Shown piece by piece: positions 1 to 64,000 of a stretch of DNA of 64,000 nt; the stretch's first letter is position 1, and every line of letters starts with the position of its first letter. Under the pieces are notes generated by a model, which was given only the letters and a program-made list of their open reading frames with translations, made no database searches and was not told the DNA's origin. The position numbers and the translations under genes were made by a program. The DNA is from Hippopus hippopus (lineage: Eukaryota > Mollusca > Bivalvia > Cardiida > Cardiidae): positions 40,628,357-40,692,356 of the forward strand of contig OX328108.1 in assembly GCA_946811185.2 (NCBI GenBank). The letters are read 5' to 3'.

Positions 1-553
1 ACGGTCAACTACGGCCATCTACGGTCATACCCCACTACGGTTAACTACGTAAGGTGTGACCACGGCTTACGGGTAATCGTTAAATTCTTTAATTAAACTG
101 CGGGTTATCCTAGGCGTAACTGATTTATTACTCCAAATGTCGTAATAGCGGAACAATTGCCCCACTGAAATAGTGAAAGGGTCATTTTGACGGACTATTC
201 ATATTCATTTCAATACCACTTAGATTTTGAAAACTAAGTTGAAAAAAATGTCTGGTTTTTAAACCCCGGTTCCTCCCCCATCCCCCTTTTTTTACCCAAC
301 AACATTTCTTTCTCGTGAAATATTTAAATATATTACTCAAAAGTAGGTAATTATCCTCCGTATTTTTTTTTTTTCGGTAACACCACAATAAACAGCTTTC
401 TCCCCCTTCCCCCCCCCCCCCCCCTGTGATTCCGTCATTTTGGACAATACTATTTTTCTTTATTTTTTTCTCATTGAAACAGTACCACGATTTTTCATGT
501 ACATGTAGATCACAGTAAAAGTGTGTCTTCAATGTTCTATCTTTTTATTTCAG

Positions 554-657
554 ATGTTAAAAGATGCTATCAGCGGTACCAGAACAATGGAAGTTGTAGG
601 ATTAATGCTCTCCTTGGTGTCTTCCCTGATATCCTTGTTTATATTCAGCTATTTCAG
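554..657 (+). CDS. GPCR exon: TM1
   Basis: The acceptor TATTTCAG ends at 553 and the donor GTAAAT starts at 658. It enters in phase 0 and leaves in phase 2, splitting the Arg codon that ends TM1, as in many class B receptors. It translates to a linker RTMEVVG and a hydrophobic helix ending FSYFR. Confidence 0.85.
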
Positions 658-3600
658 GTAAATTCACTGAGTAGAGGCACAGACAAGAGTAGTATTATTT
701 GGTTCAAAGAGTTATGCCGAGCCCCGGTAGCTCAGTCGGTAGCGTACAGGACTTGAGAACAGGGGGTCGCTGGTTCGATCCCCGGCTTCGCCAATCTCTT
801 TCCGAGGATTGATCATAGTCATTGCGATAAGATTCATTCCTCTCTCACCGCTAACCATTGTTTTGACGATGGTTATGTGGGAAAGTTATGGTTCACCTTT
901 TGAAAGTTAACAAGTTGTCTTTTAGTAAATATCTTCAGTAATAACAGAAATGTTATATGTCAAAGATGTTATTGTCTAAGTTGCACGACGACGCAAATGA
1001 CACGACGTCTACAGACGACGACGCCAGGGCTTCGACAACAGCTCAACGTTTTCGTCGAAAACAGCTGAGCTAAACTTGGACTTTGTATTGTTTTAGTTTA
1101 ATGAGTATTGTGTTTCTTTAATAAAATGTCCTGTTTTTCGAACAATATAACCATACGGGATCTTCGAATAACTGAGAATGCTTAGCAACACTCCAACGAC
1201 TTTCGAGGTTATTTTCATCAACCATTCTACATTCAATGTAATTCTTGTTTCAAGCCTACCTTTTTGATTGGATGTAATTTCTGTCTCCACAACTCTGATG
1301 ATTAGTAATCGAATTCATAATTGAGCCATGCTTCGTGAAAAGGGCGCTTAATGCACCTGCAAAAAGGATCGACCCATGTCAACCTGCGAACTCCGAGTCG
1401 AAAAATTTTGCTTTTTATAAAATTTTTCTGCTTGTCTAAGTACCATTCTACCTCAGGATTCAGCAGGTTGTAAAACAAAATGTATTTTATGGATCCTTGA
1501 TTATTTGATGGCTTGCTTGGTATATTGTATCACGAAGATGTATATGCCCCCTTTTTGCGAGACCATAGATCAATTGTGGCAGTATTTACAAGTGTAGGTA
1601 CCTTGTAAATACTGCTACAAGACGGAACCTTATGGTTACTTACAGAAGTCTCAGATGTCACAGAACTCGAATACACAGAAACCTGTTTGTTTCCATAATA
1701 GTCCAAGTGTCTATACGTATAATTGTGTATGTGGACCAGTTTGTGGCTCGAATCCAGGGTGGAGAAATTGCTGGGTCACCACGTGGTATGAGTGGTGCTA
1801 TCTATGACACGGTAGGTAAAGTTAAGGATAGGGCACCCTAATGGGAATCGTGTAACATCGCCTTTCATCGCCGAAAAACGTACGGATTCGGCTAAGACTC
1901 GGATATTCCGTAATCGATTGGCCGATAGACTCTGGTTCCCCGCATCGATCACCGATTGCCCGAGTCTTAGCTGAATCCGTACGATTTTCGGCGATGAAAG
2001 GCGATGTTACACGAATCCCATTAGGGTGCCCTGTCCTTAAGGTACTATTTGTTTTAACATATCTATGAACCACATTGATAACTTTCTTTCCGGTGTAATA
2101 AAGCTATTACCATTTTTTTATTCCACCCGTTTGAAATATGCGTTAACAGTATTACATGTATGTATTGTAATAGACTGCCTCTAAACTTCTTATTTCTGTC
2201 AAATTACCGGTCAAAAACGATCATGGAAAAAACCCTTAACTATTTATCGTACAATGCCGACTTGCAACGACCATGGGAAAGAAGCCTTTTGAAAACATTG
2301 TGGGAAAAGGAGAAAATGCTGGCAGCCAGCATTTTCTCCTTTTCCCACAATGTTTTCTACCACGTCCAAGAAAAATTGCACCATTTGAGCCACATTTAAA
2401 TTGTCATCTGCCAATGCTTTCAAGTTGAACAAAGCTAAAATTTTGTTGTCTGGTAAAGGGTTAATTGATTGTAGCATATAAACTTCTCTAGTAAAATATA
2501 ATCAACACACAGCTGTTTTCCGTCCCGTGGGTCTACAAAGACTTTGGTGATACACGCGAATTTGTCTTTTTTTTTTTTATAGATTTATAATTACCTGGTA
2601 TTTCCTTTTCACACGATCTTTTTTTTTAATTTACTTTCAAAGACAGTAACCAAATGTTTGAGCCATATTTAATTTGTTGTTTGCAAAACCTATGAACATG
2701 GACGGGGCTAATATTTATTCATCTTGGATTGAGCTATAGGCCCAATAGCGGCCAAAAAGAATATGCAAGTGTTAAAATGAATTCAGATTTAAATCATATC
2801 ATTTAAAAGTATGCAAAATGTTGTGTAATCTCATACTGTGTGGTCAGTCCAAGTGTTAGCCGCTGGCAGAAAAATGAATTTTAAAATCAGGCAAAAAGTA
2901 AACAAGTAAGAGTTATCTGGCAACTTTTAATCTAGTTTTAAATCAATCTCTCTACCAGTGGCTAACACTGGGACCGACCGTACAATAGCAGGTTGTCATT
3001 TTCACAAGAATTTCCATGCTTTTAAATGGTATGATATAAATTTAAATGCATTTAAAGACCCGCTTTGTTTACTTTTTGCATCTACTGTTACTTTAAGTAT
3101 GGTCTTGTATTTTATAAGCCCGGCCGGGAAGCTCAGTGGTTAGCGTATCTGACTCGTGACCTGGAGGTTGTGGGTTCGATACCCGGTTACGGCGAACTTT
3201 CTTTCCGGCGATTTTTTGCCTCTCACCTCTGATGCATGTGAGAAAAGTAGTCAGTGGCTTTGGAAAGAAAGTTGTGTCAGTGCTGGTGTGAGAAAGCCAG
3301 GAAACACATGGGTGCATCACTGACCGCAATGATATGACCTGAGCTGTTAAAATGGCGTTAAACTCAAACACAAACCAAAAACCAAATTGTACTTTATATT
3401 TCAGCCAATTCTATGTGAGATCCTCTATATTCTACTAGAGTACAGCAAATCAGTCCAGTTTATGTGGATGTTGATTGAAGGCCTATATCTTCATAACCAG
3501 ATTGCAGTGTCTGTATTCTCAAAAAGACCTAATTATGTCATCTTTTATATCATCGGATGGTGTAAGTCTACTCTTTACCTACACTGGAAAAAATGTGAAA

Positions 3601-6600
3601 TTTTTACTTGTGCTTTATTTTAATTTTTGTTATGTTAAACTTTTGACATCAACGATAACAATAGTGAAAGTCTACTCTTTATATATGCTTTGTGAAAAGG
3701 GGACTAAATACAACTGCAAAAGTATCGATCCAGGTCAGCCTGCGCAGTCCGCGCAGGCTGACCTGGGTCGAAAGGTTTGCTATATAGGTCAATTTTCTGC
3801 AGCTCAAAGGACCAGCCTACCTTATGATTTAGTTGTTTGCTGGACAAAATTGGTTTTATGGATCCATAATTATTTGTTGACTTGCTAAGTATAATGAGTC
3901 ACGGAGATCCATTAAACCATCAACCAGAGAATGGCGAACTGCGCAGGCTGACCTGGGTCGATACCTTTTGCAGATTCATTAAGCCCCCTTTTCACAGAGT
4001 ATAGATCATATGTGTTAAGCAGTCAAAAGTCATTGACAGCATATATTTTTTGTTGACATACTTAACACAAAATCTGTCTTTTCTTGGCACGCCTTCTCAT
4101 GAAATATTCAACTAATTGCTTTAACAGTGCGTGTCCTTCTAAGGTTTCTTTAGAGCGATGAAATTGTTTGGAAGGCATCGATTTTACATTTCCTTTTAAC
4201 GCTTAAAAATACATGTTTACAGCCAGAGAAAGAAGGAAAAAAAGAAATAAAACGCTGTTGAAACTTTACAGTGTGTAGAATGGTTCAGATATTGGTCAGG
4301 TATGTAAACATAGATAAATAATCGATAAGTATGGTAAACGGGACGAAGAAACTCAATGGATTTGTCTTTGATTTTAAACCGGAAACAACAACAGTGCTTG
4401 CTTTGATGGCCCCCAGAGATTGAAATGCATTTTCTATCGGTCGTGATCCTTGCCATCGTGCAACTGTCAGGGGCAGTATTTGGCATGAAGATACAAGAAT
4501 AATTATTCTTTCATAAAATAAAGATAAAATAGGTTTTAAAACTGGCTGAAAACTAGTAAAGATGTACCTTTAATATTTTATTCCCTTACATTTTGACCGA
4601 ACGCTCCTGTGTATTTACGACCCTAATTAAAGAAGGCTTCCAAAACCTTGGTGGAAAACATTTGTCTTTAAAAGGGTTGAAAGCAACATGGAGAAAACGA
4701 AAAAATGCGAGTTTACAGCAGTTCCTCCTTTGACATTGTTTTGATAAGCTTTCTTGCTCAGAAGCGCTAAAACGCGGGGTTAACTGGTAAAGGTTAAAAT
4801 TCCCACTACTTGATGTTACCAACGCTTTGTTTGCATGTAACAGAACTTGCATTTAAATAGAGAGTCCTGTCTTGAGAGCCTGCTTTTTTTGGTTCCATGT
4901 TTTGGCGTCATAAGACAAGTTTGATTCAATAAATGGGCTGTGCTCTGGGAAAAGGGGTTTTTAATGAATCTCCGTGATGCATCATACCAAGCATGTAACC
5001 ATATAATTATGGATCCATAAAATCCGTGTCGTATAAAAACCAACTGAATCACGATGTAAAATGGTCCTTTGATATGCAGAAAATTAATCTATAGCAAAAA
5101 GTTTCGGCCCATGTCAGCCTGCGCGGACTGCGCAGGCTGGCATGGGTTGATACTTTTTGCAGATGCATCAAGCTTCCTTTTCACAGAGCATGACTCAAAT
5201 ATTTGATTACTTAGAATTTATACGTAGAAATCTATCTGTTTGTCAAGTATGGGGGGATATAAATAGCATTTCGTATTTACTCGGACAATACGAGTAACCT
5301 ACTTTGAGCAATCTAATTCTTTCCAATCTAAATTGAGTCTCTTTTGAAGAAGTAACGTTATTTGCTGTGTATCGCTAGTATAAATCGTTGACGAGACAAG
5401 ACAGCGAAACGACACCGAGTAAATCCGATTACTTCTTTCTCTAGTGGGTGTAACACCACTGTTATTTTGCCATATTAAAAATAGAGTGGAAAAGAACGTC
5501 TTTGAAGCTTCACAGAACGTTTAATGGCAAACCTTTGGCTTCTTCGTCTGTTGCTCCCAAAAGTAGATCTATAGTCCTTAAGAAAATGCGAAAAGCAACA
5601 TAACAGTCGATTGAGTTGTTCGCTAAATCCCAACCAACACAGGCACCATAGAATTTGTCCTCGCAGGAACACCTGCTCACGGCCATGACCCTAGTTTTTT
5701 TTATTCCTCCAGTGACTCAAAATAGTCCAGTCTATGTACAATAAAAACACATCTAACTGGTCCCCCACTGCCCAAATTTGAAGCAGTTGTAAATTATATA
5801 CCACCAAGCCCTCCCATCTCTATGAAACAATGAAGCAAAAGTGCTGCTGCAAAATTTCAAATGGGACTACTTTTGATACTACGACCCAGAAGCAATCCCA
5901 CAGTGGTGCGACACCAGTAGGTTAGTCTGCACATTAGTCTGCAAGCGTTTTAGTCATAAAGATCTGTTTTCACTCCGAAATACTCTTTCAGGCACTTTGT
6001 ATTTCTTCACACACTGTAAAAGTGTTGTGTCCTTGTCATCCGCTGCGATATAACTGAAATAATGTTGAAAACGGCGTTAAACACCATACGATCAATCAAC
6101 CAGTCCTTGTCACAATTTCGGTAACAACTGTATCGGTTAATCCTCTTTTTATATTCTATGCTCAATCTGTATCATAATAAGTTGTAGAGTTGCCATGTTC
6201 TTGCAGTACCTCCTGTGTTCTAATTAAGCTATACTCTGTGAAAAGGGGGCTGAGTGCATCTTCAAAAAGTATCGACCCAGGTCAGACTGCACAGGCTCAC
6301 CTGAGCCGATACTTTTTGTTATTGGTCAATCTTCTGCGTGTCAAAGGACAAGTTTGCCTCATGATTCAGTCGTTTGTTAGACAAAATTGATCTTATGGAT
6401 CCATCATCATAATGATGACTTGCTTGGTATCAAATAATCATGCATCACGGAGATGCATTAAGCCCCCTATTTGCCAGAACATGGTTCACACATGAATGAA
6501 AGCAAAGCTTTCTTGAATGTACTTGTGTACATGGTCAGGAGCAATCTACATGTAACATTGTTATTCATAGAATATGTATACAGGATTACGACCACACAAT

Positions 6601-9600
6601 ACAAAGTACGAGGTTCAATTATTCAGTCCTATTTCTGTCTATTTGACAAATTTGTTTAGTACTGATTGTAGAATATTGTCGTTCACTGTCTTAGAAAAAT
6701 GCTAAAAGCGTTATTCTCTCTTTAAAAATAACTCCTTACCAAACGACGAAATTTTAGACTTGTTCTTAATTGAAAGATTTTGCAGACAAAGCAATTGTGA
6801 CTCAAAAATAGAAATCGCTGTTGGAAGGGTAGAAACCATTGTTGGAAAAGAAGAAAATGCTTGGGGTCGTTGAAACTCAGGTTTGTGTAGTTGAAGGGTT
6901 CAAAAAAGCGATTATATAGGCATGTCCATACAACGTATTTGCAGGCAGTAAAATTTTAATGAATGTGGCTGTCGTGATGGAATTTGTCTTTAACCAAACA
7001 ATTTTGAGTCTCATAGAACTTAAGAAAGACGGCTATTGAAAGCATTTTGTTAATGCTTATCCCGCTAAATAAGTCAAATAAAACTTTCAAGCCGATAATA
7101 AGAACCCCAATAATGTTATTTCAAACCTATTTTTGGAGGAAAAATATTTCCTTATCAATAATACAATAAACTTTATTAGGTAATACGAGGCCACCGGCCC
7201 ATAATACAATACATACAATACAAACATTCACAAATATAAATCTCTCGTTATTTATTTAAAAAAAAAAAGCTTTTTATGGCAGAACCAGAAAAACTTTTTA
7301 TGGCAGAACCACAAAAACTTTTTTATGGCAGAACCATATCGGACTGTGTAGATCCAAGATCAGACTGCACGTTCTGTGCAGTCTGATCCTGATCTACACT
7401 GTCCGCAAAAGGTCAGTGAATCGCGCTTAGCTGCCTAACGGTTAAAAGGAGAAAATGCTGGAAACCAGTATTTTTCCCTTAACCCACAATGCTTTCTGCT
7501 CAAGAAGATTACGGAGAAAAATCCTATCACTTTAGCCATATTTGATTTGTCAGCTGCAAATGGCTTCAAATAATGACTAGTCTAATATGTAGCGTGTGGG
7601 AAAGGGTCGGGGGAGGGGTGAAAATACTGGTAGACAATTAACTTAAGTATTGGAAGTAACTTGTTTGATTAAAGGTAACTTTAGTCAGAATGCTGTTTGA
7701 CATACATCTTGAATTAGTTAATAGAAAATATTATTAAGTGAGCCATGCTGTTACAAAAGGGGCCTTAATGCATCTCCGGGATGCATTAAGCAAGTCATCA
7801 CATAATAATGGTGATGACTTGAAATCCATTTTGTTTAACAAGCGACTAAAATATAAGTAGAATGGTCCTTGGATATGCAGAATATTGGCCTATATCAAAA
7901 AGTTTCAATCCATGTCAGCCTGCGCGGGCTGCGCAGGCTGACAAGGGTTGATACTTTTTGTAGAAGCATTAAACCCCCTTTTTGACAGAGCATGGCTCAA
8001 GTACGTGTAAAGTTAACCTTTTATCTCTTGCAATGTAATTACTAGACATGACTATTAAAACATTGCTGTGGAGTGAGTCACGTGGTAAATGAGCAAGGCA
8101 CTACAGAGCCCTAGTCCAGAACAGGCGCCATCAGAAAAAAAAAAACATGAATAGAGGAGTTGTCAACGTGATATATCTGAAACACTGTTGAAATTGCTCT
8201 AAAACATCATTTGAACGAAACAGACTGACGAAGATATTTAAGGATCTTGTTTAATTTCGTATTTTAAATGTCATTGTTCGTGTCTCCACAGGTTCTCCTA
8301 TACCTGTAACGTTAGCCTGGGCAATAGCGATGACCCACTCTCAGCTTAAATCGAAGTAAGTTTCTCAGCTTAAGGATAGGGCACCCTAATGGGATTCGTG
8401 TAACATCGCCTTTTATCGCCGAAAAAAATGTGCGGATTAGGCTAAGACTCGGGTAATCCGTAATCGATCGGCCGATAGACGCTGGTTCCCCGCATCGATT
8501 ACGGATTACCCGAGTCTTTGCCGAATCCGTACGATTTTGGCGATGAAAGGCGATGTTACACGAATGTTACATGAATCCCATTAGGGTGCCCTATCCTTAA
8601 ATCAAAATAGGTCATCTGTTATCTATCTCTCTCTCTCTCTCTCTCTCTCTAATTGTAAAGTTGCAGTTATTGTCTATTGACAATTCTATTTGAAAGCGGT
8701 AAAAATATAACAGACACTGGTGGGTGCCAAGTTTTCTTTTACCGAATGGCGGAAGAATGATGTGACGTAACTAAATCCGGAACCAAGGAGGAAATAATTC
8801 CCATACGAAAATTACGTCATCATACCACATTTGGGACGGTATTTGACACTGTTTACTGTCTCTTTCCCCGTTTTTTAAGCCGAAAATTCGTGGTTATTGC
8901 AACACGCGAAAAGGAACATACGGCCATTTGCGTGAAGTGTCGTCTCGGATCAGCCTGCGCACTCCGCGCAGGCTAATCCGAGACGGCACTTTACGACTAC
9001 ATTACATTTTGTGCTACCGTAGACTTGCGCAAAACAGAAAATTACATAAAAACGGAAAGTGTAGATTCGGATTAGCCTGCGCGGACTGCGCAGGCTGATC
9101 CGGGACGACACTTTACGCAAATGTCCGAATGTCCCTTTTCGCGTGTTGCAGGCCATACTATCTAGAGATTTATCTGAATGTGGATATTAGCAAAATAGTT
9201 CTGTCTGATGTCCGCAGTCAGTGCTTGAGCTACGTAATTTACATTGTTCCCTATTTTATTAGGTGTTAATAAAATAGCAGACTTTTTTTTTTGTAACAAA
9301 TAAACTGTTCTGATGATTGAGTCAATCAGTGATTCAGTTCTTCACCTGGGTACCTTTTCCTAAACTGCGTAGATTTACGCAAACTTTTTGGGATTTAATA
9401 TACACACGTACGATCCCTGCATTACCCAAAGATATGAACTGACGTAAAGTTGTGCAATTAATCACTCGAATCGTGAAGTTATGCTGTTCAATGAAACTTG
9501 TTTCCAGACTTGATGCTTGCTTCCAAAAACTGCGTACGCAAATTTCGTGCGTTCGCAGTTTAGTAAAAGGTATTACTCGAGCAAATTGACATGAAATAAA

Positions 9601-12600
9601 TGACCTCTATTACCATATATTACACGGTTGAATTACTGCCCAAACTTTGCTTCGGCTATTGTCGCCGTCTGAATACGGAACTATGAACGACTTTCACTCT
9701 TAATTTAGCTAAAAGATTTATCGTGTCTTTAAAGAATACTAAAGATACCACAAATTAACATGAATTTGTTAGTTTAAATTGGTAATACGTGGCGGATGAC
9801 ATTGATTTAAGATGCATTTTCTGTGCAGTCTCATCTTGATCCATGTCATCCTGAAAAAAAACTTCTTATTTTGACTATGGCACTAGAAAGATCAAATCCC
9901 GACATTTTACCGTAAATAGAATTTCCGTACCGTCCCATGCGCTAAGATTAAAATATTCATTCTCTAATTGTTCATTGCATAGAGGTCCATTTCAGGTCAA
10001 TCTGTTCGAGTAATATCAAGGAATCCAAGTGTTAGCTGTTTATCCGGTTTTTTGTGTGTTTTGTTTCAGATGTTGGATACCATATTATTCTATAAAGTTA
10101 ATTTGGATCATCGAAAGTCCTCGTATAGCGGTCATAATAGTAAGTCTTTATAAATGAGCTGTTCTCTGGCAAAAGTGGGCTTAATGCATCTGCAAAAAGT
10201 ATTAACCAGGCCAGCCTGCGCAATCCGCACAGGCTGTACTTGGTCGAAACTTTTTGTCATCGGTCAATTTTCTGAATTTCGAAGGACCAGCTTACCTCAT
10301 AACTCAGTCGGTTGAAATACAAAATGAATTTCATGGATCCATATTTATTTGACGACTTGCTTGGTACAGAACATCACGGAGATGCATTAAGACCTCATTT
10401 GCCAGAGCGCGGCTCAAATTTAAATTATTTTATTCAAATAAAATACTAGGAAAATATTTAAATGCTGACTGTATGTAAGACCGTTTGGAACTGTCAGCAT
10501 TTAACAAGTTACCCCAGTTTCCTTGAATGGAAGCATAGGACTACAAAAAAAAAAACGTTACTAGACAAAATTCAGCTATAGTATGTTTCCTTACTGTTTT
10601 ACTATTTTACGCTCCTGTCATAATATTCCAAACATTTATTTAGAAATTTTCATTTCTTTCCAAGAACCAGTTTATCTTTCTTTTGGAGGTTTTTTTTTTA
10701 TCGTCTTTGGAGACTTTAGCTAAGTTTGAATCTTTTTAAAGAGCATGCCGTGATCCCATTGAATGCTACAACCCCCCCCCCCCCCCCATATCTTCAGCTG
10801 TTTCTAATCAGTTTCTTACCCAGGTATATTTCTTTCGCAATCTGTAAACTAAAATATTCTTACTCTCAAAATCTCGTTGAATTATGTCTTTGTAGTTCAG
10901 TCGTGTTTTCCCCCTTTCGATTGATTTAACTGATTTAAGTACAATATAACCATATTAAGTATTATTAGCGTAATGCTAGACATAGGCTCAGATTTTGATC
11001 ACCGATCACTACGCCAAGCAGGGCAGAGAACAAACCCATCATCAGATTTAGCAGAGACAAGAAACTCTATTACATCAGAGTAGACTTTTGATCTATATAA
11101 AAACAGTACAATCCTAAACTTGGACACTACACCTGGTTATGAAAATATGCTAGCCTTTGGAAATTAACAACTAAGTTATGTTCCTGCAGGCTGGATAGAA
11201 ACCTTTTTGCCATTTAAATTTTTCTGCATGTCCAAGGACTATACTACCTATTAATCTAGTAGGTTGTTGGACTTTTTTTTTTTAATGGATCCATATTTAT
11301 ATGACAAATTCCTTTAGACAATGCACTAAAGCCCCATTTCCCAGAACACGGTTCATTTCTATTTAAAAAATCGTGAATTTTCTATTTCAGATCAATCTTC
11401 TATTTTTGTTAAATATAATTCGAGTTTTGGTATTGAAGTTACAAGACAGTCATCATAATGAAGCTCAAATAGTCAAAGTCAGGTAAGACATATATAATCT
11501 GATAAGAACTGGCTTGTAAGATATAAAGGATAATCAACTGGTTGTGTGTGATGTTCAAAATCTGTTACTAGAATTGGGTGTGATGCGGTTGAAAAAACGA
11601 GTCCGAAGGAGGAGTTTTTTTAACCGCACCAAACCCCACTCGAGTGACAGATTTTTAATCTCATACTCAACCAGTTGATTATCCTATTTATTATATATCT
11701 AATTCAACCTTTTTACTCTAATAATTATCAAGAATGGTATAACATGAGCAATATAGGAAAAAAGTAGTTCCGGCAAACATTCTAAAACTATATCGTCACT
11801 AGTGATGATACCATATTTATCATCACTTGTAGTGTTATTCACTGTGAAATCCCAGTAATTCACTGATAAGAATATAATAAAGAACTAGTTACGATATAGT
11901 TTTAGAATGTTTGCTGGAACTACTTTTTTCCTATATTGCTCATGTTTTACCATTCTTGGTAATTATTATAAATTTAAAAAAAAGGGTGAATTAGGAATAC
12001 AATAAATAGGATATTCAACTGGTTGTGTGTGATGTTAAAAACCTGTCACTTGAATCGAGTTTGATGCAGTTAAAAAACTCGTCCTTCGGACTCGTTTTTT
12101 TAACCGCATCACACCCCATTCTCGTGACAGATTTTTAATATCACACACAATCAGTTGATTATCCTCTATCTTTTGAGGTAGTCTAATGGACAGTTTAATA
12201 TTCAACTCTTTCGCTGCCAACTATACTGATTCGATCTTTCTCTAGGTATTTAAGTATCTTTTCATTTCAGTTGTTTTTCGTCAAAGACTAGCATCAGGCA
12301 GCGGACGGTGTGGATCCAAGATCAGACTGCACGTTTTTGTGCAGTCTGATCTTGATCTACGCCGTCCGCAAAAGCTATCCAAGGCGACATTGAAAGAGTT
12401 AAACTCTTGGAGAGAGTATTAAAAGTTTATTTTAAAAGACAGTGTCGGATTCTTTTTGTCACATAATTACATCACACTACTTGTAATAATGATATGCGAA
12501 AATATACATGCGCATGTTGAAATTTCTATGGATGAATTGACTCACTTCTTTGACAGGATTCCCTTTCGGTTAAAAAATTATGTCTATCATTAGATATTGT

Positions 12601-15600
12601 TTAGATAGTGAGCAGTGGTTTTCGAAAAAAAAAAACTAAAGGAGTAGGTTAGTTAGTTTAGTAGGTAACTTTTTTTTGCAACTAACTATTTGGATGGATG
12701 TTACTATGTTAAGTGTTAAAGTACATTAAATTGTATGGATGCATTAAAAGACGTGATACAGAATTTTTTAGTGAGAACGTAACTTTTGGTCGGTTCTCAT
12801 TCTAAATCCTGATGTTTAACATGGTATGAACTAAGGTGAAGTACTTTAATCCATAAGCGTATGTAATCTAAAAGGATGGACAACAGCGGCATCATGTAAA
12901 CGGAGCCCGAGTAAGTGCATATACGTTTCATCATATTTTTTTGGTTTTAAGGAATATATCACTCAAACTAACCCGAAAGTATCTGCCAATGATCGCTCAA
13001 CTCAAAGAGTTGTCTGCAGGAGGAAACAAGAGAACGTTTGCGCCGGCGTCTTTTACAGAAGAGAGATCAAAGCGGCGCTTTTCTGTGCTGTAGTTGGATA
13101 TTGTCGTGGGGATGCATCTACATCCGCCCTCAGAAAGTTTCAAGTTTGCCATCTAGTCTCATAGCTCCCAAAATGCCCGTTACTCCTCTTCATCTATTAT
13201 TCTAATGACATTCAAACAACAACAAATATATCAAACAACTATTTTTCAGGAAAGCGATAAAAGCTGCGCTGTTTCTATTGCCACTGTTGGGCATAACCAA
13301 CTTTGTTGTAATGATAGATCCGCCTTCAGACAGCGTCAAATTTGCCATCTGGTCCTATAGTTCCCATTTTCTGGTCTCCTTTCAAGGGTTTATCATATCG
13401 TTACTCTACTGTTTCCTGAATGGTGAGGTAAGTCATATTACTGTATACAATCTGGCTGACATATTCGATTTAATGGCATGTCTGATTTCCATTGGGTCAT
13501 CTGAAAATTCTGAGTTTCAAGTTTCGGCAATTATAGCTTAAACAAGCAGAGAAATTATCTCAAAATTCGTTCATTCAACTTTTCTTTTTCTTTCGGGATA
13601 CTAATAAGCATACTTGTGTAAATACCCGTCATAGGCAAATCCCTAACCTTTCTACGCAATGGAAAGAACTAAAAAAGTGCGATCTAAGCTTATAATGTAG
13701 ATATTATTCAATTGTTTCATTATTTTTTTCTGTCGATTTCAAGAGATTGAAAGTGTGGCTCTCGACACCTGTCAAAAAGAGCTACAGCTGTTTCCCGAGG
13801 GAGAAATCTCAAAGATCCCCTTTTCTATCGGGCACATTTAGATTTTCAACCAATTCATAACTATGTCCTTCAATCTGACGTAACGGCATAGATGAAGGGA
13901 AAAGAATGTCTAATTGTCTTGTTAGAGATGTTTGGTTGACAGATTTTGATGTTTTGTGGACAGGAACTAATTCTGTTACAAAAAATATATGTTGCAGACG
14001 GCACTGAAATACAAAATCAATAATAGAATAAAGCTTTTTTTGTTCCCTTAGACTTAGAGTGCCTGTCACAATTATCGCAATTACCAGTGCTTTAGTGGAT
14101 AGTGTAGATCAAAATCAGACTACGTTCTGTGCAGTCTGATCTTGGATCTTGTTTACCATCTAAATTCTCTGCTATTGTGTGAGGTGTCCTGACCATATTT
14201 TCAGTCTTGAAATTTGCAGTAGTTGGGTCTAATTTCGGATCACAGACTAAGGGATCCATCTTTCTCTATAAAGCATCTTACGGTAAAGTCTTTATAGTGC
14301 TTACGAACTGATTTATATTTTTATATCGAGCCCGAATCTTCCGCCTGGTGTATGAATTAATTTGCCTTTTTTTGCGGTGGGGATACAAATATAGTTATAC
14401 TGCACATGAAGAGGATTTCGGCAAAACTTAACAACCGGAGCATGAGTCGATGTAGACCAAGATTAGACTGTACTTTCTGTGTTGCCTAAACGTAACTTCT
14501 AATGTAGATATATTGGATAACCTTTGATAAATAAATTATCTAAACTGGAACGCATCATGCCTTTTTCAAACGATGTACATGTAATGCCTTTTGTAGCCTT
14601 TTACTAGACAATTCCTGATTAAAAAAAACTTTGGAAATAGCCTGTTGAAAACCTTGTGGGAAAAGGAGAAAATGCTGGTTACCAGCATTTTCTCCTTTTC
14701 CCACAAGGCTTTCTACATTTTCACAAATAATTACCATCATTTCAATTAAATGCTATATGTCGTCTGCAAATGCTTTTAATTTGGACCAGTCTAAGATTTT
14801 GTCGTTTCGAAAAGAGTTTTACGAAAATATCTTGTGTACGTTTGCCAAAGATTCCCTGAAATCAAAATATGAGGTTAAAGTATCAGACCTAGATATCTTT
14901 TGCTTGAGAGGGAATCCTAAAGGGTTTGAAATGAAAACTTACTTGTATATATCCATGCGATATTTTGTAAGGCCTTCGGGCCAAAAAACCTTAAAACTGT
15001 AATTTAAGGATAGGGCACCCTAATGCGGATTCCTGTAATATCGTCTTTCATCGCCGAAAAACGTACGGATTCGGCTTAGACTCGGGTAATCCGTAATCGA
15101 TCGGTTCCCCGCATCGATTACGGATTACCTGAGTTTTAGTCGAATCCATACGATGAAAGGCGATGTTACACGAATCCCATTAGGGTGCCCTATCCTTAAC
15201 CCAGTATTTGTGTTCACAAGTAAGTATTACTTAATAGGTGCTTATCAAAACAGAAAATGGCGTAATTTTTCAATGCCTGTTATTTATGTAATTTTTCATT
15301 GCCTGTTATTGATATATTTTCCATGCTTTTTATCGATACATTTTCTATGCTGACCAGGTACAGGATACAATCAAACGACATTTTTGTACGTCCACACCAA
15401 ATTTGTATGAACATTCTCGTACTTCTATACGAGTGTATCCGCCCGATCGAAACAAAACTTGTCTCGTAAGTCCTCGTATATACATGTGATGAATGGCTTT
15501 GAAAAGTTCCAGTACAGAAATGGCAATGTCATGTTAGTAAGCTATATCAGGGCAATTTGCGTTCATGTTTTGTCTTTTTTTTTAATCATGCAGGTACATT

Positions 15601-18600
15601 AGATCTAGATTAATGAGCCTTACTCTGTGAAAAGGGTGTTTAATTCAAAAAGTAACAATCCCGGTCGACCTAGGTCGAAACGTTTTAACGACCCTGAGGA
15701 AGAAGTCTTTTGAAAACTTTGTGGGAAAAGGAGAAAATGCTGGTAACCAGCATTTTCTCCTTTTCCCACAATGTTTTCTTCCCTATCAAAGGAAAATTTC
15801 ACCTTTTAAGCCACATTTAAATTTTCGTCTGCAAATGTTTTCAATTTGGACGAGACTAAAATCTTGTCGTTTGGTAAAGAGTTAAAACAATGACACCACA
15901 GTTCAATATTTTCACTCGCGCTCTCACAACTAGTGAAAAGATGATTTTTGGTGCTCATTCATAGATATAATGCCGCAATCTTAAATCAAAACAAATGTCT
16001 TTCAAATTTTTACTAACGCCATATGCAAAGGCCACATCCATTACTCATACTGTACAAGTGCGTGTAAGCTCGGATTATCATCTCATATTTTACTGACGGA
16101 CAGTCTTTTTAGCCCTGATGTACAATCTTACTACATTATTGCCATTTCTAAGTTGGTGTTTTGCTGTGAATTTTCTCCCTAAAAACATTTATATGACATT
16201 GCATCTTGCTTAGATATTATAAAGATTTCTTTTCTAATTAAGCTTGCGTTCGAAGATTTAAGCTTGGTTTTAACAACTATTATTGACTCAGGAATGAAAC
16301 TTGGTGTATCTTTGTTGCATGACGTCAGTTGTATATGGACATGCATTGACAATAATTTTTCAAAGGTTTGAATTTGAAAAGAAATTTTAGTTTTTCAATC
16401 ATTTATATAATTTGACATGACCATTAGGCAGTATTAAAGGGCCCAAAGGGGTTGAATTCATTACCATGGGTTTGATACACCCCTTGAGGTGCTTATCATG
16501 CGGGACTCTTTTTGGGCAAAGTACTGAACAGCAATGGCCTTGTACCGATGAAATCCAGGAAAAATATACATAAGTAAGTGTGCGATGTGATATGACTGAA
16601 ATACTATGTAAAAGACCACTAAAAACCAACTAAAAGTGTATTTTCTAGCTAAAACTTGTATTGCACGGTGCGTGTCGACTTACATGGAACCTCAATGTAA
16701 CGTCCTTGTAAAACCAAGTTTTAATGTCCCCACCTGAGACAGGGTTTGAAAATTTAAGTTTTCAAAATTTGTATTTTACAACCTTTTAAATTCCTTACCA
16801 AAATTTGACTTTTTTGTCACTTTCATTGATTAACCCTCATCCTGCTAAGTAACTAAAATGAAATTTTCAATTCGATAGTAAAAAACCATAGATATTGATA
16901 TTACAAAGTTATGTTTTGGGGAATAATATCTCCTTATCGGACAGTGTTGATCAAAGATCAGACTGCACGTTATGTGCAGTCTGATCTTGATCTACACTGT
17001 CAGCAAAAGGTCAGTGAGTCGCGCTTAGCAGCTTATGGGTTAATACCAGCTATACGTATGTCTAAAATTCGGTAAAGCATTTATTTGCCATTTCTCAAGG
17101 ATCAGACTGTACAACGCCTCTTGGGACTGAAAGCGGTTTCGCATTATACCTTTATACAAAGAATAGAATGTATGGAAACCCGCCTCGTGAGAGTTCACAG
17201 CAATCTAACACTATTTCGTTTTGTCATCTCTGGCTTTATTTCCCGATTTGGTATCGAGGAAGTGTCTTCGAATATCTCGGTCCAACAACTAGTGACATAT
17301 TTGCATATAAAGTGTTTAATAACGCCGAATGTATTGGGCCTTTTTTATTATGTAAAAGGGTCGTGCGGGAAGATAATGAATTTTTCGGATTTAGATTACT
17401 CGAAAATAACAATGTTACAAACGCGTGGGTACGTTTTTCGATAGAAAGTCGTCATGTCGAGCATTGTCGGCAAAACTGAAATATAGATCTATACATAGTA
17501 AAATGTCGATTACTCAGTGATAGGTGATGTTTGACTCGTCAGTTAAGAAGAAAATTAAGAAAAATAAAAAATGGATTATTCGAATCGCGGTTATAGCTAA
17601 TGTCATAGAATGAAACTGTATTTTCGGTTACATGTTGCTTATTTGAGCCATACTTTAGCAAAAGGGGGCTTAATATATCTCCGTAACGCATTATACTAAG
17701 CAAGTCCATACAAAATTAGGGATCCATAAATCCTTATAGTCCAACGATTGACTGAATCTGGAGGAAGACTGGTCCTTGGACATGCAGAAAGTTGACCAAT
17801 AGAAAAAGTTTCTACGTGGACTGCGCAGGCTGATCTGGGTCGATACTTTTTGCAGATGCATTAAGCCCCTTGTCACAGAGCATGGCTAATATATCCACGT
17901 GCCTAAAAACGGACACATTAAGTAAATCAGAGGCAAAATTTACACATGCATTTATCATAGGCACCGACACTACAACCATAATCATTTGATTTATCTGTTA
18001 TACCTTAAAAAATATAATACAGCAGTTTGTCATTCTAATTCCATTGAACTGGCATTGTATCTCTTTTTTGACACCCCTCTAGCTTTTCTAGTAGTCGATG
18101 GCTGCGCGCAAGAATATGCAATACAGATTTTACTTACTGTCATAACCTAGACCAAAATTTTACATTCGTGGTTAGAAAAGCTTGTTGCTTCAGACACACT
18201 TTAAAAACGTCGTTATAGCCTGGCATTCAGGCCCTGCATTTAAGTCATTCTAATAAACAAGGTACACAACTACATCAGACTCACAGAAGTATGTGTTGTT
18301 ATTTGCCCTTCTTCTGAAATACAGCGTTAAATCAGACATTCAGAACATTGAGAACACAGAGTATTTGTTTTGCAGTTTTACTTGATGATTTTGTTTTAAT
18401 GAAAATGTTCTATTTAACGGACTGATACCAGTCTAACGTCGTTATTGTCTCACTTTAAGTACACACATATAAAAAAAAATGTCCAAATTAACAGATACGG
18501 AATGGATATTATCAGTTTTGCAATCGCTGTGCATGGGTCATGTATTGTGAAAAAAGGGGTTTAACTTTTACCAAACAATCCCGGATTTTCACGACCTGAG

Positions 18601-21600
18601 AAAGAGGCCTTTTGAAAACACTGTGAGAAATGGAGAAAATGCTGGTAACCAGCATTTTCTCCTTTTCCCACAATGTTTTCTACCCTTTCGGGGGCAAATT
18701 TAATTCTTTGAGTCACATTTATTTTGATGTCTGCAAATGCTTTTAATTTGAGCGAGTCTAAAATTTTGTCATTTGGTAAAGGGTTAAAGCATCTGCAAAA
18801 AGTATCGACCCATATCAGCCTATCGCATAGGCTGACATAGGTCGAAACCTTTTGCTTGTCCCTACACGAATTTAAGTTTCGATTGAAACTTCTATAATCA
18901 GAATACAAGAAAAAGTCTATTCCTATTCGAATTGTTTTTGTGTTCGAAAAATTGAGGTTTTGTATTTTATAGTGACTTAATGGATTCGAAGATTGCAAGT
19001 CCTGTCGCACAGACAGAGACTTTGATCCATTGATGACCGTAGATTGATACTCCATGCAGATCTCGTCCAAGAAAAATTCCGTTCTCAATATCTCAGTCGT
19101 AAATACAATTACTATTTCGTTGCCGAAAAATAGTTCCCCAACATATTCTTGCCGCGTATTAAATAGATCCGCTTTTTTTTGTCGAGTACACGAAACCGAA
19201 AATACAATTTCTGCGGAGATAGAGTATTTTAGAGATGGTTAACTGCCCTAAACAAATGGCTGGCGCTGTCCGCCTAAGCTACGCATGCCGTACTAGTCTA
19301 TGAAAGACTACAATCAAATATCGTGACAAAGTACATATTCTTTAGTTTGCCGACGATTTTCGAAGCTTGCAGTTTGTAGCTGACTACTTTTGTAACATTA
19401 GGGGGAAAAAAAGGAGAAAATCGGTCGTAATGAAGTGTCTTTTCCTATGTCACGTCGTTTTGACATTCACTTGTGTACACTAGATCGAAATTCATATAAA
19501 AGGTACATATGTATATAATACAGGGTAACATGTCGTATCCTACAGTTTTTGTTTAGAGAGTAAGGCGTCAAGTGTAGGATTCTCTTCTATAAATAGCACA
19601 GACTGAAACTAATTTCCGGTCAGTTTAATAATACGTGGTCAGCTATAAAGTAAATATGGCAACTGGACAAGTTAATGTATTGTTTTATCGCCGCAAATCT
19701 CCGCACCTAAAACCATATTCTGGTATATTCTGTGATAGCACGGGATTAACCCAACCTTAACCTTAAGGCTGCTTAGCGCGACTCACTGACCTTTTGCGGG
19801 CAGTGTAGATCAAGATCAGACTGCACAGAACGTGCAGTCTGATCTTTGATCTACCCTGTCCGATAGGGAGATATTTTTGTCCAAGAAATAAGTTTGAAAT
19901 AACAACGTTCGGGTTTTATTTATTATCGGCTCGAAAGTTTTATTTAACTTATTTCGTAGGATAACCGTTAACCCATTACAACACAAATACGACTCTTAAT
20001 TTTGTATCAGACGACAAAATTTTAGACGTGTCCAGATTGTAAGCGTTTGCAGACGACAAATAAGATGTGACTGTAAAAACAGACATTTTGTCTTTTAATG
20101 AGAAGAAAACATTGTGGGAAAAGGAGAAAATGCTGACATTTTCTCCCTTCCCACAATGTTTTCAAAATCCGGCTTCCCAATGGTCGTTTAAACTTTGGAT
20201 CGTATAGTAAAGGGTCGACCTTACAAACTATTTTTTAGACCTAAATTACAGATGACGTAACATACAAACATGTGCAGAAATTGATAAAATAATAAAAAAA
20301 ATATCAGTCTTAGGTAAAACATTTTTTTTTTTCAATACAAGCATTTTCTTGCTATAACCATTATCTGCTAATTAAGTAAAATTAAACTTCCAATCTGATA
20401 GTGATTGCGTATTTTTGGGAACAGATATCTACTTATCGGGCAGTGTAGATCTCAGATCAGACTGCACGTTCTGTGCAGTCTGATCTTGATCTACATTGTC
20501 CGCCAAAGGTCATAGAGTCTCGCTTAGTAGCCTGAGGTCTAAGCAACTGCCCCTATTCCCACAAAGCTCTCTAACACGTGTAATTCAATACGATCAACTG
20601 CAAAGACAGACAATGCCATATAGCTTGCAGCACGCGAAAACGGACATTGGGACATTTGCGTAAAGTGTCGTCTCGGATCAGCCTGCGCAGTCCGCGCAGG
20701 CTAATCCGAGACGGCACTTAACGACTACATTAGATTTTGTGCTACAGTAGACTTGTGCAAAACGGAAAATTACATAAAAACGGAAAGTGTCGTTTCGGAT
20801 TAGTCTGCGCGGACTGCGCAAGCTGATCCGAGACTACACTTTACGCAAATGTCCGAATGCCCTGTTTCGTGTGTTGCAGGCCATATTATATGTACTTTAA
20901 CCCCGTCATGGCAAAGAGGCGAAAAACGGGGCTCTTGCAGACGGCAAAAGTCAAGATAAGACTTCATACAACGTGCAGTATGATCTTCGATCTTTATCTT
21001 CCACTTATTTAAGTCAAGCTTTTAAAATCACGATCTCCCTTAGGTTCAAATGATTGGAATTCCAGCCGTAGAGTGAAGTCGAGGATATATATATATTGCG
21101 TAAACTGGTCACGGTTTGACATGGAAAGATTTTTCCACAGGATCAGGGGAGGTAACCAATTTACATTTTGCGCACTCGTTACAACTCGGCCGATTCCGTA
21201 CCTATATCTAACTTGATCTACGGATCACCCGAAGTTTGCCGAATGCATTTGGCGCTGAGAGAGTGAATACCTTGCATCTTTTAAATTGACATCCATAGCG
21301 TTCAACATGGTTAAATTATCAATGACATTATTCTTCTTTTGAACAATTTGCCACCATTATTTTTAAATTCACTAATGGAATGTATATTATGAATGATGCT
21401 AGATATTCTGAAGAAATGTTTTTGTCTTTGCATTATGTTTTCTTTTTTATTCATAGATTTTTTTATGGCTGTTATACTGTGAAGATTAACGATGTATACA
21501 AATTGTATACCATAATTTTTACTATTCCATTTGCGAAGACAGGTTCAGTATCACTGAACAGTCATAAGCATCATTCAATCGACGCCATAATTATAGACGT

Positions 21601-24600
21601 CGGTTTTAGTCTAGAAGCGGACCACTTTTTGAAAACGTCATTGTAAGAAGAAATATTGTTTGTAATGTTAATTCTCCTTTTATCACCATATCTGTAAATA
21701 TACTGATCGTTAAGTCACGTTTTGCAAACACGTTACAAGAAGGAGTCTGCAGGAAGGAAAGTATAAATGAATTGGGGCATGCCCTTGGGGACTTAATGCA
21801 TCTCCGTAATCCATTATACTAAGCAAGTCATGACATAATTACGGATCCATAAAATCCATTATGTATAACGACTGACTGAATCATGAGGTATAATGGTCCT
21901 TTGACAAACAGAAAATTTACAAATAGCAAAAAGTTTCGGCCCAGGTCAGCCTGCGCGGACTGCGCAGGTTGACCTGGGTTGATACTTTTTGCAGATGCAT
22001 TAAGCCCCCTTTTCACAGGGCATGGGTCAGTTCTTTAAACCAGACTTTTCACCGAGATATCATTTTAGACTTTTTTGAAATTGAGGAAAAAGAAATCGTT
22101 CGCCTTTTTATTCACATCCTGTGCCGTTTAAGATCAGACAGTACAAATTGTACAATGTTTCGATCGATAATCTGATCAAATGTCTCCGGAAAATTTTCTA
22201 CACACTGAAAATTGTCAATATCAGGAATGGAATTAATTTTGTGATTGCGGTTCTGAACATACGACAATCTTTTTGGGGGAAAAAAATATGAAGAAAAAAA
22301 AAACGACATTTTTGCGAGGAAAGAAGAAAAAAAGATACTTTTTATCTTTGAAACAAATTCATGTCAACTTTTTCACTGCAGATGGCGAATCCGACAGCTT
22401 TTGCGGACGGCGTAGATCAAAATCAGCCTGCATAGAAAGCGCAGTCTGATCTTGGGATCTACACCGCCCGCTACCTTTGGCTAAAGGTTTGATTAAACCG
22501 TCTTCTGATGTAGTGGAAATCTTCTTTCAGATCTCGGGAAAAATCGAAATCATTTGGATGGTAGTGGTAGAACTCAATTTTTAAAGGCCCAGTAAAGGTC
22601 AAAATATCAAAGCAGGTGTCATAATACATTTGAATTTAAATCATACCATTTAAAAGTATGGAAAATATTGTGGAGATGACAATCTGTTATCGTGTGGTCG
22701 GGCCATATGTTAGTCGCTGGCAGAAAAAAGAATTTTAAAATCAGGCAAAAAGTAAACAAAAGACACAGCTACCTGGCAGGTTTTAACCTAGTTTTGAAAT
22801 TAATTTCTCTGTCAGCGACTAACACTTGGACCGACTGTACAATGACATATTGTCACCTTCACCTTAATTTCCATACTTTTAAATGGTATAATATAAATTC
22901 AAATGCTTCTAAACACCCGCCTTGTTTGCATTTGGCCTTTATCGTTACTTTAATCAGTAACAGCCATGAAGAAAACTGTATGTTTCGTTCTTGCTGCATG
23001 CCATATGACGCCGTTTTGTTCTGTATATTCAGGTTCAAGCAACGCTGAAAAAGCGTTGGAACAGGTTTCGCCAGAGCAGAATGGTGCATAGTTCTAGCCT
23101 TAGACGCATGAGCCGATCGTTTTCTGTGTTCACGTCTTTGACTGAGGTACCTAATGCGCAGAAGCAGGTACAGTGCATGTTTGATATAAGTCATGTGGTC
23201 TGGTAATTTTTTATTCGTGTTGTTGTTGTTGTTGTTGTTGTTGTTCATCTTGCTGTTTTTATTGATGCTACCTTGATAAAATGAACCCGTGCCTTTAACC
23301 CTTTCGGCGCCATAGGCGAAAACAGGGACTTTTGCGGACGGCATAGATCAAGATCAGACTGCACAAAACGTGCAGTCTGATCTTAGATCTATACCGTCCG
23401 CTTGTGCAGTTAAGCCTATACAATCAAAATCTTTGTAAGTTTCAATAGATTGTATTTAGAGCCGTCGAGTTTATTTATTTGGCGTTGAAAGAGTTAAGAA
23501 AAAAAATATTCTAGACAAGTACATGTAGGTAAATTTTGAACCATATTTTCTACAGACGAAAAACAGCAAAACAAAACCAAACAAAAATTAGTCATTCAAC
23601 ATAAAGTAAAAGACATGGGTACAATTGAAATTGTTTTTAATGAAACAATTGCTAGTTCAGAGCAATACCTCATTTTGGCACATTGTTTTCGGCATAGCTG
23701 AATGCCCTGCCTTTTGACCTACTTCTTGGTAATGATGTATTTGGATGAATAAATAGTAGTGTGCAGGTGGACTTGAATTTATACATGTTTATTCCGCGGG
23801 CCCCTACAGGTCTTTTCTTCGGCCCACTTACGCCGCCTACCCTTTTTTAACTCTTTACTAAGCGACGAAAGTATAACATTGTCTAAACTGAAAGCAAGCG
23901 ACTGGAATGTTGTTTACTTTTGTCTGCAAGGTGGCCTTTAAGATTTCTTTTTTGCACCCATGCAAGAAATCCATTTTTTAAGTGCTCTTGCACAAGAGGG
24001 ATTAATGAATCTTCATAATGCTCGATACCAATAATATCATCTTGTAATTATGGATACATAAAATCAATTTTGTATTTATAACAACCCAATGAATCATGAG
24101 ATACACTGCTCCTTTGACATGCAGAAAATTGACCAATAGCAAAAAGTTTCGACACAGGTCAGCCTGCGCGAATCGCGCAGGCTGACCTAGGTCGATATTT
24201 TTTGCAGATGCATTAAGTCTCGTTTTTCACAGAGTATGGCTTTTTTTTGTAATCTATTTTTGTCTATGTCTGTCTATGTTGATGCAAGATTCATGTACAA
24301 ATTTCATCTACTGTATGACAAGTTTTATCGTCAGCTCCCACGTTACTTTCTTTGTCACCTCTCCATTCCTAGCTGTTGGAAACTTGATTGATAATTTTTC
24401 GTTTTTATCCATAGATTAACTCAAAGATGGAATGGTAAAACGATTTGTGTTTCAGTTATACTTCAAGCTATCTCGACAATTTTGGGATGTTGTGACCACA
24501 GTTGGACCAGAAAATGCTTTCTTAATCAGTAATTTGAAACGTGTCAAGCTGGTGATATCAGAGTTCTGGTGTAATGACGAATTGGTATACTTCCGTAGAA

Positions 24601-25330
24601 TCTGTACTCCCCAGCCCATATATGCTACGTAGAAAATGTACCACCTTACCCATAAGCAACATAGATGAATTCCCCGGTCCATATTCAACGTTTAAAAAAA
24701 AATGTACTCCTCAGTCCCTATTCTGCGTAGAATATGGACGGGGAGTACATTTTCTACGGGAGTACATATTTGTCATTACACCGGCATGACATCATTTTAA
24801 AACGAATGAAACACTTATCAATTATTAACACAATACAAAACAATGTATAGATCTAGATTTTATTTGTAGATGAAGGCCATCGGCCCATAATACAATATTT
24901 CATGATACAATACAAAACAATACATAGATTTTATTTGTAGATATAGGCCACCAGCCCATAGTACAATATTTCATATACAATCAGTATAATGAACAGTGAA
25001 GAGTTGCAAATAACATTACATGCAAAATCTGATTAGTCTAATGAACATCCATTAACTTAAAAATTGACAAAATATACTTTGCTATCTTCTGTGAAAATGG
25101 ATTTTGTCAACCAATTGTCCCACGACGCGAATTATTTAGTGTAATGCAGTCAAATTACAATTGTTAGCTAACGCTGTATTACCTTATGTTGAATATAACT
25201 TGTCTTTTCTTATCCCCTTTAGGTTCGAGGGCAGTTACCTCCCATCTACAATGGACACTCGGCGCCTTTACTTCGAGACATTTTGTCCAGACAACAGTCT
25301 ACGTTATCAAGACAAGACTCGTGTTTATGA
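554..25330 (+). CDS. Class B (secretin-family) neuropeptide GPCR, PDF-receptor-like, nine exons, 5' partial
   Basis: Plasma-membrane receptor for a peptide hormone, expected to couple to Gs/cAMP. Exons 554-657, 1646-1811, 3405-3561, 8292-8355, 10070-10139, 11391-11482, 13250-13427, 23033-23146 and 25223-25330 join without a phase conflict. They encode TM1 (VVGLMLSLVSSL), TM2 (RTRIHRNLF), TM3 (LCEILYILLEYS then EGLYLHN), TM4 (TLAWAIAM), the ECL2 cysteine (KCWIPYY), TM5 (NLLFLLNIIRVL), TM6 (FLLPLLGITNFV) and TM7 (FQGFIISLLYCFLNGEV). EGLYLH, LLPLLGIT and FxNGEV are family B1 hallmarks. The RTRIH and CEILYILLEY stretches recall arthropod and mollusc PDF receptors; calcitonin/DH31 or CRF/DH44-type receptors are the alternatives. 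The extracellular hormone-binding exons lie left of the window. A possible polyadenylation signal ATTAAA is at 25433. Family certain, ligand inferred. Confidence 0.88.
719..905 (+). repeat. tRNA-derived SINE, truncated
   Basis: The tRNA-like head has a box A (TAGCTCAGTCGGT, 728-740) and box B (GGTTCGATCCC, 772-782). The SINE body follows (ATAGTCATTGCGA..., CCGCTAACCATTG...) and is cut off near 905. It is a retroposon, not a tRNA gene. Confidence 0.8.
1328..1560 (+). repeat. Degraded family B MITE
   Basis: It starts with CATGCTTCGTGAAAAGGGCG and keeps the GGATCC and CTTGCTTGGTA landmarks of family B, but the GC-rich central hairpin is largely lost. Confidence 0.5.
1646..1811 (+). CDS. GPCR exon: intracellular loop 1, TM2, extracellular loop 1
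   Basis: The acceptor is TTACTTACAG and the donor GTAGGT at 1812. Phase 2 in, phase 0 out. SLRCHRTRIHRNLF is the conserved ICL1/TM2 start; a long Gly/Ser-rich ECL1 follows. A family E hairpin repeat begins only 10 bp past the donor. Confidence 0.85.
1822..2040. repeat. Family E hairpin MITE
   Basis: The terminal inverted repeats begin TTAAGGATAGGGCACCCTAA. The inner arms (CATCGCCTTTCATCGCCGAA and its complement) fold into an almost continuous stem. Other copies are at 8370-8600 and 15004-15199. Confidence 0.85.
2291..2357. repeat. Family C hairpin
   Basis: A near-perfect palindrome with arms GAAAACATTGTGGGAAAAGG and AGAAAATGCTGG about a short loop. Weaker copies in the window (7445-7500, 27770-27835, 51608-51671, 56988-57047) are not listed separately. 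Confidence 0.85.
2780..3050. repeat. Family F element (~280 bp, terminal inverted repeats)
   Basis: The outer ends ATCATTTAAAAGTATG and CATGCTTTTAAATGGTATGAT are inverted, and an inner pair reads GTTAGCCGCTGGCAG / ACCAGTGGCTAAC. A second copy is at 22629-22906. Confidence 0.75.
3117..3385 (+). repeat. tRNA-derived SINE, second subfamily, full length
   Basis: The head has box A (AAGCTCAGTGGTTAGCG) and box B (GGGTTCGATACCC). The body ends with GGCGTTAAACTCAAACACAA. This is the subfamily into which the Polinton at 35259 inserted. It ends about 20 bp before a GPCR exon. Confidence 0.85.
3405..3561 (+). CDS. GPCR exon: TM3 to start of TM4
   Basis: The acceptor is TTATATTTCAG and the donor GTAAGT at 3562. 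Phase 0 in, phase 1 out. It holds the disulphide Cys (PILCEIL), the FMWMLIEGLYLHN motif and the IIGW at the head of TM4. A SINE ends just upstream of the acceptor. Confidence 0.9.
3686..4009. repeat. Family B MITE, one copy plus a second half-copy
   Basis: The GC-rich hairpin (CCAGGTCAGCCTGCGC...) lies at 3731-3770. The rest runs to about 3918, and a second 3' half with TTAAGCCCCCTTTTCACAGAG ends near 4009. Confidence 0.75.
4935..5197. repeat. Family B MITE
   Basis: A ~260-bp unit with ends TGTGCTCTGGGAAAAGG and CTTTTCACAGAGCATGACTC. The central stem is TCAGCCTGCGCGGACTGCGC and its complement. Confidence 0.8.
6060..6108 (+). repeat. SINE 3' tail fragment
   Basis: GTTGAAAACGGCGTTAAACA followed by CCATACGATCAATCAACC is the 3' end of the SINE family without its head. 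Confidence 0.6.
6226..6488. repeat. Family B MITE
   Basis: Ends GCTATACTCTGTGAAAAGGG and TTTGCCAGAACATGGTTCA; the central hairpin is shortened relative to other copies. Confidence 0.75.
7145..7232 (+). repeat. Probable retroelement 3'-end fragment
   Basis: TTTATTAGGTAATACGAGGC, CCACCGGCCCATAATAC and a run of ACAATAC units. The same signature occurs twice at 24842-24985. It resembles the tail of a non-LTR retrotransposon; no reverse-transcriptase frame is present. Confidence 0.45.
7340..7405. repeat. Family A hairpin
   Basis: The arms read GTAGATCCAAGATCAGACTG and its complement around a GCACGTTCTGTGC tip, followed by the family flank AAAAGGTCAGTGAATCGCGC. Confidence 0.85.
7739..7999. repeat. 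Family B MITE
   Basis: Ends TGAGCCATGCTG and CAGAGCATGGCTCA; central stem CCATGTCAGCCTGCGCGGG and complement. Confidence 0.8.
8292..8355 (+). CDS. GPCR exon: TM4
   Basis: A short 64-nt exon between CTCCACAG and GTAAGT. Phase 1 in, phase 2 out. It reads SPIPVTLAWAIAMTHSQLKS after the split first codon. A family E hairpin starts 15 bp beyond the exon end. Confidence 0.82.
8370..8600. repeat. Family E hairpin MITE
   Basis: TTAAGGATAGGGCACCCTAA at the left and its complement at the right; the right arm carries a short duplicated ATGTTACA(C/T)GAAT. Confidence 0.85.
8623..8651. repeat. (CT)n microsatellite
   Basis: An uninterrupted CT dinucleotide run after GTTATCTATCT. Confidence 0.9.
8899..9149. 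repeat. Family D double-hairpin MITE (251 bp)
   Basis: The ends are GCAACACGCGAAAAGG and the complement CCTTTTCGCGTGTTGC. Inside are two GC-rich hairpins on CAGCCTGCGC cores separated by an A/T-rich spacer. Copies at 20627-20877 and 53302-53552 have exactly the same length. Confidence 0.9.
10070..10139 (+). CDS. GPCR exon: ECL2 and start of TM5
   Basis: A 70-nt exon between TTTGTTTCAG and GTAAGT. Phase 2 in, phase 0 out. It carries the second disulphide Cys and the CW..YY...WI.E.P pattern typical of class B ECL2/TM5. Confidence 0.85.
10154..10416. repeat. Family B MITE
   Basis: Ends GAGCTGTTCTCTGGCAAAAG and TTTGCCAGAGCGCGGCTC; central stem CCAGCCTGCGCAATCCGC and complement. Confidence 0.8.
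11391..11482 (+). CDS. GPCR exon: TM5 and intracellular loop 3
   Basis: A 92-nt exon between TTCTATTTCAG and GTAAGA. Phase 0 in, phase 2 out. It reads INLLFLLNIIRVLVLKLQ and then the polar loop DSHHNEAQIVKV; the basic end of TM5 fits G-protein contact. Confidence 0.85.
11528..12166. repeat. Composite of two hairpin elements around a larger palindrome
   Basis: Two copies of a ~155-bp hairpin unit (GGATAATCAACTGGTTGTG... to ...CAACCAGTTGATTATCC) lie at about 11528-11686 and 12008-12166. Between them is a palindrome at about 11745-11955 whose arms read TGAGCAATATAGGAAAAAAG and complement. Confidence 0.75.
12301..12369. repeat. Family A hairpin
   Basis: GCGGACGGTGTGGATCCAAG pairs with CTTGATCTACGCCGTCCGC; the tip is GCACGTTTTTGTGC. 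Confidence 0.85.
13067..13180 (+). pseudogene. Decayed partial copy of the GPCR TM6-TM7 exon
   Basis: ATCAAAGCGGCGCTTTTCTG matches the exon's ATAAAAGCTGCGCTGTTTCT. Further on, TCCGCCCTCAGAAAGTTTCA then GTTTGCCATCTAGTCTCATA follows the exon's TCCGCCTTCAGACAGCGTCA then ATTTGCCATCTGGTCCTATA. The copy has a stop (TAG), length changes and no complete hydrophobic segment. It lies directly upstream of the functional exon in the same orientation. Confidence 0.7.
13250..13427 (+). CDS. GPCR exon: TM6 and TM7
   Basis: A 178-nt exon between ATTTTTCAG and GTAAGT. Phase 2 in, phase 0 out. It contains KAIKAALFLLPLLGITN (TM6) and FQGFIISLLYCFLNGE (TM7), the most diagnostic class B stretch. A decayed partial copy lies 70-180 bp upstream. 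Confidence 0.92.
14647..14713. repeat. Family C hairpin
   Basis: GAAAACCTTGTGGGAAAAGG pairs with CCTTTTCCCACAAGGCTTTC; the ACC to AGG change is matched in the other arm (CCTTG / CAAGG), unlike most copies (CATTG / CAATG). Confidence 0.85.
15004..15199. repeat. Family E hairpin MITE, internally deleted
   Basis: Same ends as the copies at 1822 and 8370, but about 25-35 bp shorter around the centre and the right arm. Confidence 0.8.
15712..15778. repeat. Family C hairpin
   Basis: GAAAACTTTGTGGGAAAAGG with CCTTTTCCCACAATGTTTTC; tip TGGTAACCA. A remnant of family B (15618-15690) abuts it. Confidence 0.85.
16938..17004. repeat. Family A hairpin
   Basis: CGGACAGTGTTGATCAAAG pairs with CTTGATCTACACTGTCAG, followed by the AAAAGGTCAGTGAGTCGCGC flank. 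Confidence 0.85.
17643..17887. repeat. Family B MITE, left stem truncated
   Basis: Both ends are kept (GAGCCATACTTTAGCAAAAG; TTGTCACAGAGCATGGCT). The left half of the GC-rich stem is deleted, leaving GTGGACTGCGCAGGCTGATC. Confidence 0.75.
18614..18680. repeat. Family C hairpin
   Basis: GAAAACACTGTGAGAAATGG with CCTTTTCCCACAATGTTTTC; tip CTGGTAACCAG. A degenerate family B stem follows at 18785-18855. Confidence 0.8.
19796..19863. repeat. Family A hairpin, reverse orientation
   Basis: Preceded by GCGCGACTCACTGACCTTTT, the complement of the flank that follows forward copies, so it is inverted relative to 16938-17004. Confidence 0.85.
20105..20163. repeat. Family C hairpin, shortened tip
   Basis: GAAAACATTGTGGGAAAAGG with CCCACAATGTTTTC; the TGGTAACCA tip is reduced to TGCTGACA. 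Confidence 0.8.
20437..20502. repeat. Family A hairpin
   Basis: CGGGCAGTGTAGATCTCAG with CTTGATCTACATTGTCCG, tip GCACGTTCTGTGC. Confidence 0.85.
20627..20877. repeat. Family D double-hairpin MITE (251 bp)
   Basis: Second copy; ends GCAGCACGCGAAAACGG and TTTCGTGTGTTGC. Both inner hairpins are intact. Confidence 0.9.
21775..22028. repeat. Family B MITE
   Basis: TTAATGCATCTCCGTAATCC at the left and TTAAGCCCCCTTTTCACAGG at the right; central stem CCCAGGTCAGCCTGCGCGG and complement. Confidence 0.8.
22403..22471. repeat. Family A hairpin
   Basis: GCGGACGGCGTAGATCAAAA with GGGATCTACACCGCCCGC; the tip has diverged to GCATAGAAAGCGC. Confidence 0.8.
22629..22906. repeat. Family F element, second copy
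   Basis: Left end ATCATACCATTTAAAAGTAT, right end ATACTTTTAAATGGTATAAT; inner pair TTAGTCGCTGGCAGA / CTGTCAGCGACTAA. Confidence 0.75.
23033..23206 (+). CDS. GPCR exon: helix 8 and C-terminal tail (stop at 23204, or spliced at 23146)
   Basis: The acceptor TGTATATTCAG ends at 23032. Phase 0 in. It reads VQATLKKRWNRFRQ (helix 8) and a Ser/Arg-rich tail. GAG|GTACCT at 23146/23147 is a possible phase-0 donor that would join the exon at 25223. Unspliced, the frame runs to TAA at 23204-23206 and gives a shorter, different tail. Confidence 0.82.
   Translation, partial: VQATLKKRWNRFRQSRMVHSSSLRRMSRSFSVFTSLTEVPNAQKQVQCMFDISHVVW
23213..23243. repeat. (GTT)n microsatellite
   Basis: A GTT trinucleotide run of about ten units. 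Confidence 0.9.
23334..23401. repeat. Family A hairpin
   Basis: GCGGACGGCATAGATCAAGA with TTAGATCTATACCGTCCGC; tip GCACAAAACGTGC. The outer arms differ from most copies but still pair. Confidence 0.85.
23985..24240. repeat. Family B MITE
   Basis: GTGCTCTTGCACAAGAGGG at the left; TTTTTCACAGAGTATGGCT at the right; central stem ACAGGTCAGCCTGCGCGAAT and complement. Confidence 0.75.
24598..24785. repeat. Diverged tandem and inverted repeat (GTACTCC-type)
   Basis: Three related segments (TGTACTCCCCAGCCCATAT, TGTACTCCTCAGTCCCTAT and the complement GACGGGGAGTACATTTTC) form a small imperfect array with an inverted unit. Confidence 0.5.
24842..24985 (+). repeat. Duplicated retroelement 3'-end fragment
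   Basis: AGATTTTATTTGTAGATGAA then GGCCATCGGCCCATAATAC, repeated once about 80 bp later with minor changes. Confidence 0.5.
25223..25330 (+). CDS. GPCR candidate terminal exon: alternative C-tail
   Basis: The acceptor TTATCCCCTTTAG ends at 25222. In phase 0 it reads 35 residues rich in Ser, Gln and Arg (VRGQLPPIYNGHSA onward, ending SRQDSCL) and then TGA. The composition fits a phosphorylatable receptor tail. It is linked to the previous exon only by phase and composition. A different frame is also open here, so transcript evidence would be decisive. Confidence 0.5.
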   Translation, partial: VRGQLPPIYNGHSAPLLRDILSRQQSTLSRQDSCL

Positions 25331-25685
25331 CCCCCCCAAACAGTGTTTTGACGCACGTGTAATTCAGCTGTGTGTTTGGTATTCATGCATGGTGAAATAG
25401 AGAGCGACATAGACTAACCGCGACTCGTGATTATTAAAGCAATATCCAAAAAGATGCGTGCGTGTTTGAGTTTAATGCCTATTTGGTGTTTATACGCAGT
25501 AAAACATATTTCGAAATCTGCAGACGATGCCTTACGATTATTGCAGTTGTATGTGCTTTCACGCGTGAACTAGTCTATAAATTTGTCGTGTTTGCGTGCT
25601 GTGAAACAGAACGCAAAACCGATAGACCATGCAGTGATGAAACAAGATTAACCCATAAAGCGCTGTAACCAAGTTAGTTGATTTT

Positions 25686-25753
25686 GCGGATAGTGTAGAT
25701 CAAGATCAGACCGCACAAAACGTGCGGTCTGATCTTGGATCTACACTGTCCGC
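25686..25753. repeat. Family A hairpin with a compensatory stem change
   Basis: GCGGATAGTGTAGATCAAGA with TTGGATCTACACTGTCCGC. The distal stem is AGACCGCAC / GTGCGGTCT instead of AGACTGCAC / GTGCAGTCT, so both partners of one pair have changed. Confidence 0.88.
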
Positions 25754-26269
25754 TACTCTGTTACATACTACGGCCAAAACAACCTTAAAATGATAATATT
25801 TCGAATGTTTGTCCTAACTGAAGAGGTCCATTTCATTAGTACATCACTGTAAAGGGTGAAAGTCATGCAGCCCTTTTGTCTGTTACGAAAATGATGAAAC
25901 TGAAAATGGTACTTAGCACAGACCTATGAGTGTCATAAACAAGGAGAATTACCGCAAGACTTCGATTCTGTTTCTTCAAATAATGCTCTAAATGTGTGTG
26001 TGTTTTTTTTTCTATTACTCCAAAGTTTATGCTTATTGTATTTCATTGTACATTTATTCAGGGATCGTAAATTTACATACGATCCTTGGTTTATTTGTCA
26101 ATTCAAACAAACATCAGAATGTAAATAACACACAAACTGTTATTTTTACCTGAAAAAGATACATCTTTTGCACATGCTTAAAATATATATAGAATACTTG
26201 TATTATTACTCTGTGCTCATTTGTATCATGCCCTTGCAACTACAACTACAGATTAGTACTGCTTTAGGC

Positions 26270-26552
26270 TGTGCCCCGGTAGCTCAGTCGGTAGCGTGCA
26301 GGACTTGAGAACTTGGGGTCGTGGGTTCTATCCCCGGCTCGGCCAATTTCCTTCCGAGGACTGATGATAGTCATTGCGACAGGATTCATTCCCTTCCCAC
26401 CGCTGACCATTGTCTCGACGATGGCTATGTGCGAAAGCAGCCACTGGCTTGGAAAGAAAATTGTGCGGAGTACTGGTAAAAGCGTCTCCAGGAAAGCATG
26501 GATAGGTGCATTTGCCGCCGCGATATAACTGAAATAATGTTGAAAACGGCTT
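26270..26552 (+). repeat. tRNA-derived SINE, nearly full length
   Basis: Box A TAGCTCAGTCGGTAGCG and box B GGGTTCTATCCCC. The body runs through GGAAAGCATGGATAGGTGCA to GTTGAAAACGGC, then is interrupted by a family B fragment that continues to about 26730. Confidence 0.85.
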
Positions 26553-26730
26553 ACCTGGGCCGAAACGTTTTGCTTTTGGTAAATTTTCTGCTTGTCAAAC
26601 AACCAGTGTACCTCATGATACAGTCAATTGTAAGACATGATGGATTTAATTGATCCATAATAATATTTTATGTAATGACTTGCTTGGTATCATGGATCAC
26701 GGAGATGCATTAAGCCCCCTTTTGCCAGAG
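26548..26730. repeat. Family B MITE, right half
   Basis: Starts at the right arm of the central stem (ACCTGGGCCGAAACGTTTTG) and ends TTGCCAGAGAATGGCTCA; the left half is missing where it meets the SINE. Confidence 0.7.
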
Positions 26731-26905
26731 AATGGCTCATATCTAACATTATCATTATATCTTTCAAATGATACCGGCATTCTCGCCCTATTGCAATGTT
26801 TTCAAATGATTTCTTTTTCAGAGTCGTTATAACTCAAGATTGTGCGGAAAAGGATAATAAAGGGTCAAAAACTGAACAACCCTCTAAACCTCTAGAAACC
26901 ATTAT

Positions 26906-26906
26906 A

Positions 26907-26939
<33 letters not shown>

Positions 26940-27010
26940 ATGGTGTTTAAGGCCGTTCTCAACGTTATTTCAGTCATATCGCGGCAGCCAGTGCACCTAT
27001 CCATGCTTTC
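26906..27010 (-). repeat. SINE tail fragment with (GATT)n microsatellite
   Basis: A GATT run of about eight units (26909-26938) leads into the complement of the SINE 3' end (GTATGGTGTTTAAGGCCGTT...). The array probably grew from the SINE's AATC-type tail. Confidence 0.75.
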
Positions 27011-27895
27011 CTGGGATCTTTTTTTACCAGTACTCCGCACAATTTTCTGTCCAGGCCACTAACTGCCTTTTTACCATCGTCGAAAAGGAACCATTCTAAA
27101 CTCAGGGGAAAAATATAGCTATCGCCGAGATATAAATGAAGAAAATGTTGAAAGTGGCTCAAAACTTTTTTTTTTTTAACGCCAATTGATATTTCAGGTT
27201 TATTAATTTCGTTCATTATTTTTTTATATTTTTATTCTTTCTCTAATACTTCGAGATAATTCTCAATAAAGACATCTGAACTGTTCATTTCAAACAACGT
27301 AGACCCTGATAAGCGCAAAATTCTGCGGCGACTGACCCTGAATCTACACCGTTTGTGAAGCTCTGTCAAAGTGGGTAGGCATCAAAACTGAATGTTAAAT
27401 GCTTTATCAAACTACAAATAAAAAAAATACTAAGTTTGCAGTCAACTTATGAAATGATGTCTTTGAAACAATTATAAACATTGCAGCAAAAATAGAAAAT
27501 GCTGGTTAACAAAAAGTGGCTCAAAACTAAGTCCTCTCAAAGTTTACTCATTTAGAAAGGCCAAGGCCGAACTGTTTACATACATGTGATAGAAAATAAG
27601 TTTATAAGTAAATAAACGCAGTTTGGACGTACGTATATAAGCTGTCAGCGACTATTGGTGCGTTAAGTGATTTACTTGACAATACGAGTACAATTTTGGA
27701 CTTGGCCAAATTTAAAGCTTTTGCAGAAGACAAATGCAATGTGGCTAATTTGTCCTTCATAGGATGGAAAACACTCTGGGAAAAGGAGGAAATGCTGGTG
27801 AGACAAGCATTTTATCCTTTTCTCACGATTTCATAAGCTTTATTCGTCAGGGATGTTTAACCCCTAGGCAGCTATGCGCGATTCACTGACCTTTT

Positions 27896-27953
27896 GCGGA
27901 CAGTGTAGATCAAGATCAGACTGCACAGTCTGATCTTTGATCTACACTGTCCG
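27896..27953. repeat. Family A hairpin, reverse orientation, short tip
   Basis: GCGGACAGTGTAGATCAAGA with TTTGATCTACACTGTCCG; the tip is reduced by a deletion to CTGCACAG. Confidence 0.85.
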
Positions 27954-28478
27954 GTAAGAAGATTTCTTTCCCCCAAGAGTACCTTTGAAATAGCAGAATT
28001 TGAGATTTTACTATCGGTTTGAAAGCTTCATTCCACTTATTTAGCAGAATAATATGGGTTAAATTTGGGACTGTTTGGAAAAGGATTAAACGACATTCCA
28101 CGCATTATTTAACCCTCTGCCCAGTCACGGAGTATTTGGACGTCTTGTGTCATGTGTAAAAACTGTAAACAGCGATCGGCCTTCACGGTTGTGCAGTCTG
28201 ATCTTGGTCTGCACCGTTCAATATACAGTTAACACTTTCAGCGCGAAAAACTTCATCTCGACCTCTCTCGGCGGTTGAAAATTTGATCCTTTTAAACCAA
28301 AAAAAAAAAGTTTCATCTTTCAGGCTTGACTAAGTAGACGGACTGTATAGATCCAAGATCTGACTGTACGTTCTTTGTAGTATGATCTTGATCTATACCA
28401 TGAGCAAAACCCGTATCTTTGCCTTTTGATCTGAAAAGTTTACATCGTAATGATTCAACCAGGAGTTACATAAGATTT

Positions 28479-28741
28479 GAGTTTTGCTCTGACAAAAGGG
28501 GGCTTAATGCATCTCCATGATCCAAGGCACCAAGCGAGCCATCACATGCTTGTGGATCAATAATAGTGACTTTTTTTAAACAACCAACTTAATCACGAGA
28601 TAGACTGGTCCTTGGGCATGCAGAAAATTGACCAATGACGAAAAGTTTCGGCCCAGGTCAGCCTGCGCGGATTGCGCAGGCTGACCTGGGTCGATACTTT
28701 TCGCAAATGCATTAAGCCCTCTTTTCACAGAGCATGGTTCA
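28479..28741. repeat. Family B MITE
   Basis: Ends TGAGTTTTGCTCTGACAAAA and CTTTTCACAGAGCATGGTTC; the central stem CCCAGGTCAGCCTGCGCGG pairs perfectly. Confidence 0.85.
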
Positions 28742-29059
28742 TATAACTTTGAAGGGTTGTTGCACGTCAATGACTGCTTGAAAGAAGCAGAAAAGAGGTT
28801 TCCACCAGTTTTCTCTTTCAAAGTCACAAAAAAAAATCGGGAAAAAAAAGACAATATACTAGGTACAAACACTAGAAATTTACGAGTGGATACATGGATT
28901 CAAACATGGTGACATAAGAAATCGATTATTTCTAGTTTTTTTTTTTTCCTTTTATGAAACATTCCGAAATCGTCAAATTCTTATAAAGGTTCACATTCTT
29001 GCTAGTTAGAAAAAGGGTTAACCCAACGCCTAATAAATCTGTCCCTTGCTTTAGTACAG

Positions 29060-29128
29060 ATGAACAGTGTGGATCAAGATTAGACTGCATAGAAAGTGTA
29101 GTCTGATCTTGAATCTCCTCCCTCTGAG
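29060..29128. repeat. Family A hairpin, diverged
   Basis: GAACAGTGTGGATCAAGATT and GTAGTCTGATCTTGAATCT still pair, but the outer 3' arm is lost. Confidence 0.65.
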
Positions 29129-29370
29129 TTGTGTCCGATGTCTGTTTTCGCAAGTCAGATCAGTGCAGCCTTTTAATTATAGTGTTTGGACCCCTTTTTA
29201 CACGCCAGAAAATGTAAACATATATTTGATATTTGTCACCGCATGGCTGAACAAACATCGTTACTCTTAACAAGACAATAAATTTCACGAGTAGACTTAG
29301 CCAATTTCAGGTATTTTCTAACGACAAAATAAATGTAAATCATTTTCTAATGTTTGACGATGAAAGAGTT

Positions 29371-29437
29371 TAAAACATTGTGGTAAAAGGAGAAAATGCT
29401 GGTTACCAGCATTTTCCCCTTTTACCACAATGTTTTC
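29371..29437. repeat. Family C hairpin
   Basis: TAAAACATTGTGGTAAAAGG with CCTTTTACCACAATGTTTTC. GGTAAAAGG opposite CCTTTTACC is a compensated change from the usual GGGAAAAGG / CCTTTTCCC. Confidence 0.88.
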
Positions 29438-29521
29438 ATACTCCTTTATCCGCAGGGTTGCTAAATCCCCAGGATCATATAGGTAAAAGGGTTGTCTGGG
29501 CGATCGTTACTCATTTTTAAG

Positions 29522-29662
29522 ATGGCGGGGACTTTCACTCGGAAACAAGCGGAGAGTTATTGGAATAGATATAACAAGGATGGAAATTCGGTTCTAACCG
29601 TGGATGAAGTCAAAGAATGCATAAAGGAGGCGTTTGGAGTCGTCGAAGAAGGTGATGTTGAA
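29522..29662 (+). CDS. EF-hand gene exon 1
   Basis: Forty-seven codons from ATG to donor GAA|GTAAGT, phase 0. Contains the first EF loop at about residues 18-29. Confidence 0.85.
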
Positions 29663-32600
29663 GTAAGTGGATTTGTTCATTATCTCTGCTTGTCTGTAAG
29701 GTAGAGTGGGCGTGGTCTGAAATAGTTACACTGATGGACACATGAAATAAGCAGCACTCTGGATATTGATTGACTGATTGTATGGTGTTTAACGCCGTTT
29801 TCAACATTATTTCAGTTATATCGCGGCGGCCAGTGCGCCTATCCATGCATTTCTGGAGTCTTTTTTACCAGTACTCCGCACAATTTTCTGTCCAAGCCAC
29901 TGACTACTTTCCCACATAACCATCGTCGAAACTATGGTCAGCGGTGAGAAAGGAATGAATCCTGTCGTCGCACAATGACTATCATCAATCCTCGGAAAGA
30001 AATTGACCGAGCCGGGGATCAAACCTGAGACCCCCTGTTCTCAAGTCCTGCACGCTACCGACTGAGCTACCAGGAATCGCTTGCAATTTGCTTAAAGACT
30101 GGTCGAATCATGAGGTAAAATGGTCAATTCCAGTACAGAAAATTTACCGATAGCAAACAGTTTCGACCCAGGTCAACCTTCACGGACTGCGCAAACTGAC
30201 ATGGGTCGATACTTTCCGCAGATGCACTAAACTTCTTTTTCAAGGGACAAGTCTCAAATATAATCGAAGTTTTTAACCCTTAGGCTGCTAAGCGCGACTC
30301 ACTGACCTTTAGCGGACAGTGTAGATCAAGATCAGACTGCACAGAACGTGCAGTCTGATCTTGGATCTGCACTGTCCGATATAGAGATATTTATTCTCCT
30401 AAAAATACCTTTGAAATAGCAAAATTTTGGTTTTCTTTATCAGCTTAGAAGTTTCATGTTAGTTTTTTAACAGCCTAAGGGTTAAAATGTAGATTTCAAT
30501 AGCGGTTGAAAGTGATTTTGGCCATGATTAGTCATCGGGTAGCGAACGGTGTCGATCCCAGATCAAACTTTACGTTCTTTGCAGTCTGATCTTGATCTAT
30601 GTTGTCTGCAAAAGCTATTTGAGTCATCTGTTGGACGGTAGGAGACGGTGTATATCCAAGATCAGAGTGCACGTTCTGTGACACCTGATCTTGATCTACA
30701 CCGTCCGCAAAAGCTTTACAAGTTGCGATTATATGTGAAAGTTTTAAAGTTAAATATTCAGACTGTTTATAAAAGCATGAATTGTTATTGAATAACCTCC
30801 CTTTTTTTTCCAGTGTAATACAGCCAGTGCGGATTTTCTTATCTTACATGCATGAAATAAGCATCTTAAGACAATACACATTACATCATTGTATAGCACG
30901 TTAAGAGAAGTGACTCGAATTTTCGTCATGGAAGTCCCCAATGGGGACCACTCTTCAGTTATTTCCCTTTCTTTTCTAGTACTTAATTGGTCCGGATAAA
31001 CAGATTACTTGATTTTCAACCTTAACCCTTATCCTATTAAATAAATTGAACGAAACTTTCTAGCCAATGATAAAACCCCGACTGATGATATTTCAAATTT
31101 ATATTTTGGAGAAAAGTATCTCCTTATCGGACAGTGTAGATCCAAGATCAGACTGCACGTTCTGTGCAGTCTGATCTTGATCTACACTGTCCGCAAGAGG
31201 TCAGTGAGTCGTGCTTAGAGGATAAGGGTTAATTTTTTTGCACTACACAAATATGTTCTTGAGATAATATTTTAGATTGTTTTACAAATCGATACATGGG
31301 GCATTTTTCTGATGATTGAGAACAAACTCCCCTTTAAAATTTATTGGGACTTTACATATACATCATAAATCAAATTATACATGTTATATAATATCATTAT
31401 GATTATATATAATCACATCATCAAAGATAAAAACAAAGCAATACAAGTAAATGGACTAATCTCTGATTTGCATATTCTGTACTTAAATACATGAGATAAC
31501 GTTATAGCTTTGTAAATATCTGACATGTGATAGCTTTTTAGATAAAATGTTTTCCATAATCGTCCAAAAATTTTATAAAGCTCTCCACAGGCTCGCATGA
31601 TAGCATTTGTCTAGACACGTTTAATATAGTACTTGCTTTATAACATATTAAATGTTCATGAAATGTATGTCAGAATATGCAAAACCATGCATGGATACGT
31701 TTTAATTTCCATTAGTAAAGCTACATTATTTTCTCTGAAAAAAGTATACACATGACGTCACATCTGATGTCACACAATGCTTACCTCAAACTCGTGTAAA
31801 AAAAGAAAATACGTAATGCGCATATTACTCTACAAATAAGGGAGGTTATGTAACAAAATTAGATATCATAGAAAACATGCACAGTTTAGGCGGAATAAAC
31901 AAACAAATTTAAAGATACTGACCTTAATGCGTTTTTCAGGAGAAGTTTGCCTTCTTCGGCCAAAAAGAAGTGAAAGATCTGACAAAAGAACAGTTTCTAG
32001 AGGGGATGGTGATGGCAGACAAATGGTATGTTTTTCAAATTTCCACCAAGTTATCAAAGACAACTGGTTTTACTTGCTGCATTGCTTAAAAAGAAAAAAA
32101 AGAAAAACTTTTTTGGGGAGCTTAGTTCCTTTAATAACACTGATAAGTGATACTAAATGTGGATCTTTACTTCGTTTGTAAACGTAAGGAGAGGAACGCT
32201 TGAACAAGATATTCCTACTTAGATTTCTTTTGCCGTGACTCACAGTTATATCTTTCTTTACGAGCTATTATGGATGCAAAAGTATGTAATTGCTTGCTTT
32301 GGTATCATGCATCGCGGACATTCATTAAGCCCCCTTTTGCCAGAGCACGGCTCAAACAATAATGAAAACGGCGTTAAACACCATACAATCAATCAATCAT
32401 GGTATGAATATAAGCAGTCTGAATAGGCTAAACCTCTTTTTGGTCAGCTTGACAGGTCAGGAAGGTATTCGGTGTTCAATGATTAATTCTACATTTTTTT
32501 TTTTTATCTCCTCAGTCAGAGGAGTATGAAGAAAAAATGTAGCGTTCGCTTTCTTCTTCTTTTCCCTAACATTTTTTACCCTTAGAAAGACATAAAATAT

Positions 32601-34171
32601 AATTTTAATCCCGTTTGCCAGCTGCAAATGCTTTCAAATCGAAGAAGTCATCTCGGAAAGAGTTGGATGCAGTACCTTACCGCATACCATACATAAAGGG
32701 AGGTTACTGCGTAGAGTTTCAGAAAAAAAAAAAGAGTTATATATCGGTTATCGATACTACTAAATAATCGTCATGTAATTCTAAATTATTGGTTGGAATG
32801 GACTCGCCTTGTAAAATGGAGTTCTCAATGTTCATTCCAGCAATCAGACTTTCAGCTTCACAAGACTTTATTTATATGTTTATTTTAAAAATAAAAAAAA
32901 AAAAAATCTCATTTAAATATCGAGTCTGTTCGTTCGTTCATTTTTTTTTGTTCGTTCGTTGGTTGGTTGGTTGGTTCGTTGGTTGGTTGGTTGGTTCGTT
33001 CGTTCGTTTATTCGTTCTTTCGTTTGTTTTTATGCATGTATAGTATTTAATGTCCTTTTTTACATTATTTCAGTAATGTCATGGTGGTCAATACACCTTT
33101 CCATGCTTTTCTGGAGAATATTTTATCAGTGCCTTGCACAATATTCATCCCAAGCCACACGCTGCTTTTCCACTTGAACATCATTGACACAATGCTCAGC
33201 GGTGAGAGAGGAATACATCCTGTCGCAATGCCTATTATCAATCCATGGAAGGCTATTGACCGAGCTGGGGATCGAGGTAGCAACCCCTTGGTTTCAAACC
33301 CTTTTCCTTGGTGACTGAGCTACCTGGCTCGGCCTCCGATAATGTCGGCTCTTGACAGTTGCCAAACTTGCCAGTGACAAACAATGAAGAAGATTTTTCT
33401 TTAACCCTTTACAAAACAATCCCTGCTTTTAACGACTCTGAGAAACAAAAAGTCATGTTAAAACAGTTTTGGAAAATGAGAAAATGCTGGTAACCAGCAT
33501 TTTCTCCTTTTCCAACAATGTTTTTGTTTTTTTTTTTTTCGCTTTTTTTTAAAAGGCAAATTCCGTCATTTGAACAATATTTGATTTGTCGTCCGCAAAT
33601 GCTTTCAATTTGGAGGAGTCTAGAATTTTGACGTGTTGTAAAGAATTGACGTGAATTTCATAATTGAGCTATGCTCTGGCAAAAGGGGGCTTAATGCATC
33701 TCCGTGTTGCATTATACCAAGCAAGACATCACATAATTATGGATCCACAAAAATCAATTTTGTCTGACAAACCGACTGACTCATGAGGTAGACTGGTCCT
33801 TTGACATACAGAAAATTGATTAATAGCGAAAAGTTTCGGCCCAGGTCAGCCTGCGCGGACTGCGCAGGCTGACCTGGGTCGATACTTTTCGTAGATGCAT
33901 TAAGCCCCCTTTTCACAGAGCATGACTCATATGTTTTGTCTATTTCAGCACCGAATTAACGAAGATTTTCAAAAACATGGACAAAGACAACAACTCCACA
34001 TTAAGTAAAGAAGAGTTAGTGGAGGGGCTTCGACAGAACAACTTTCCAGACGACCAGGCCAAGATTATTGTCGAGGAATTCGCCTATGATGAGGACCAGA
34101 AGTACAGTATTAAAGAATTTGTAGAGACAGTGCGGTTCAGTGAATATTTCAAACAAACATATGGGTTTTAA
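29522..34171 (+). CDS. EF-hand calcium-binding protein, three exons, complete
   Basis: Exons 29522-29662, 31940-32025 and 33949-34171 join in phases 0 and 2 into about 149 residues ending TYGF. The start ATG (AAGATGGCG) is the first in its frame. One EF loop (NKDGNSVLTVDE) follows an RKQAESYWNRY helix in exon 1, with Asn at position 1. Exon 2 encodes a linker helix pair, and exon 3 a second loop (DKDNNSTLSKEE). YDEDQKYSIKEF may be a degenerate third hand. The size and spacing suit a small cytosolic Ca2+ sensor or buffer of the calmodulin-like or invertebrate sarcoplasmic type; the subfamily is not resolved. A possible polyadenylation signal ATTAAA is at 34205. No signal peptide or membrane segment is present. 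Confidence 0.85.
29762..30076 (-). repeat. tRNA-derived SINE, full length
   Basis: The head on the right (complement of box A, ACTGAGCTACC) and tail on the left (TTGATTGACTGATTGTATGG). It sits in intron 1 of the EF-hand gene, antisense to it. Confidence 0.88.
30084..30255. repeat. Family B MITE, partial
   Basis: GAATCATGAGGTAAAATGG through the central stem to ATGCACTAAACTTCTTTTTC; the left terminal third is missing. Confidence 0.65.
30312..30378. repeat. Family A hairpin, reverse orientation
   Basis: Preceded by AAGCGCGACTCACTGACCTT; arms GCGGACAGTGTAGATCAAG and CTTGGATCTGCACTGTCCG. Confidence 0.85.
30541..30609. repeat. Family A hairpin, diverged
   Basis: AGCGAACGGTGTCGATCCCA with TGATCTATGTTGTCTGC; several mismatches in the stem. 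Confidence 0.7.
30641..30708. repeat. Family A hairpin
   Basis: GGAGACGGTGTATATCCAAG with CTTGATCTACACCGTCCGC; it lies about 30 bp from the previous copy as a direct repeat. Confidence 0.8.
31128..31194. repeat. Family A hairpin
   Basis: CGGACAGTGTAGATCCAAG with CTTGATCTACACTGTCCG, tip GCACGTTCTGTGC; an almost unmutated stem. Confidence 0.88.
31940..32025 (+). CDS. EF-hand gene exon 2
   Basis: Acceptor GTTTTTCAG, donor GTATGT. Reads EKFAFFGQKEVKDLTKEQFL then EGMVMADK, phase 0 in, phase 2 out. No complete Ca2+ loop. Confidence 0.82.
32262..32400 (+). repeat. Family B right end followed by SINE tail
   Basis: TATTATGGATGCA and TTAAGCCCCCTTTTGCCAGA end near 32353. A SINE 3' tail (AACGGCGTTAAACACCATAC then AATCAATCAATC) follows at once. 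Confidence 0.6.
32938..33030. repeat. GTTC/GGTT tetranucleotide array
   Basis: Alternating GTTC and GGTT units of mixed phase, adjoining the tail of the antisense SINE. Confidence 0.85.
33040..33338 (-). repeat. tRNA-derived SINE
   Basis: The complement of the head (CTGAGCTACCTGGCTCGGC) is at the right; the body complement (CATGCTTTTCTGGAG...) leads left to the microsatellite. The head has diverged from other copies. Confidence 0.8.
33460..33524. repeat. Family C hairpin
   Basis: AAAACAGTTTTGGAAAATGA on the left, CTCCTTTTCCAACAATGTTT on the right, tip CTGGTAACCAG. Confidence 0.75.
33666..33929. repeat. Family B MITE abutting a splice acceptor
   Basis: Ends TGAGCTATGCTCTGGCAAAA and TTTTCACAGAGCATGACTCA. 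The right end is only 19 bp from the first base of EF-hand exon 3, so the branch point and polypyrimidine tract lie at or inside the MITE border. Confidence 0.85.
33949..34171 (+). CDS. EF-hand gene exon 3 (terminal)
   Basis: The acceptor TGTCTATTTCAG ends at 33948. Phase 2 in; encodes MDKDNNSTLSKEELVEGL and ends at TAA 34169-34171. Confidence 0.88.
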
Positions 34172-34269
34172 TGTACATGTTTGCGCTTTTTCATATTATC
34201 AGCAATTAAAATACCATAAACACTGTAAAAAATCTTTTTTATGTATTTCATTCAAATTATCTCCATTCG

Positions 34270-34420
34270 TAGAAAAGCATTTGTGATTTCACTTTTATCA
34301 CATGATAACCTCCCTTGTTTTCAGTGTTATATGAGTAAAATTTTCATTATCTTAAACACGTTTTAGATAAGATTTTTTGGTCATAACATGACGTCATTTG
34401 TTAAAGCATTGCATCTCCGG
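34270..34420. repeat. Dispersed repeat with TGACGTCA (copy 1)
   Basis: ACCTCCCTTGTTTTCAGTG, ACACGTTTTAGATAAGATTT and ATGACGTCATTTGTTAA recur in the same order at 49085-49215, 50230-50360 and, more diverged, 54590-54700 and 63880-63995. Confidence 0.6.
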
Positions 34421-34704
34421 TGAAAATTGGAGCATTTTCTTTTAAAGGCTTGGATAAACAAGCGAACGGTATAGATCCGAGATAAGACTTCACGTTCTGT
34501 GCAATTTGATCTCGATCTTTGACGTCACGCAAGTGCCCATGTTTTGGCCTATGTCACCGAAGAGCTCAATCATACCAGATTTATGTTAGCCAAGTAACGA
34601 AACCTCAGTGATAGCCAGCAAGCCTTGTAATCCAGGATCGATAGTTCGAGCCCTGTCTAGGGCTAAATCTTATGCAGTCTTACTTTGATCTATGCCGTAC
34701 GTAC

Positions 34705-34930
34705 GGGTCCTGCGTGGCTGTTGTAAAGTATCGGACTCTTGACCTGGAGGCCCCGGTTTCGAGCCTCACCTGATCCACTGCGTTTTTCATGGGAGTGTCC
34801 TTGGGCAAGAAACTTCAGGACCCTAGCCAAGTACTGGTGAAATCCAGGAAATACATGAATATGTAAGCTGTCGCCGTCATATGACTGAAATAATGTTGAA
34901 AGCGGCGTAAAACACCATTTATTCAATCAG
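34705..34930 (+). repeat. tRNA-derived SINE, diverged head
   Basis: GGGTCCTGCGTGGCTGTTGT replaces the usual box A region; the body continues through GAAATCCAGGAAATACATGA to AATGTTGAAAGCGGCGTAAA. Confidence 0.7.
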
Positions 34931-35204
34931 TATGCCGTACGTAAAAGCGCCTATTTTTACCGAAAGCAACAAGTTTCATCATACTACATATGTATTAGCA
35001 GAGTCACATTTGCCGAGTGATCCCCACAGGCCTCGTAATCTAGGGTCGTTACCTTGAACCTTGTCTCGGCTTCATCTTTCTCTTAGAATTCATGAAAGTC
35101 ATTGTGGCAATTTCCGTTCCTCTCGTGCCGCCATAATACTATAATCTTGATAATGCTTATGTAGATAAGCACCCGCCCCCTTTTTTTTAAAGGTACGTTG
35201 CTCG

Positions 35205-35258
35205 TGGTTTGTATTGAAGTTTAACGCTGTTTTAACAGTTAAGGTCATATCACTGCAG
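35205..35258 (-). repeat. SINE 3' part, left flank of the Polinton
   Basis: GTTTAACGCTGTTTTAACAG then GGTCATATCACTGCAG is the complement of a SINE tail. The head of the same SINE is at 48348-48564, so this SINE was split by the insertion. It ends with the 6-bp target duplication CTGCAG (35253-35258). Confidence 0.85.
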
Positions 35259-35270
35259 AGTAGTATAGGG

Positions 35271-35317
35271 AGTCTCTTTTGACGTCTGACAGGCCTGGTC
35301 AGACGTCCAAAGAGACT
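35271..35317. repeat. Terminal hairpin in left TIR
   Basis: AGTCTCTTT pairs with AAAGAGACT and GACGTCTGAC with GTCAGACGTC, separated by one mismatch; the loop is AGGCCTG. The mirror copy is at 48289-48335. It lies 12 bp from the element end. Confidence 0.88.
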
Positions 35318-35496
35318 TCCCTGAGAGCCCTACGTTGCCTACCCTACAGAGAGTTTGTCCCCAGTTTGCCTACCCTGAAAGAATTTGCATTTTTTAAACA
35401 CCCCATTCTGCCTACCCTGAGGGGAATTTTTCTGCAATTAAAGGCTAAGTGCCAGACAAAATGCCATATTTTCGAAGGCACTATAGGGATCTGCCA

Positions 35497-35860
35497 GGTC
35501 TGATCACTGAGTTGGACTTAGTTTTTTCACCCATATGCTATTAGGATTGCTTTATTGTTTCTCTCTAAAAAGCCTGATCACTGAGTTGAACTTAACTTTT
35601 TTCTGCATCTATGGATGATTTCTCTCTCTAAATGCCTAACCATTGAGTTGAACTTAGACTTTTTTCTGCAATTATGAATGATTTTTCTCTAAAAGCCTGA
35701 ATACTGAGTTGGAATTAGACTTTTTTCTGCATCTATGGATGATTTCTCTTTCTAAATGTCTAACCATTGAGTTGGACTTAGTCTTTTTTGCATCTATGAT
35801 TGATTTCTCTAAAAGACTGAGCACTGAGTTGGGCTTAGTCTTTTCTGAGTTTTTTTACTC
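35497..35860. repeat. Tandem ~58-bp units in left TIR
   Basis: About six units built on (C/A)TGAGTTG(G/A)ACTTAG and TCTATGGATGATTTCTCT. The same unit makes the array at 45140-45960 and the right TIR array, there in the opposite orientation. Confidence 0.9.
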
Positions 35861-35937
35861 TTTGGAGTATGACTCTCTGGAGTGTAAATCTTTGGAGTGT
35901 AACTCTTCTAAAAGAAATGACAATTTAAAAAAGATCG

Positions 35938-35973
35938 ATCTTTCGTGGTAGATGGTTAGCCCTGAAAAGGGCT
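35938..35973 (-). terminator. Histone-type 3' end: stem-loop plus purine-rich downstream element
   Basis: On the minus strand AGCCCTTTTCAGGGCT (35973-35958) is a 6-bp stem with a TTTC loop, 31 nt after the stop of the 36004-36318 gene. It is followed by CCATCTACCACGAAAGAT. This matches the order and size of metazoan histone mRNA 3' ends; the first pair is A-U rather than the usual G-C. Confidence 0.7.
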
Positions 35974-36003
35974 GTTTTTGAGAAGGGCTGATTTTTAAAA
36001 TGT

Positions 36004-36318
36004 TTATTCAGTATCAGCATCAGTCGATTCGCTATCTGACTCACTCCTTTCAGCGGCGATTTGCGCGCGGAAAAGACGGTCTACCTGCTCTGTTTTTGAA
36101 ATAACATACTGAAAATACATTTCAAGCATGCCCTCAATAATAAGTTCCTTCATCCGAAGGTTATAACAGAACACCCTGTTATTAGCAAGCTGAGCCCTCT
36201 CGTATCGTCTTTTCACTCCAACTAAGCGCTGTTTAAGTAAAACGATTTGTCTCCTTGCTCTTGTTAACTTTCGCTCGGCATCCATCCAAGTGACGAGGAG
36301 TGATGGTCTTGAAGCCAT
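36004..36318 (-). CDS. Unrecognised 104-residue basic helical protein with acidic tail
   Basis: I do not recognise this protein. Residues 1-75 are helical and Arg/Lys-rich (RKLTRARRQIVLLKQRLVG, then RRYERAQLANNRVF). A hydrophobic stretch ELIIEGMLEMYFQYV follows, and the C-terminus is acidic and Ser-rich (ESDSESTDADTE). The basic helix suggests nucleic-acid or capsid-core binding, but this is inference. The ATG at 36316 lies about 38 nt after a TATA box (36356-36363, minus strand), with TGACGTCA farther upstream. The gene ends in a histone-like stem-loop. It is the first gene inside the left TIR and is intact while the polymerase is broken. Confidence 0.72.
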   Translation of the reverse strand: MASRPSLLVTWMDAERKLTRARRQIVLLKQRLVGVKRRYERAQLANNRVFCYNLRMKELIIEGMLEMYFQYVISKTEQVDRLFRAQIAAERSESDSESTDADTE

Positions 36319-36355
36319 TGTGAAAATGAAATGTATGAAAAATATATCGCAGAGA

Positions 36356-36420
36356 TTTATAGGTTTTCAGACGGATTGAACTAGCTGACCCATGACGTCA
36401 TTTTCTCCTATGTTTTCCCG
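36356..36420 (-). promoter_or_regulatory. Class-1 promoter module of the 36004-36318 gene
   Basis: The minus strand reads CCTATAAAT (36363-36356) with TGACGTCA at 36393-36400 and a CGCGGG box just upstream. About 230 bp of this region (36330-36590) is an inverted diverged copy of 46310-46590. Confidence 0.65.
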
Positions 36421-36650
36421 CGTCGACGTTTCATGCTGTTTTGACTCCAAATTAATGTTATCCAATCAGAATTATCGTTGTTTTTTCTAATACTAAATGT
36501 TTCATTGTTGACCAACCCGTGGTTTTGTTACATTTTTTTCTTGTTCGGGTTAGAAAAAACTAGAGTTTGACTATTCTATGACTTTTTCTGATTTTTAAAT
36601 CTTTTGAGTTTTGACAATTTTGAAGAAATGACGATTTTGAAAAAAGATAG

Positions 36651-36687
36651 AACTTTCGTGGTAGATGGGTAGCCCCTGAAAAGGGCT
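36651..36687 (-). terminator. Histone-type 3' end with bulged stem
   Basis: The minus strand reads AGCCCTTTTCAGGGGCT (36687-36671). It is 51 nt after the stop of the 36738-37043 gene and carries one extra G in the 3' arm. CCATCTACCACGAAAGTT follows. Confidence 0.6.
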
Positions 36688-36737
36688 GTTTTGTTTTGGA
36701 GGCTGTGTTTTTTTCGTCTCACGTTGTTTTTCCACTT

Positions 36738-37043
36738 CTAATGACAGCACCCGAAATTCGCTTGACAAATGGGGCATGCTTCAACTCTTTTTCTGATCAC
36801 CATTGTCCCATTATCGAAAGTAATCTTCCTCCCAAATTCGATATCAACCAAAATGACATCCGGTGTTGTCTTTAATAATAGCTGAACTAATCTTTCGCCG
36901 AGATCTTTGTATGGCTGTGTTATACGTTGTAGTTGGTTTTGTTCCTCCTCTCCTACGAGATGAGTGGTTAGTTGCAATAACTGCAGCCCGGCATTTAGAT
37001 ACTCTTGGAGAGCCTCACGTAGTTGATGATTTATCTCCTCCAT
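36738..37043 (-). CDS. Unrecognised 101-residue protein with C-terminal Cys cluster
   Basis: I chose the ATG at 37041-37043 (MEEINHQLREALQEYL) because the upstream open frame lacks a good start and contains the promoter. The protein is a predicted amphipathic helix pair (residues 1-60) followed by a short beta-like part and a terminal CPICQANFGCCH, which could bind one zinc. A similar CPAC...GC end occurs in the 46599-47039 protein, so the two may share a partner. Its 5' leader has the same GAAGCA(G/A)TATCAATATT repeats as the 44332 gene. It carries the class-1 promoter and 3' signals. No function can be assigned. Confidence 0.7.
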   Translation of the reverse strand: MEEINHQLREALQEYLNAGLQLLQLTTHLVGEEEQNQLQRITQPYKDLGERLVQLLLKTTPDVILVDIEFGRKITFDNGTMVIRKRVEACPICQANFGCCH

Positions 37044-37190
37044 TTTGATATTGCTTCCGAATATTGATACTGCTTTCGAAGTGATCCTTAGCTGAGAGTC
37101 AAAAAATGATGATTGTATGAAAATAACGCTGGGCTTTATACGTTTACAGAGGATTGAAATTTTTAAAGAGCTCGGACCTGGCAGAAAGCA
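37044..37190 (-). promoter_or_regulatory. Class-1 promoter module of the 36738-37043 gene
   Basis: TATAAA on the minus strand at 37140-37135 is followed by GCCCAGCGTTATTTTCATAC. The region is an inverted relative of 44140-44330, including GGACCTGGCAGAAA upstream and the GAAGCAGTATC repeats downstream. No TGACGTCA is seen here. Confidence 0.65.
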
Positions 37191-37316
37191 CATACATTTT
37201 TTCCATGCTACGTTTCATGCTAATATAGCAAAAAAGTTATGAGCCGATGTATGGAAAAAATGTAGACAGAACAAGTCTTTGGGGAAAAACAGAATGAAGA
37301 GCTCTATTGTTTTTTG

Positions 37317-37346
37317 AACTTTTATTTATTGAACTTTTATTTATTG
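37317..37346 (-). terminator. Polyadenylation signals for the 37675-38328 transcript
   Basis: The minus strand carries two GTTCAATAAATAAAAG units, each with overlapping AATAAA hexamers, beyond a minisatellite 3' UTR. This gene lacks a histone-like hairpin. Confidence 0.55.
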
Positions 37347-37369
37347 AACAGAACTAAACAATGAAACAT

Positions 37370-37680
37370 TTTTTGCATTGCATCATAAAAATTTTCTTGA
37401 CAATGAAAAAAATTTCTTGACAATGAAAAAATTCACAAGGAAACATTTTTTTACAATACAGCATAAAAACATTTTCTTAACAATGAAAAAATTCACACTG
37501 AAATATTTTTTACAATACAGCATAAAAAACATTTTCTTAACAATGAAAAAAAATCACACTGAAATATTTTTTCACAATGAATTATTCACAATGAAAAAAT
37601 CACACTGAAATATTTTTTTTACAATGAATTACTCACAATGAATTATTTACAATGAATTATTCGCAATGAATTTTTTACAA
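37370..37680. repeat. Minisatellite of CAATGAAAAAAT-type units
   Basis: Irregular repeats of AACAATGAAAAAATTCACAC and TACAATGAATTA form the 3' UTR of the 37675-38328 gene on the minus strand. Confidence 0.8.
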
Positions 37681-38328
37681 TGCAAATTCGCAAATACCAC
37701 GAGTCTCACATTTGTCTTCATATTCCGTAATGTCTTTATGCAATTGGTCATACCCCAAAAACATTGTATACTCACTGCCCATATCGTCGAAATCTCGTAG
37801 TCCTATGAATGGAGCAACATGTCTATAAGCGTCTTTTGTTGAAAGAACTGAATTTACTACTTCTTCTGTAACATCTCTATCAAATAGAATATACCCTGAC
37901 ATGGTTTCCATTGTTTCTCCGTAGGAATGAACAGATCCTTTTTTGTAGCGTAAGTAAAAGTCAAATAGAACTGATTTCGTTTTCAGAACGTTAAGAAAAC
38001 TTTCTTCTGTTGTTCCTATGATAAAAAATGTCCATCGACTTGTGGATCGAAACAGTTTACTAATAACATTGTCTTTCAAGCAGCTATCTGCTAAATGAGT
38101 CTTGAGATCGAGATCAAAACACGAATCGTCCACCATCATCGCAATAAAGTTGATTATGCCATACACTTTGTAGGACTTTTCTCCTTTTGCAACCCATTTA
38201 AACATTTTTTTGATCCAAATTTTCACACAGAAAAATTTAATGTTAAGCTGTGTTCGTTCATCAAGCGTATGCTGTCGAACAAATTCTCCATAAATTTTAT
38301 CACGTAGTTCTATTGGTAACGGTAACAT
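37675..38328 (-). CDS. Unrecognised 217-residue protein
   Basis: Intact frame from ATG at 38328 to TAA. The N-terminus LPLPIELRDKIYGEFVRQ has the look of an F-box-type helix, but this is weak. A central Trp/Phe-rich part (RSTSRWTFFIIGTTEESFL) and an acidic C-terminus follow. There is no Cys cluster, signal peptide or clear membrane helix. It lies directly downstream of the polymerase on the same strand, 78 bp from its end, and probably has its own promoter in that gap or is co-transcribed. Unlike the small flanking genes it has AATAAA signals rather than a histone-like end. Confidence 0.65.
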   Translation of the reverse strand: MLPLPIELRDKIYGEFVRQHTLDERTQLNIKFFCVKIWIKKMFKWVAKGEKSYKVYGIINFIAMMVDDSCFDLDLKTHLADSCLKDNVISKLFRSTSRWTFFIIGTTEESFLNVLKTKSVLFDFYLRYKKGSVHSYGETMETMSGYILFDRDVTEEVVNSVLSTKDAYRHVAPFIGLRDFDDMGSEYTMFLGYDQLHKDITEYEDKCETRGICEFAL

Positions 38329-38406
38329 GATTGTTATTTTTTGACCAACGGCTAATATTTTCCCGACTTACTTTGACTGATTGCTACACAACAATATGAT
38401 ATAGAA

Positions 38407-41400
38407 TTATTTTTTCAAACTTTTATAACCATAGGGTACAGTATCAGTACCATTTACAATAACTCTCTTGGTGTATACAGAGCGAAACGTTTTTGTTTGT
38501 GCTTCACTGGTAATCGTTCTATCTCTGTGTCTTTTAATTCTACAATCATACTGAATTTTGATTTCTATTGTGCGATCCAAAGCGCATTTTTAATATGTAT
38601 CGAAATTCACCACCTGTTTTGTATTGTAATCCAGAGTAATCCCCTTTACTTTACATTTGCTTATCTCTTCTCCATCTTTTGTTTTCATTTTGTAAGCATA
38701 ATTCTTAGGCCCAAGCCCTCTGAATTGAGTAATTTTACAAGCAGGCTCTTCATCAGTCCATTTTCCTAACCGACTGTTAATAATAGGAGGATTCCATAAT
38801 TCAGGATCGTGAATGTACATACAACTATCTGTATCGAAATACAGAACTCTATCTTTTAACTTTTCAAGAACACTGTACAATTCCAACCTTGCATAAGCTG
38901 TTACGTAAGACCCTACTACCACATTGGCTGTAGCGTGGGTGTCAATATGTTCCAACTTTGATTCATAGTTAACCAAGATGAATGAACAGTCCTCGTCAAA
39001 GATTTCTACATGCTTTACAATGAAATTGGGATTGGTGACTAATTCAAAATATTTAGACGGATCACTGATGTATTCCGTCTGGGTCATTTTTTCACGCTGA
39101 GCTAATTTTCCCCAAAGGCAGTTCAACATAATCTTAGCAAATGATCTTCTCCCAGGATTTCTTTGAATATAACTTGGATCAAGACGAATACCTTCCGCCT
39201 TCTCATATTCACAAACGAACTGATCTTTTTCTGAGTCTGATTGACACCAATCTGGATAACCACTGGCTTCTTGCTTAATTTTCAAGAAATTGTCCACATA
39301 ATGTTTAAAGAACTGATCTGATACAGAATTGAAATGCCAAATTTCATACACTTGCAATAATCGATAACCACAGTCAAGAGCCTTGAATAATTCAAAAGTA
39401 ACCCAAGTTCCGACCAAAGCCCTCTCTTCTTTACCATGCCTACAAATGCTTGAACTTTCTTCTGCACATTTCATACAGAGTGGAAACATCATTTTGTTGT
39501 TACAGTGAACTGGGAGAATGGGGTGAAACAAATCAGTTGGAGCCAAAACTTTGCATTTGGTTAACCCCTCATATTGTCGAATATTGTTCATGTCAATATT
39601 CTCATCAGACAAAATTTCTGGCTGACCTACAGGATAGGATTTGTGTTTACAAACATAAGGGTATAGAGAACAGATATCGATGTACTTGATTTCATTTTTG
39701 GTTTTTTCATCAACATCATAACCAATTTTTATTGCATTACATCTTCCCCCAGACAAACCATCCCTCGGATCGATAGGGTCCCAATGTGGATATAACTTTT
39801 CAATGAGTTTTTTGTACTCTTTATCCTTCATCTTAGCATCGAAATCGTGTTCCCAAATGTACACTACATTATAACCCATTTTTTCGATAGCTGCTATACG
39901 TTCAAAAGTACGTTCGTACAATTCAGACATGGATTTCCCATTAATAGGATTGATCTGATTTCGATCTGTATAGCATACAGGACAACCATGATACAAATCC
40001 CCAAGAAATTCATAAACAGTGTTTGATTGACGGTGAAAACCATCTACACTATATCTCCCGATTTGAACTTCTCCACCATTTTTTGCATGCCGAATATTAA
40101 TACCTTTTTCCAGAGCTACGCTTTGAATCCACCGTATCGCTTTCATAGAAAAGCGACGTCTGGATGAGTCTTTGCTTGAAATGATAGCTATTTGATTTTC
40201 TGGCAAATATTTGCTTCGCCAGACCTTGTTACAGGCATCTGCAATGGTAATCGCCTCTAAAAATGGACAAATACCACCCTGTTCGATAAACAGCTTTCTG
40301 AATTCACCACATCCTCGTCTGAGGATATCAACATCTGACCTACAGTACAATTCCATCTCCTTCTGAAAATTGAATTCCTCACCCTTTTGAACTTTGTCAT
40401 TATACCAAACTATGAATTTTGACCTAGCCTCTTCAGACATTGAGTCGGGTTTGTAATAAGATATATCCAAGTAAGGTCCAATGTAACTCCAAAATTTATC
40501 TGTATTTGCCCAGTGAGGAAAGTAACCTTTTTTCATTTCTTGAAGATCAAATGTGGCTGGAAATTTTGCCAAACCAAAGCTCATGAAATTGAAAGAATCG
40601 ATCAGACGTATACCATTCAGTTCTTACTTCATAATATTGTTTCCATTCATGATCAATTTTGGAATTTTTAACCCAACTTTGACAATATAGCCAAGAATGA
40701 ACTGACTGTCATAACCTTTGAAATTATGGGCAATAGCCGTGACTCCTTTATGATGTTTTGAAAAGAGCCAGTTGCAAAATTGACTCAAAGTTTCTTCACC
40801 TTGAAAAATAACTTCCCTACCCTCTTCAAATTCACTGCATGTAGAACAATGAAAATCAAGTGATTTATCGATACATTCATCACATGCTCTGTGTGCAATA
40901 CAATAATTCGGGATGTGTACCCCTGTGTCTTGCTTGCATTCAAAATCAAAGAAAATAAAATGTGGTTTTTTAACTACAGAAGAACTCGTCTCGTCATCGC
41001 TTTCATGGTTCAACTTACTTTGGTAAGGCTGAATATAGCATCGATGAGAAAAGTTAACAATTCTCTTACAGATATGACACTTTTTCTTTCCATTGCAAAC
41101 ATGATTTTTCTTTCTGACAAGATATTGTGCACCACATTTCGAACAGAGTTTTACTAATTCACAAATGGATTTCTTTTCTTTACCTTGAACAATTCTGTGA
41201 TTTTCAAAGCATTCAGCGCTAAAAAATCGTCTATTGCAATCACTGCAAACATATTCTTTAATTTCTGATGGACATTTTCCTTTGCGCCAACAATCTTTGC
41301 GCCAACAACCTTTGCAGATATTTGAACAAGCATGACTTTCACGGATAGAGTAACCCACATCACAGAACTCGCAATAATATACACAACAAAAAAACCTTTG

Positions 41401-42395
41401 ATAGATTTGATACAGTCATAATGGTTTTGATGAAAGTACAAATGTATGATCTTACTATTGGTTTTCACTTTTGGATGTTCAAATATTTTTTCCACTTTTG
41501 AATGCTGTTGATGAACTTTAATGACATAGTCTTTTTCATACAAGAATGTTTGAATTTTTTTGTATTCATCAATTCCTACAGGTTGTGTTGGTGAAACTCC
41601 AGCTTCATTCAACAATTTCTCAGCTTCAGTCTTTTGAAGAGAGGATTTTGAACAACGAATACGGCGCCATTTTCTATCCCATGCTCTGGTGTTTTCACGT
41701 TCACTGTAGCAAATTCCCACAACAATGGCTCTTGCAAAACATAGTTGGTCATGATTGTCAATTTGAATAATGGATTTTTTCTTCTGGGCAAAAAACCTTG
41801 AATCTAATTCAGATGATGATCTATATTTTCCGCTACCACTTGGAGGTATTGTATGTGTAATATCAAATGTCATGAGTCCATCGTTCAAGACGAAATCTGT
41901 ATTCGATTGTAAAACTCATTCAATTTCATTTAACATAGTTTCACCTTGCAACTGATCTGTGGTTAAAAAGGGGATATGGATCCCCATATCCAATGAAGGA
42001 TGATTGATGGTAATTCTAATCATATCCGTCGGGTTAGCATTTAACTTTCGAATAATTTCATGGGTAACATCGTCAAATAATCCAAGTAGTCTCTGAGGTG
42101 TTAATTCTTTAAATTTCTTAAAACTCAGCATCAGCATATGTGATTCTGTTTTAAATTTTCTTGACTTCTTATTACCCCTTTCTGTTAAATCATATAGACT
42201 TTTCATGTCTAAGCTAGAGTTGATACTTTCATCGTCAGTGTCAATTTCTTCTTTCTTTTTTGTTGGTGGAAATATCTCATCGTCACTGTCACTTTCTTCT
42301 TTCAACGGTCTAGTTTTTTTCTTTTTTGTTGGTGGAAATACCTCATCGTCACTTTCGCTGTCTGAATAGGTTATTATTCTTTTTCTTTTACCCAT
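38407..42395 (-). pseudogene. polB: Protein-primed family B DNA polymerase of the Polinton (broken)
   Basis: Replicative polymerase, originally about 1,330 residues. The start is MGKRKR at 42395, because a TATA box (42458-42449) lies about 55 nt upstream; an earlier ATG at 42467 would precede the TATA box. An acidic/basic NLS-like head is followed by the conserved N-terminal region (LCFARAIVVGICYS), Cys-rich zinc motifs, exonuclease motifs (FFDFE, DFE at 40940-40948; AHNFKGYDSQFIL; YCRSDVDIL), an endonuclease-like insert (VDGFH...YEFLGDLYHG...YIWEHDFD), and motifs A (SLYPYV), B (LNCLWGK) and C (YFDTDS, 38827-38835). The lesions are an in-frame TGA at 41916-41918, a frameshift near 41376-41400, and in-frame TAA at 40624-40626 and 38590-38592. 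The conserved C-terminal part continues in frame to TAA at 38407-38409. All catalytic residues I can see are still present. Confidence 0.92.
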
Positions 42396-42448
42396 CGTTT
42401 TAGCTCTGAGTGAGAAGACAATAATGCAGGAAGTGAGAAAAACTAACA

Positions 42449-42485
42449 ATTTATATAACCTCTCCATTGCAACAGTGTATAAATA
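42449..42485. promoter_or_regulatory. Compact divergent promoter, polymerase (-) and zinc-knuckle gene (+)
   Basis: TATATAAA on the minus strand (42458-42451) and TATAAATA on the plus strand (42478-42485) lie about 20 bp apart. They serve the genes starting at 42395 (-) and 42554 (+). Neither has the TGACGTCA or AGCGTTAT context of the class-1 promoters. Confidence 0.65.
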
Positions 42486-42553
42486 GAGACGACAGTTGTG
42501 AAAATCTAATCATTTTCCTGCTCAATCTCAGACAGTACAGTTGATAAAAGAAT

Positions 42554-43405
42554 ATGTGCGAGTTCAAGCTGCAAAATACATCACCACTTAGAAAGAGGAT
42601 GCATCTGTATGTTAATCCATACACCTACGATTATGAGATCAGCAATATACCATCAAAGTATGATGTTAAACATATCGGAAACTACGTGGGATCATTTTTA
42701 TCCCACCAACATTTAGAAGAAAAAGATGTTTACCGTACTACCAGATACAGAGTTTTGGATCAAGCGACGATTGACAAACGATATGGGGTGAATGGTGAGA
42801 GAACAAATATTTGTTTTACATGCAACGAAGCAGGACATTGGGCCAAAGAATGTCCAGAAAAAGAAAATCAGATAGGAACATTTGTTTTTGTCTACGTGAA
42901 TCCACACAGTCATGACATTGAAATTTTACCATCGTTTTACAACGTTGACGGTCTCCAAAATATAAAATTCGTCGGGACACTAAATTCATTCTACAGCGAA
43001 AATACATGGAAAAAAAGTTCACCACAAGCTACATCATCATCGGTTGAAACTCAGACCGTAGACATGCAGAGCGACACAACGGCTATCACCGATTCAGAAA
43101 TCTGCAAAATAACAGAACAGATAGAGAAAAAAATATCTACAAATGATAATCTAAGAAAACAACAAACTTTGGATCTAAAAAACGAATTTTCTGCAGAACC
43201 GGGTTGTTCGTACGGAGAGGAAAAACAGCAAAACAACGAAAAGAAGAAAAAACGAGTAACAAAGAACTGTTTCTTTTGCAAATCAACAAAACACAAGGGT
43301 GAAATCTGTCCAGATATGGTATTAAAAAACAACGAAAGGAAAAGAAAACGTAAAACCAAATGTGAATCTGACATTCCGAAGAAAAAAAGAAAACATACTG
43401 AGTGA
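42554..43405 (+). CDS. Double zinc-knuckle (CCHC) protein with duplicated domain
   Basis: 283 residues, intact. Two CX2CX4HX4C zinc knuckles (87-100, CFTCNEAGHWAKEC; 239-252, CFFCKSTKHKGEIC) indicate single-stranded nucleic-acid binding, as in retroviral Gag or CNBP-type proteins. Before each knuckle there is a related segment with YVNP (19-22 and 114-117) followed by an (I/F)VG-containing strand, so the protein looks like a domain-plus-knuckle unit used twice. The C-terminus is very basic (KKKKRVTK, ERKRKRKTK, KKKRK), consistent with nuclear import. It is divergently transcribed from the polymerase, so a replication role such as ssDNA binding is plausible but unproven. A polyadenylation signal AATAAA is at 43597. 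Confidence 0.8.
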   Translation: MCEFKLQNTSPLRKRMHLYVNPYTYDYEISNIPSKYDVKHIGNYVGSFLSHQHLEEKDVYRTTRYRVLDQATIDKRYGVNGERTNICFTCNEAGHWAKECPEKENQIGTFVFVYVNPHSHDIEILPSFYNVDGLQNIKFVGTLNSFYSENTWKKSSPQATSSSVETQTVDMQSDTTAITDSEICKITEQIEKKISTNDNLRKQQTLDLKNEFSAEPGCSYGEEKQQNNEKKKKRVTKNCFFCKSTKHKGEICPDMVLKNNERKRKRKTKCESDIPKKKRKHTE

Positions 43406-43454
43406 AAAAAAGATTTCAACACAATATTGAATTCAAACAAAAAAGACTGACTTG

Positions 43455-43560
43455 ATTTTTTCATTCATTTTTTATCTTTACAGTTCATTCATTTTTTGTC
43501 TTTACAGTTCATTCATTTTTGTTTTTACAGTTTATTCATTTTTTGTCTTTTACAGATCAT
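43455..43560 (+). repeat. Short tandem repeat in 3' UTR (CATTCATTTTTTGTCTTTACA)
   Basis: Four units of about 27 bp, each with TTCATTCATTTTT and TTTACAG. They lie between the stop of the zinc-knuckle gene and its AATAAA. Confidence 0.8.
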
Positions 43561-43596
43561 GACTTGATATTTTCATTGTACATAAGTTCTTTTGAA

Positions 43597-43602
43597 AATA
43601 AA
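43597..43602 (+). terminator. AATAAA polyadenylation signal of the zinc-knuckle gene
   Basis: AATAAA 195 nt after the stop codon, with a T-rich stretch downstream. No histone-like hairpin is present on this strand. Confidence 0.55.
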
Positions 43603-43690
43603 AACATGAAAATAATTACTTCTTACTTTTGACTTTTTTCTAGTTTTAACTGTAAGTCTTTTTTTTTACTTTTGACAATTTGAAAAGAAA

Positions 43691-43727
43691 GATCTTTCGT
43701 GCTAAATGGTTAGCCCTGAAAAGGGCT
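43691..43727 (-). terminator. Histone-type 3' end of the 43759-43965 gene
   Basis: The minus strand reads AGCCCTTTTCAGGGCT (43727-43712), 32 nt after the stop, followed by AACCATTTAGCACGAAAGAT. Confidence 0.7.
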
Positions 43728-43758
43728 TTTTTTAAGGATTTCACGATAACATCGAGCT

Positions 43759-43965
43759 CTACGACTCTTCTAACCGATCCACTGGGGTGATTTCACACCC
43801 ACAGTGTTCACAGCAAGTCGATGAACCTTCATCATCATCGTAAAATCCTTCATCTGTATCTGGACACTTATGTTTCTGTCCAAGATACTCAAGTATGGCA
43901 AAACATTTTCCACACTCTATCTGGCATCTGCTTGAGCAGTGAGGGCACACAAGAATTCGAACCAT
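43759..43965 (-). CDS. Cys-rich 68-residue putative zinc-binding protein
   Basis: Intact ATG-to-stop frame with eleven cysteines: CPHC (7-10), C14, CGKC (18-21), C34 and CCEHCGC (51-57). The spacing fits two small zinc sites of a ribbon type, but I know no exact family. An acidic loop (DEGFYDDDEG) separates the clusters. The gene shares a bidirectional promoter region with the 44332 gene and ends in a histone-like hairpin. It could be a transcription or assembly cofactor; function unassigned. Confidence 0.7.
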   Translation of the reverse strand: MVRILVCPHCSSRCQIECGKCFAILEYLGQKHKCPDTDEGFYDDDEGSSTCCEHCGCEITPVDRLEES

Positions 43966-44003
43966 CCTGCAACAAATATGTTTTTATGTAAAATATCGCT
44001 GGG

Positions 44004-44220
44004 TTTTATAGCTTTACAGGAGGATTGAACTAGTTGACCCATGACGTCATTTTCTCCTATGTTTTTCCCGCGTCGGCGTTTCATTAACATTGTACAATCA
44101 AATCGATGGTTATATCGGTGTTTTTTCACCACTCCTAATTCGGTGTCACACAGTACAATCCTGGTGTTTTCTGCCAGGTCCGCGCTCTTTAAAATTTTCA
44201 ATCCTTTGTAAACGTATAAA
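44004..44220. promoter_or_regulatory. Divergent class-1 promoter region (43965 gene, -; 44332 gene, +)
   Basis: TATAAAA on the minus strand (44010-44004) is followed by CCCAGCGATATTTTACAT. TATAAA on the plus strand (44215-44220) is followed by GCCTAGCGTTATTTCCATAC. TGACGTCA is at 44042-44049, beside a TTTTCCCGCGTCGGCG box. Confidence 0.7.
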
Positions 44221-44275
44221 GCCTAGCGTTATTTCCATACATTCACCATTTCTTTGACTCTCAGCAAACGAACAC

Positions 44276-44330
44276 TTCGAAAGCAGTATCAATATTCGAA
44301 AGCAGTGTCAATATTCGGAAGCAGTTTCAA
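44276..44330 (+). repeat. Three ~18-bp leader repeats
   Basis: CGAAAGCAGTATCAATATT occurs three times with small changes directly before the ATG at 44332. The leader of the 36738-37043 gene has two such units. Confidence 0.8.
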
Positions 44331-44331
44331 T

Positions 44332-44919
44332 ATGAAGCACAACTTAGATGAAATCAACTTGGACGATTTTCCACCAGTGGAAAACAATGGAGACATTCTT
44401 TCATCAGTTATAAATTCGACAATTATCAACCCACCGACGGTGTTGGACAACATTTGTGAAGAGATGAAACAGTTAAATTAAAAACAAGATGCCATGATGA
44501 CTCGGATCTTAGAACAGCTGGAGACTTTTAACCAAAATTTGGAGGAGATTAAAACTTTAAACACAAACACCGAGCAGCTCAGTAAAAATATTGAGGTACT
44601 ACGCCAGCAGAGTCAGCACATTTCACCAGTTCCTGTGAAGATCCCTGTGGAGTTTGAGTTTGATAAAACCAATCTTCACAACTTAGTGGACTCAATCGTA
44701 ACTGTTGTGAAGAAAAATCAGCCAAAGGAAAAACAACCAAGAACAACAAAGCCAAGAAAACGGAAATCTGAGGAAGACGATACCCATCTCCACAAGAAAC
44801 AGCGAGTTGATCAAAAGCCAACTACACCAATAATGACAGGCCAGGGTAAATACGGGAAAAACATAGATAATCACGTTGATTTCAAGATCCCTAAAAAGCC
44901 AAAGAAAAGCTGTCGGTAG
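44332..44919 (+). pseudogene. Unrecognised coiled-coil/basic protein gene with in-frame TAA
   Basis: The frame opens at ATG 44332 (MKHNLDEINLDDFPPVENN), meets TAA at 44479-44481 and is open again in the same frame up to TAG at 44917. The heptad-like pattern either side of the stop (LDNICEEMKQL before; ILEQLETFNQNLEEIKTL after) suggests one coiled coil, so I read this as a single broken gene. The ATG at 44494 could still give a 141-residue product. The C-terminal half is basic (KKNQPKEKQPRTTKPRKRK, HKKQRVDQK) with probable nuclear signals. Class-1 promoter upstream; three histone-like hairpins downstream. Confidence 0.68.
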
Positions 44920-44948
44920 AGAAAAAAACACAGCCTCAAAAACAAAAC

Positions 44949-45034
44949 AGCCCTTTTCAGGGCTACCCCAACAGTTCTTTTCAGAGCTAACCCAACAGTC
45001 CTTTTCAGGACTAACCATCTACCACGAAAGATCT
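44949..45034 (+). terminator. Triple histone-type stem-loops plus downstream element
   Basis: AGCCCTTTTCAGGGCT (44949-44964, 29 nt after the stop), AGTTCTTTTCAGAGCT (44973-44988) and AGTCCTTTTCAGGACT (44997-45012). Each has a 6-bp stem and a TTTC loop. ACCACGAAAGATCT (45021-45034) follows once. Confidence 0.72.
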
Positions 45035-45139
45035 ATCTTTCTTCAAATTGTCATTTCTTCAAATTGTCAAACTTCTTTCTTTTAGAAGAGTTACACTCCA
45101 AAGATTTACACTCCAGAGAGTCACACTCCAAAGAGTAAA

Positions 45140-45960
45140 AAAAAACTCAGAAAAGACTAAGCCCAACTCAGTGCTCAGTCTTTTAGAGAAATCAATCATA
45201 GATGCAAAAAAAGACTAAGTCCAACTCAATGGTCAGGCATTTAGAAAGAGAAATCATCCATAGATGCAGAAAAAACTAAGTTCAATTCAATGGTTAGACA
45301 TTTAAAAGAGAATTCATCCATAGATACAGAAAAACTCTAAGTTCAACTCAATGGTTAAGCATTTAGAAAGAGAAATCATCCATAGGATGAAAAAAGCTAA
45401 GTTCAACTCAATGGTCAGACATTTAGAAAGAGAAATCATCCATAGATGCAAAATAAGACTAAGTCCAACTCAATGGTCAGACATTTAGAAAGAGAAATCA
45501 TCCATAGATGCAGAAAAAACTAAGTCCAACTCAATGCTCAGGCTTTTAGAGAAAAAATCATCCATAGATGCAGAAAAACTAAGTCCAACTCAGTGGTCAG
45601 GCTTTTTTAGAAAGAAAAATCATCCATAGATGCAGAAAAAAACTAAGTTCAATTCAATGGTTAGACATTTAAAAGAGAAATCATCCATAGATGCAGAAAA
45701 AACTCTAAGTTCAACTCAATGGTTAGGCATTTAGAAAGAGAAATCATCCATAGGATGAAAAAAGCTAAGTTCAACTCAATGATCAGACATTTAGAAAGAG
45801 AAATCATCCATAGATGCAAAAAAAGACTAAGTCCAACTCAATGGTCAGACATTTAGAAAGAGAGAAATCATCCATAGATGCAGAAAAACTAAGTCCAACT
45901 CAATGGTCAGGCTTTTAGAGAAAAAATCATCCATAGATGCAAAAAAACTAAACACAACTC
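45140..45960. repeat. Tandem array of ~58-bp units (internal copy)
   Basis: About fourteen units with AACTCAATGGTCAGACATTT and AAATCATCCATAGATGCA. The units are the complement of those in the left TIR and the same strand as those in the right TIR, so this array looks like a displaced TIR segment. Confidence 0.88.
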
Positions 45961-46008
45961 AGTAATATAGGGCTAAAATCAAAAAACTAAAAAGTGACCC
46001 ATTGCACA

Positions 46009-46015
46009 TATAAAA
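46009..46015 (+). promoter_or_regulatory. TATA box of the 46-residue membrane peptide gene
   Basis: TATAAAA about 70 nt before the ATG at 46085, without the AGCGTTAT context or TGACGTCA. Confidence 0.5.
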
Positions 46016-46084
46016 CAGTAAACTCTTGATTAATTTTTCTCAGTCACCATTAACTTTTCGTAAAAGCTGAGTCAGTATCCCATA

Positions 46085-46225
46085 ATGTTTGGATTGACAT
46101 TTTTTCTCTCATTGCTCTTCTGGTTAGAAGAAAGAGAACGTTTCAGATATATCAGGTATGAAATTGAGCATCTGATGCAAATGCTAGATAGAATGGAATC
46201 AATCGAAAGAAAGAGGGGAGGATAA
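46085..46225 (+). CDS. 46-residue putative single-pass membrane peptide
   Basis: ATG to TAA, 46 codons. Residues 2-14 (FGLTFFLSLLFWL) are a short hydrophobic helix. The remainder is charged and helical (EERERFRYIRYEIEHL, then DRMESIERKRGG) and could form a coiled coil. Support comes from a TATA box 70 nt upstream and an AATAAA at 46274. The size and layout recall small viral membrane or virion peptides, but nothing identifies a function. The next gene begins about 370 bp downstream with a class-1 promoter. Confidence 0.55.
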   Translation: MFGLTFFLSLLFWLEERERFRYIRYEIEHLMQMLDRMESIERKRGG

Positions 46226-46273
46226 AAAATGTATTCTACACAAAATCAGATCTTTTGAGGACTAGCTATCTTA

Positions 46274-46279
46274 AATAAA
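46274..46279 (+). terminator. AATAAA signal after the 46-residue gene
   Basis: CTTAAATAAAATATC, about 50 nt after the stop codon. Confidence 0.45.
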
Positions 46280-46502
46280 ATATCTTTCTTTTCATTTTTG
46301 TCAGAAGACTCATAATCAAAAAAAGTCATAGGATAGTCAAACTTAGTTTTTCTAAACCCGAACAAGAAAATGTAACAAAACTATAGATTGGTCAACAATA
46401 AAACATTTACCATTAGAAATAAAACGCTGCTTCTGATTGGATAACATTAATTTGGAGCCAAAACAGCATGAAACGCCGACGCGGGAAAAACATAGGAGAA
46501 AA

Positions 46503-46560
46503 TGACGTCATAGGTCAACTAGTTCAATCCGTCTGAAAAGCTATAAAACCCAGCGTTATT
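46503..46560 (+). promoter_or_regulatory. Class-1 promoter module of the 46599-47039 gene
   Basis: TGACGTCA (46503-46510), then TATAAAA (46542-46548) and CCCAGCGTTATTTTCCCGC. GACGCGGGAAAAACATAGG lies just upstream. The ATG is 57 nt after the TATA box. Confidence 0.7.
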
Positions 46561-46598
46561 TTCCCGCACATCATTCATCTCTTCGACTTACAGCCAAA

Positions 46599-47039
46599 AT
46601 GGAGTGTGCATTGAGGGATATGAATTTCTGGGAGCTTGCCCAGCTGTCATCGAAAGAAAAAAAGAAGAAGGAGTTTGTCGTACCCCAGACTGAGTGTTGG
46701 GATAGTGACAACGAGCCACCGTTCTCGTTGGAGTTCGATTTGGATGACCAACAACTAAAGAAGAAGGAAAAGAAGAAGGAGTTTGTCGTACCCCAGACTG
46801 AGTGTTGGGATGGTGACAACGAGCCACCGTTCTCGTTGGAGTTCGATTTGGATGACCAACAACTAAAGAAGAAGGAAAAGAAGAAGGAGTTTGTCGTACC
46901 CCAGACTGAGTGTTGGGATAGTGACAACGAGCCACCGTTCTCGTTGGAGTTCGATTTGGACGAACAGCAGCTAAAAAGGCTAAAGAGGCGGGCAGCGAGT
47001 AGCTGCCCAGCCTGCAGAAAGGTTGGAGGTTGTGCTTAA
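46599..47039 (+). CDS. 146-residue protein with three 36-residue repeats
   Basis: The head MECALRDMNFWELAQLSS is followed by three nearly identical repeats at 108-bp spacing (nucleotides 46671, 46779, 46887). Each has FVVPQTECW, an acidic DNEPPFSLEFDLD core and a Lys-rich linker. The end is basic with a Cys cluster (KRLKRRAASSCPACRKVGGC). The alternating acidic/hydrophobic modules resemble short linear motifs presented in series, for example activation or scaffold-binding peptides; this is inference. It has the class-1 promoter and a histone-like 3' end. The reverse strand is also open here as a by-product of the repeats. Confidence 0.72.
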   Translation: MECALRDMNFWELAQLSSKEKKKKEFVVPQTECWDSDNEPPFSLEFDLDDQQLKKKEKKKEFVVPQTECWDGDNEPPFSLEFDLDDQQLKKKEKKKEFVVPQTECWDSDNEPPFSLEFDLDEQQLKRLKRRAASSCPACRKVGGCA

Positions 47040-47080
47040 AAACACAACCTCCAAACCAGGTCCCTTTTAGGACACCCAAC

Positions 47081-47118
47081 AGCCCTTTTCAGGGCTAACC
47101 ATCTACCACGAAAGATCT
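47081..47118 (+). terminator. Histone-type 3' end of the 46599-47039 gene
   Basis: AGCCCTTTTCAGGGCT (47081-47096), 41 nt after the stop, then AACCATCTACCACGAAAGAT. A degenerate earlier hairpin, GTCCCTTTTAGGAC, is at 47060-47073. Confidence 0.72.
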
Positions 47119-47640
47119 ACCTTTCTTCAAATTGTCAGACGTAAGTTCTATCTTTTCTTCAAATTGTCATTTCTTCAAATTGTCAGACGAAAGTTCTATC
47201 TTCAAGTTGACATTTCTTCAAATTGTCACAGCTCTTTTCAGAGCTAACCCAACAGTCCTTTTCAGGACTAATCATCTACCACGAAAGATCTATCTTCAAG
47301 ATGCCAGACGAAAGTTCTATCTTCAAGCTGTCAGACGAAAGTTCTATCTTCAAGATGCCAGACGAAAGTTCTATCTTCAAGTTGTCATTTCTTCAAATTG
47401 TCACAGCTCTTTTCAGAGCTAACCCAACAGTCCTTTTCAGGACTAACCATCTACCACGAAAGATCTATCTTCAAGATGCCAGACGAAAGTTCTATCTTCA
47501 AGTTGTCAGACGAAAGTTCTATCTTCAAGTTGTCATTTCTTCAAATTGTCACAGCTCTTTTCAGAGCTAACCCAACAGTCCTTTGCAGGACTAACCATCT
47601 ACCACGAAAGTTCTATCTTTCTTCAAAATTGTCATTTCTT
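47119..47640 (+). repeat. Array of histone-type stem-loops and downstream elements
   Basis: Three ~150-175-bp units each contain AGCTCTTTTCAGAGCT (47230, 47405, 47553), AGTCCTTTTCAGGACT (47254, 47429; TTGC loop at 47577), CTACCACGAAAGATCT or a close variant, and several CAGACGAAAGTTCTATCTTC repeats. Confidence 0.85.
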
Positions 47641-48347
47641 TTAGAAGAGTTACACTCCAAAGAGTTACACTCCAGAGAGTAAAAAACTCAGAAAAAGTCT
47701 AAGTCCAACTCAGTACTCAGTCTTTTAGAGAGAAAAAATCATTCATAGATGCAGAAAAAGACTAAGTCCAACTCAATGGTCAGACATTTAGAAAGAGAAA
47801 TCATTCATAGATACAGAAAAAAGAATAAGTCCAACTCAATGGTCAGACATTTAGAAAGAGAAATCATCCATAGATGCAGAAAAAAGTCTAAGTCCAACTC
47901 AGTATTCAGGCTTTTAGAGAAAAATCATTCATAATTGCAGAAAAAAGTCTAAGTTCAACTCAATGGTTAGGCATTTAGAAAGAGAAATCATCCATAGATG
48001 CAGAAAAAAGCTAAGTTCAACTCAGTGATCAGGCTTTTTAGAGAGAAACAATAAAGCAATCCTAATAGCATATGGGTGAAAAAACTAAGTCCAACTCAGT
48101 GATCAGACCTGGCAGATCCCTATAGTGCCTTCGAAAATGTGGCATTTTGTCTGGCACTTAGCCTTTAATTGCAGAAAAATTCCCCTCAGGGTAGGCAGAA
48201 TGGGGTGTTTAAAAAATGCAAATTCTTTCAGGGTAGGCAAACTGGGGACAAACTCTCTGTAGGGTAGGCAACGTAGGGCTCTCAGGGAAGTCTCTTTGGA
48301 CGTCTGACCAGGCCTGTCAGACGTCAAAAGAGACTCCCTATACTACT
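47577..48347 (-). repeat. Polinton right terminal inverted repeat
   Basis: Complement of the left TIR. The outer ~520 bp differ by only a few bases; the tandem ~58-bp array (47690-48060) has one more unit than the left. Confidence 0.9.
48289..48335. repeat. Terminal hairpin in right TIR
   Basis: Mirror of 35271-35317, identical in stem, mismatch and loop. Confidence 0.88.
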
Positions 48348-48564
48348 CTGCAGTCAGTGCACCTACGCATGTGTTTCCTGGCTTTTTCACACCAGTAAAT
48401 ACTGACACAACTTTCTGTCCAAGCCACTACCTGCTTTTCTCACATGCATCAGAGGTGAGAGGCGAAAAATCGCCGAAAAGAGAGTTTGCCTCAACTGGGT
48501 ATCGAACTCGTAACCACCAGGTCACGAGTCAGATACCCTAACCACTGAGCTACCCGGTCGGGCT
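48348..48564 (-). repeat. SINE 5' part, right flank of the Polinton
   Basis: It starts with the target duplication CTGCAG (48348-48353), continues TCAGTGCACCTACGCATG and ends in the complement of the tRNA-like head (CTGAGCTACCCGGTCGGGCT). Box B complement GGGTATCGAACTC is present. With 35205-35258 it makes one SINE of the 3117-3385 subfamily. Confidence 0.87.
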
Positions 48565-48660
48565 GTTGCACGTGGTACTTGTAAAGCAACTGTCGGATCA
48601 GAGTGAAAGGTGAATGGTCCACCTTAATAAATATGTAGCTTACAAACAAAATCTTATGGT

Positions 48661-49804
48661 ATTAACAAACGTCACAAATTTCAAACACGATGATATAGGA
48701 AGCATTTACAGACATCAAAATAGATGTGGCTCAAAATGTGAGATTAGTCTTGATGAAGGTAGAAAACATTGTGCGAAAAGGAGAAAATGCTGGTTATCAG
48801 CATTTTCTCCTTTGTGTACAATCTTTTCCACAAGATTGTTAAAAACGCGATTATCCGAAAAGACACATTACGCAGATGTCCGAATGCCCCTATTTACGTG
48901 TTGAAGGCCAATTATAGAACAGTAATTACATCGATTATAAAGCTCATTATATCCCAGCGACAAAGAAATTTTAGTTGCCTTTTCACACACAATGTGTAAT
49001 CTGATGTACAATTTTCTTGTTTAAATAGTCAGACCGAAACAGCCTTGAAAATTTATATTCAGACATTTTTTCGACCTACTAGATTTTACTACATAATCTC
49101 CATTATTTTCAGTGCAATATGGCCATTACGAATTTTCTCATCTTACACACGTTTGGGATAAGATTTTTTGACGTCATAGAAGCATTATGTGACGTCATTT
49201 GTTAATCTAAGCCTTGTATGAATTCCTTTCCGTTGTTTCCAAAGCTTGTTAGACACAAATTGTCCGGCCAATTCAACAGTCAAAATTGGTGATCGTTGTA
49301 GAGCTAAAATTTGTTTGTTTTTTTTTTTTTTTTTTTCTTTGTATAAGAAAAAATCAAGTATTTCACGTCAGCTTCTTTGGAACTAGTTTTTTCCCAATGG
49401 TACACTTCTGTCAAAGCAGTGAGTAGGTCCTTTTTTCCGTGGACCTCTGCAGGCCTTTTGAGGACATGTTTGTGGGTCCTATTATAACACCCATACTCAA
49501 AGATTGTCACTGTTAATCGATGCCCCCACGGGGCTTATTCACACCAAAGCAAATAAACATGATAAGGTTTAATCTTTTTCTTGTACAATGTTGTTGTTAC
49601 GTTATCCTATAACCCGTTCCTGTACAGTCTATCGGTATTTTCAGTCATACACTGTTGAGGCAGCAACGGCTCCTTTTCCAAAGACTAATTTGATCTTTGT
49701 TACGGAAGATCACTCCTTCCCAACCGCATAGCTTCATCCGGTATAACATCAATACCTAGCAACCGAGTTAAAGGCGCTTCAGCGAGTTATTTCTAGCGCA
49801 GAGA
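48661..49804. repeat. Tandem duplication, copy 1 (1,144 bp)
   Basis: Begins ATTAACAAACGTCACAAATT. It contains a family C hairpin (about 48762-48832), the TGACGTCA-type dispersed repeat and a poly-T run. I see no host gene in it. Confidence 0.9.
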
Positions 49805-50948
49805 ATTAACAAACGTCACAAATTTCAAACACGATGATATAGGAAGCATTTACAGACATCAAAATAGATGTGGCTCAAAATGTGAAATTAGTCTTGATGA
49901 AGGTAGAAAACATTGTGCGAAAAGGAGAAAATGCTGGTTATCAGCATTTTCTCCTTTGCGTACAATCTTTTCCACAAGATTGTTAAAAACGCGATTATCC
50001 GAAAAGACACATTACGCAGATGTCCGAATGCCCCTATTTACGTGTTGAAGGCCAATTATAGAACAGTAATTACATCGATTATAAAGCTCATTATATCCCA
50101 GCGACAAAGAAATTTTAGTTGCCTTTTCACACACAATGTGTAATCTGATGTACAATTTTCTTGTTTAAATAGTCAGACCGAAACAGCCTTGAAAATTTAT
50201 ATTCAGACATTTTTTCGACCTACTAGATTTTACTACATAATCTCCATTATTTTCAGTGCAATATGGCCATTACGAATTTTCTCATCTTACACACGTTTGG
50301 GATAAGATTTTTTGACGTCATAGAAGCATTATGTGACGTCATTTGTTAATCTAAGCCTTGTATGAATTCCTTTCCGTTGTTTCCAAAGCTCGTTAGACAC
50401 AAATTGTCCGGCCAATTCAACAGTCAAAATTGGTGATCGTTGTAGAGCTAAAATTTGTTTGTTTTTTTTTTTTTTTTTTCTTTGTATAAGAAAAAATCAA
50501 GTATTTCACGTCAGCTTCTTTGGAACTAGTTTTTTCCCAATGGTACACTTCTGTCAAAGCAGTGAGTAGGTCCTTTTTTCCGTGGACCTCTGCAGGCCTT
50601 TTGAGGACATGTTTGTGGGTCCTATTATAACACCCATACTCAAAGATTGTCACTGTTAATCGATGCCCCCACGGGGCTTATTCACACCAAAGCAAATAAA
50701 CATGATAAGGTTTAATCTTTTTCTTGTACAATGTTGTTGTTACGTTATCCTATAACCCGTTCCTGTACAGTCTATCGGTATTTTCAGTCATACACTGTTG
50801 AGGCAGCAACGGCTCCTTTTCCAAAGACTAATTTGATCTTTGTTACGGAAGATCACTCCTTCCCAACCGCATAGCTTCATCCGGTATAACATCAATACCT
50901 AGCAACCGAGTTAAAGGCGCTTCAGCGAGTTATTTCTAGCGCAGAGAA
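49805..50948. repeat. Tandem duplication, copy 2 (1,144 bp)
   Basis: Directly abuts copy 1 and is almost identical; I see single-base differences (e.g. TTTGTG versus TTTGCG in the family C arm) and a poly-T length change. Confidence 0.9.
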
Positions 50949-52783
50949 TTTCGTGAAATTTGACACAGAAACACTTCAAAGTATGTTCTTTCAATATGCG
51001 AAAAGATAATCAGCCGTTGCCTGATGAACCAAAAAGTTCTGAGCCCACGAAGAACATAACCCTTTTTTCAAATTACACAAAAACCCAATTATTGCAGCAT
51101 ACGTCAGAATTTTGCGATTAAAATCTGTAATTTCAGTCAAATCATGTTCTCTGTGTTTTAAATTCATAGTGAAACAATGGATCCTCTGACTTTGATGAGA
51201 AATTAACAGATATTTCAAATTAATGATACGCTATCTATGTTTCAATAAAACCCTTAGCCAACAAAATGCTTATTTTATCACGGAAAATCAGGACATTATT
51301 TGACCCTCAAAAAAATCTAGAGCAAAGATTTTTCTCATTTTTCTCAGATATATACATGATTATATCCTTTATCAAAAAATGCAAAAAAAAAAAAGATAGG
51401 TTGCCAGGCTACTTTTCCCAATATTCAAACTCAATTACCTCCCTTGGAACAAAGAAAGTGACACAAAACACTCAAGATTTCAAATTACTTAGTAAGATGT
51501 ATTATTTCTAGCACTAAGTCATGTTTTTTTCACAATAAAGATTGTACTCTGTCAACCCTTTCCTTGATATAGTCTCGATTTAACATTGGTATGGGACGGC
51601 TTTTGAAAACATTTTGGTAAAAGGGGTAATTGTTCATTACAAGCAATTGTTCCTTTCCCCACAACCTTTTCTGCACAAACGGTTCTTTTAATCTCATTTA
51701 AACATTGTTTAATTTGTCGTCTGCAGCTTCTTTCAATTTTGAAGTTCCAATTTAATTCATTTAGGAAAGGGTTAATATCAAATACATGTGGTATATTTTA
51801 ACAGATGGGAGAATAGAAGAACAATACAAGTAGAACTGTCCAGAATTACTCAAAGGCATAGACTACTTACGAACCTTATAGCAAAACGAATCAAACGATC
51901 CTGATTTCTATCAATACCCAGGAAAGAGGGTTAGAAAACGTTAAAAAGGAGAAAATACTTGTAATTTTCTCTTTTTACCACACTAAACTTACTATCCGGA
52001 TAAGTAATGTCCGACAAATGTACATGTTCTGTTTTCGCTGTTTAGGAATGATTTACACCTTCATAAACTGATCTTTAAAAAAAAAAAAATTGTATCTAGC
52101 ACTACTTTCTCCACGTCTTGCAGCAAAAATCAGTAGTCCAATAATAGTACTACAATCGGACAAAGTTACGCGCTAGAAAACAAAGAAGCGAAGAGACATG
52201 CGCAAAAATGTTGCGCACTGACAACCCGACAAAACGTCGTTAAGTAGAATTCTTTTTAGCTCAGTGATTAGTGTATTGGTCTTTTAAACCTCGATAAACG
52301 AGGATCTTAGCCGCATGCGTACGAATCCCAGCCGGGGCGGTTTGTATTTCAGCTATGCATCTGTTGCGGACTTTCATGTTCCTACGATCTTGAAAATAAT
52401 ATCCCAGAAAGTTCTCTTTTCAACAATATGCAAAACAACGAGGAAGCGAGCCATTTCCTTACGTAGTTACTTTTCATTATTTCCATTCTTGGTGAACAAC
52501 GGGAGTGTTTCACTTTTCGTTTTCCAGTATCTCGTGCGACGTCTTCCTTTCTAAACTCCTAATTTTGCTAAATAACTTAGATGAAAATTTTAAGCCGACG
52601 GTAACATCCTGAATTTGGCTACTTCAAAGTCAGTTTTTGGGTGAAAAATATCTCCTTATCGGACGGTCTAGATCCAAGATCAGGCTGCGCGTTACTGGAC
52701 AATATCTTCCTTCCATATAAGTGGATCTATTGAGACTTAAATGAGAAGCTAACTATTTTTAGACCAAAGAAAAAAACATTTTA

Positions 52784-53030
52784 CCCTTGCTTTAGCAAAA
52801 GGAGGTCAAATGCATCTCCGTTATGCAAGTCGTCACATAATTATGGATCCATAATATTCATTTTATCTACTTAACGACTGGATCATGGGGTAAACTGGTC
52901 CTTTGACATACAGATCGTTAACCGCTAGCAAAAACTTTCGAGCCAGGTCAGCCTGCGCCGAATGCGCAGGCTGACCTGAGCCGATACCTTTTGCAGATAC
53001 ATGAAACCCTCTTTTCACCGAACGTGGCTC
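52784..53030. repeat. Family B MITE
   Basis: CTTGCTTTAGCAAAAGGAGG at the left, CTTTTCACCGAACGTGGCTC at the right; stem CCAGGTCAGCCTGCGCCGA and complement. Confidence 0.78.
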
Positions 53031-53301
53031 ATTATAAGGTCATGAAATACGATTACATAGAAAATGTCTTTTTTTGTTGCATGAAAACAATTGAGCTGCA
53101 AGCGGCAACAATCTAAGATAGGTATGTCAGATATCTGCAGTCTGATCTTGATCTATGGCGTCGACAATTCACTTCACACACGCAGTAAAGGGATAGAGAA
53201 AATTATTTATTTCTTATCTGAGTTTTTGTTTACCAATGTGGTTATTGAAAAAAAGCTTTGCAAACCCTGAAGTAGTTTTTGCTACATACTTGATTTGGCT
53301 T

Positions 53302-53552
53302 GCAACACGCGAAAAGGGACATTCGGACATTTGCGTAAAGTGTCGTCTGGGATCAGCCTGCGCAGTCAGCGCAGGCTAATTCGAGACGGCACTTTACGTC
53401 AACATTAGATTTTATCCTACATTAGACTTGCGTGAAACAGAAAATCACGCACGATCGGAAAGTGCCGTCACGGATCAGACTGCGCGGACTGCGCAGGCTG
53501 ATCCGAGACGACACTTTACGCAAATGTCCGAATGCCCCTTTTCGCGTGTTCC
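53302..53552. repeat. Family D double-hairpin MITE (251 bp)
   Basis: Third copy; ends GCAACACGCGAAAAGGG and TTTTCGCGTGTTCC. Confidence 0.9.
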
Positions 53553-53757
53553 GAGCCATTTAATAACGGATTCTACAATATGTTGTGATTACCATTTCTA
53601 AACTACGAAGGTGGCAGGAAAAAAGATAGACAGACAGATATACAGAAGGATATACAAAAGGACATAGGAGATCTTACTAATATTTTTATCTTTAATATAA
53701 AAAAAAAACATTTATACATGAATGTGATCTTTTCTTATCGTATAGAAATACATTACA

Positions 53758-53849
53758 CTTTTCTTTCTTTCTTTCTTTCTTTTTCTTCTTTCTCTCTTCC
53801 TGTCTTTTTTACTTATTTATTTATTTATTTATTCATTTATTTATCTAAG

Positions 53850-53882
<33 letters not shown>
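53758..53882. repeat. Compound microsatellite (TTTC / TTTA / ATCT)
   Basis: Three adjoining tetranucleotide runs about 300 bp upstream of the CUB gene start codon. Confidence 0.88.
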
Positions 53883-53883
<1 letters not shown>

Positions 53884-54182
53884 CCAACAATTTCATACGT
53901 AAGTATTCCCATTTTGAAAAAGAAAAAAAAAAACGACTATCTTTTAATTATCTTTTAAAAATGAACTCAAGGACTTCCTTTCAGCTGAGTTTTAAATTGG
54001 TCCAATTTTTTTTTTCGACCCAATATGCGTAATTTTATTGATCTTTACAAAGAGACCTTTCATAGCCTGAATATTTTGTAAATAGAATTGCGGCGATAAC
54101 ATGTTACGCAGTTTGTCATGCGAAAATTTGTTATAAACTTGAACGTTACATTCAACATGGGAACTATTTAAGATATTTAAAG

Positions 54183-54255
54183 ATGGTGTTGTATTTCTGT
54201 TATACGTTGATGACAGTGTTGCTGTGTGCACCTTCGGTTTTCTCGATAACAACAG
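54183..54255 (+). CDS. CUB gene exon 1: signal peptide
   Basis: ATG 54183, donor ACAACAG|GTAATT, phase 1 out. Hydrophobic core LMTVLLCAPSVF with likely cleavage after FS. Confidence 0.75.
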
Positions 54256-57200
54256 GTAATTTACGAAAAACGTAACTTTTTATGCCATTTTGTTTATCAA
54301 TGACACTTTAGTTTTTTTTTTTCTAAAATTTAACCCCCCTCTCTCTCTCTCTCTCTCTCCCTCTCTATTAATATGTCTCTCTGTCTGTCCCTCTCCCTCT
54401 CTCTGTTTGTCTCTGTTTCTGTCTCTCTTCCTCTCTCTGTCTCCCACCCTCTCTCTGTCTCTCTTCCTCTGTCCGTCTGTCTGTCTGTCTGTCTGTCTGC
54501 CTCTCTTTCTCTCTCTCTCTCTCTCTCTGTAATGTCACTTACATTAATTTTGTTTATACGTTCATACAACCAGAGAATCTTTTTTATCACATAACCTCCT
54601 GTCTTCTTCGTGCAAAACAACTCTATTAGTTTCCTTATTTTACACACGTTTAAGGTAAGCAATATTTGGCGTCATATGTTACGTCATTTTATGCGTCATC
54701 TTATGCGTCTGGGTGAATCGAGTTTTACGTATCGAAATTTCCACGTGTGCGTGTTGCGTACTCTGTCCTATGACTCGTAAAAAATAAATAGTTATGTGGA
54801 AAAAAAAAGGCTGATATTAGTTGGCTTTTTTATATAATTTTTATTAAACGCGTCTATAAAGCCAGAGAGCTCACGTAGAGACATTGCTATAGATTCGCAT
54901 AACAAAATTTTATCTCAAATGTCCACTTAGTATGTCAGATCCTATATATAGATCTTTAGGCTATATATCTGATCAAATCCCAGATCCCACGTTATACGTC
55001 ACAGATCATTTCCTAAATCTAGAATTCAAAATTGTAAAATATCTTAAACATTAACCTGTTACCTCCGGGGCAAAATACAGCACGTGATTTTGAAGATACC
55101 ACAGTAAAATGTAGCAAATACGAGTGGTTTCTCCTTTTGCCATAACATATATATATGAGCCATGCTCTGGCAAAAGGGGGCTTGATGCATCTCCGTGATA
55201 CATGATACTAAACAAGCCATCACATACTCATGGATCCATTATAGCTTCTTTTTTTAAACAATTGACTTAATCATGAGGTAGACTGGGCCTTGGTCACACA
55301 GAAAATTGACCAATGGCGAAAAGTTTCGGCCCAGGTCAGCCTGCGCGGACTGCGCATGCGGACCTGGGTCGATACTTTTCGCAGATGCATTAAGTCCCTT
55401 TTCGTAGAGCATTATTCATATATTAAAAAAAAAAAGACATTTCTACTGGAAAACATTAACATTTGTCTACATGGTGTAATGTGCTTAACCATCCAAACTT
55501 CTCATCCTCTTTCAGATTACCTAAATCTAGTTTGCAACGTGACTTCTAAATCCCTGGAAACAAGTTTACGTCTGGAATCGAGCACGTCGTTGACGTATTC
55601 TGCAAATACCGACTGTTATTACAACGTCGTCGCAGACACAAATAAACAAGTATTTTTGGTGGTAAGGTAAGCTGTTTTAGAACCACTTTTGTAATAAAAC
55701 GAATATTTGTAATAAAATTATTACGAAAAAGCTGCAAGGGGATCGGGAGAGGCCTGTTGGCTTGATGTTTACGTAGTGTGCCGATACGGGATGTAATTAA
55801 AACGTCGTTACAGACCCAAACAAACAAGTGAGCCATGCTCTGGAAAAAGGGGGGTTGGTGAATCTTCGAAAAAGTTTCGACCCAGGTCAGCCTGCGCAGT
55901 CCGCGCAGGCTGACCTGGGCCGACACTTTTCGCTATTCGTCAATTTTCTGTATATCCAAGTACCAGTTCACCTCATGATTCAGTCAGCTATTAAAAAAAA
56001 GTGGCTATTATGGATCCATAATAATACGGAAGTTTGCTTGGTATAATGGATCACGGAGGTGCATTAAGCCCCCTTTTGCGAGAGCGTGGCTCATTAGTAT
56101 TTTTGGTTGGAATGTAAGTCAGTTGGTTTGGCGTTGACGTACCTCGCCAATACGGACTGTTATTGCAACATCGTCGAGGACCAAAACAAACAGGCACTTT
56201 TGGTAGTGAGGTAAGTCTGTGGATTTGGTGTTGACGTGTTCCGCCGATACGCACTGCTGTAACAACGTCGTCATAGAAACACACAAAAAAGTATTTGTTT
56301 GATGATAAAGTTGGTTTGCTTTGTGTTGACGGACTACGTCAATTCGGACTTTTTCGACAAATGTCGTCAAAGACCCAAACAATCAAGTAATTTTGTTGAT
56401 ATTGCCTACTTCATTTAACCTGATCCTGGCCTTTATGCTGAATATTTAAGTAGGCTTATAAATAGAACTCCGAGTATTATGCGGAAAGTTATTTATACAC
56501 GGAAAGGTACTTAGATACATAGGTCAGCAATTTAATTCGCTCATATCGTACGAAATATTTCCGTGATCATTCGGGACATATGCCTAAGGCAGCCCCGTGC
56601 GATGCCGAGGGTAAAGATAGAATTTAATTTATGTAAATGATGTTGAACTGGGTTAGGTTAAAAGAAGTAGGCAAAATGGTAAGTTTGTTGGATTGGTGTT
56701 CTCTCGCCGATCCGGACTGTTATTACAAAGTCCGGTCAAGCAAGTCGGTTTACTCGGTGTTGACGTGTTCCCCCAATAAAGAGATGTTATTACAAGATCG
56801 TAAGGGACCCATAACCAACAAATATTTCTGGTGATAACAGTTAGTCCGTTTGCTTGGTGTTGATTAAGATATTGATTTAACGCTATCTGGCGATAAAGAT
56901 TTTTAGAATTGTCCAAATTCAAAGCATTTGCTGGCGACAAATTATATATGGGTCAACAAATGGAATCTGTCTTTGGAGGGGTCGAAAACAGGCGAAAATG
57001 AGAAAATGCTGGGTACACCAGCATTTTATCATTTTCATATGTTTTCAAAAGCCTCCTTCCCTCGTTGAACAGAATTGTTTGGTAAAAGAGTTAAACAGCG
57101 TTTCAGTTATAGCATGATGACCAGTGTACCTATTTAGGCGTTCCTTTTATCTTTTTATCAGAACTACTCTTAATTAAGAACCTTTATTGCATCTTGCTGC

Positions 57201-60200
57201 TTCCCGCTTAATCTGACAATACTATAATGTTAACAATATGGTGATTTTGTACTAGCCCTATTGCTTTTACATATTGCACCGATTTAGTTATATTGGCCCC
57301 TTTTTTAATGAACAATGCCATAGCAATATTGGTACAGGCTCTACTTTATCTGCAAGGGAGGGTGGCTGCTTGCTGTGTGGTGGGAAGTTGAAGACGCCGG
57401 GATATTAATTTTTAACCACAATTATGAAAGCTAAAACATACTATAAAATCATCAGTTACACTTTACGTTTTTAGCTCACCTGAGCACGAAGTGCTCATGG
57501 TGAGCTTTTGTGATCGTGCTGTGTCCGTCGTCCGTCGTGCGCCGTGCGACGTGCGTCGTGCGTCGTCCGGTGTCCGTCGTCAACTTTTACCTTGTGTATG
57601 CTCTAGGATCCACATTTTTTGTCCTATAGTCATGAAACTTGGTCAGAATTTTTGACTTGATGATATCTCGGACGAGTTTGAAAATGGATTATGTCAGGTC
57701 AAAAACTAGGTCACTAAGTCAAATCTAAGAAAAACCTTGTGTACACTCTAGAGGCCATATTTTTTTATCCAATACTCTTGAAACTTAGTCAGAATGTTTG
57801 TGTTGATAATAACTTGGACGAGTTCGAAAATGGGTCATCTCAGGTCAAAAACTAGGTCACTAGGTCAAATCTTAGAAAAACCTTGTGCACAATCTAGAAG
57901 CCACATTTTTAGTCCAATACTCTTGACACTTGGTCAGAATGATTGTCTTAATGATCTTGGACGAGGTCGAAAATGGGTCATGCCGGGTAAAAAACTAGGT
58001 CACTGGGTCAAATCTTAGAAAAACCTGGTGTATGCTCTAGAGGCCACATTTTCAGTCCAATAGTGTTGAAAGTTTCTCAGAATATTTGTCTTGGCGATAT
58101 CTCAGACAAATTAGAAAATGGGTCATGTGGAGTCAAAAACTAGGTCAAGAGGTCAAATCTTAGAAAAATCTTGTGTACACTCTAGAGGCCACATCATTAG
58201 TCCAATGCTCTTGAAACTTGGTCAGAATATTTGTCTTGAAGATATCTTAGACGAGTTCAAAAATGGGTCAGGTCGGGTCAAAAACTAGGCCACTGGGTCA
58301 AATCTTAGAAAAACCTTGTGTACGCTATAGAGGCAACAGTTTTAGTCCAATCTCTTGAAACCTTTTTCAGAATGTTTGTGTTGATGATATTTCAGAAGAG
58401 TTCTAAAATAGGTCATGTTGGGTAAAAAACTTTGTCACGAGATCAAATCTCAGAAAAACCATTTTTGCACTCTAGATACCACATTTTTTGTCCGGTACTC
58501 ATTAACCTTGGTCTAAATGTTTGTCCTGGTGATATCTCAGACGAGTTTGAAAATGGGTCATGTGGGGTCAAAAACTGGGTCACTAGGTCAAATATTAGAA
58601 AAACCTTGTGTACGCTCTTCAAGCCACATTTTTAGTCCAATACTCTTGAAAGTTTCTCAGAATGTTTGTCTTGACGATATCTCAGACAAGTTTGGAAATG
58701 GGTTACATCGGATAAAAAACTAGGTCACTTGGTCAAATCTTTGAGAAACCATGCATACGCTTATGATGGCACATTTTCAGTCCAGTGCCCATGAAAGTTG
58801 GCCAGAATCTCTGTCTTAATGATATCTTAAAAGAGTTTGAAAATAGGTCACATCTGGTCAAAAACTAAGTCACCAGGTCAAATCTGAGCAAAACGCTGTG
58901 TACACTCTAGAGGCCACATTTTGAGTCCAATACTTACGAAAGTTGGTCAGAATGCTCGCCTTTATTATGTCTACAATAGGTCGTATTGCATCAAAAACTA
59001 GGTCACCAGGTCAAATCTTTATAATACCTTGTGTATCCTTTCGAATATTTGTCATAATGTCTCGGAAAAAGATTGGAAATGGGTCATGTATGGTCAAATA
59101 GCTCAGGTGAGCGACTTCAGGGCCATCATGGCCCTCTTGTTTGGTACATATATTTAAGCAGAAAACAATTTACTCGTAATCCGTTAAAGGAAATGACTCT
59201 GTCGTAGGTCTTCTAATAAAAAAGGAAGGATTTTGGCTATCTGTAATGCACAAAATGTAACCAATAAACCATTTGAATTTAACTAGATATGGATTTTTAA
59301 ATTTTCAATCTACAGAACATTTCTACTCGAGTCGGAGGTGAACAACCAGTGTGTTGACTACGTAAACGTTCACGATGGCACTGACGTCAACGCAGCCTCG
59401 TTAAACTCAAGCCCGTTGTGTGGAACGCACCGTAATGCCTCATTTTATACTTCCACGGGTAATAAAATGACGATCTACTTTCACTCAGATTCAACAGGGC
59501 AGTATCAGGGTTTCGAGCTTATATTTTCTGCAGTTAACACAGGTTAGTGTAAGAATATTTGAATTTGGTTACGAACTGAGATCGGGCAACGTATTCACTG
59601 ATATTTCTAAAAGTAAAAGATGTTCTAATTCTAATTTCTAAGACTCGCCATCTGAATATCCTAGACGTGAAAACATGGGATTGTATGGTAAGGAGTGAAC
59701 CTGAGTCACGGAGGACTGCAGTACAAATAGAGACGCGCAGTGAGGTACAGAGGATAATTGTTTCGGTGTATGATCAAGATTTCTTTCATCGACTGAAAAG
59801 CGAGGGCTATATTTTCACGAATGACGAAGCCACGAGTGAAAATATGGCCTTTGCTTTTCACGAGATGAAAGAAATTTCGATCATACTTTGAAACAAACGA
59901 TTACCCTGTTTCTTTTATTTTCTTTAATTTAAATAACTTTTAATTTTCACGACTAGTTTTTGCTCATCGTGCATAATTTGTGCGCTTTTCAAGTGAAACA
60001 GATCTCGCATTACAATGCATAATATTAACGAGCGAAGCTCGTTTTGCGGTAACACCGTTCTAGATTTTTAAAAATGAAATTCCGACTTCGTTATGGGTTT
60101 TAGTCTAAATCTAAATAGGGATGACTAAAAATTGAGTGTCTTCCGGTTAGTCGCACAGCGTCACACGTATGACAATCTTTCGCACAAGTACCTGATTGGT

Positions 60201-63200
60201 CAAAAATGACAATAATCATCTACCGATGGAATGATTACTTAAAAATCATTATCAGTTTAATGAGTACAGATTATCTAATTTCTTACTTACTTTCAGTGTA
60301 TTAAGCGTCTATTTCTGTATAAATATACGCTTGTTAGCAAGTAATGACGTCATTAATCGTACTATTTTACGTCATGCACGAGCCGTTTTTTCGCGGAAAA
60401 TATTGTGTCGTAGAAATCATGACTAAACTAGATTTTGACTGTTTCAAAATACCATTTACAGAGAAAACCGGATTTATGATCTGTAAAAAGGGGGCTTAAT
60501 GCATCTGCAAAAACTATCGACCCAGGTCTGCCTGTGCAGTCCGCGCAAGCTAACCTGGGTCAAAACTCTTTGCTAGATCTATTTTGCAACTTTTTGCATG
60601 TCAAAGGACCAGTATGCATGCCTTTTGATTCAGTCAGTTATATGGATGTATAATTATGTGATGACTTGCTTGGTATCATACATCACGGAGATGCATTAAA
60701 CCCTCTTTTTCCGCAAAATGGCTCAAACATATTTATTTGTTACGAAAGCTTGTTGATAGATCTAAAAGTTTGGCGTTCTTTTTTTTGCCATAAGTTGGAT
60801 ATCTATCCGATAACTCGGCAAGTTTCATTCCTAGGATTGATGATAGATCTAGATGTAGTCATTGTGACAGAAGTCATTCCTTTATTTACACTGATCACTG
60901 TTTCAATGATGGACGTGTAGGAAAGCAGATGGGATGAAAAATGAAAGCTACATATAATCTGATTTTAGCGATCACCGCACTCTGATTTTAAAGAAACTCC
61001 ACGTAAAACATGGGTAGACCTGTGCACTAACGAAGAAATGAAAAAAAAAAAAAAAGGATTCTGTTTTTGTTTGTTTGTTTGTTTTTACCTTTTGTGTTTA
61101 GATCTATATTCATTGCGGTGGCAAGTGCACCTACCATGCGTTCCTGAACTTCCTTTTACCAGTACTCTGCTCAATATTCTTCTCAACCTACTGACCGATT
61201 CCTCGTAAAAATCAAAGTTTCCCTTATATAGATCTATCTGCGCTCTACATGCAGTGAGGAAATGTTCCCGTAAAATGGTTTTTAAAAGTATGTGAACCAA
61301 TAATCATTCCAAGGTTTTTCTTTTTTTTTTTTTCCTGGACATGAAAAAACAAAATTGTCAAGGAACTGTCTTTATTTTGTTAAGGAAATCAGGGACAGTT
61401 CGCCCTATTTCCCATGTATAAATCTACGAAAGAAAAATGCTTTCTACTTTTGACAAGGCTCAAAATTAGTTTTGGCAAAGCCGGAATTCGAACTCAAAGC
61501 CATTTGATTTCAAGATCTAGAATCTAGGTCGTCATTCGAATTAATAGATATTAGTTCCACAAATCATTCACGTCGCTCGTATTGAGGCTTTGCCTTATTC
61601 ATATTACAATAATTCAATATTAATAGTTTTCATGAACATTGGCGAGTTCTGATTGGCTGAAAAATTTTTTTCATAGCTCCATGAAAAAAAAAAAATTTAG
61701 CAGTGCCGGAACTACTTTTGCAGTCAAAGTAATGTAAACAAACATGTATATACGAGATTTTATAATGTTTTTTCGGTCTGATTTTATATCGAGTCCGAAG
61801 ATTAAATTGCTAGCTGAATTTGTTTTTTCTGAATACTGAAAAAAAAGTCCAACAGTAAATTCAAAGCGAGAGCTGAAAACTCATTGTTACTCTGCTGGGT
61901 TTAAACGATCTTATTTTCAACTTAATTCTAGTGTATTGAACTTCTAATAATAAATCCACTCAATCTGCAAACGTTCAATACTGTAATGACGTCATGAATT
62001 ACGTCATTTGACGCCATGAAGGAGCAGTTTTACCGCGCTTTCAAATATCAATGAAAAGGACAGTAAATAAATACGCAATGTTGGATTTACACAAAAAGAG
62101 CAGTTAGTATTATTTAAGTGCATATTTGTTGTCTGTGATATTGAATTATAAGGAATGAAGAGAATTTTTTTTTTGTTTTCATGGAGGTATGAAGAAAAAA
62201 CCTAATCACACTTTTGTATGAAACCGCTTCGCGGTTTCATACAGTGTGATTAGGTTTTTTTTTCATACCTCAATGAAAACAAAAAAATTCTCTTCATTCC
62301 TTAAATATTACGTAAAGCGCGAGAAATGTAGGGTAAGTGCGCATAAATTACGTCATATTTCCCTCTGGTTGAATGGCATGCGCTGTTTACCTAGGTAACT
62401 AGTGCGCTGGAACTACTTTTTCCACCTTCAACTGAAGAGGCAGAAAATATAAAATCGGAATTTTTCACTGGTCGTAACCATGAAATATCAAACGATTATC
62501 CACCATTACTTCTCAATAAACTACCAAAAAAGCATGAAATAAGGAATGCTTTTACTACTTTGCAGATCGATCATGAATTAGTACCTCATGCACTTAATCT
62601 GCATTATCTGGAGGTTCGTTGATTTTTTCTTTACGTATTATGTAGAAGTGCCACTTTCTCCTTCTACCATTATGTTTTCAAACGAAGCTGCTGCAAGACG
62701 CAACAGATTGTCTGCATGTTGTAATGTACATATGCAAATCGTCTAAGACACGAATTCTAACAGTTACCTTCTCTGTTATCATTCGCTGTACTGGATCAAC
62801 CTGCAGTGTGATTAATGGCAGCTAATCTGAGAGAAACTTTGGAGGGTACAGCTGTTTAGATAGCCTGTGGCAGGGCCGGGCCGGGCCGCTAGTGCGCTCT
62901 ATATAGCTAGAGGACTCCATAGAAGAGCGAAAAGCCATTCTTCACTTTCAGTATGACTTGGGGATCATTTTGACTCGCGCACGTTTCTAGATCCCTTTTT
63001 TTAAAATGGGTCGATATATCGTCGATGTCTGAAATATGTATTCACGTTTTGTGACAAGGGATTAGCAAGTTTCCAACTACAATATGCGATACGTCATCTA
63101 CGTATGGTTATACATATTTCATGTATTTTGTTTCAAGGTACGTGCAGTTCGTCACAGACGGCGTGCGTAAACACCACTGTGTGTATAGACGGCACGTTAC

Positions 63201-63254
63201 GGTGTAATACTATTGATGAATGTGGAGACAATACCGATGAGGAAGGATGTGTTT
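54183..63254 (+). CDS. Secreted CUB plus LDL-receptor-A protein, five exons, 3' partial
   Basis: Exons 54183-54255, 55516-55666, 59316-59542, 59643-59687 and 63138-63254 join in phases 1, 2, 1, 1. Exon 1 encodes a signal peptide (MVLYFCYTLMTVLLCAPSVF). Exons 2-3 make one CUB domain: two cysteine pairs (VC...DCYY; NQCVDYV...LCGTH), the CVDYVNVHDGTD calcium-site signature and the closing MTIYFHSDSTGQYQGFELIF. Exon 4 is a short linker (SPSEYPRRENMGLY). Exon 5 is an LDL-receptor class A module with six cysteines and the acidic DECGDNTDEEGC end. CUB-LDLa order occurs in extracellular adhesion and receptor proteins of the neuropilin/tolloid-like type; the downstream exons decide the family. The last donor is open, so the gene continues right of the window. 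Confidence 0.85.
54341..54530. repeat. (CT)n/(TCTG)n compound microsatellite
   Basis: A pyrimidine run in intron 1 of the CUB gene, ending in a pure CTGT stretch and then CT. Confidence 0.9.
55156..55418. repeat. Family B MITE
   Basis: TGAGCCATGCTCTGGCAAAA at the left; central stem CCAGGTCAGCCTGCGCGGAC with one mismatch in the right arm (GCATGCGGACC). Confidence 0.8.
55516..55666 (+). CDS. CUB gene exon 2: first half of CUB domain
   Basis: Acceptor CCTCTTTCAG, donor GTAAGC. Phase 1 in, phase 2 out. Contains cysteines in LVCNV and TDCYYNV. Confidence 0.85.
55768..56400 (+). pseudogene. Decayed copies of CUB exon 2, cluster 1
   Basis: Segments at about 55768-55830, 56130-56213, 56228-56300 and 56315-56395 resemble the last ~85 bp of exon 2. 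One (56130-56213) is still open (ANTDCYCNIVEDQNKQALLV) and ends at a GTGAG|GTAAGT donor. The others have stops or small indels. A family B MITE sits between the first two. Confidence 0.7.
55829..56093. repeat. Family B MITE
   Basis: TGAGCCATGCTCTGGAAAAA at the left, GAGAGCGTGGCTCA at the right; the central stem CCCAGGTCAGCCTGCGCAG pairs perfectly. Confidence 0.85.
56685..56840 (+). pseudogene. Decayed copies of CUB exon 2, cluster 2
   Basis: TCTCGCCGATCCGGACTGTT then ATTACAAAGTC, and a second unit GGTGTTGACGTGTTCCCCCA, both follow the exon 2 pattern (GACTGTTATTACAACGTCGT) with stops and indels. Confidence 0.6.
57471..59142. mobile_element. AGCTCACC-ended element with ~10 tandem 145-bp units
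   Basis: The left end is TTAGCTCACCTGAGC followed by a GTCCGTCGTCCGTCG-type simple stretch. The right end is AGCTCAGGTGAGCGACTTC, then a GGGCCATCATGGCCC hairpin and TCTTGTTT. Between them are about ten ~145-bp units with AAAAACTAGGTCACT and ACTCTAGAGGCCACATTTT. It resembles the tandem-core (pearl-like) elements of bivalves; the 3' hairpin recalls Helitron termini but I see no CTRR end. Confidence 0.75.
59316..59542 (+). CDS. CUB gene exon 3: second half of CUB domain
   Basis: Acceptor AATCTACAG, donor GTTAGT. Phase 2 in, phase 1 out. Holds CVDYVNVHDG and SDSTGQYQGFELIF. Confidence 0.88.
59643..59687 (+). CDS. CUB gene exon 4: short linker (possible)
   Basis: Acceptor TAATTTCTAAG, donor TATG|GTAAGG. 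45 nt, phase 1 both sides, so inclusion or skipping keeps the frame. Unspliced it meets TGA shortly after. Confidence 0.5.
60478..60725. repeat. Family B MITE
   Basis: TGTAAAAAGGGGGCTTAATG at the left; TTTTTCCGCAAAATGGCTCA at the right; a mismatched central stem (CCAGGTCTGCCTGTGCAGTC). Confidence 0.72.
61090..61250 (-). repeat. SINE fragment
   Basis: GCGGTGGCAAGTGCACCTAC and TTTTACCAGTACTCTGCTCA are complements of the SINE body; head and tail are lost. Confidence 0.6.
62150..62302. repeat. Long near-perfect palindrome (arms ~74 bp)
   Basis: AAGGAATGAAGAGAA... to AACCGC, a TTC loop, then GCGGTTTCATAC... to ...TTCTCTTCATTCCTT. Only a few mismatches and length changes in the A/T runs. It lies in the CUB gene intron. 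Confidence 0.88.
63138..63254 (+). CDS. CUB gene exon 5: LDL-receptor class A module
   Basis: Acceptor TTGTTTCAAG, donor GTAAGT. Phase 1 in and out, the usual phase of LDLa modules. Six cysteines and CGDNTDEEGC. Confidence 0.88.
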
Positions 63255-64000
63255 GTAAGTGCTTTTTCTTTTAGCATAACCAGCCTTTTTATTTCAGATT
63301 TATTTGCTCACGATTGAGCCATTAAGTCACGTCATAGAAAAAATTTTTGATTTCAAAGATCGATTAAAACACCATACGCCATACTTCTGCAAACCGCCTG
63401 GAATAAACTTTACTCACATTCTAAGATTACAAAAAATGAAAAACCTTTTAAAATCTATGATTGTGGCAAGGCTAATAGTGTTCCAATGTTAGAGGTAAAA
63501 ATACTAACAGAAAAGCTTCTTTTGTGCATTTCTGTCAAAGAAGAGAGTTTGTCTCATATGTGGAACTTTCTGTGTGGTTTTCTCCAAGCAATGACGAGCA
63601 TTACCTTTAAATTAAATGGGTGTCTTCGTTGTCTTCTTCAGCAATTTTTTTCTTAACATAAGGATCCAATAACAGTATTGGTAGTAGATAAATGATTTTA
63701 TCACTCGACCTCCCTTGTGTAAGTATGACGTCCATTACGATTCTTTTTTAGATAACAGAAATTATTAATCATCTGCATTTTGTTGTTAAACTCGCCAGAT
63801 GCTCGTTTAATAACATTTATTCAGACTTGTTTATTAAAATTCATCTCAAACGCCATCTTATGTAAACTCGTATACATATCAGATAACTACTCTTGTTTTC
63901 TGTGCAATATTACCATTTAAATTTTCGTTTGTAACATACGCCTGAGATAAGGTTCTATGACGTTAAAGGGGTCTAATGTGACATCATTCATTAACGCACT
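63255..64000 (+). other. Start of the next CUB-gene intron
   Basis: A/T-rich with a diverged TGACGTCA-type dispersed repeat at about 63880-63995. No exon is supported; the open frame at 63304-63492 has no recognisable domain. Confidence 0.5.

Follow-up and report, generated by a model that had tools for sequence, protein, structure and literature searches.

Candidate histone-type 3' end signals behind five non-histone genes of a mobile element in Hippopus hippopus

Five small genes of a mobile element in Hippopus hippopus, located on both strands, were each followed by a 6-bp hairpin of the type found at the 3' ends of replication-dependent histone mRNAs. The hairpins lay 29–50 nt 3' of the stop codons (A, 30; B, 50; E, 31; F, 29; G, 41 nt), in the sense orientation in all five cases. 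The best explanation, which we consider probable, is that these non-histone mRNAs carry histone-type 3' ends dependent on U7 and SLBP. This suggests that the element borrows the replication-linked RNA ending machinery of the cell. The preliminary description had placed five hairpins at these positions; this was confirmed, with distances of 29–50 rather than 29–51 nt.

The element ended in ACTGCAGAGTAG on the left and CTACTCTGCAGT on the right, with ACTGCAG at the tips. Its terminal inverted repeats were identical at 580 of 599 aligned positions, gaps included (97%), and the ungapped arms showed 99% identity over 538 nt. Weaker homology (83%) continued from the left repeat to about 35976, reaching the terminator of gene A. 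A target-site duplication of 6 bp is a criterion for Polintons; none was visible here, with CATATC on the left flank and CAGTGC on the right. This copy of the element is decaying: PolB was broken, and so was gene F on our reading.

Table 1. Features of the element, numbered from the first letter of the window (the whole stretch of 64,000 nt that was analysed). The promoter motif names (such as E2F-like) for TGACGTCA, GCGGGAAA and TATAAA are what we take these motifs to be.
Feature	Position	Strand	Remarks
Mobile element	35252..48354		13.1 kb; bounded by terminal inverted repeats
Left terminal inverted repeat	35252..35844	+	
Gene A CACGAAAG box	35940..35947	-	HDE-like
Gene A hairpin	35958..35973	-	histone-type
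Gene A	36004..36318	-	104 aa; no Pfam match
Gene A promoter block	36356..36421	-	TATAAA, TGACGTCA, E2F-like GCGGGAAA
Gene B CACGAAAG box	36653..36660	-	
Gene B hairpin	36671..36687	-	one extra G (1-nt bulge)
Gene B	36738..37043	-	101 aa from inner ATG, the probable start (ATG-initiated open frame extends to 37193); no Pfam match above cut-off
217-aa gene	37675..38328	-	no Pfam match; no hairpin; AATAAA ~330 nt downstream
PolB gene	38407..42467	-	protein-primed type; broken; no hairpin 3'
Zinc-knuckle gene	42554..43405	+	283 aa; no hairpin; AATAAA at +192
Gene E CACGAAAG box	43694..43701	-	
Gene E hairpin	43712..43727	-	histone-type
Gene E	43759..43965	-	68 aa; no Pfam match above cut-off
Gene E promoter block	44005..44071	-	TATAAA, TGACGTCA, E2F-like GCGGGAAA
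Gene F (our reading)	44332..44919	+	one frame in two pieces; intervening stop ends at 44481
Gene F first hairpin	44949..44964	+	
Gene F second hairpin	44973..44988	+	stem variant
Gene F third hairpin	44997..45012	+	compensated stem variant; adjoins box
Gene F CACGAAAG box	45023..45030	+	behind third hairpin
46-aa ORF	46085..46225	+	no hairpin; AATAAA at +49; hydrophobic N-terminus by eye
Gene G promoter block	46481..46567	+	E2F-like GCGGGAAA, TGACGTCA, TATAAA, second E2F-like site
Gene G	46599..47039	+	146 aa with about three repeats of 36 aa; no Pfam match above cut-off
Gene G hairpin	47081..47096	+	
Gene G CACGAAAG box	47107..47114	+	
Array 3' of gene G	47225..47613	+	three more units, each two hairpins + box; hairpins at 47230, 47254, 47405, 47429, 47553, 47577; boxes at 47280, 47455, 47603
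Right terminal inverted repeat	47756..48354	-	limit given is the inner border of the 97% stretch

The element contained 13 hairpins and eight hairpin-plus-box units in all, every one in sense. Eight hairpins were thus additional to the first five. Two of them followed the 44949 copy in tandem, the array (47230–47592) supplied the other six, and four of the eight (44997, 47254, 47429 and 47577) directly preceded a box. The CACGAAAG box was separated from the hairpin by a constant gap of 10 nt in all eight units, and each time was present in the extended form CACGAAAG(A/T)TC, a purine-rich downstream element. A box had been claimed behind each of the five named hairpins. This held for A, B, E and G; in F, the box followed the third hairpin and not the one at 44949. 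Six further boxes, of the form ACGAAAGTTC and with no hairpin of their own, were seen 3' of gene G.

Eight copies of CACGAAAG were present within the element, compared with none in the remaining 50.9 kb of the window. The strict SLBP-type consensus NGYYYTTHTHARRRCN with six pairs occurred 11 times in the window, always inside the element, while 60 windows simulated with a first-order Markov model had a mean of 0.12 and a maximum of one. Eleven of the 13 copies were perfect in this strict shape; one had an extra base (the 1-nt bulge at 36671–36687 had been noticed correctly before) and one a change in the loop. A longer form, AACRGYYYTTTTCARRRCYAMCC, gave six matches in the window and none in 100 shuffles. 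Elsewhere it was absent from the viral contigs and occurred once in the prokaryote genome collection, in a Sphingobacterium record; we took this match as chance. On the simulated-window counts, the shuffles and, in part, the pair counts given below, a chance origin of the hairpins was rejected. The probability of five hairpins falling by chance 3' of stops in sense was 6e-9 assuming independence, a figure on which we do not lean because the paralogy of the units breaks that assumption.

The loop was TTTC, and the stem sides were YYY and RRR. The second stem position was G in all 13 hairpins. SLBP requires this G, which is read by Arg181, as described in a passage of PMC10388802. The first stem pair was A-U in nine of the 10 distinct rows, and not the canonical G-C; the tenth row, that of gene B, was out of register here through its extra base. 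The departure at the first pair, pointed out in the preliminary description, is real, and it does not involve the base that SLBP reads. Immediately before the stem, 12 of the 13 copies had C, where the minimal SLBP site carries A (same passage of PMC10388802). The base at -2 was A in 13 of 13, and so was the base at +1 after the stem, counting B past its extra base.

Behind the stem, a CA ending at +5 was found in all eight box-bearing units. According to the text cited from PMC6303110, this is where histone pre-mRNA is mainly cleaved, and histone mRNA of Caenorhabditis elegans ends 3–6 nt 3' of the hairpin (PMC1924863, in the portion cited). The box included AAAGA, which is one letter short of AAAGAG, given as the purine core of the mouse HDE in an excerpt of PMC7026596. 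The combination of stem-loop and HDE has been termed the hallmark of replication-dependent histones (passage of PMC5011920).

The 13 copies made up 10 distinct rows, in which 96.7% of the stem cells were paired and two positions changed on both sides; stem pairs 3 and 4 changed from C-G to U-A. None of 500 shuffles reached this level of pairing, the count of both-sided cells (five) or the covariation score, although related rows may exceed shuffles without any structure. The number of pairs changed on both sides (two) was reached by 157 of 500 shuffles, and that of further pair types (three) by 446 of 500. The compensated variants were confined to the additional hairpins that follow F and G.

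With the Rfam model RF00032, the best score was 25.7 bits (gene E hairpin), and no match reached the gathering score of 34. All nine matches up to E 10 in the 14.5 kb searched, and all seven in the whole window, fell on these hairpins; other Rfam families score higher by chance in the window than RF00032. The predicted folds of all five 3' regions contained a hairpin at the expected place. Fold energies were out of the ordinary in two of the regions, F and G (z -4.7 and -3.7); those of A, E and B were unremarkable (z -1.7, -1.4 and -0.5). The hairpin predicted for B had a stem of 7 bp and a loop of 3 nt, which is not the SLBP shape. In these predictions, the box has a pairing partner in four genes: a TCTTTC-like stretch 3' of it in B, F and G, and upstream bases in E. 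Such pairing could block access of U7 in these four.

Four of the five hairpin genes had neither AATAAA nor ATTAAA within 350 nt, and four of the five other stops had one or the other. In gene A, an AATAAA spans the stop codon; gene E has a poly(A) signal at +223. The polymerase and the other genes without hairpins appear to rely on conventional poly(A) signals, and the element would therefore run two classes of expression. Upstream, an E2F-like site preceded the TATA box in only three of the five hairpin-gene promoters; the promoters resembled each other in two sets (A, E and G; B and F).

The five proteins showed no significant likeness to one another (best blastp E 0.028, over 16 aa, between B and G). 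By eye, protein E has several CxxC pairs and looks zinc-ribbon-like; the second piece of F has a basic C-terminus. AlphaFold, run from single sequences on two ORFs, gave mean pLDDT of 35.2 and 34.5 and no confident model. PolB matched PF03175 (Pfam) at 1.1e-37 on the 38590–40623 piece; its distant matches were phage and archaeal virus polymerases, one of them named protein-primed, and no solved structure was found by sequence search. No relatives were found for PolB (two pieces against viral contigs, one against prokaryote genomes), for two other element proteins in the viral contigs, or for the DNA patterns of the element in the same contigs; single-protein queries catch close relatives only, and we judge these collections to be poor in animal sequences.

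The five hairpin-box units are paralogues. Their gapped pairwise identity was 0.85–0.94 (mean, 0.89), compared with 0.54 for shuffled partners. By contrast, identity was 0.61 between stop and hairpin (shuffled, 0.59) and 0.59 over the 100 nt that follow the block (shuffled, 0.57), with two exceptions, B and F upstream (0.93) and A and F downstream (0.75). Simple repetition was weighed against these block and flank values. An ungapped comparison (0.76–0.96 inside, 0.21–0.46 outside) was set aside; it was anchored on the third hairpin of F and therefore hid the upstream likeness of B and F.

The sequence signals, their placement, the compensated stem changes and the conservation of the block were observed directly, and may be joined as follows. 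Host SLBP would bind the hairpin in the pre-mRNA and host U7 snRNP the CACGAAAG box, with CACGAAAGATCT as the candidate stretch for pairing with U7. Cleavage would come after the CA, roughly 5 nt 3' of the hairpin, and leave no poly(A) tail. Export, translation and decay of these mRNAs would then be governed by SLBP, and the proteins would therefore be made mainly in S phase. Expression at that time would coincide with available host replication factors and nucleotides, presumably to the benefit of the element.

Alternatively, the units may act as DNA, as repeats (protein-binding dyads or iterons) serving replication, packaging or recombination of the terminal repeats, their position at gene ends being explained by duplication of gene cassettes. 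The A, F and G units do adjoin terminal-repeat-like sequence and 61-bp repeats, and the ACGAAAGTTC boxes without hairpins would fit as well. We nevertheless regard this as unlikely: units B and E lie in the interior of the element, where no direct-repeat family besides the unit itself covers them (among the 20 largest of 31 families), and the sense orientation holds for all eight units. Moreover, the loop obeys the SLBP rule, and so do the two sides of the stem, one of pyrimidines and the other of purines; a symmetric dyad acting as DNA would have no need of this.

Passive inheritance, in which a host histone-like 3' end was captured once, copied with promoter-terminator cassettes and remained neutral or half active while the mRNAs were polyadenylated elsewhere, also appears unlikely. 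It would leave a mean block identity of 0.89 next to flanks mostly at the shuffled level, compensated variation in the stem, and the absence of poly(A) signals over 350 nt in four of the five genes to be explained. It would agree with the paralogy of the units and their partly common flanks, the likeness of promoters among A, E and G and between B and F, the decay of this copy, the missed RF00032 cut-off and the misshapen predicted fold of the B hairpin. Hairpins at gene ends guide 3' ends in other large DNA viruses, and on this precedent the element might have its own transcription-termination or RNA-stability hairpins, unrelated to the histone pathway. This is very improbable, since the common letters exceed the hairpin and comprise TTTC, YYY/RRR, G2, the +1 A, the CA at +5 and a box at fixed spacing.

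If histone-type 3' ends are indeed formed here, the histone 3' end pathway can be hijacked by a mobile element, whose genes would be tied to S phase naturally with no poly(A) tail needed, and natural compensated variants of the SLBP target are supplied. RNA-seq on poly(A)-selected RNA would miss such genes.

PolB of the protein-primed type and long terminal inverted repeats are shared with Polintons/Mavericks and adintoviruses, and to this extent the earlier name Polinton is supported. Unlike these, no integrase, capsid, packaging ATPase or cysteine protease gave a Pfam match in the ORFs searched (divergent or lost genes are possible), no target-site duplication was visible, and the tips were ACTGCAG, from which the usual Polinton tips differ. 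The element is larger than one bidnavirus segment. It resembles bidnaviruses in having PolB and terminal inverted repeats with integrase not detected, and differs in lacking a helicase or capsid homologue by Pfam and in lying, as a 13-kb element, within a chromosome-like window. The PolB and terminal repeats of bidnaviruses derive from Polintons (section of PMC4061559).

No Polinton, transposon or virus with histone-type 3' ends was found in open-licence titles and abstracts, among the matches listed. Unlike the histone system, the genes here are not histones, the first pair is A-U, most stems are preceded by C, several hairpins are in tandem and the Rfam score is below the cut-off. The claim of histone-type 3' signals is well supported at the level of sequence, through the hairpin, the compensated stems, the G, the +1 A, the CA, the purine box and the scarcity of poly(A) signals. 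In common with the 3' ends of replication-dependent histone mRNAs are the 6-bp stem, TTTC, YYY/RRR, G2, the +1 A, the CA at +5 and a purine box 10 nt behind a hairpin close to the stop; in common with histone genes are single open frames (in F with a stop) and TATAAA upstream.

All five small hairpin-bearing genes of the element (A, B and E on the minus strand, F and G on the plus strand) carried AGCCCTTTTCAGGGCT on the sense strand, 29–50 nt past the stop (29–51 nt in the preliminary description). The copy behind gene B had one extra base. Gene F was followed by three tandem hairpins, and behind gene G lay three further units of two hairpins each; the total in the element was 13. The purine-rich box claimed to follow the hairpin was also present: eight hairpins were followed, 10 nt on, by CACGAAAG(A/T)TC, and CACGAAAG was absent from the rest of the 64-kb window. 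Six ACGAAAGTTC boxes behind gene G lacked the leading C and a hairpin of their own, and most lay in 27-bp repeats.

Perfect hairpins of the consensus for SLBP, the protein that binds the histone mRNA hairpin, numbered 11 in the window, all within the element. In 60 simulated windows their mean was 0.12 and their maximum 1. Stem covariation was scored over 10 distinct hairpin rows with 500 shuffles. The stem cells paired in 96.7% of cases. Pair 3 was C-G in six rows, U-A in three and U-G in one, and pair 4 was C-G in eight and U-A in two. The paired percentage, the both-sided cells and the covariation score were each reached by 0/500 shuffles, the count of pairs changed on both sides by 157/500, and that of further pair types by 446/500. 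Compensated stems were confined to the additional hairpins that follow genes F and G, with none among the five first hairpins.

The units (hairpin plus box) of the five genes were aligned in gapped pairs, from the hairpin to 48 nt on, and compared with shuffled partners. Their identity was 0.85–0.94 (mean 0.89; shuffled 0.54). Between the stop and the first hairpin, identity was 0.61 against 0.59 for shuffled partners, and over the 100 nt downstream of the block it was 0.59 against 0.57; two pairs departed from this, B–F upstream (0.93) and A–F downstream (0.75). The five proteins had no significant mutual likeness (lowest blastp E 0.028, over 16 aa between B and G). The units are therefore paralogous, and the block has outlasted most of its surroundings. 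The otherwise unlike B and G proteins both end in a C-terminal CPxC....GC motif.

Folding predictions gave a hairpin at this position in all five 3' regions; that of gene B had a stem of 7 bp and a loop of 3 nt. Compared with shuffles, the fold energy was exceptional in F (z -4.7) and in G (z -3.7), but not in A (z -1.7), E (z -1.4) or B (z -0.5). The box was predicted to pair with a downstream stretch in B, F and G, and with upstream bases in E.

A scan for AATAAA or ATTAAA over the 350 nt downstream of the stop found neither for genes A, B, F and G. Gene E had a signal at +223, and an AATAAA spanned the stop codon of gene A itself. Four of the five other stops of the element had a poly(A) signal (table); the stop at 41916, taken as inside the broken polymerase gene, had none within 350 nt. 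TATAAA was found upstream of the ATG in all five hairpin genes. A promoter block common to A, E and G contained TGACGTCA and GCGGGAAA, the latter of which we take to fit the E2F consensus TTTSSCGC. B and F had another common block, without GCGGGAAA. There were four TTTSSCGC sites in the element's 13.1 kb versus three in the other 50.9 kb. TGACGTCA was not enriched in the element (3 versus 11 sites elsewhere in the window).

Features of the element and its surroundings, with the poly(A) signals of other stops
Feature	Position	Details
Inverted repeat	14643-14717	matches microRNA families below cut-off, both strands; perhaps a miniature transposon
Short ORF, about 1 kb left of element	33926-34171	EF-hand pair (Pfam EF-hand_7, 2.5e-7); perhaps a host exon
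Element	35252-48354	13.1 kb; inverted repeats at both ends
Near-perfect palindrome near TIR tip	35271-35317	present in other TIR too
Gene B	36738-37043	minus strand
Polymerase end	38407	poly(A) signal at +166, within next gene
Polymerase piece	38590-40623	Pfam PF03175, 1.1e-37
Zinc-knuckle gene		poly(A) signal at +192
46-aa ORF		poly(A) signal at +49
217-aa gene		no Pfam match; poly(A) signal at about +330
61-bp repeats of TIR interior, directly behind gene F terminator	45148-45951	recur inside element, as if end block duplicated inward
Gene G	46599-47039	plus strand
ACGAAAGTTC boxes	47187-47519	six, behind gene G
Direct duplication just right of element	48661-50749	spacing about 1.14 kb
Duplication copies	48661-48960 and 49805-50104	99%
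Duplication copies	49307-49606 and 50450-50749	98%
Tandem array	57589-58954	145-bp unit, 9.4 copies
Inverted repeat	62187-62267	matches microRNA families below cut-off, both strands; perhaps a miniature transposon

The terminal inverted repeats (TIRs) were 97% identical across 599 nt, gaps counted (ungapped arms 538 nt, 99%), with tips ACTGCAG. The type B DNA polymerase (PolB) gave 19 low-identity matches to phage and archaeal virus records, one of the best 10 of 19 being annotated as protein-primed. This copy of the element is decaying: its polymerase gene was disrupted by in-frame stops and a frameshift, and gene F, as read here, also had a stop in its frame. PolB and long TIRs, held in common with Polintons, adintoviruses and bidnaviruses, agree with kinship to one of them. 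In a 2024 preprint, PolB and hexon are the defining features of adintoviruses, which are said to encode an rve integrase as well (PMC11071296); bidnavirus PolB and TIRs are considered to derive from Polintons (PMC4061559). The earlier name Polinton is supported only in part, by these two features: Pfam detected no integrase, capsid, ATPase or protease in the element ORFs searched, and no target-site duplication was seen at the ends. We describe it as a PolB-bearing TIR element with probable kinship to Polintons; it is not proven to be a Polinton. An animal host is assumed from the preliminary description and the kind of signal.

Replication-dependent histone genes are recognized by two features, a stem-loop and, downstream of it, a purine-rich element (PMC5011920); in the bivalve Lucina pectinata, the stem-loop is on all histone mRNAs and purine-rich elements are reported for some (PMC6210712). 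SLBP requires G at stem position 2, contacted by Arg181, and its minimal site has two A 5' and one A 3' of the stem (PMC10388802); cleavage occurs mainly at CA 5 nt past the stem (PMC6303110); and the mouse histone downstream element (HDE) core is AAAGAG, mutations in which reduce processing (PMC7026596). The element shares with this signal the G at stem position 2 (13/13 hairpins), the A after the stem (13/13, B read past its extra base), CA ending at +5 (8/8 box-bearing units), and AAAGA of the HDE core (AAAGT in 2/8 units). On the other hand, the first stem pair is A-U, a departure already noted in the preliminary description, and of the two A that precede the stem in the minimal site, the one at -2 is present in 13/13 hairpins, but -1 is C in 12/13.

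A search of 14.5 kb with RF00032, the Rfam histone 3' stem-loop model, gave nine sites, all on element hairpins (E 0.0014 to 6.7), and one of the whole window gave seven, all on hairpins. None of the hairpin matches reached the curated threshold of 34 bits, and several unrelated Rfam families outscored RF00032 by chance in the window. For these reasons the hairpins were not filed as an RF00032 member, although, judged by sequence, the signal would work like one.

We consider it quite likely that the element ends five mRNAs without poly(A) through host SLBP and U7 snRNP, which would recognize the downstream box, and that these mRNAs are thereby linked to S phase. The DNA itself shows the signals; from them we infer that SLBP and U7 snRNP would be recruited, that the mRNAs would be cleaved and left without poly(A), and that these would be coupled to S phase. 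Several points count against this mechanism: the first stem pair is A-U, position -1 is mostly C, the RF00032 cut-off is missed, the B hairpin is misshapen, the box may be masked, and the units are paralogous. The B fold and the B–F likeness slightly reduced our confidence in it. The sequence gives good support to the histone-type arrangement proposed earlier. No mobile element or virus with a histone-type 3' signal was found among the papers listed by searches of open-licence literature (in one case 25 of 153). The signal itself is of a known kind, and its use by the non-histone genes of a mobile element would be new.
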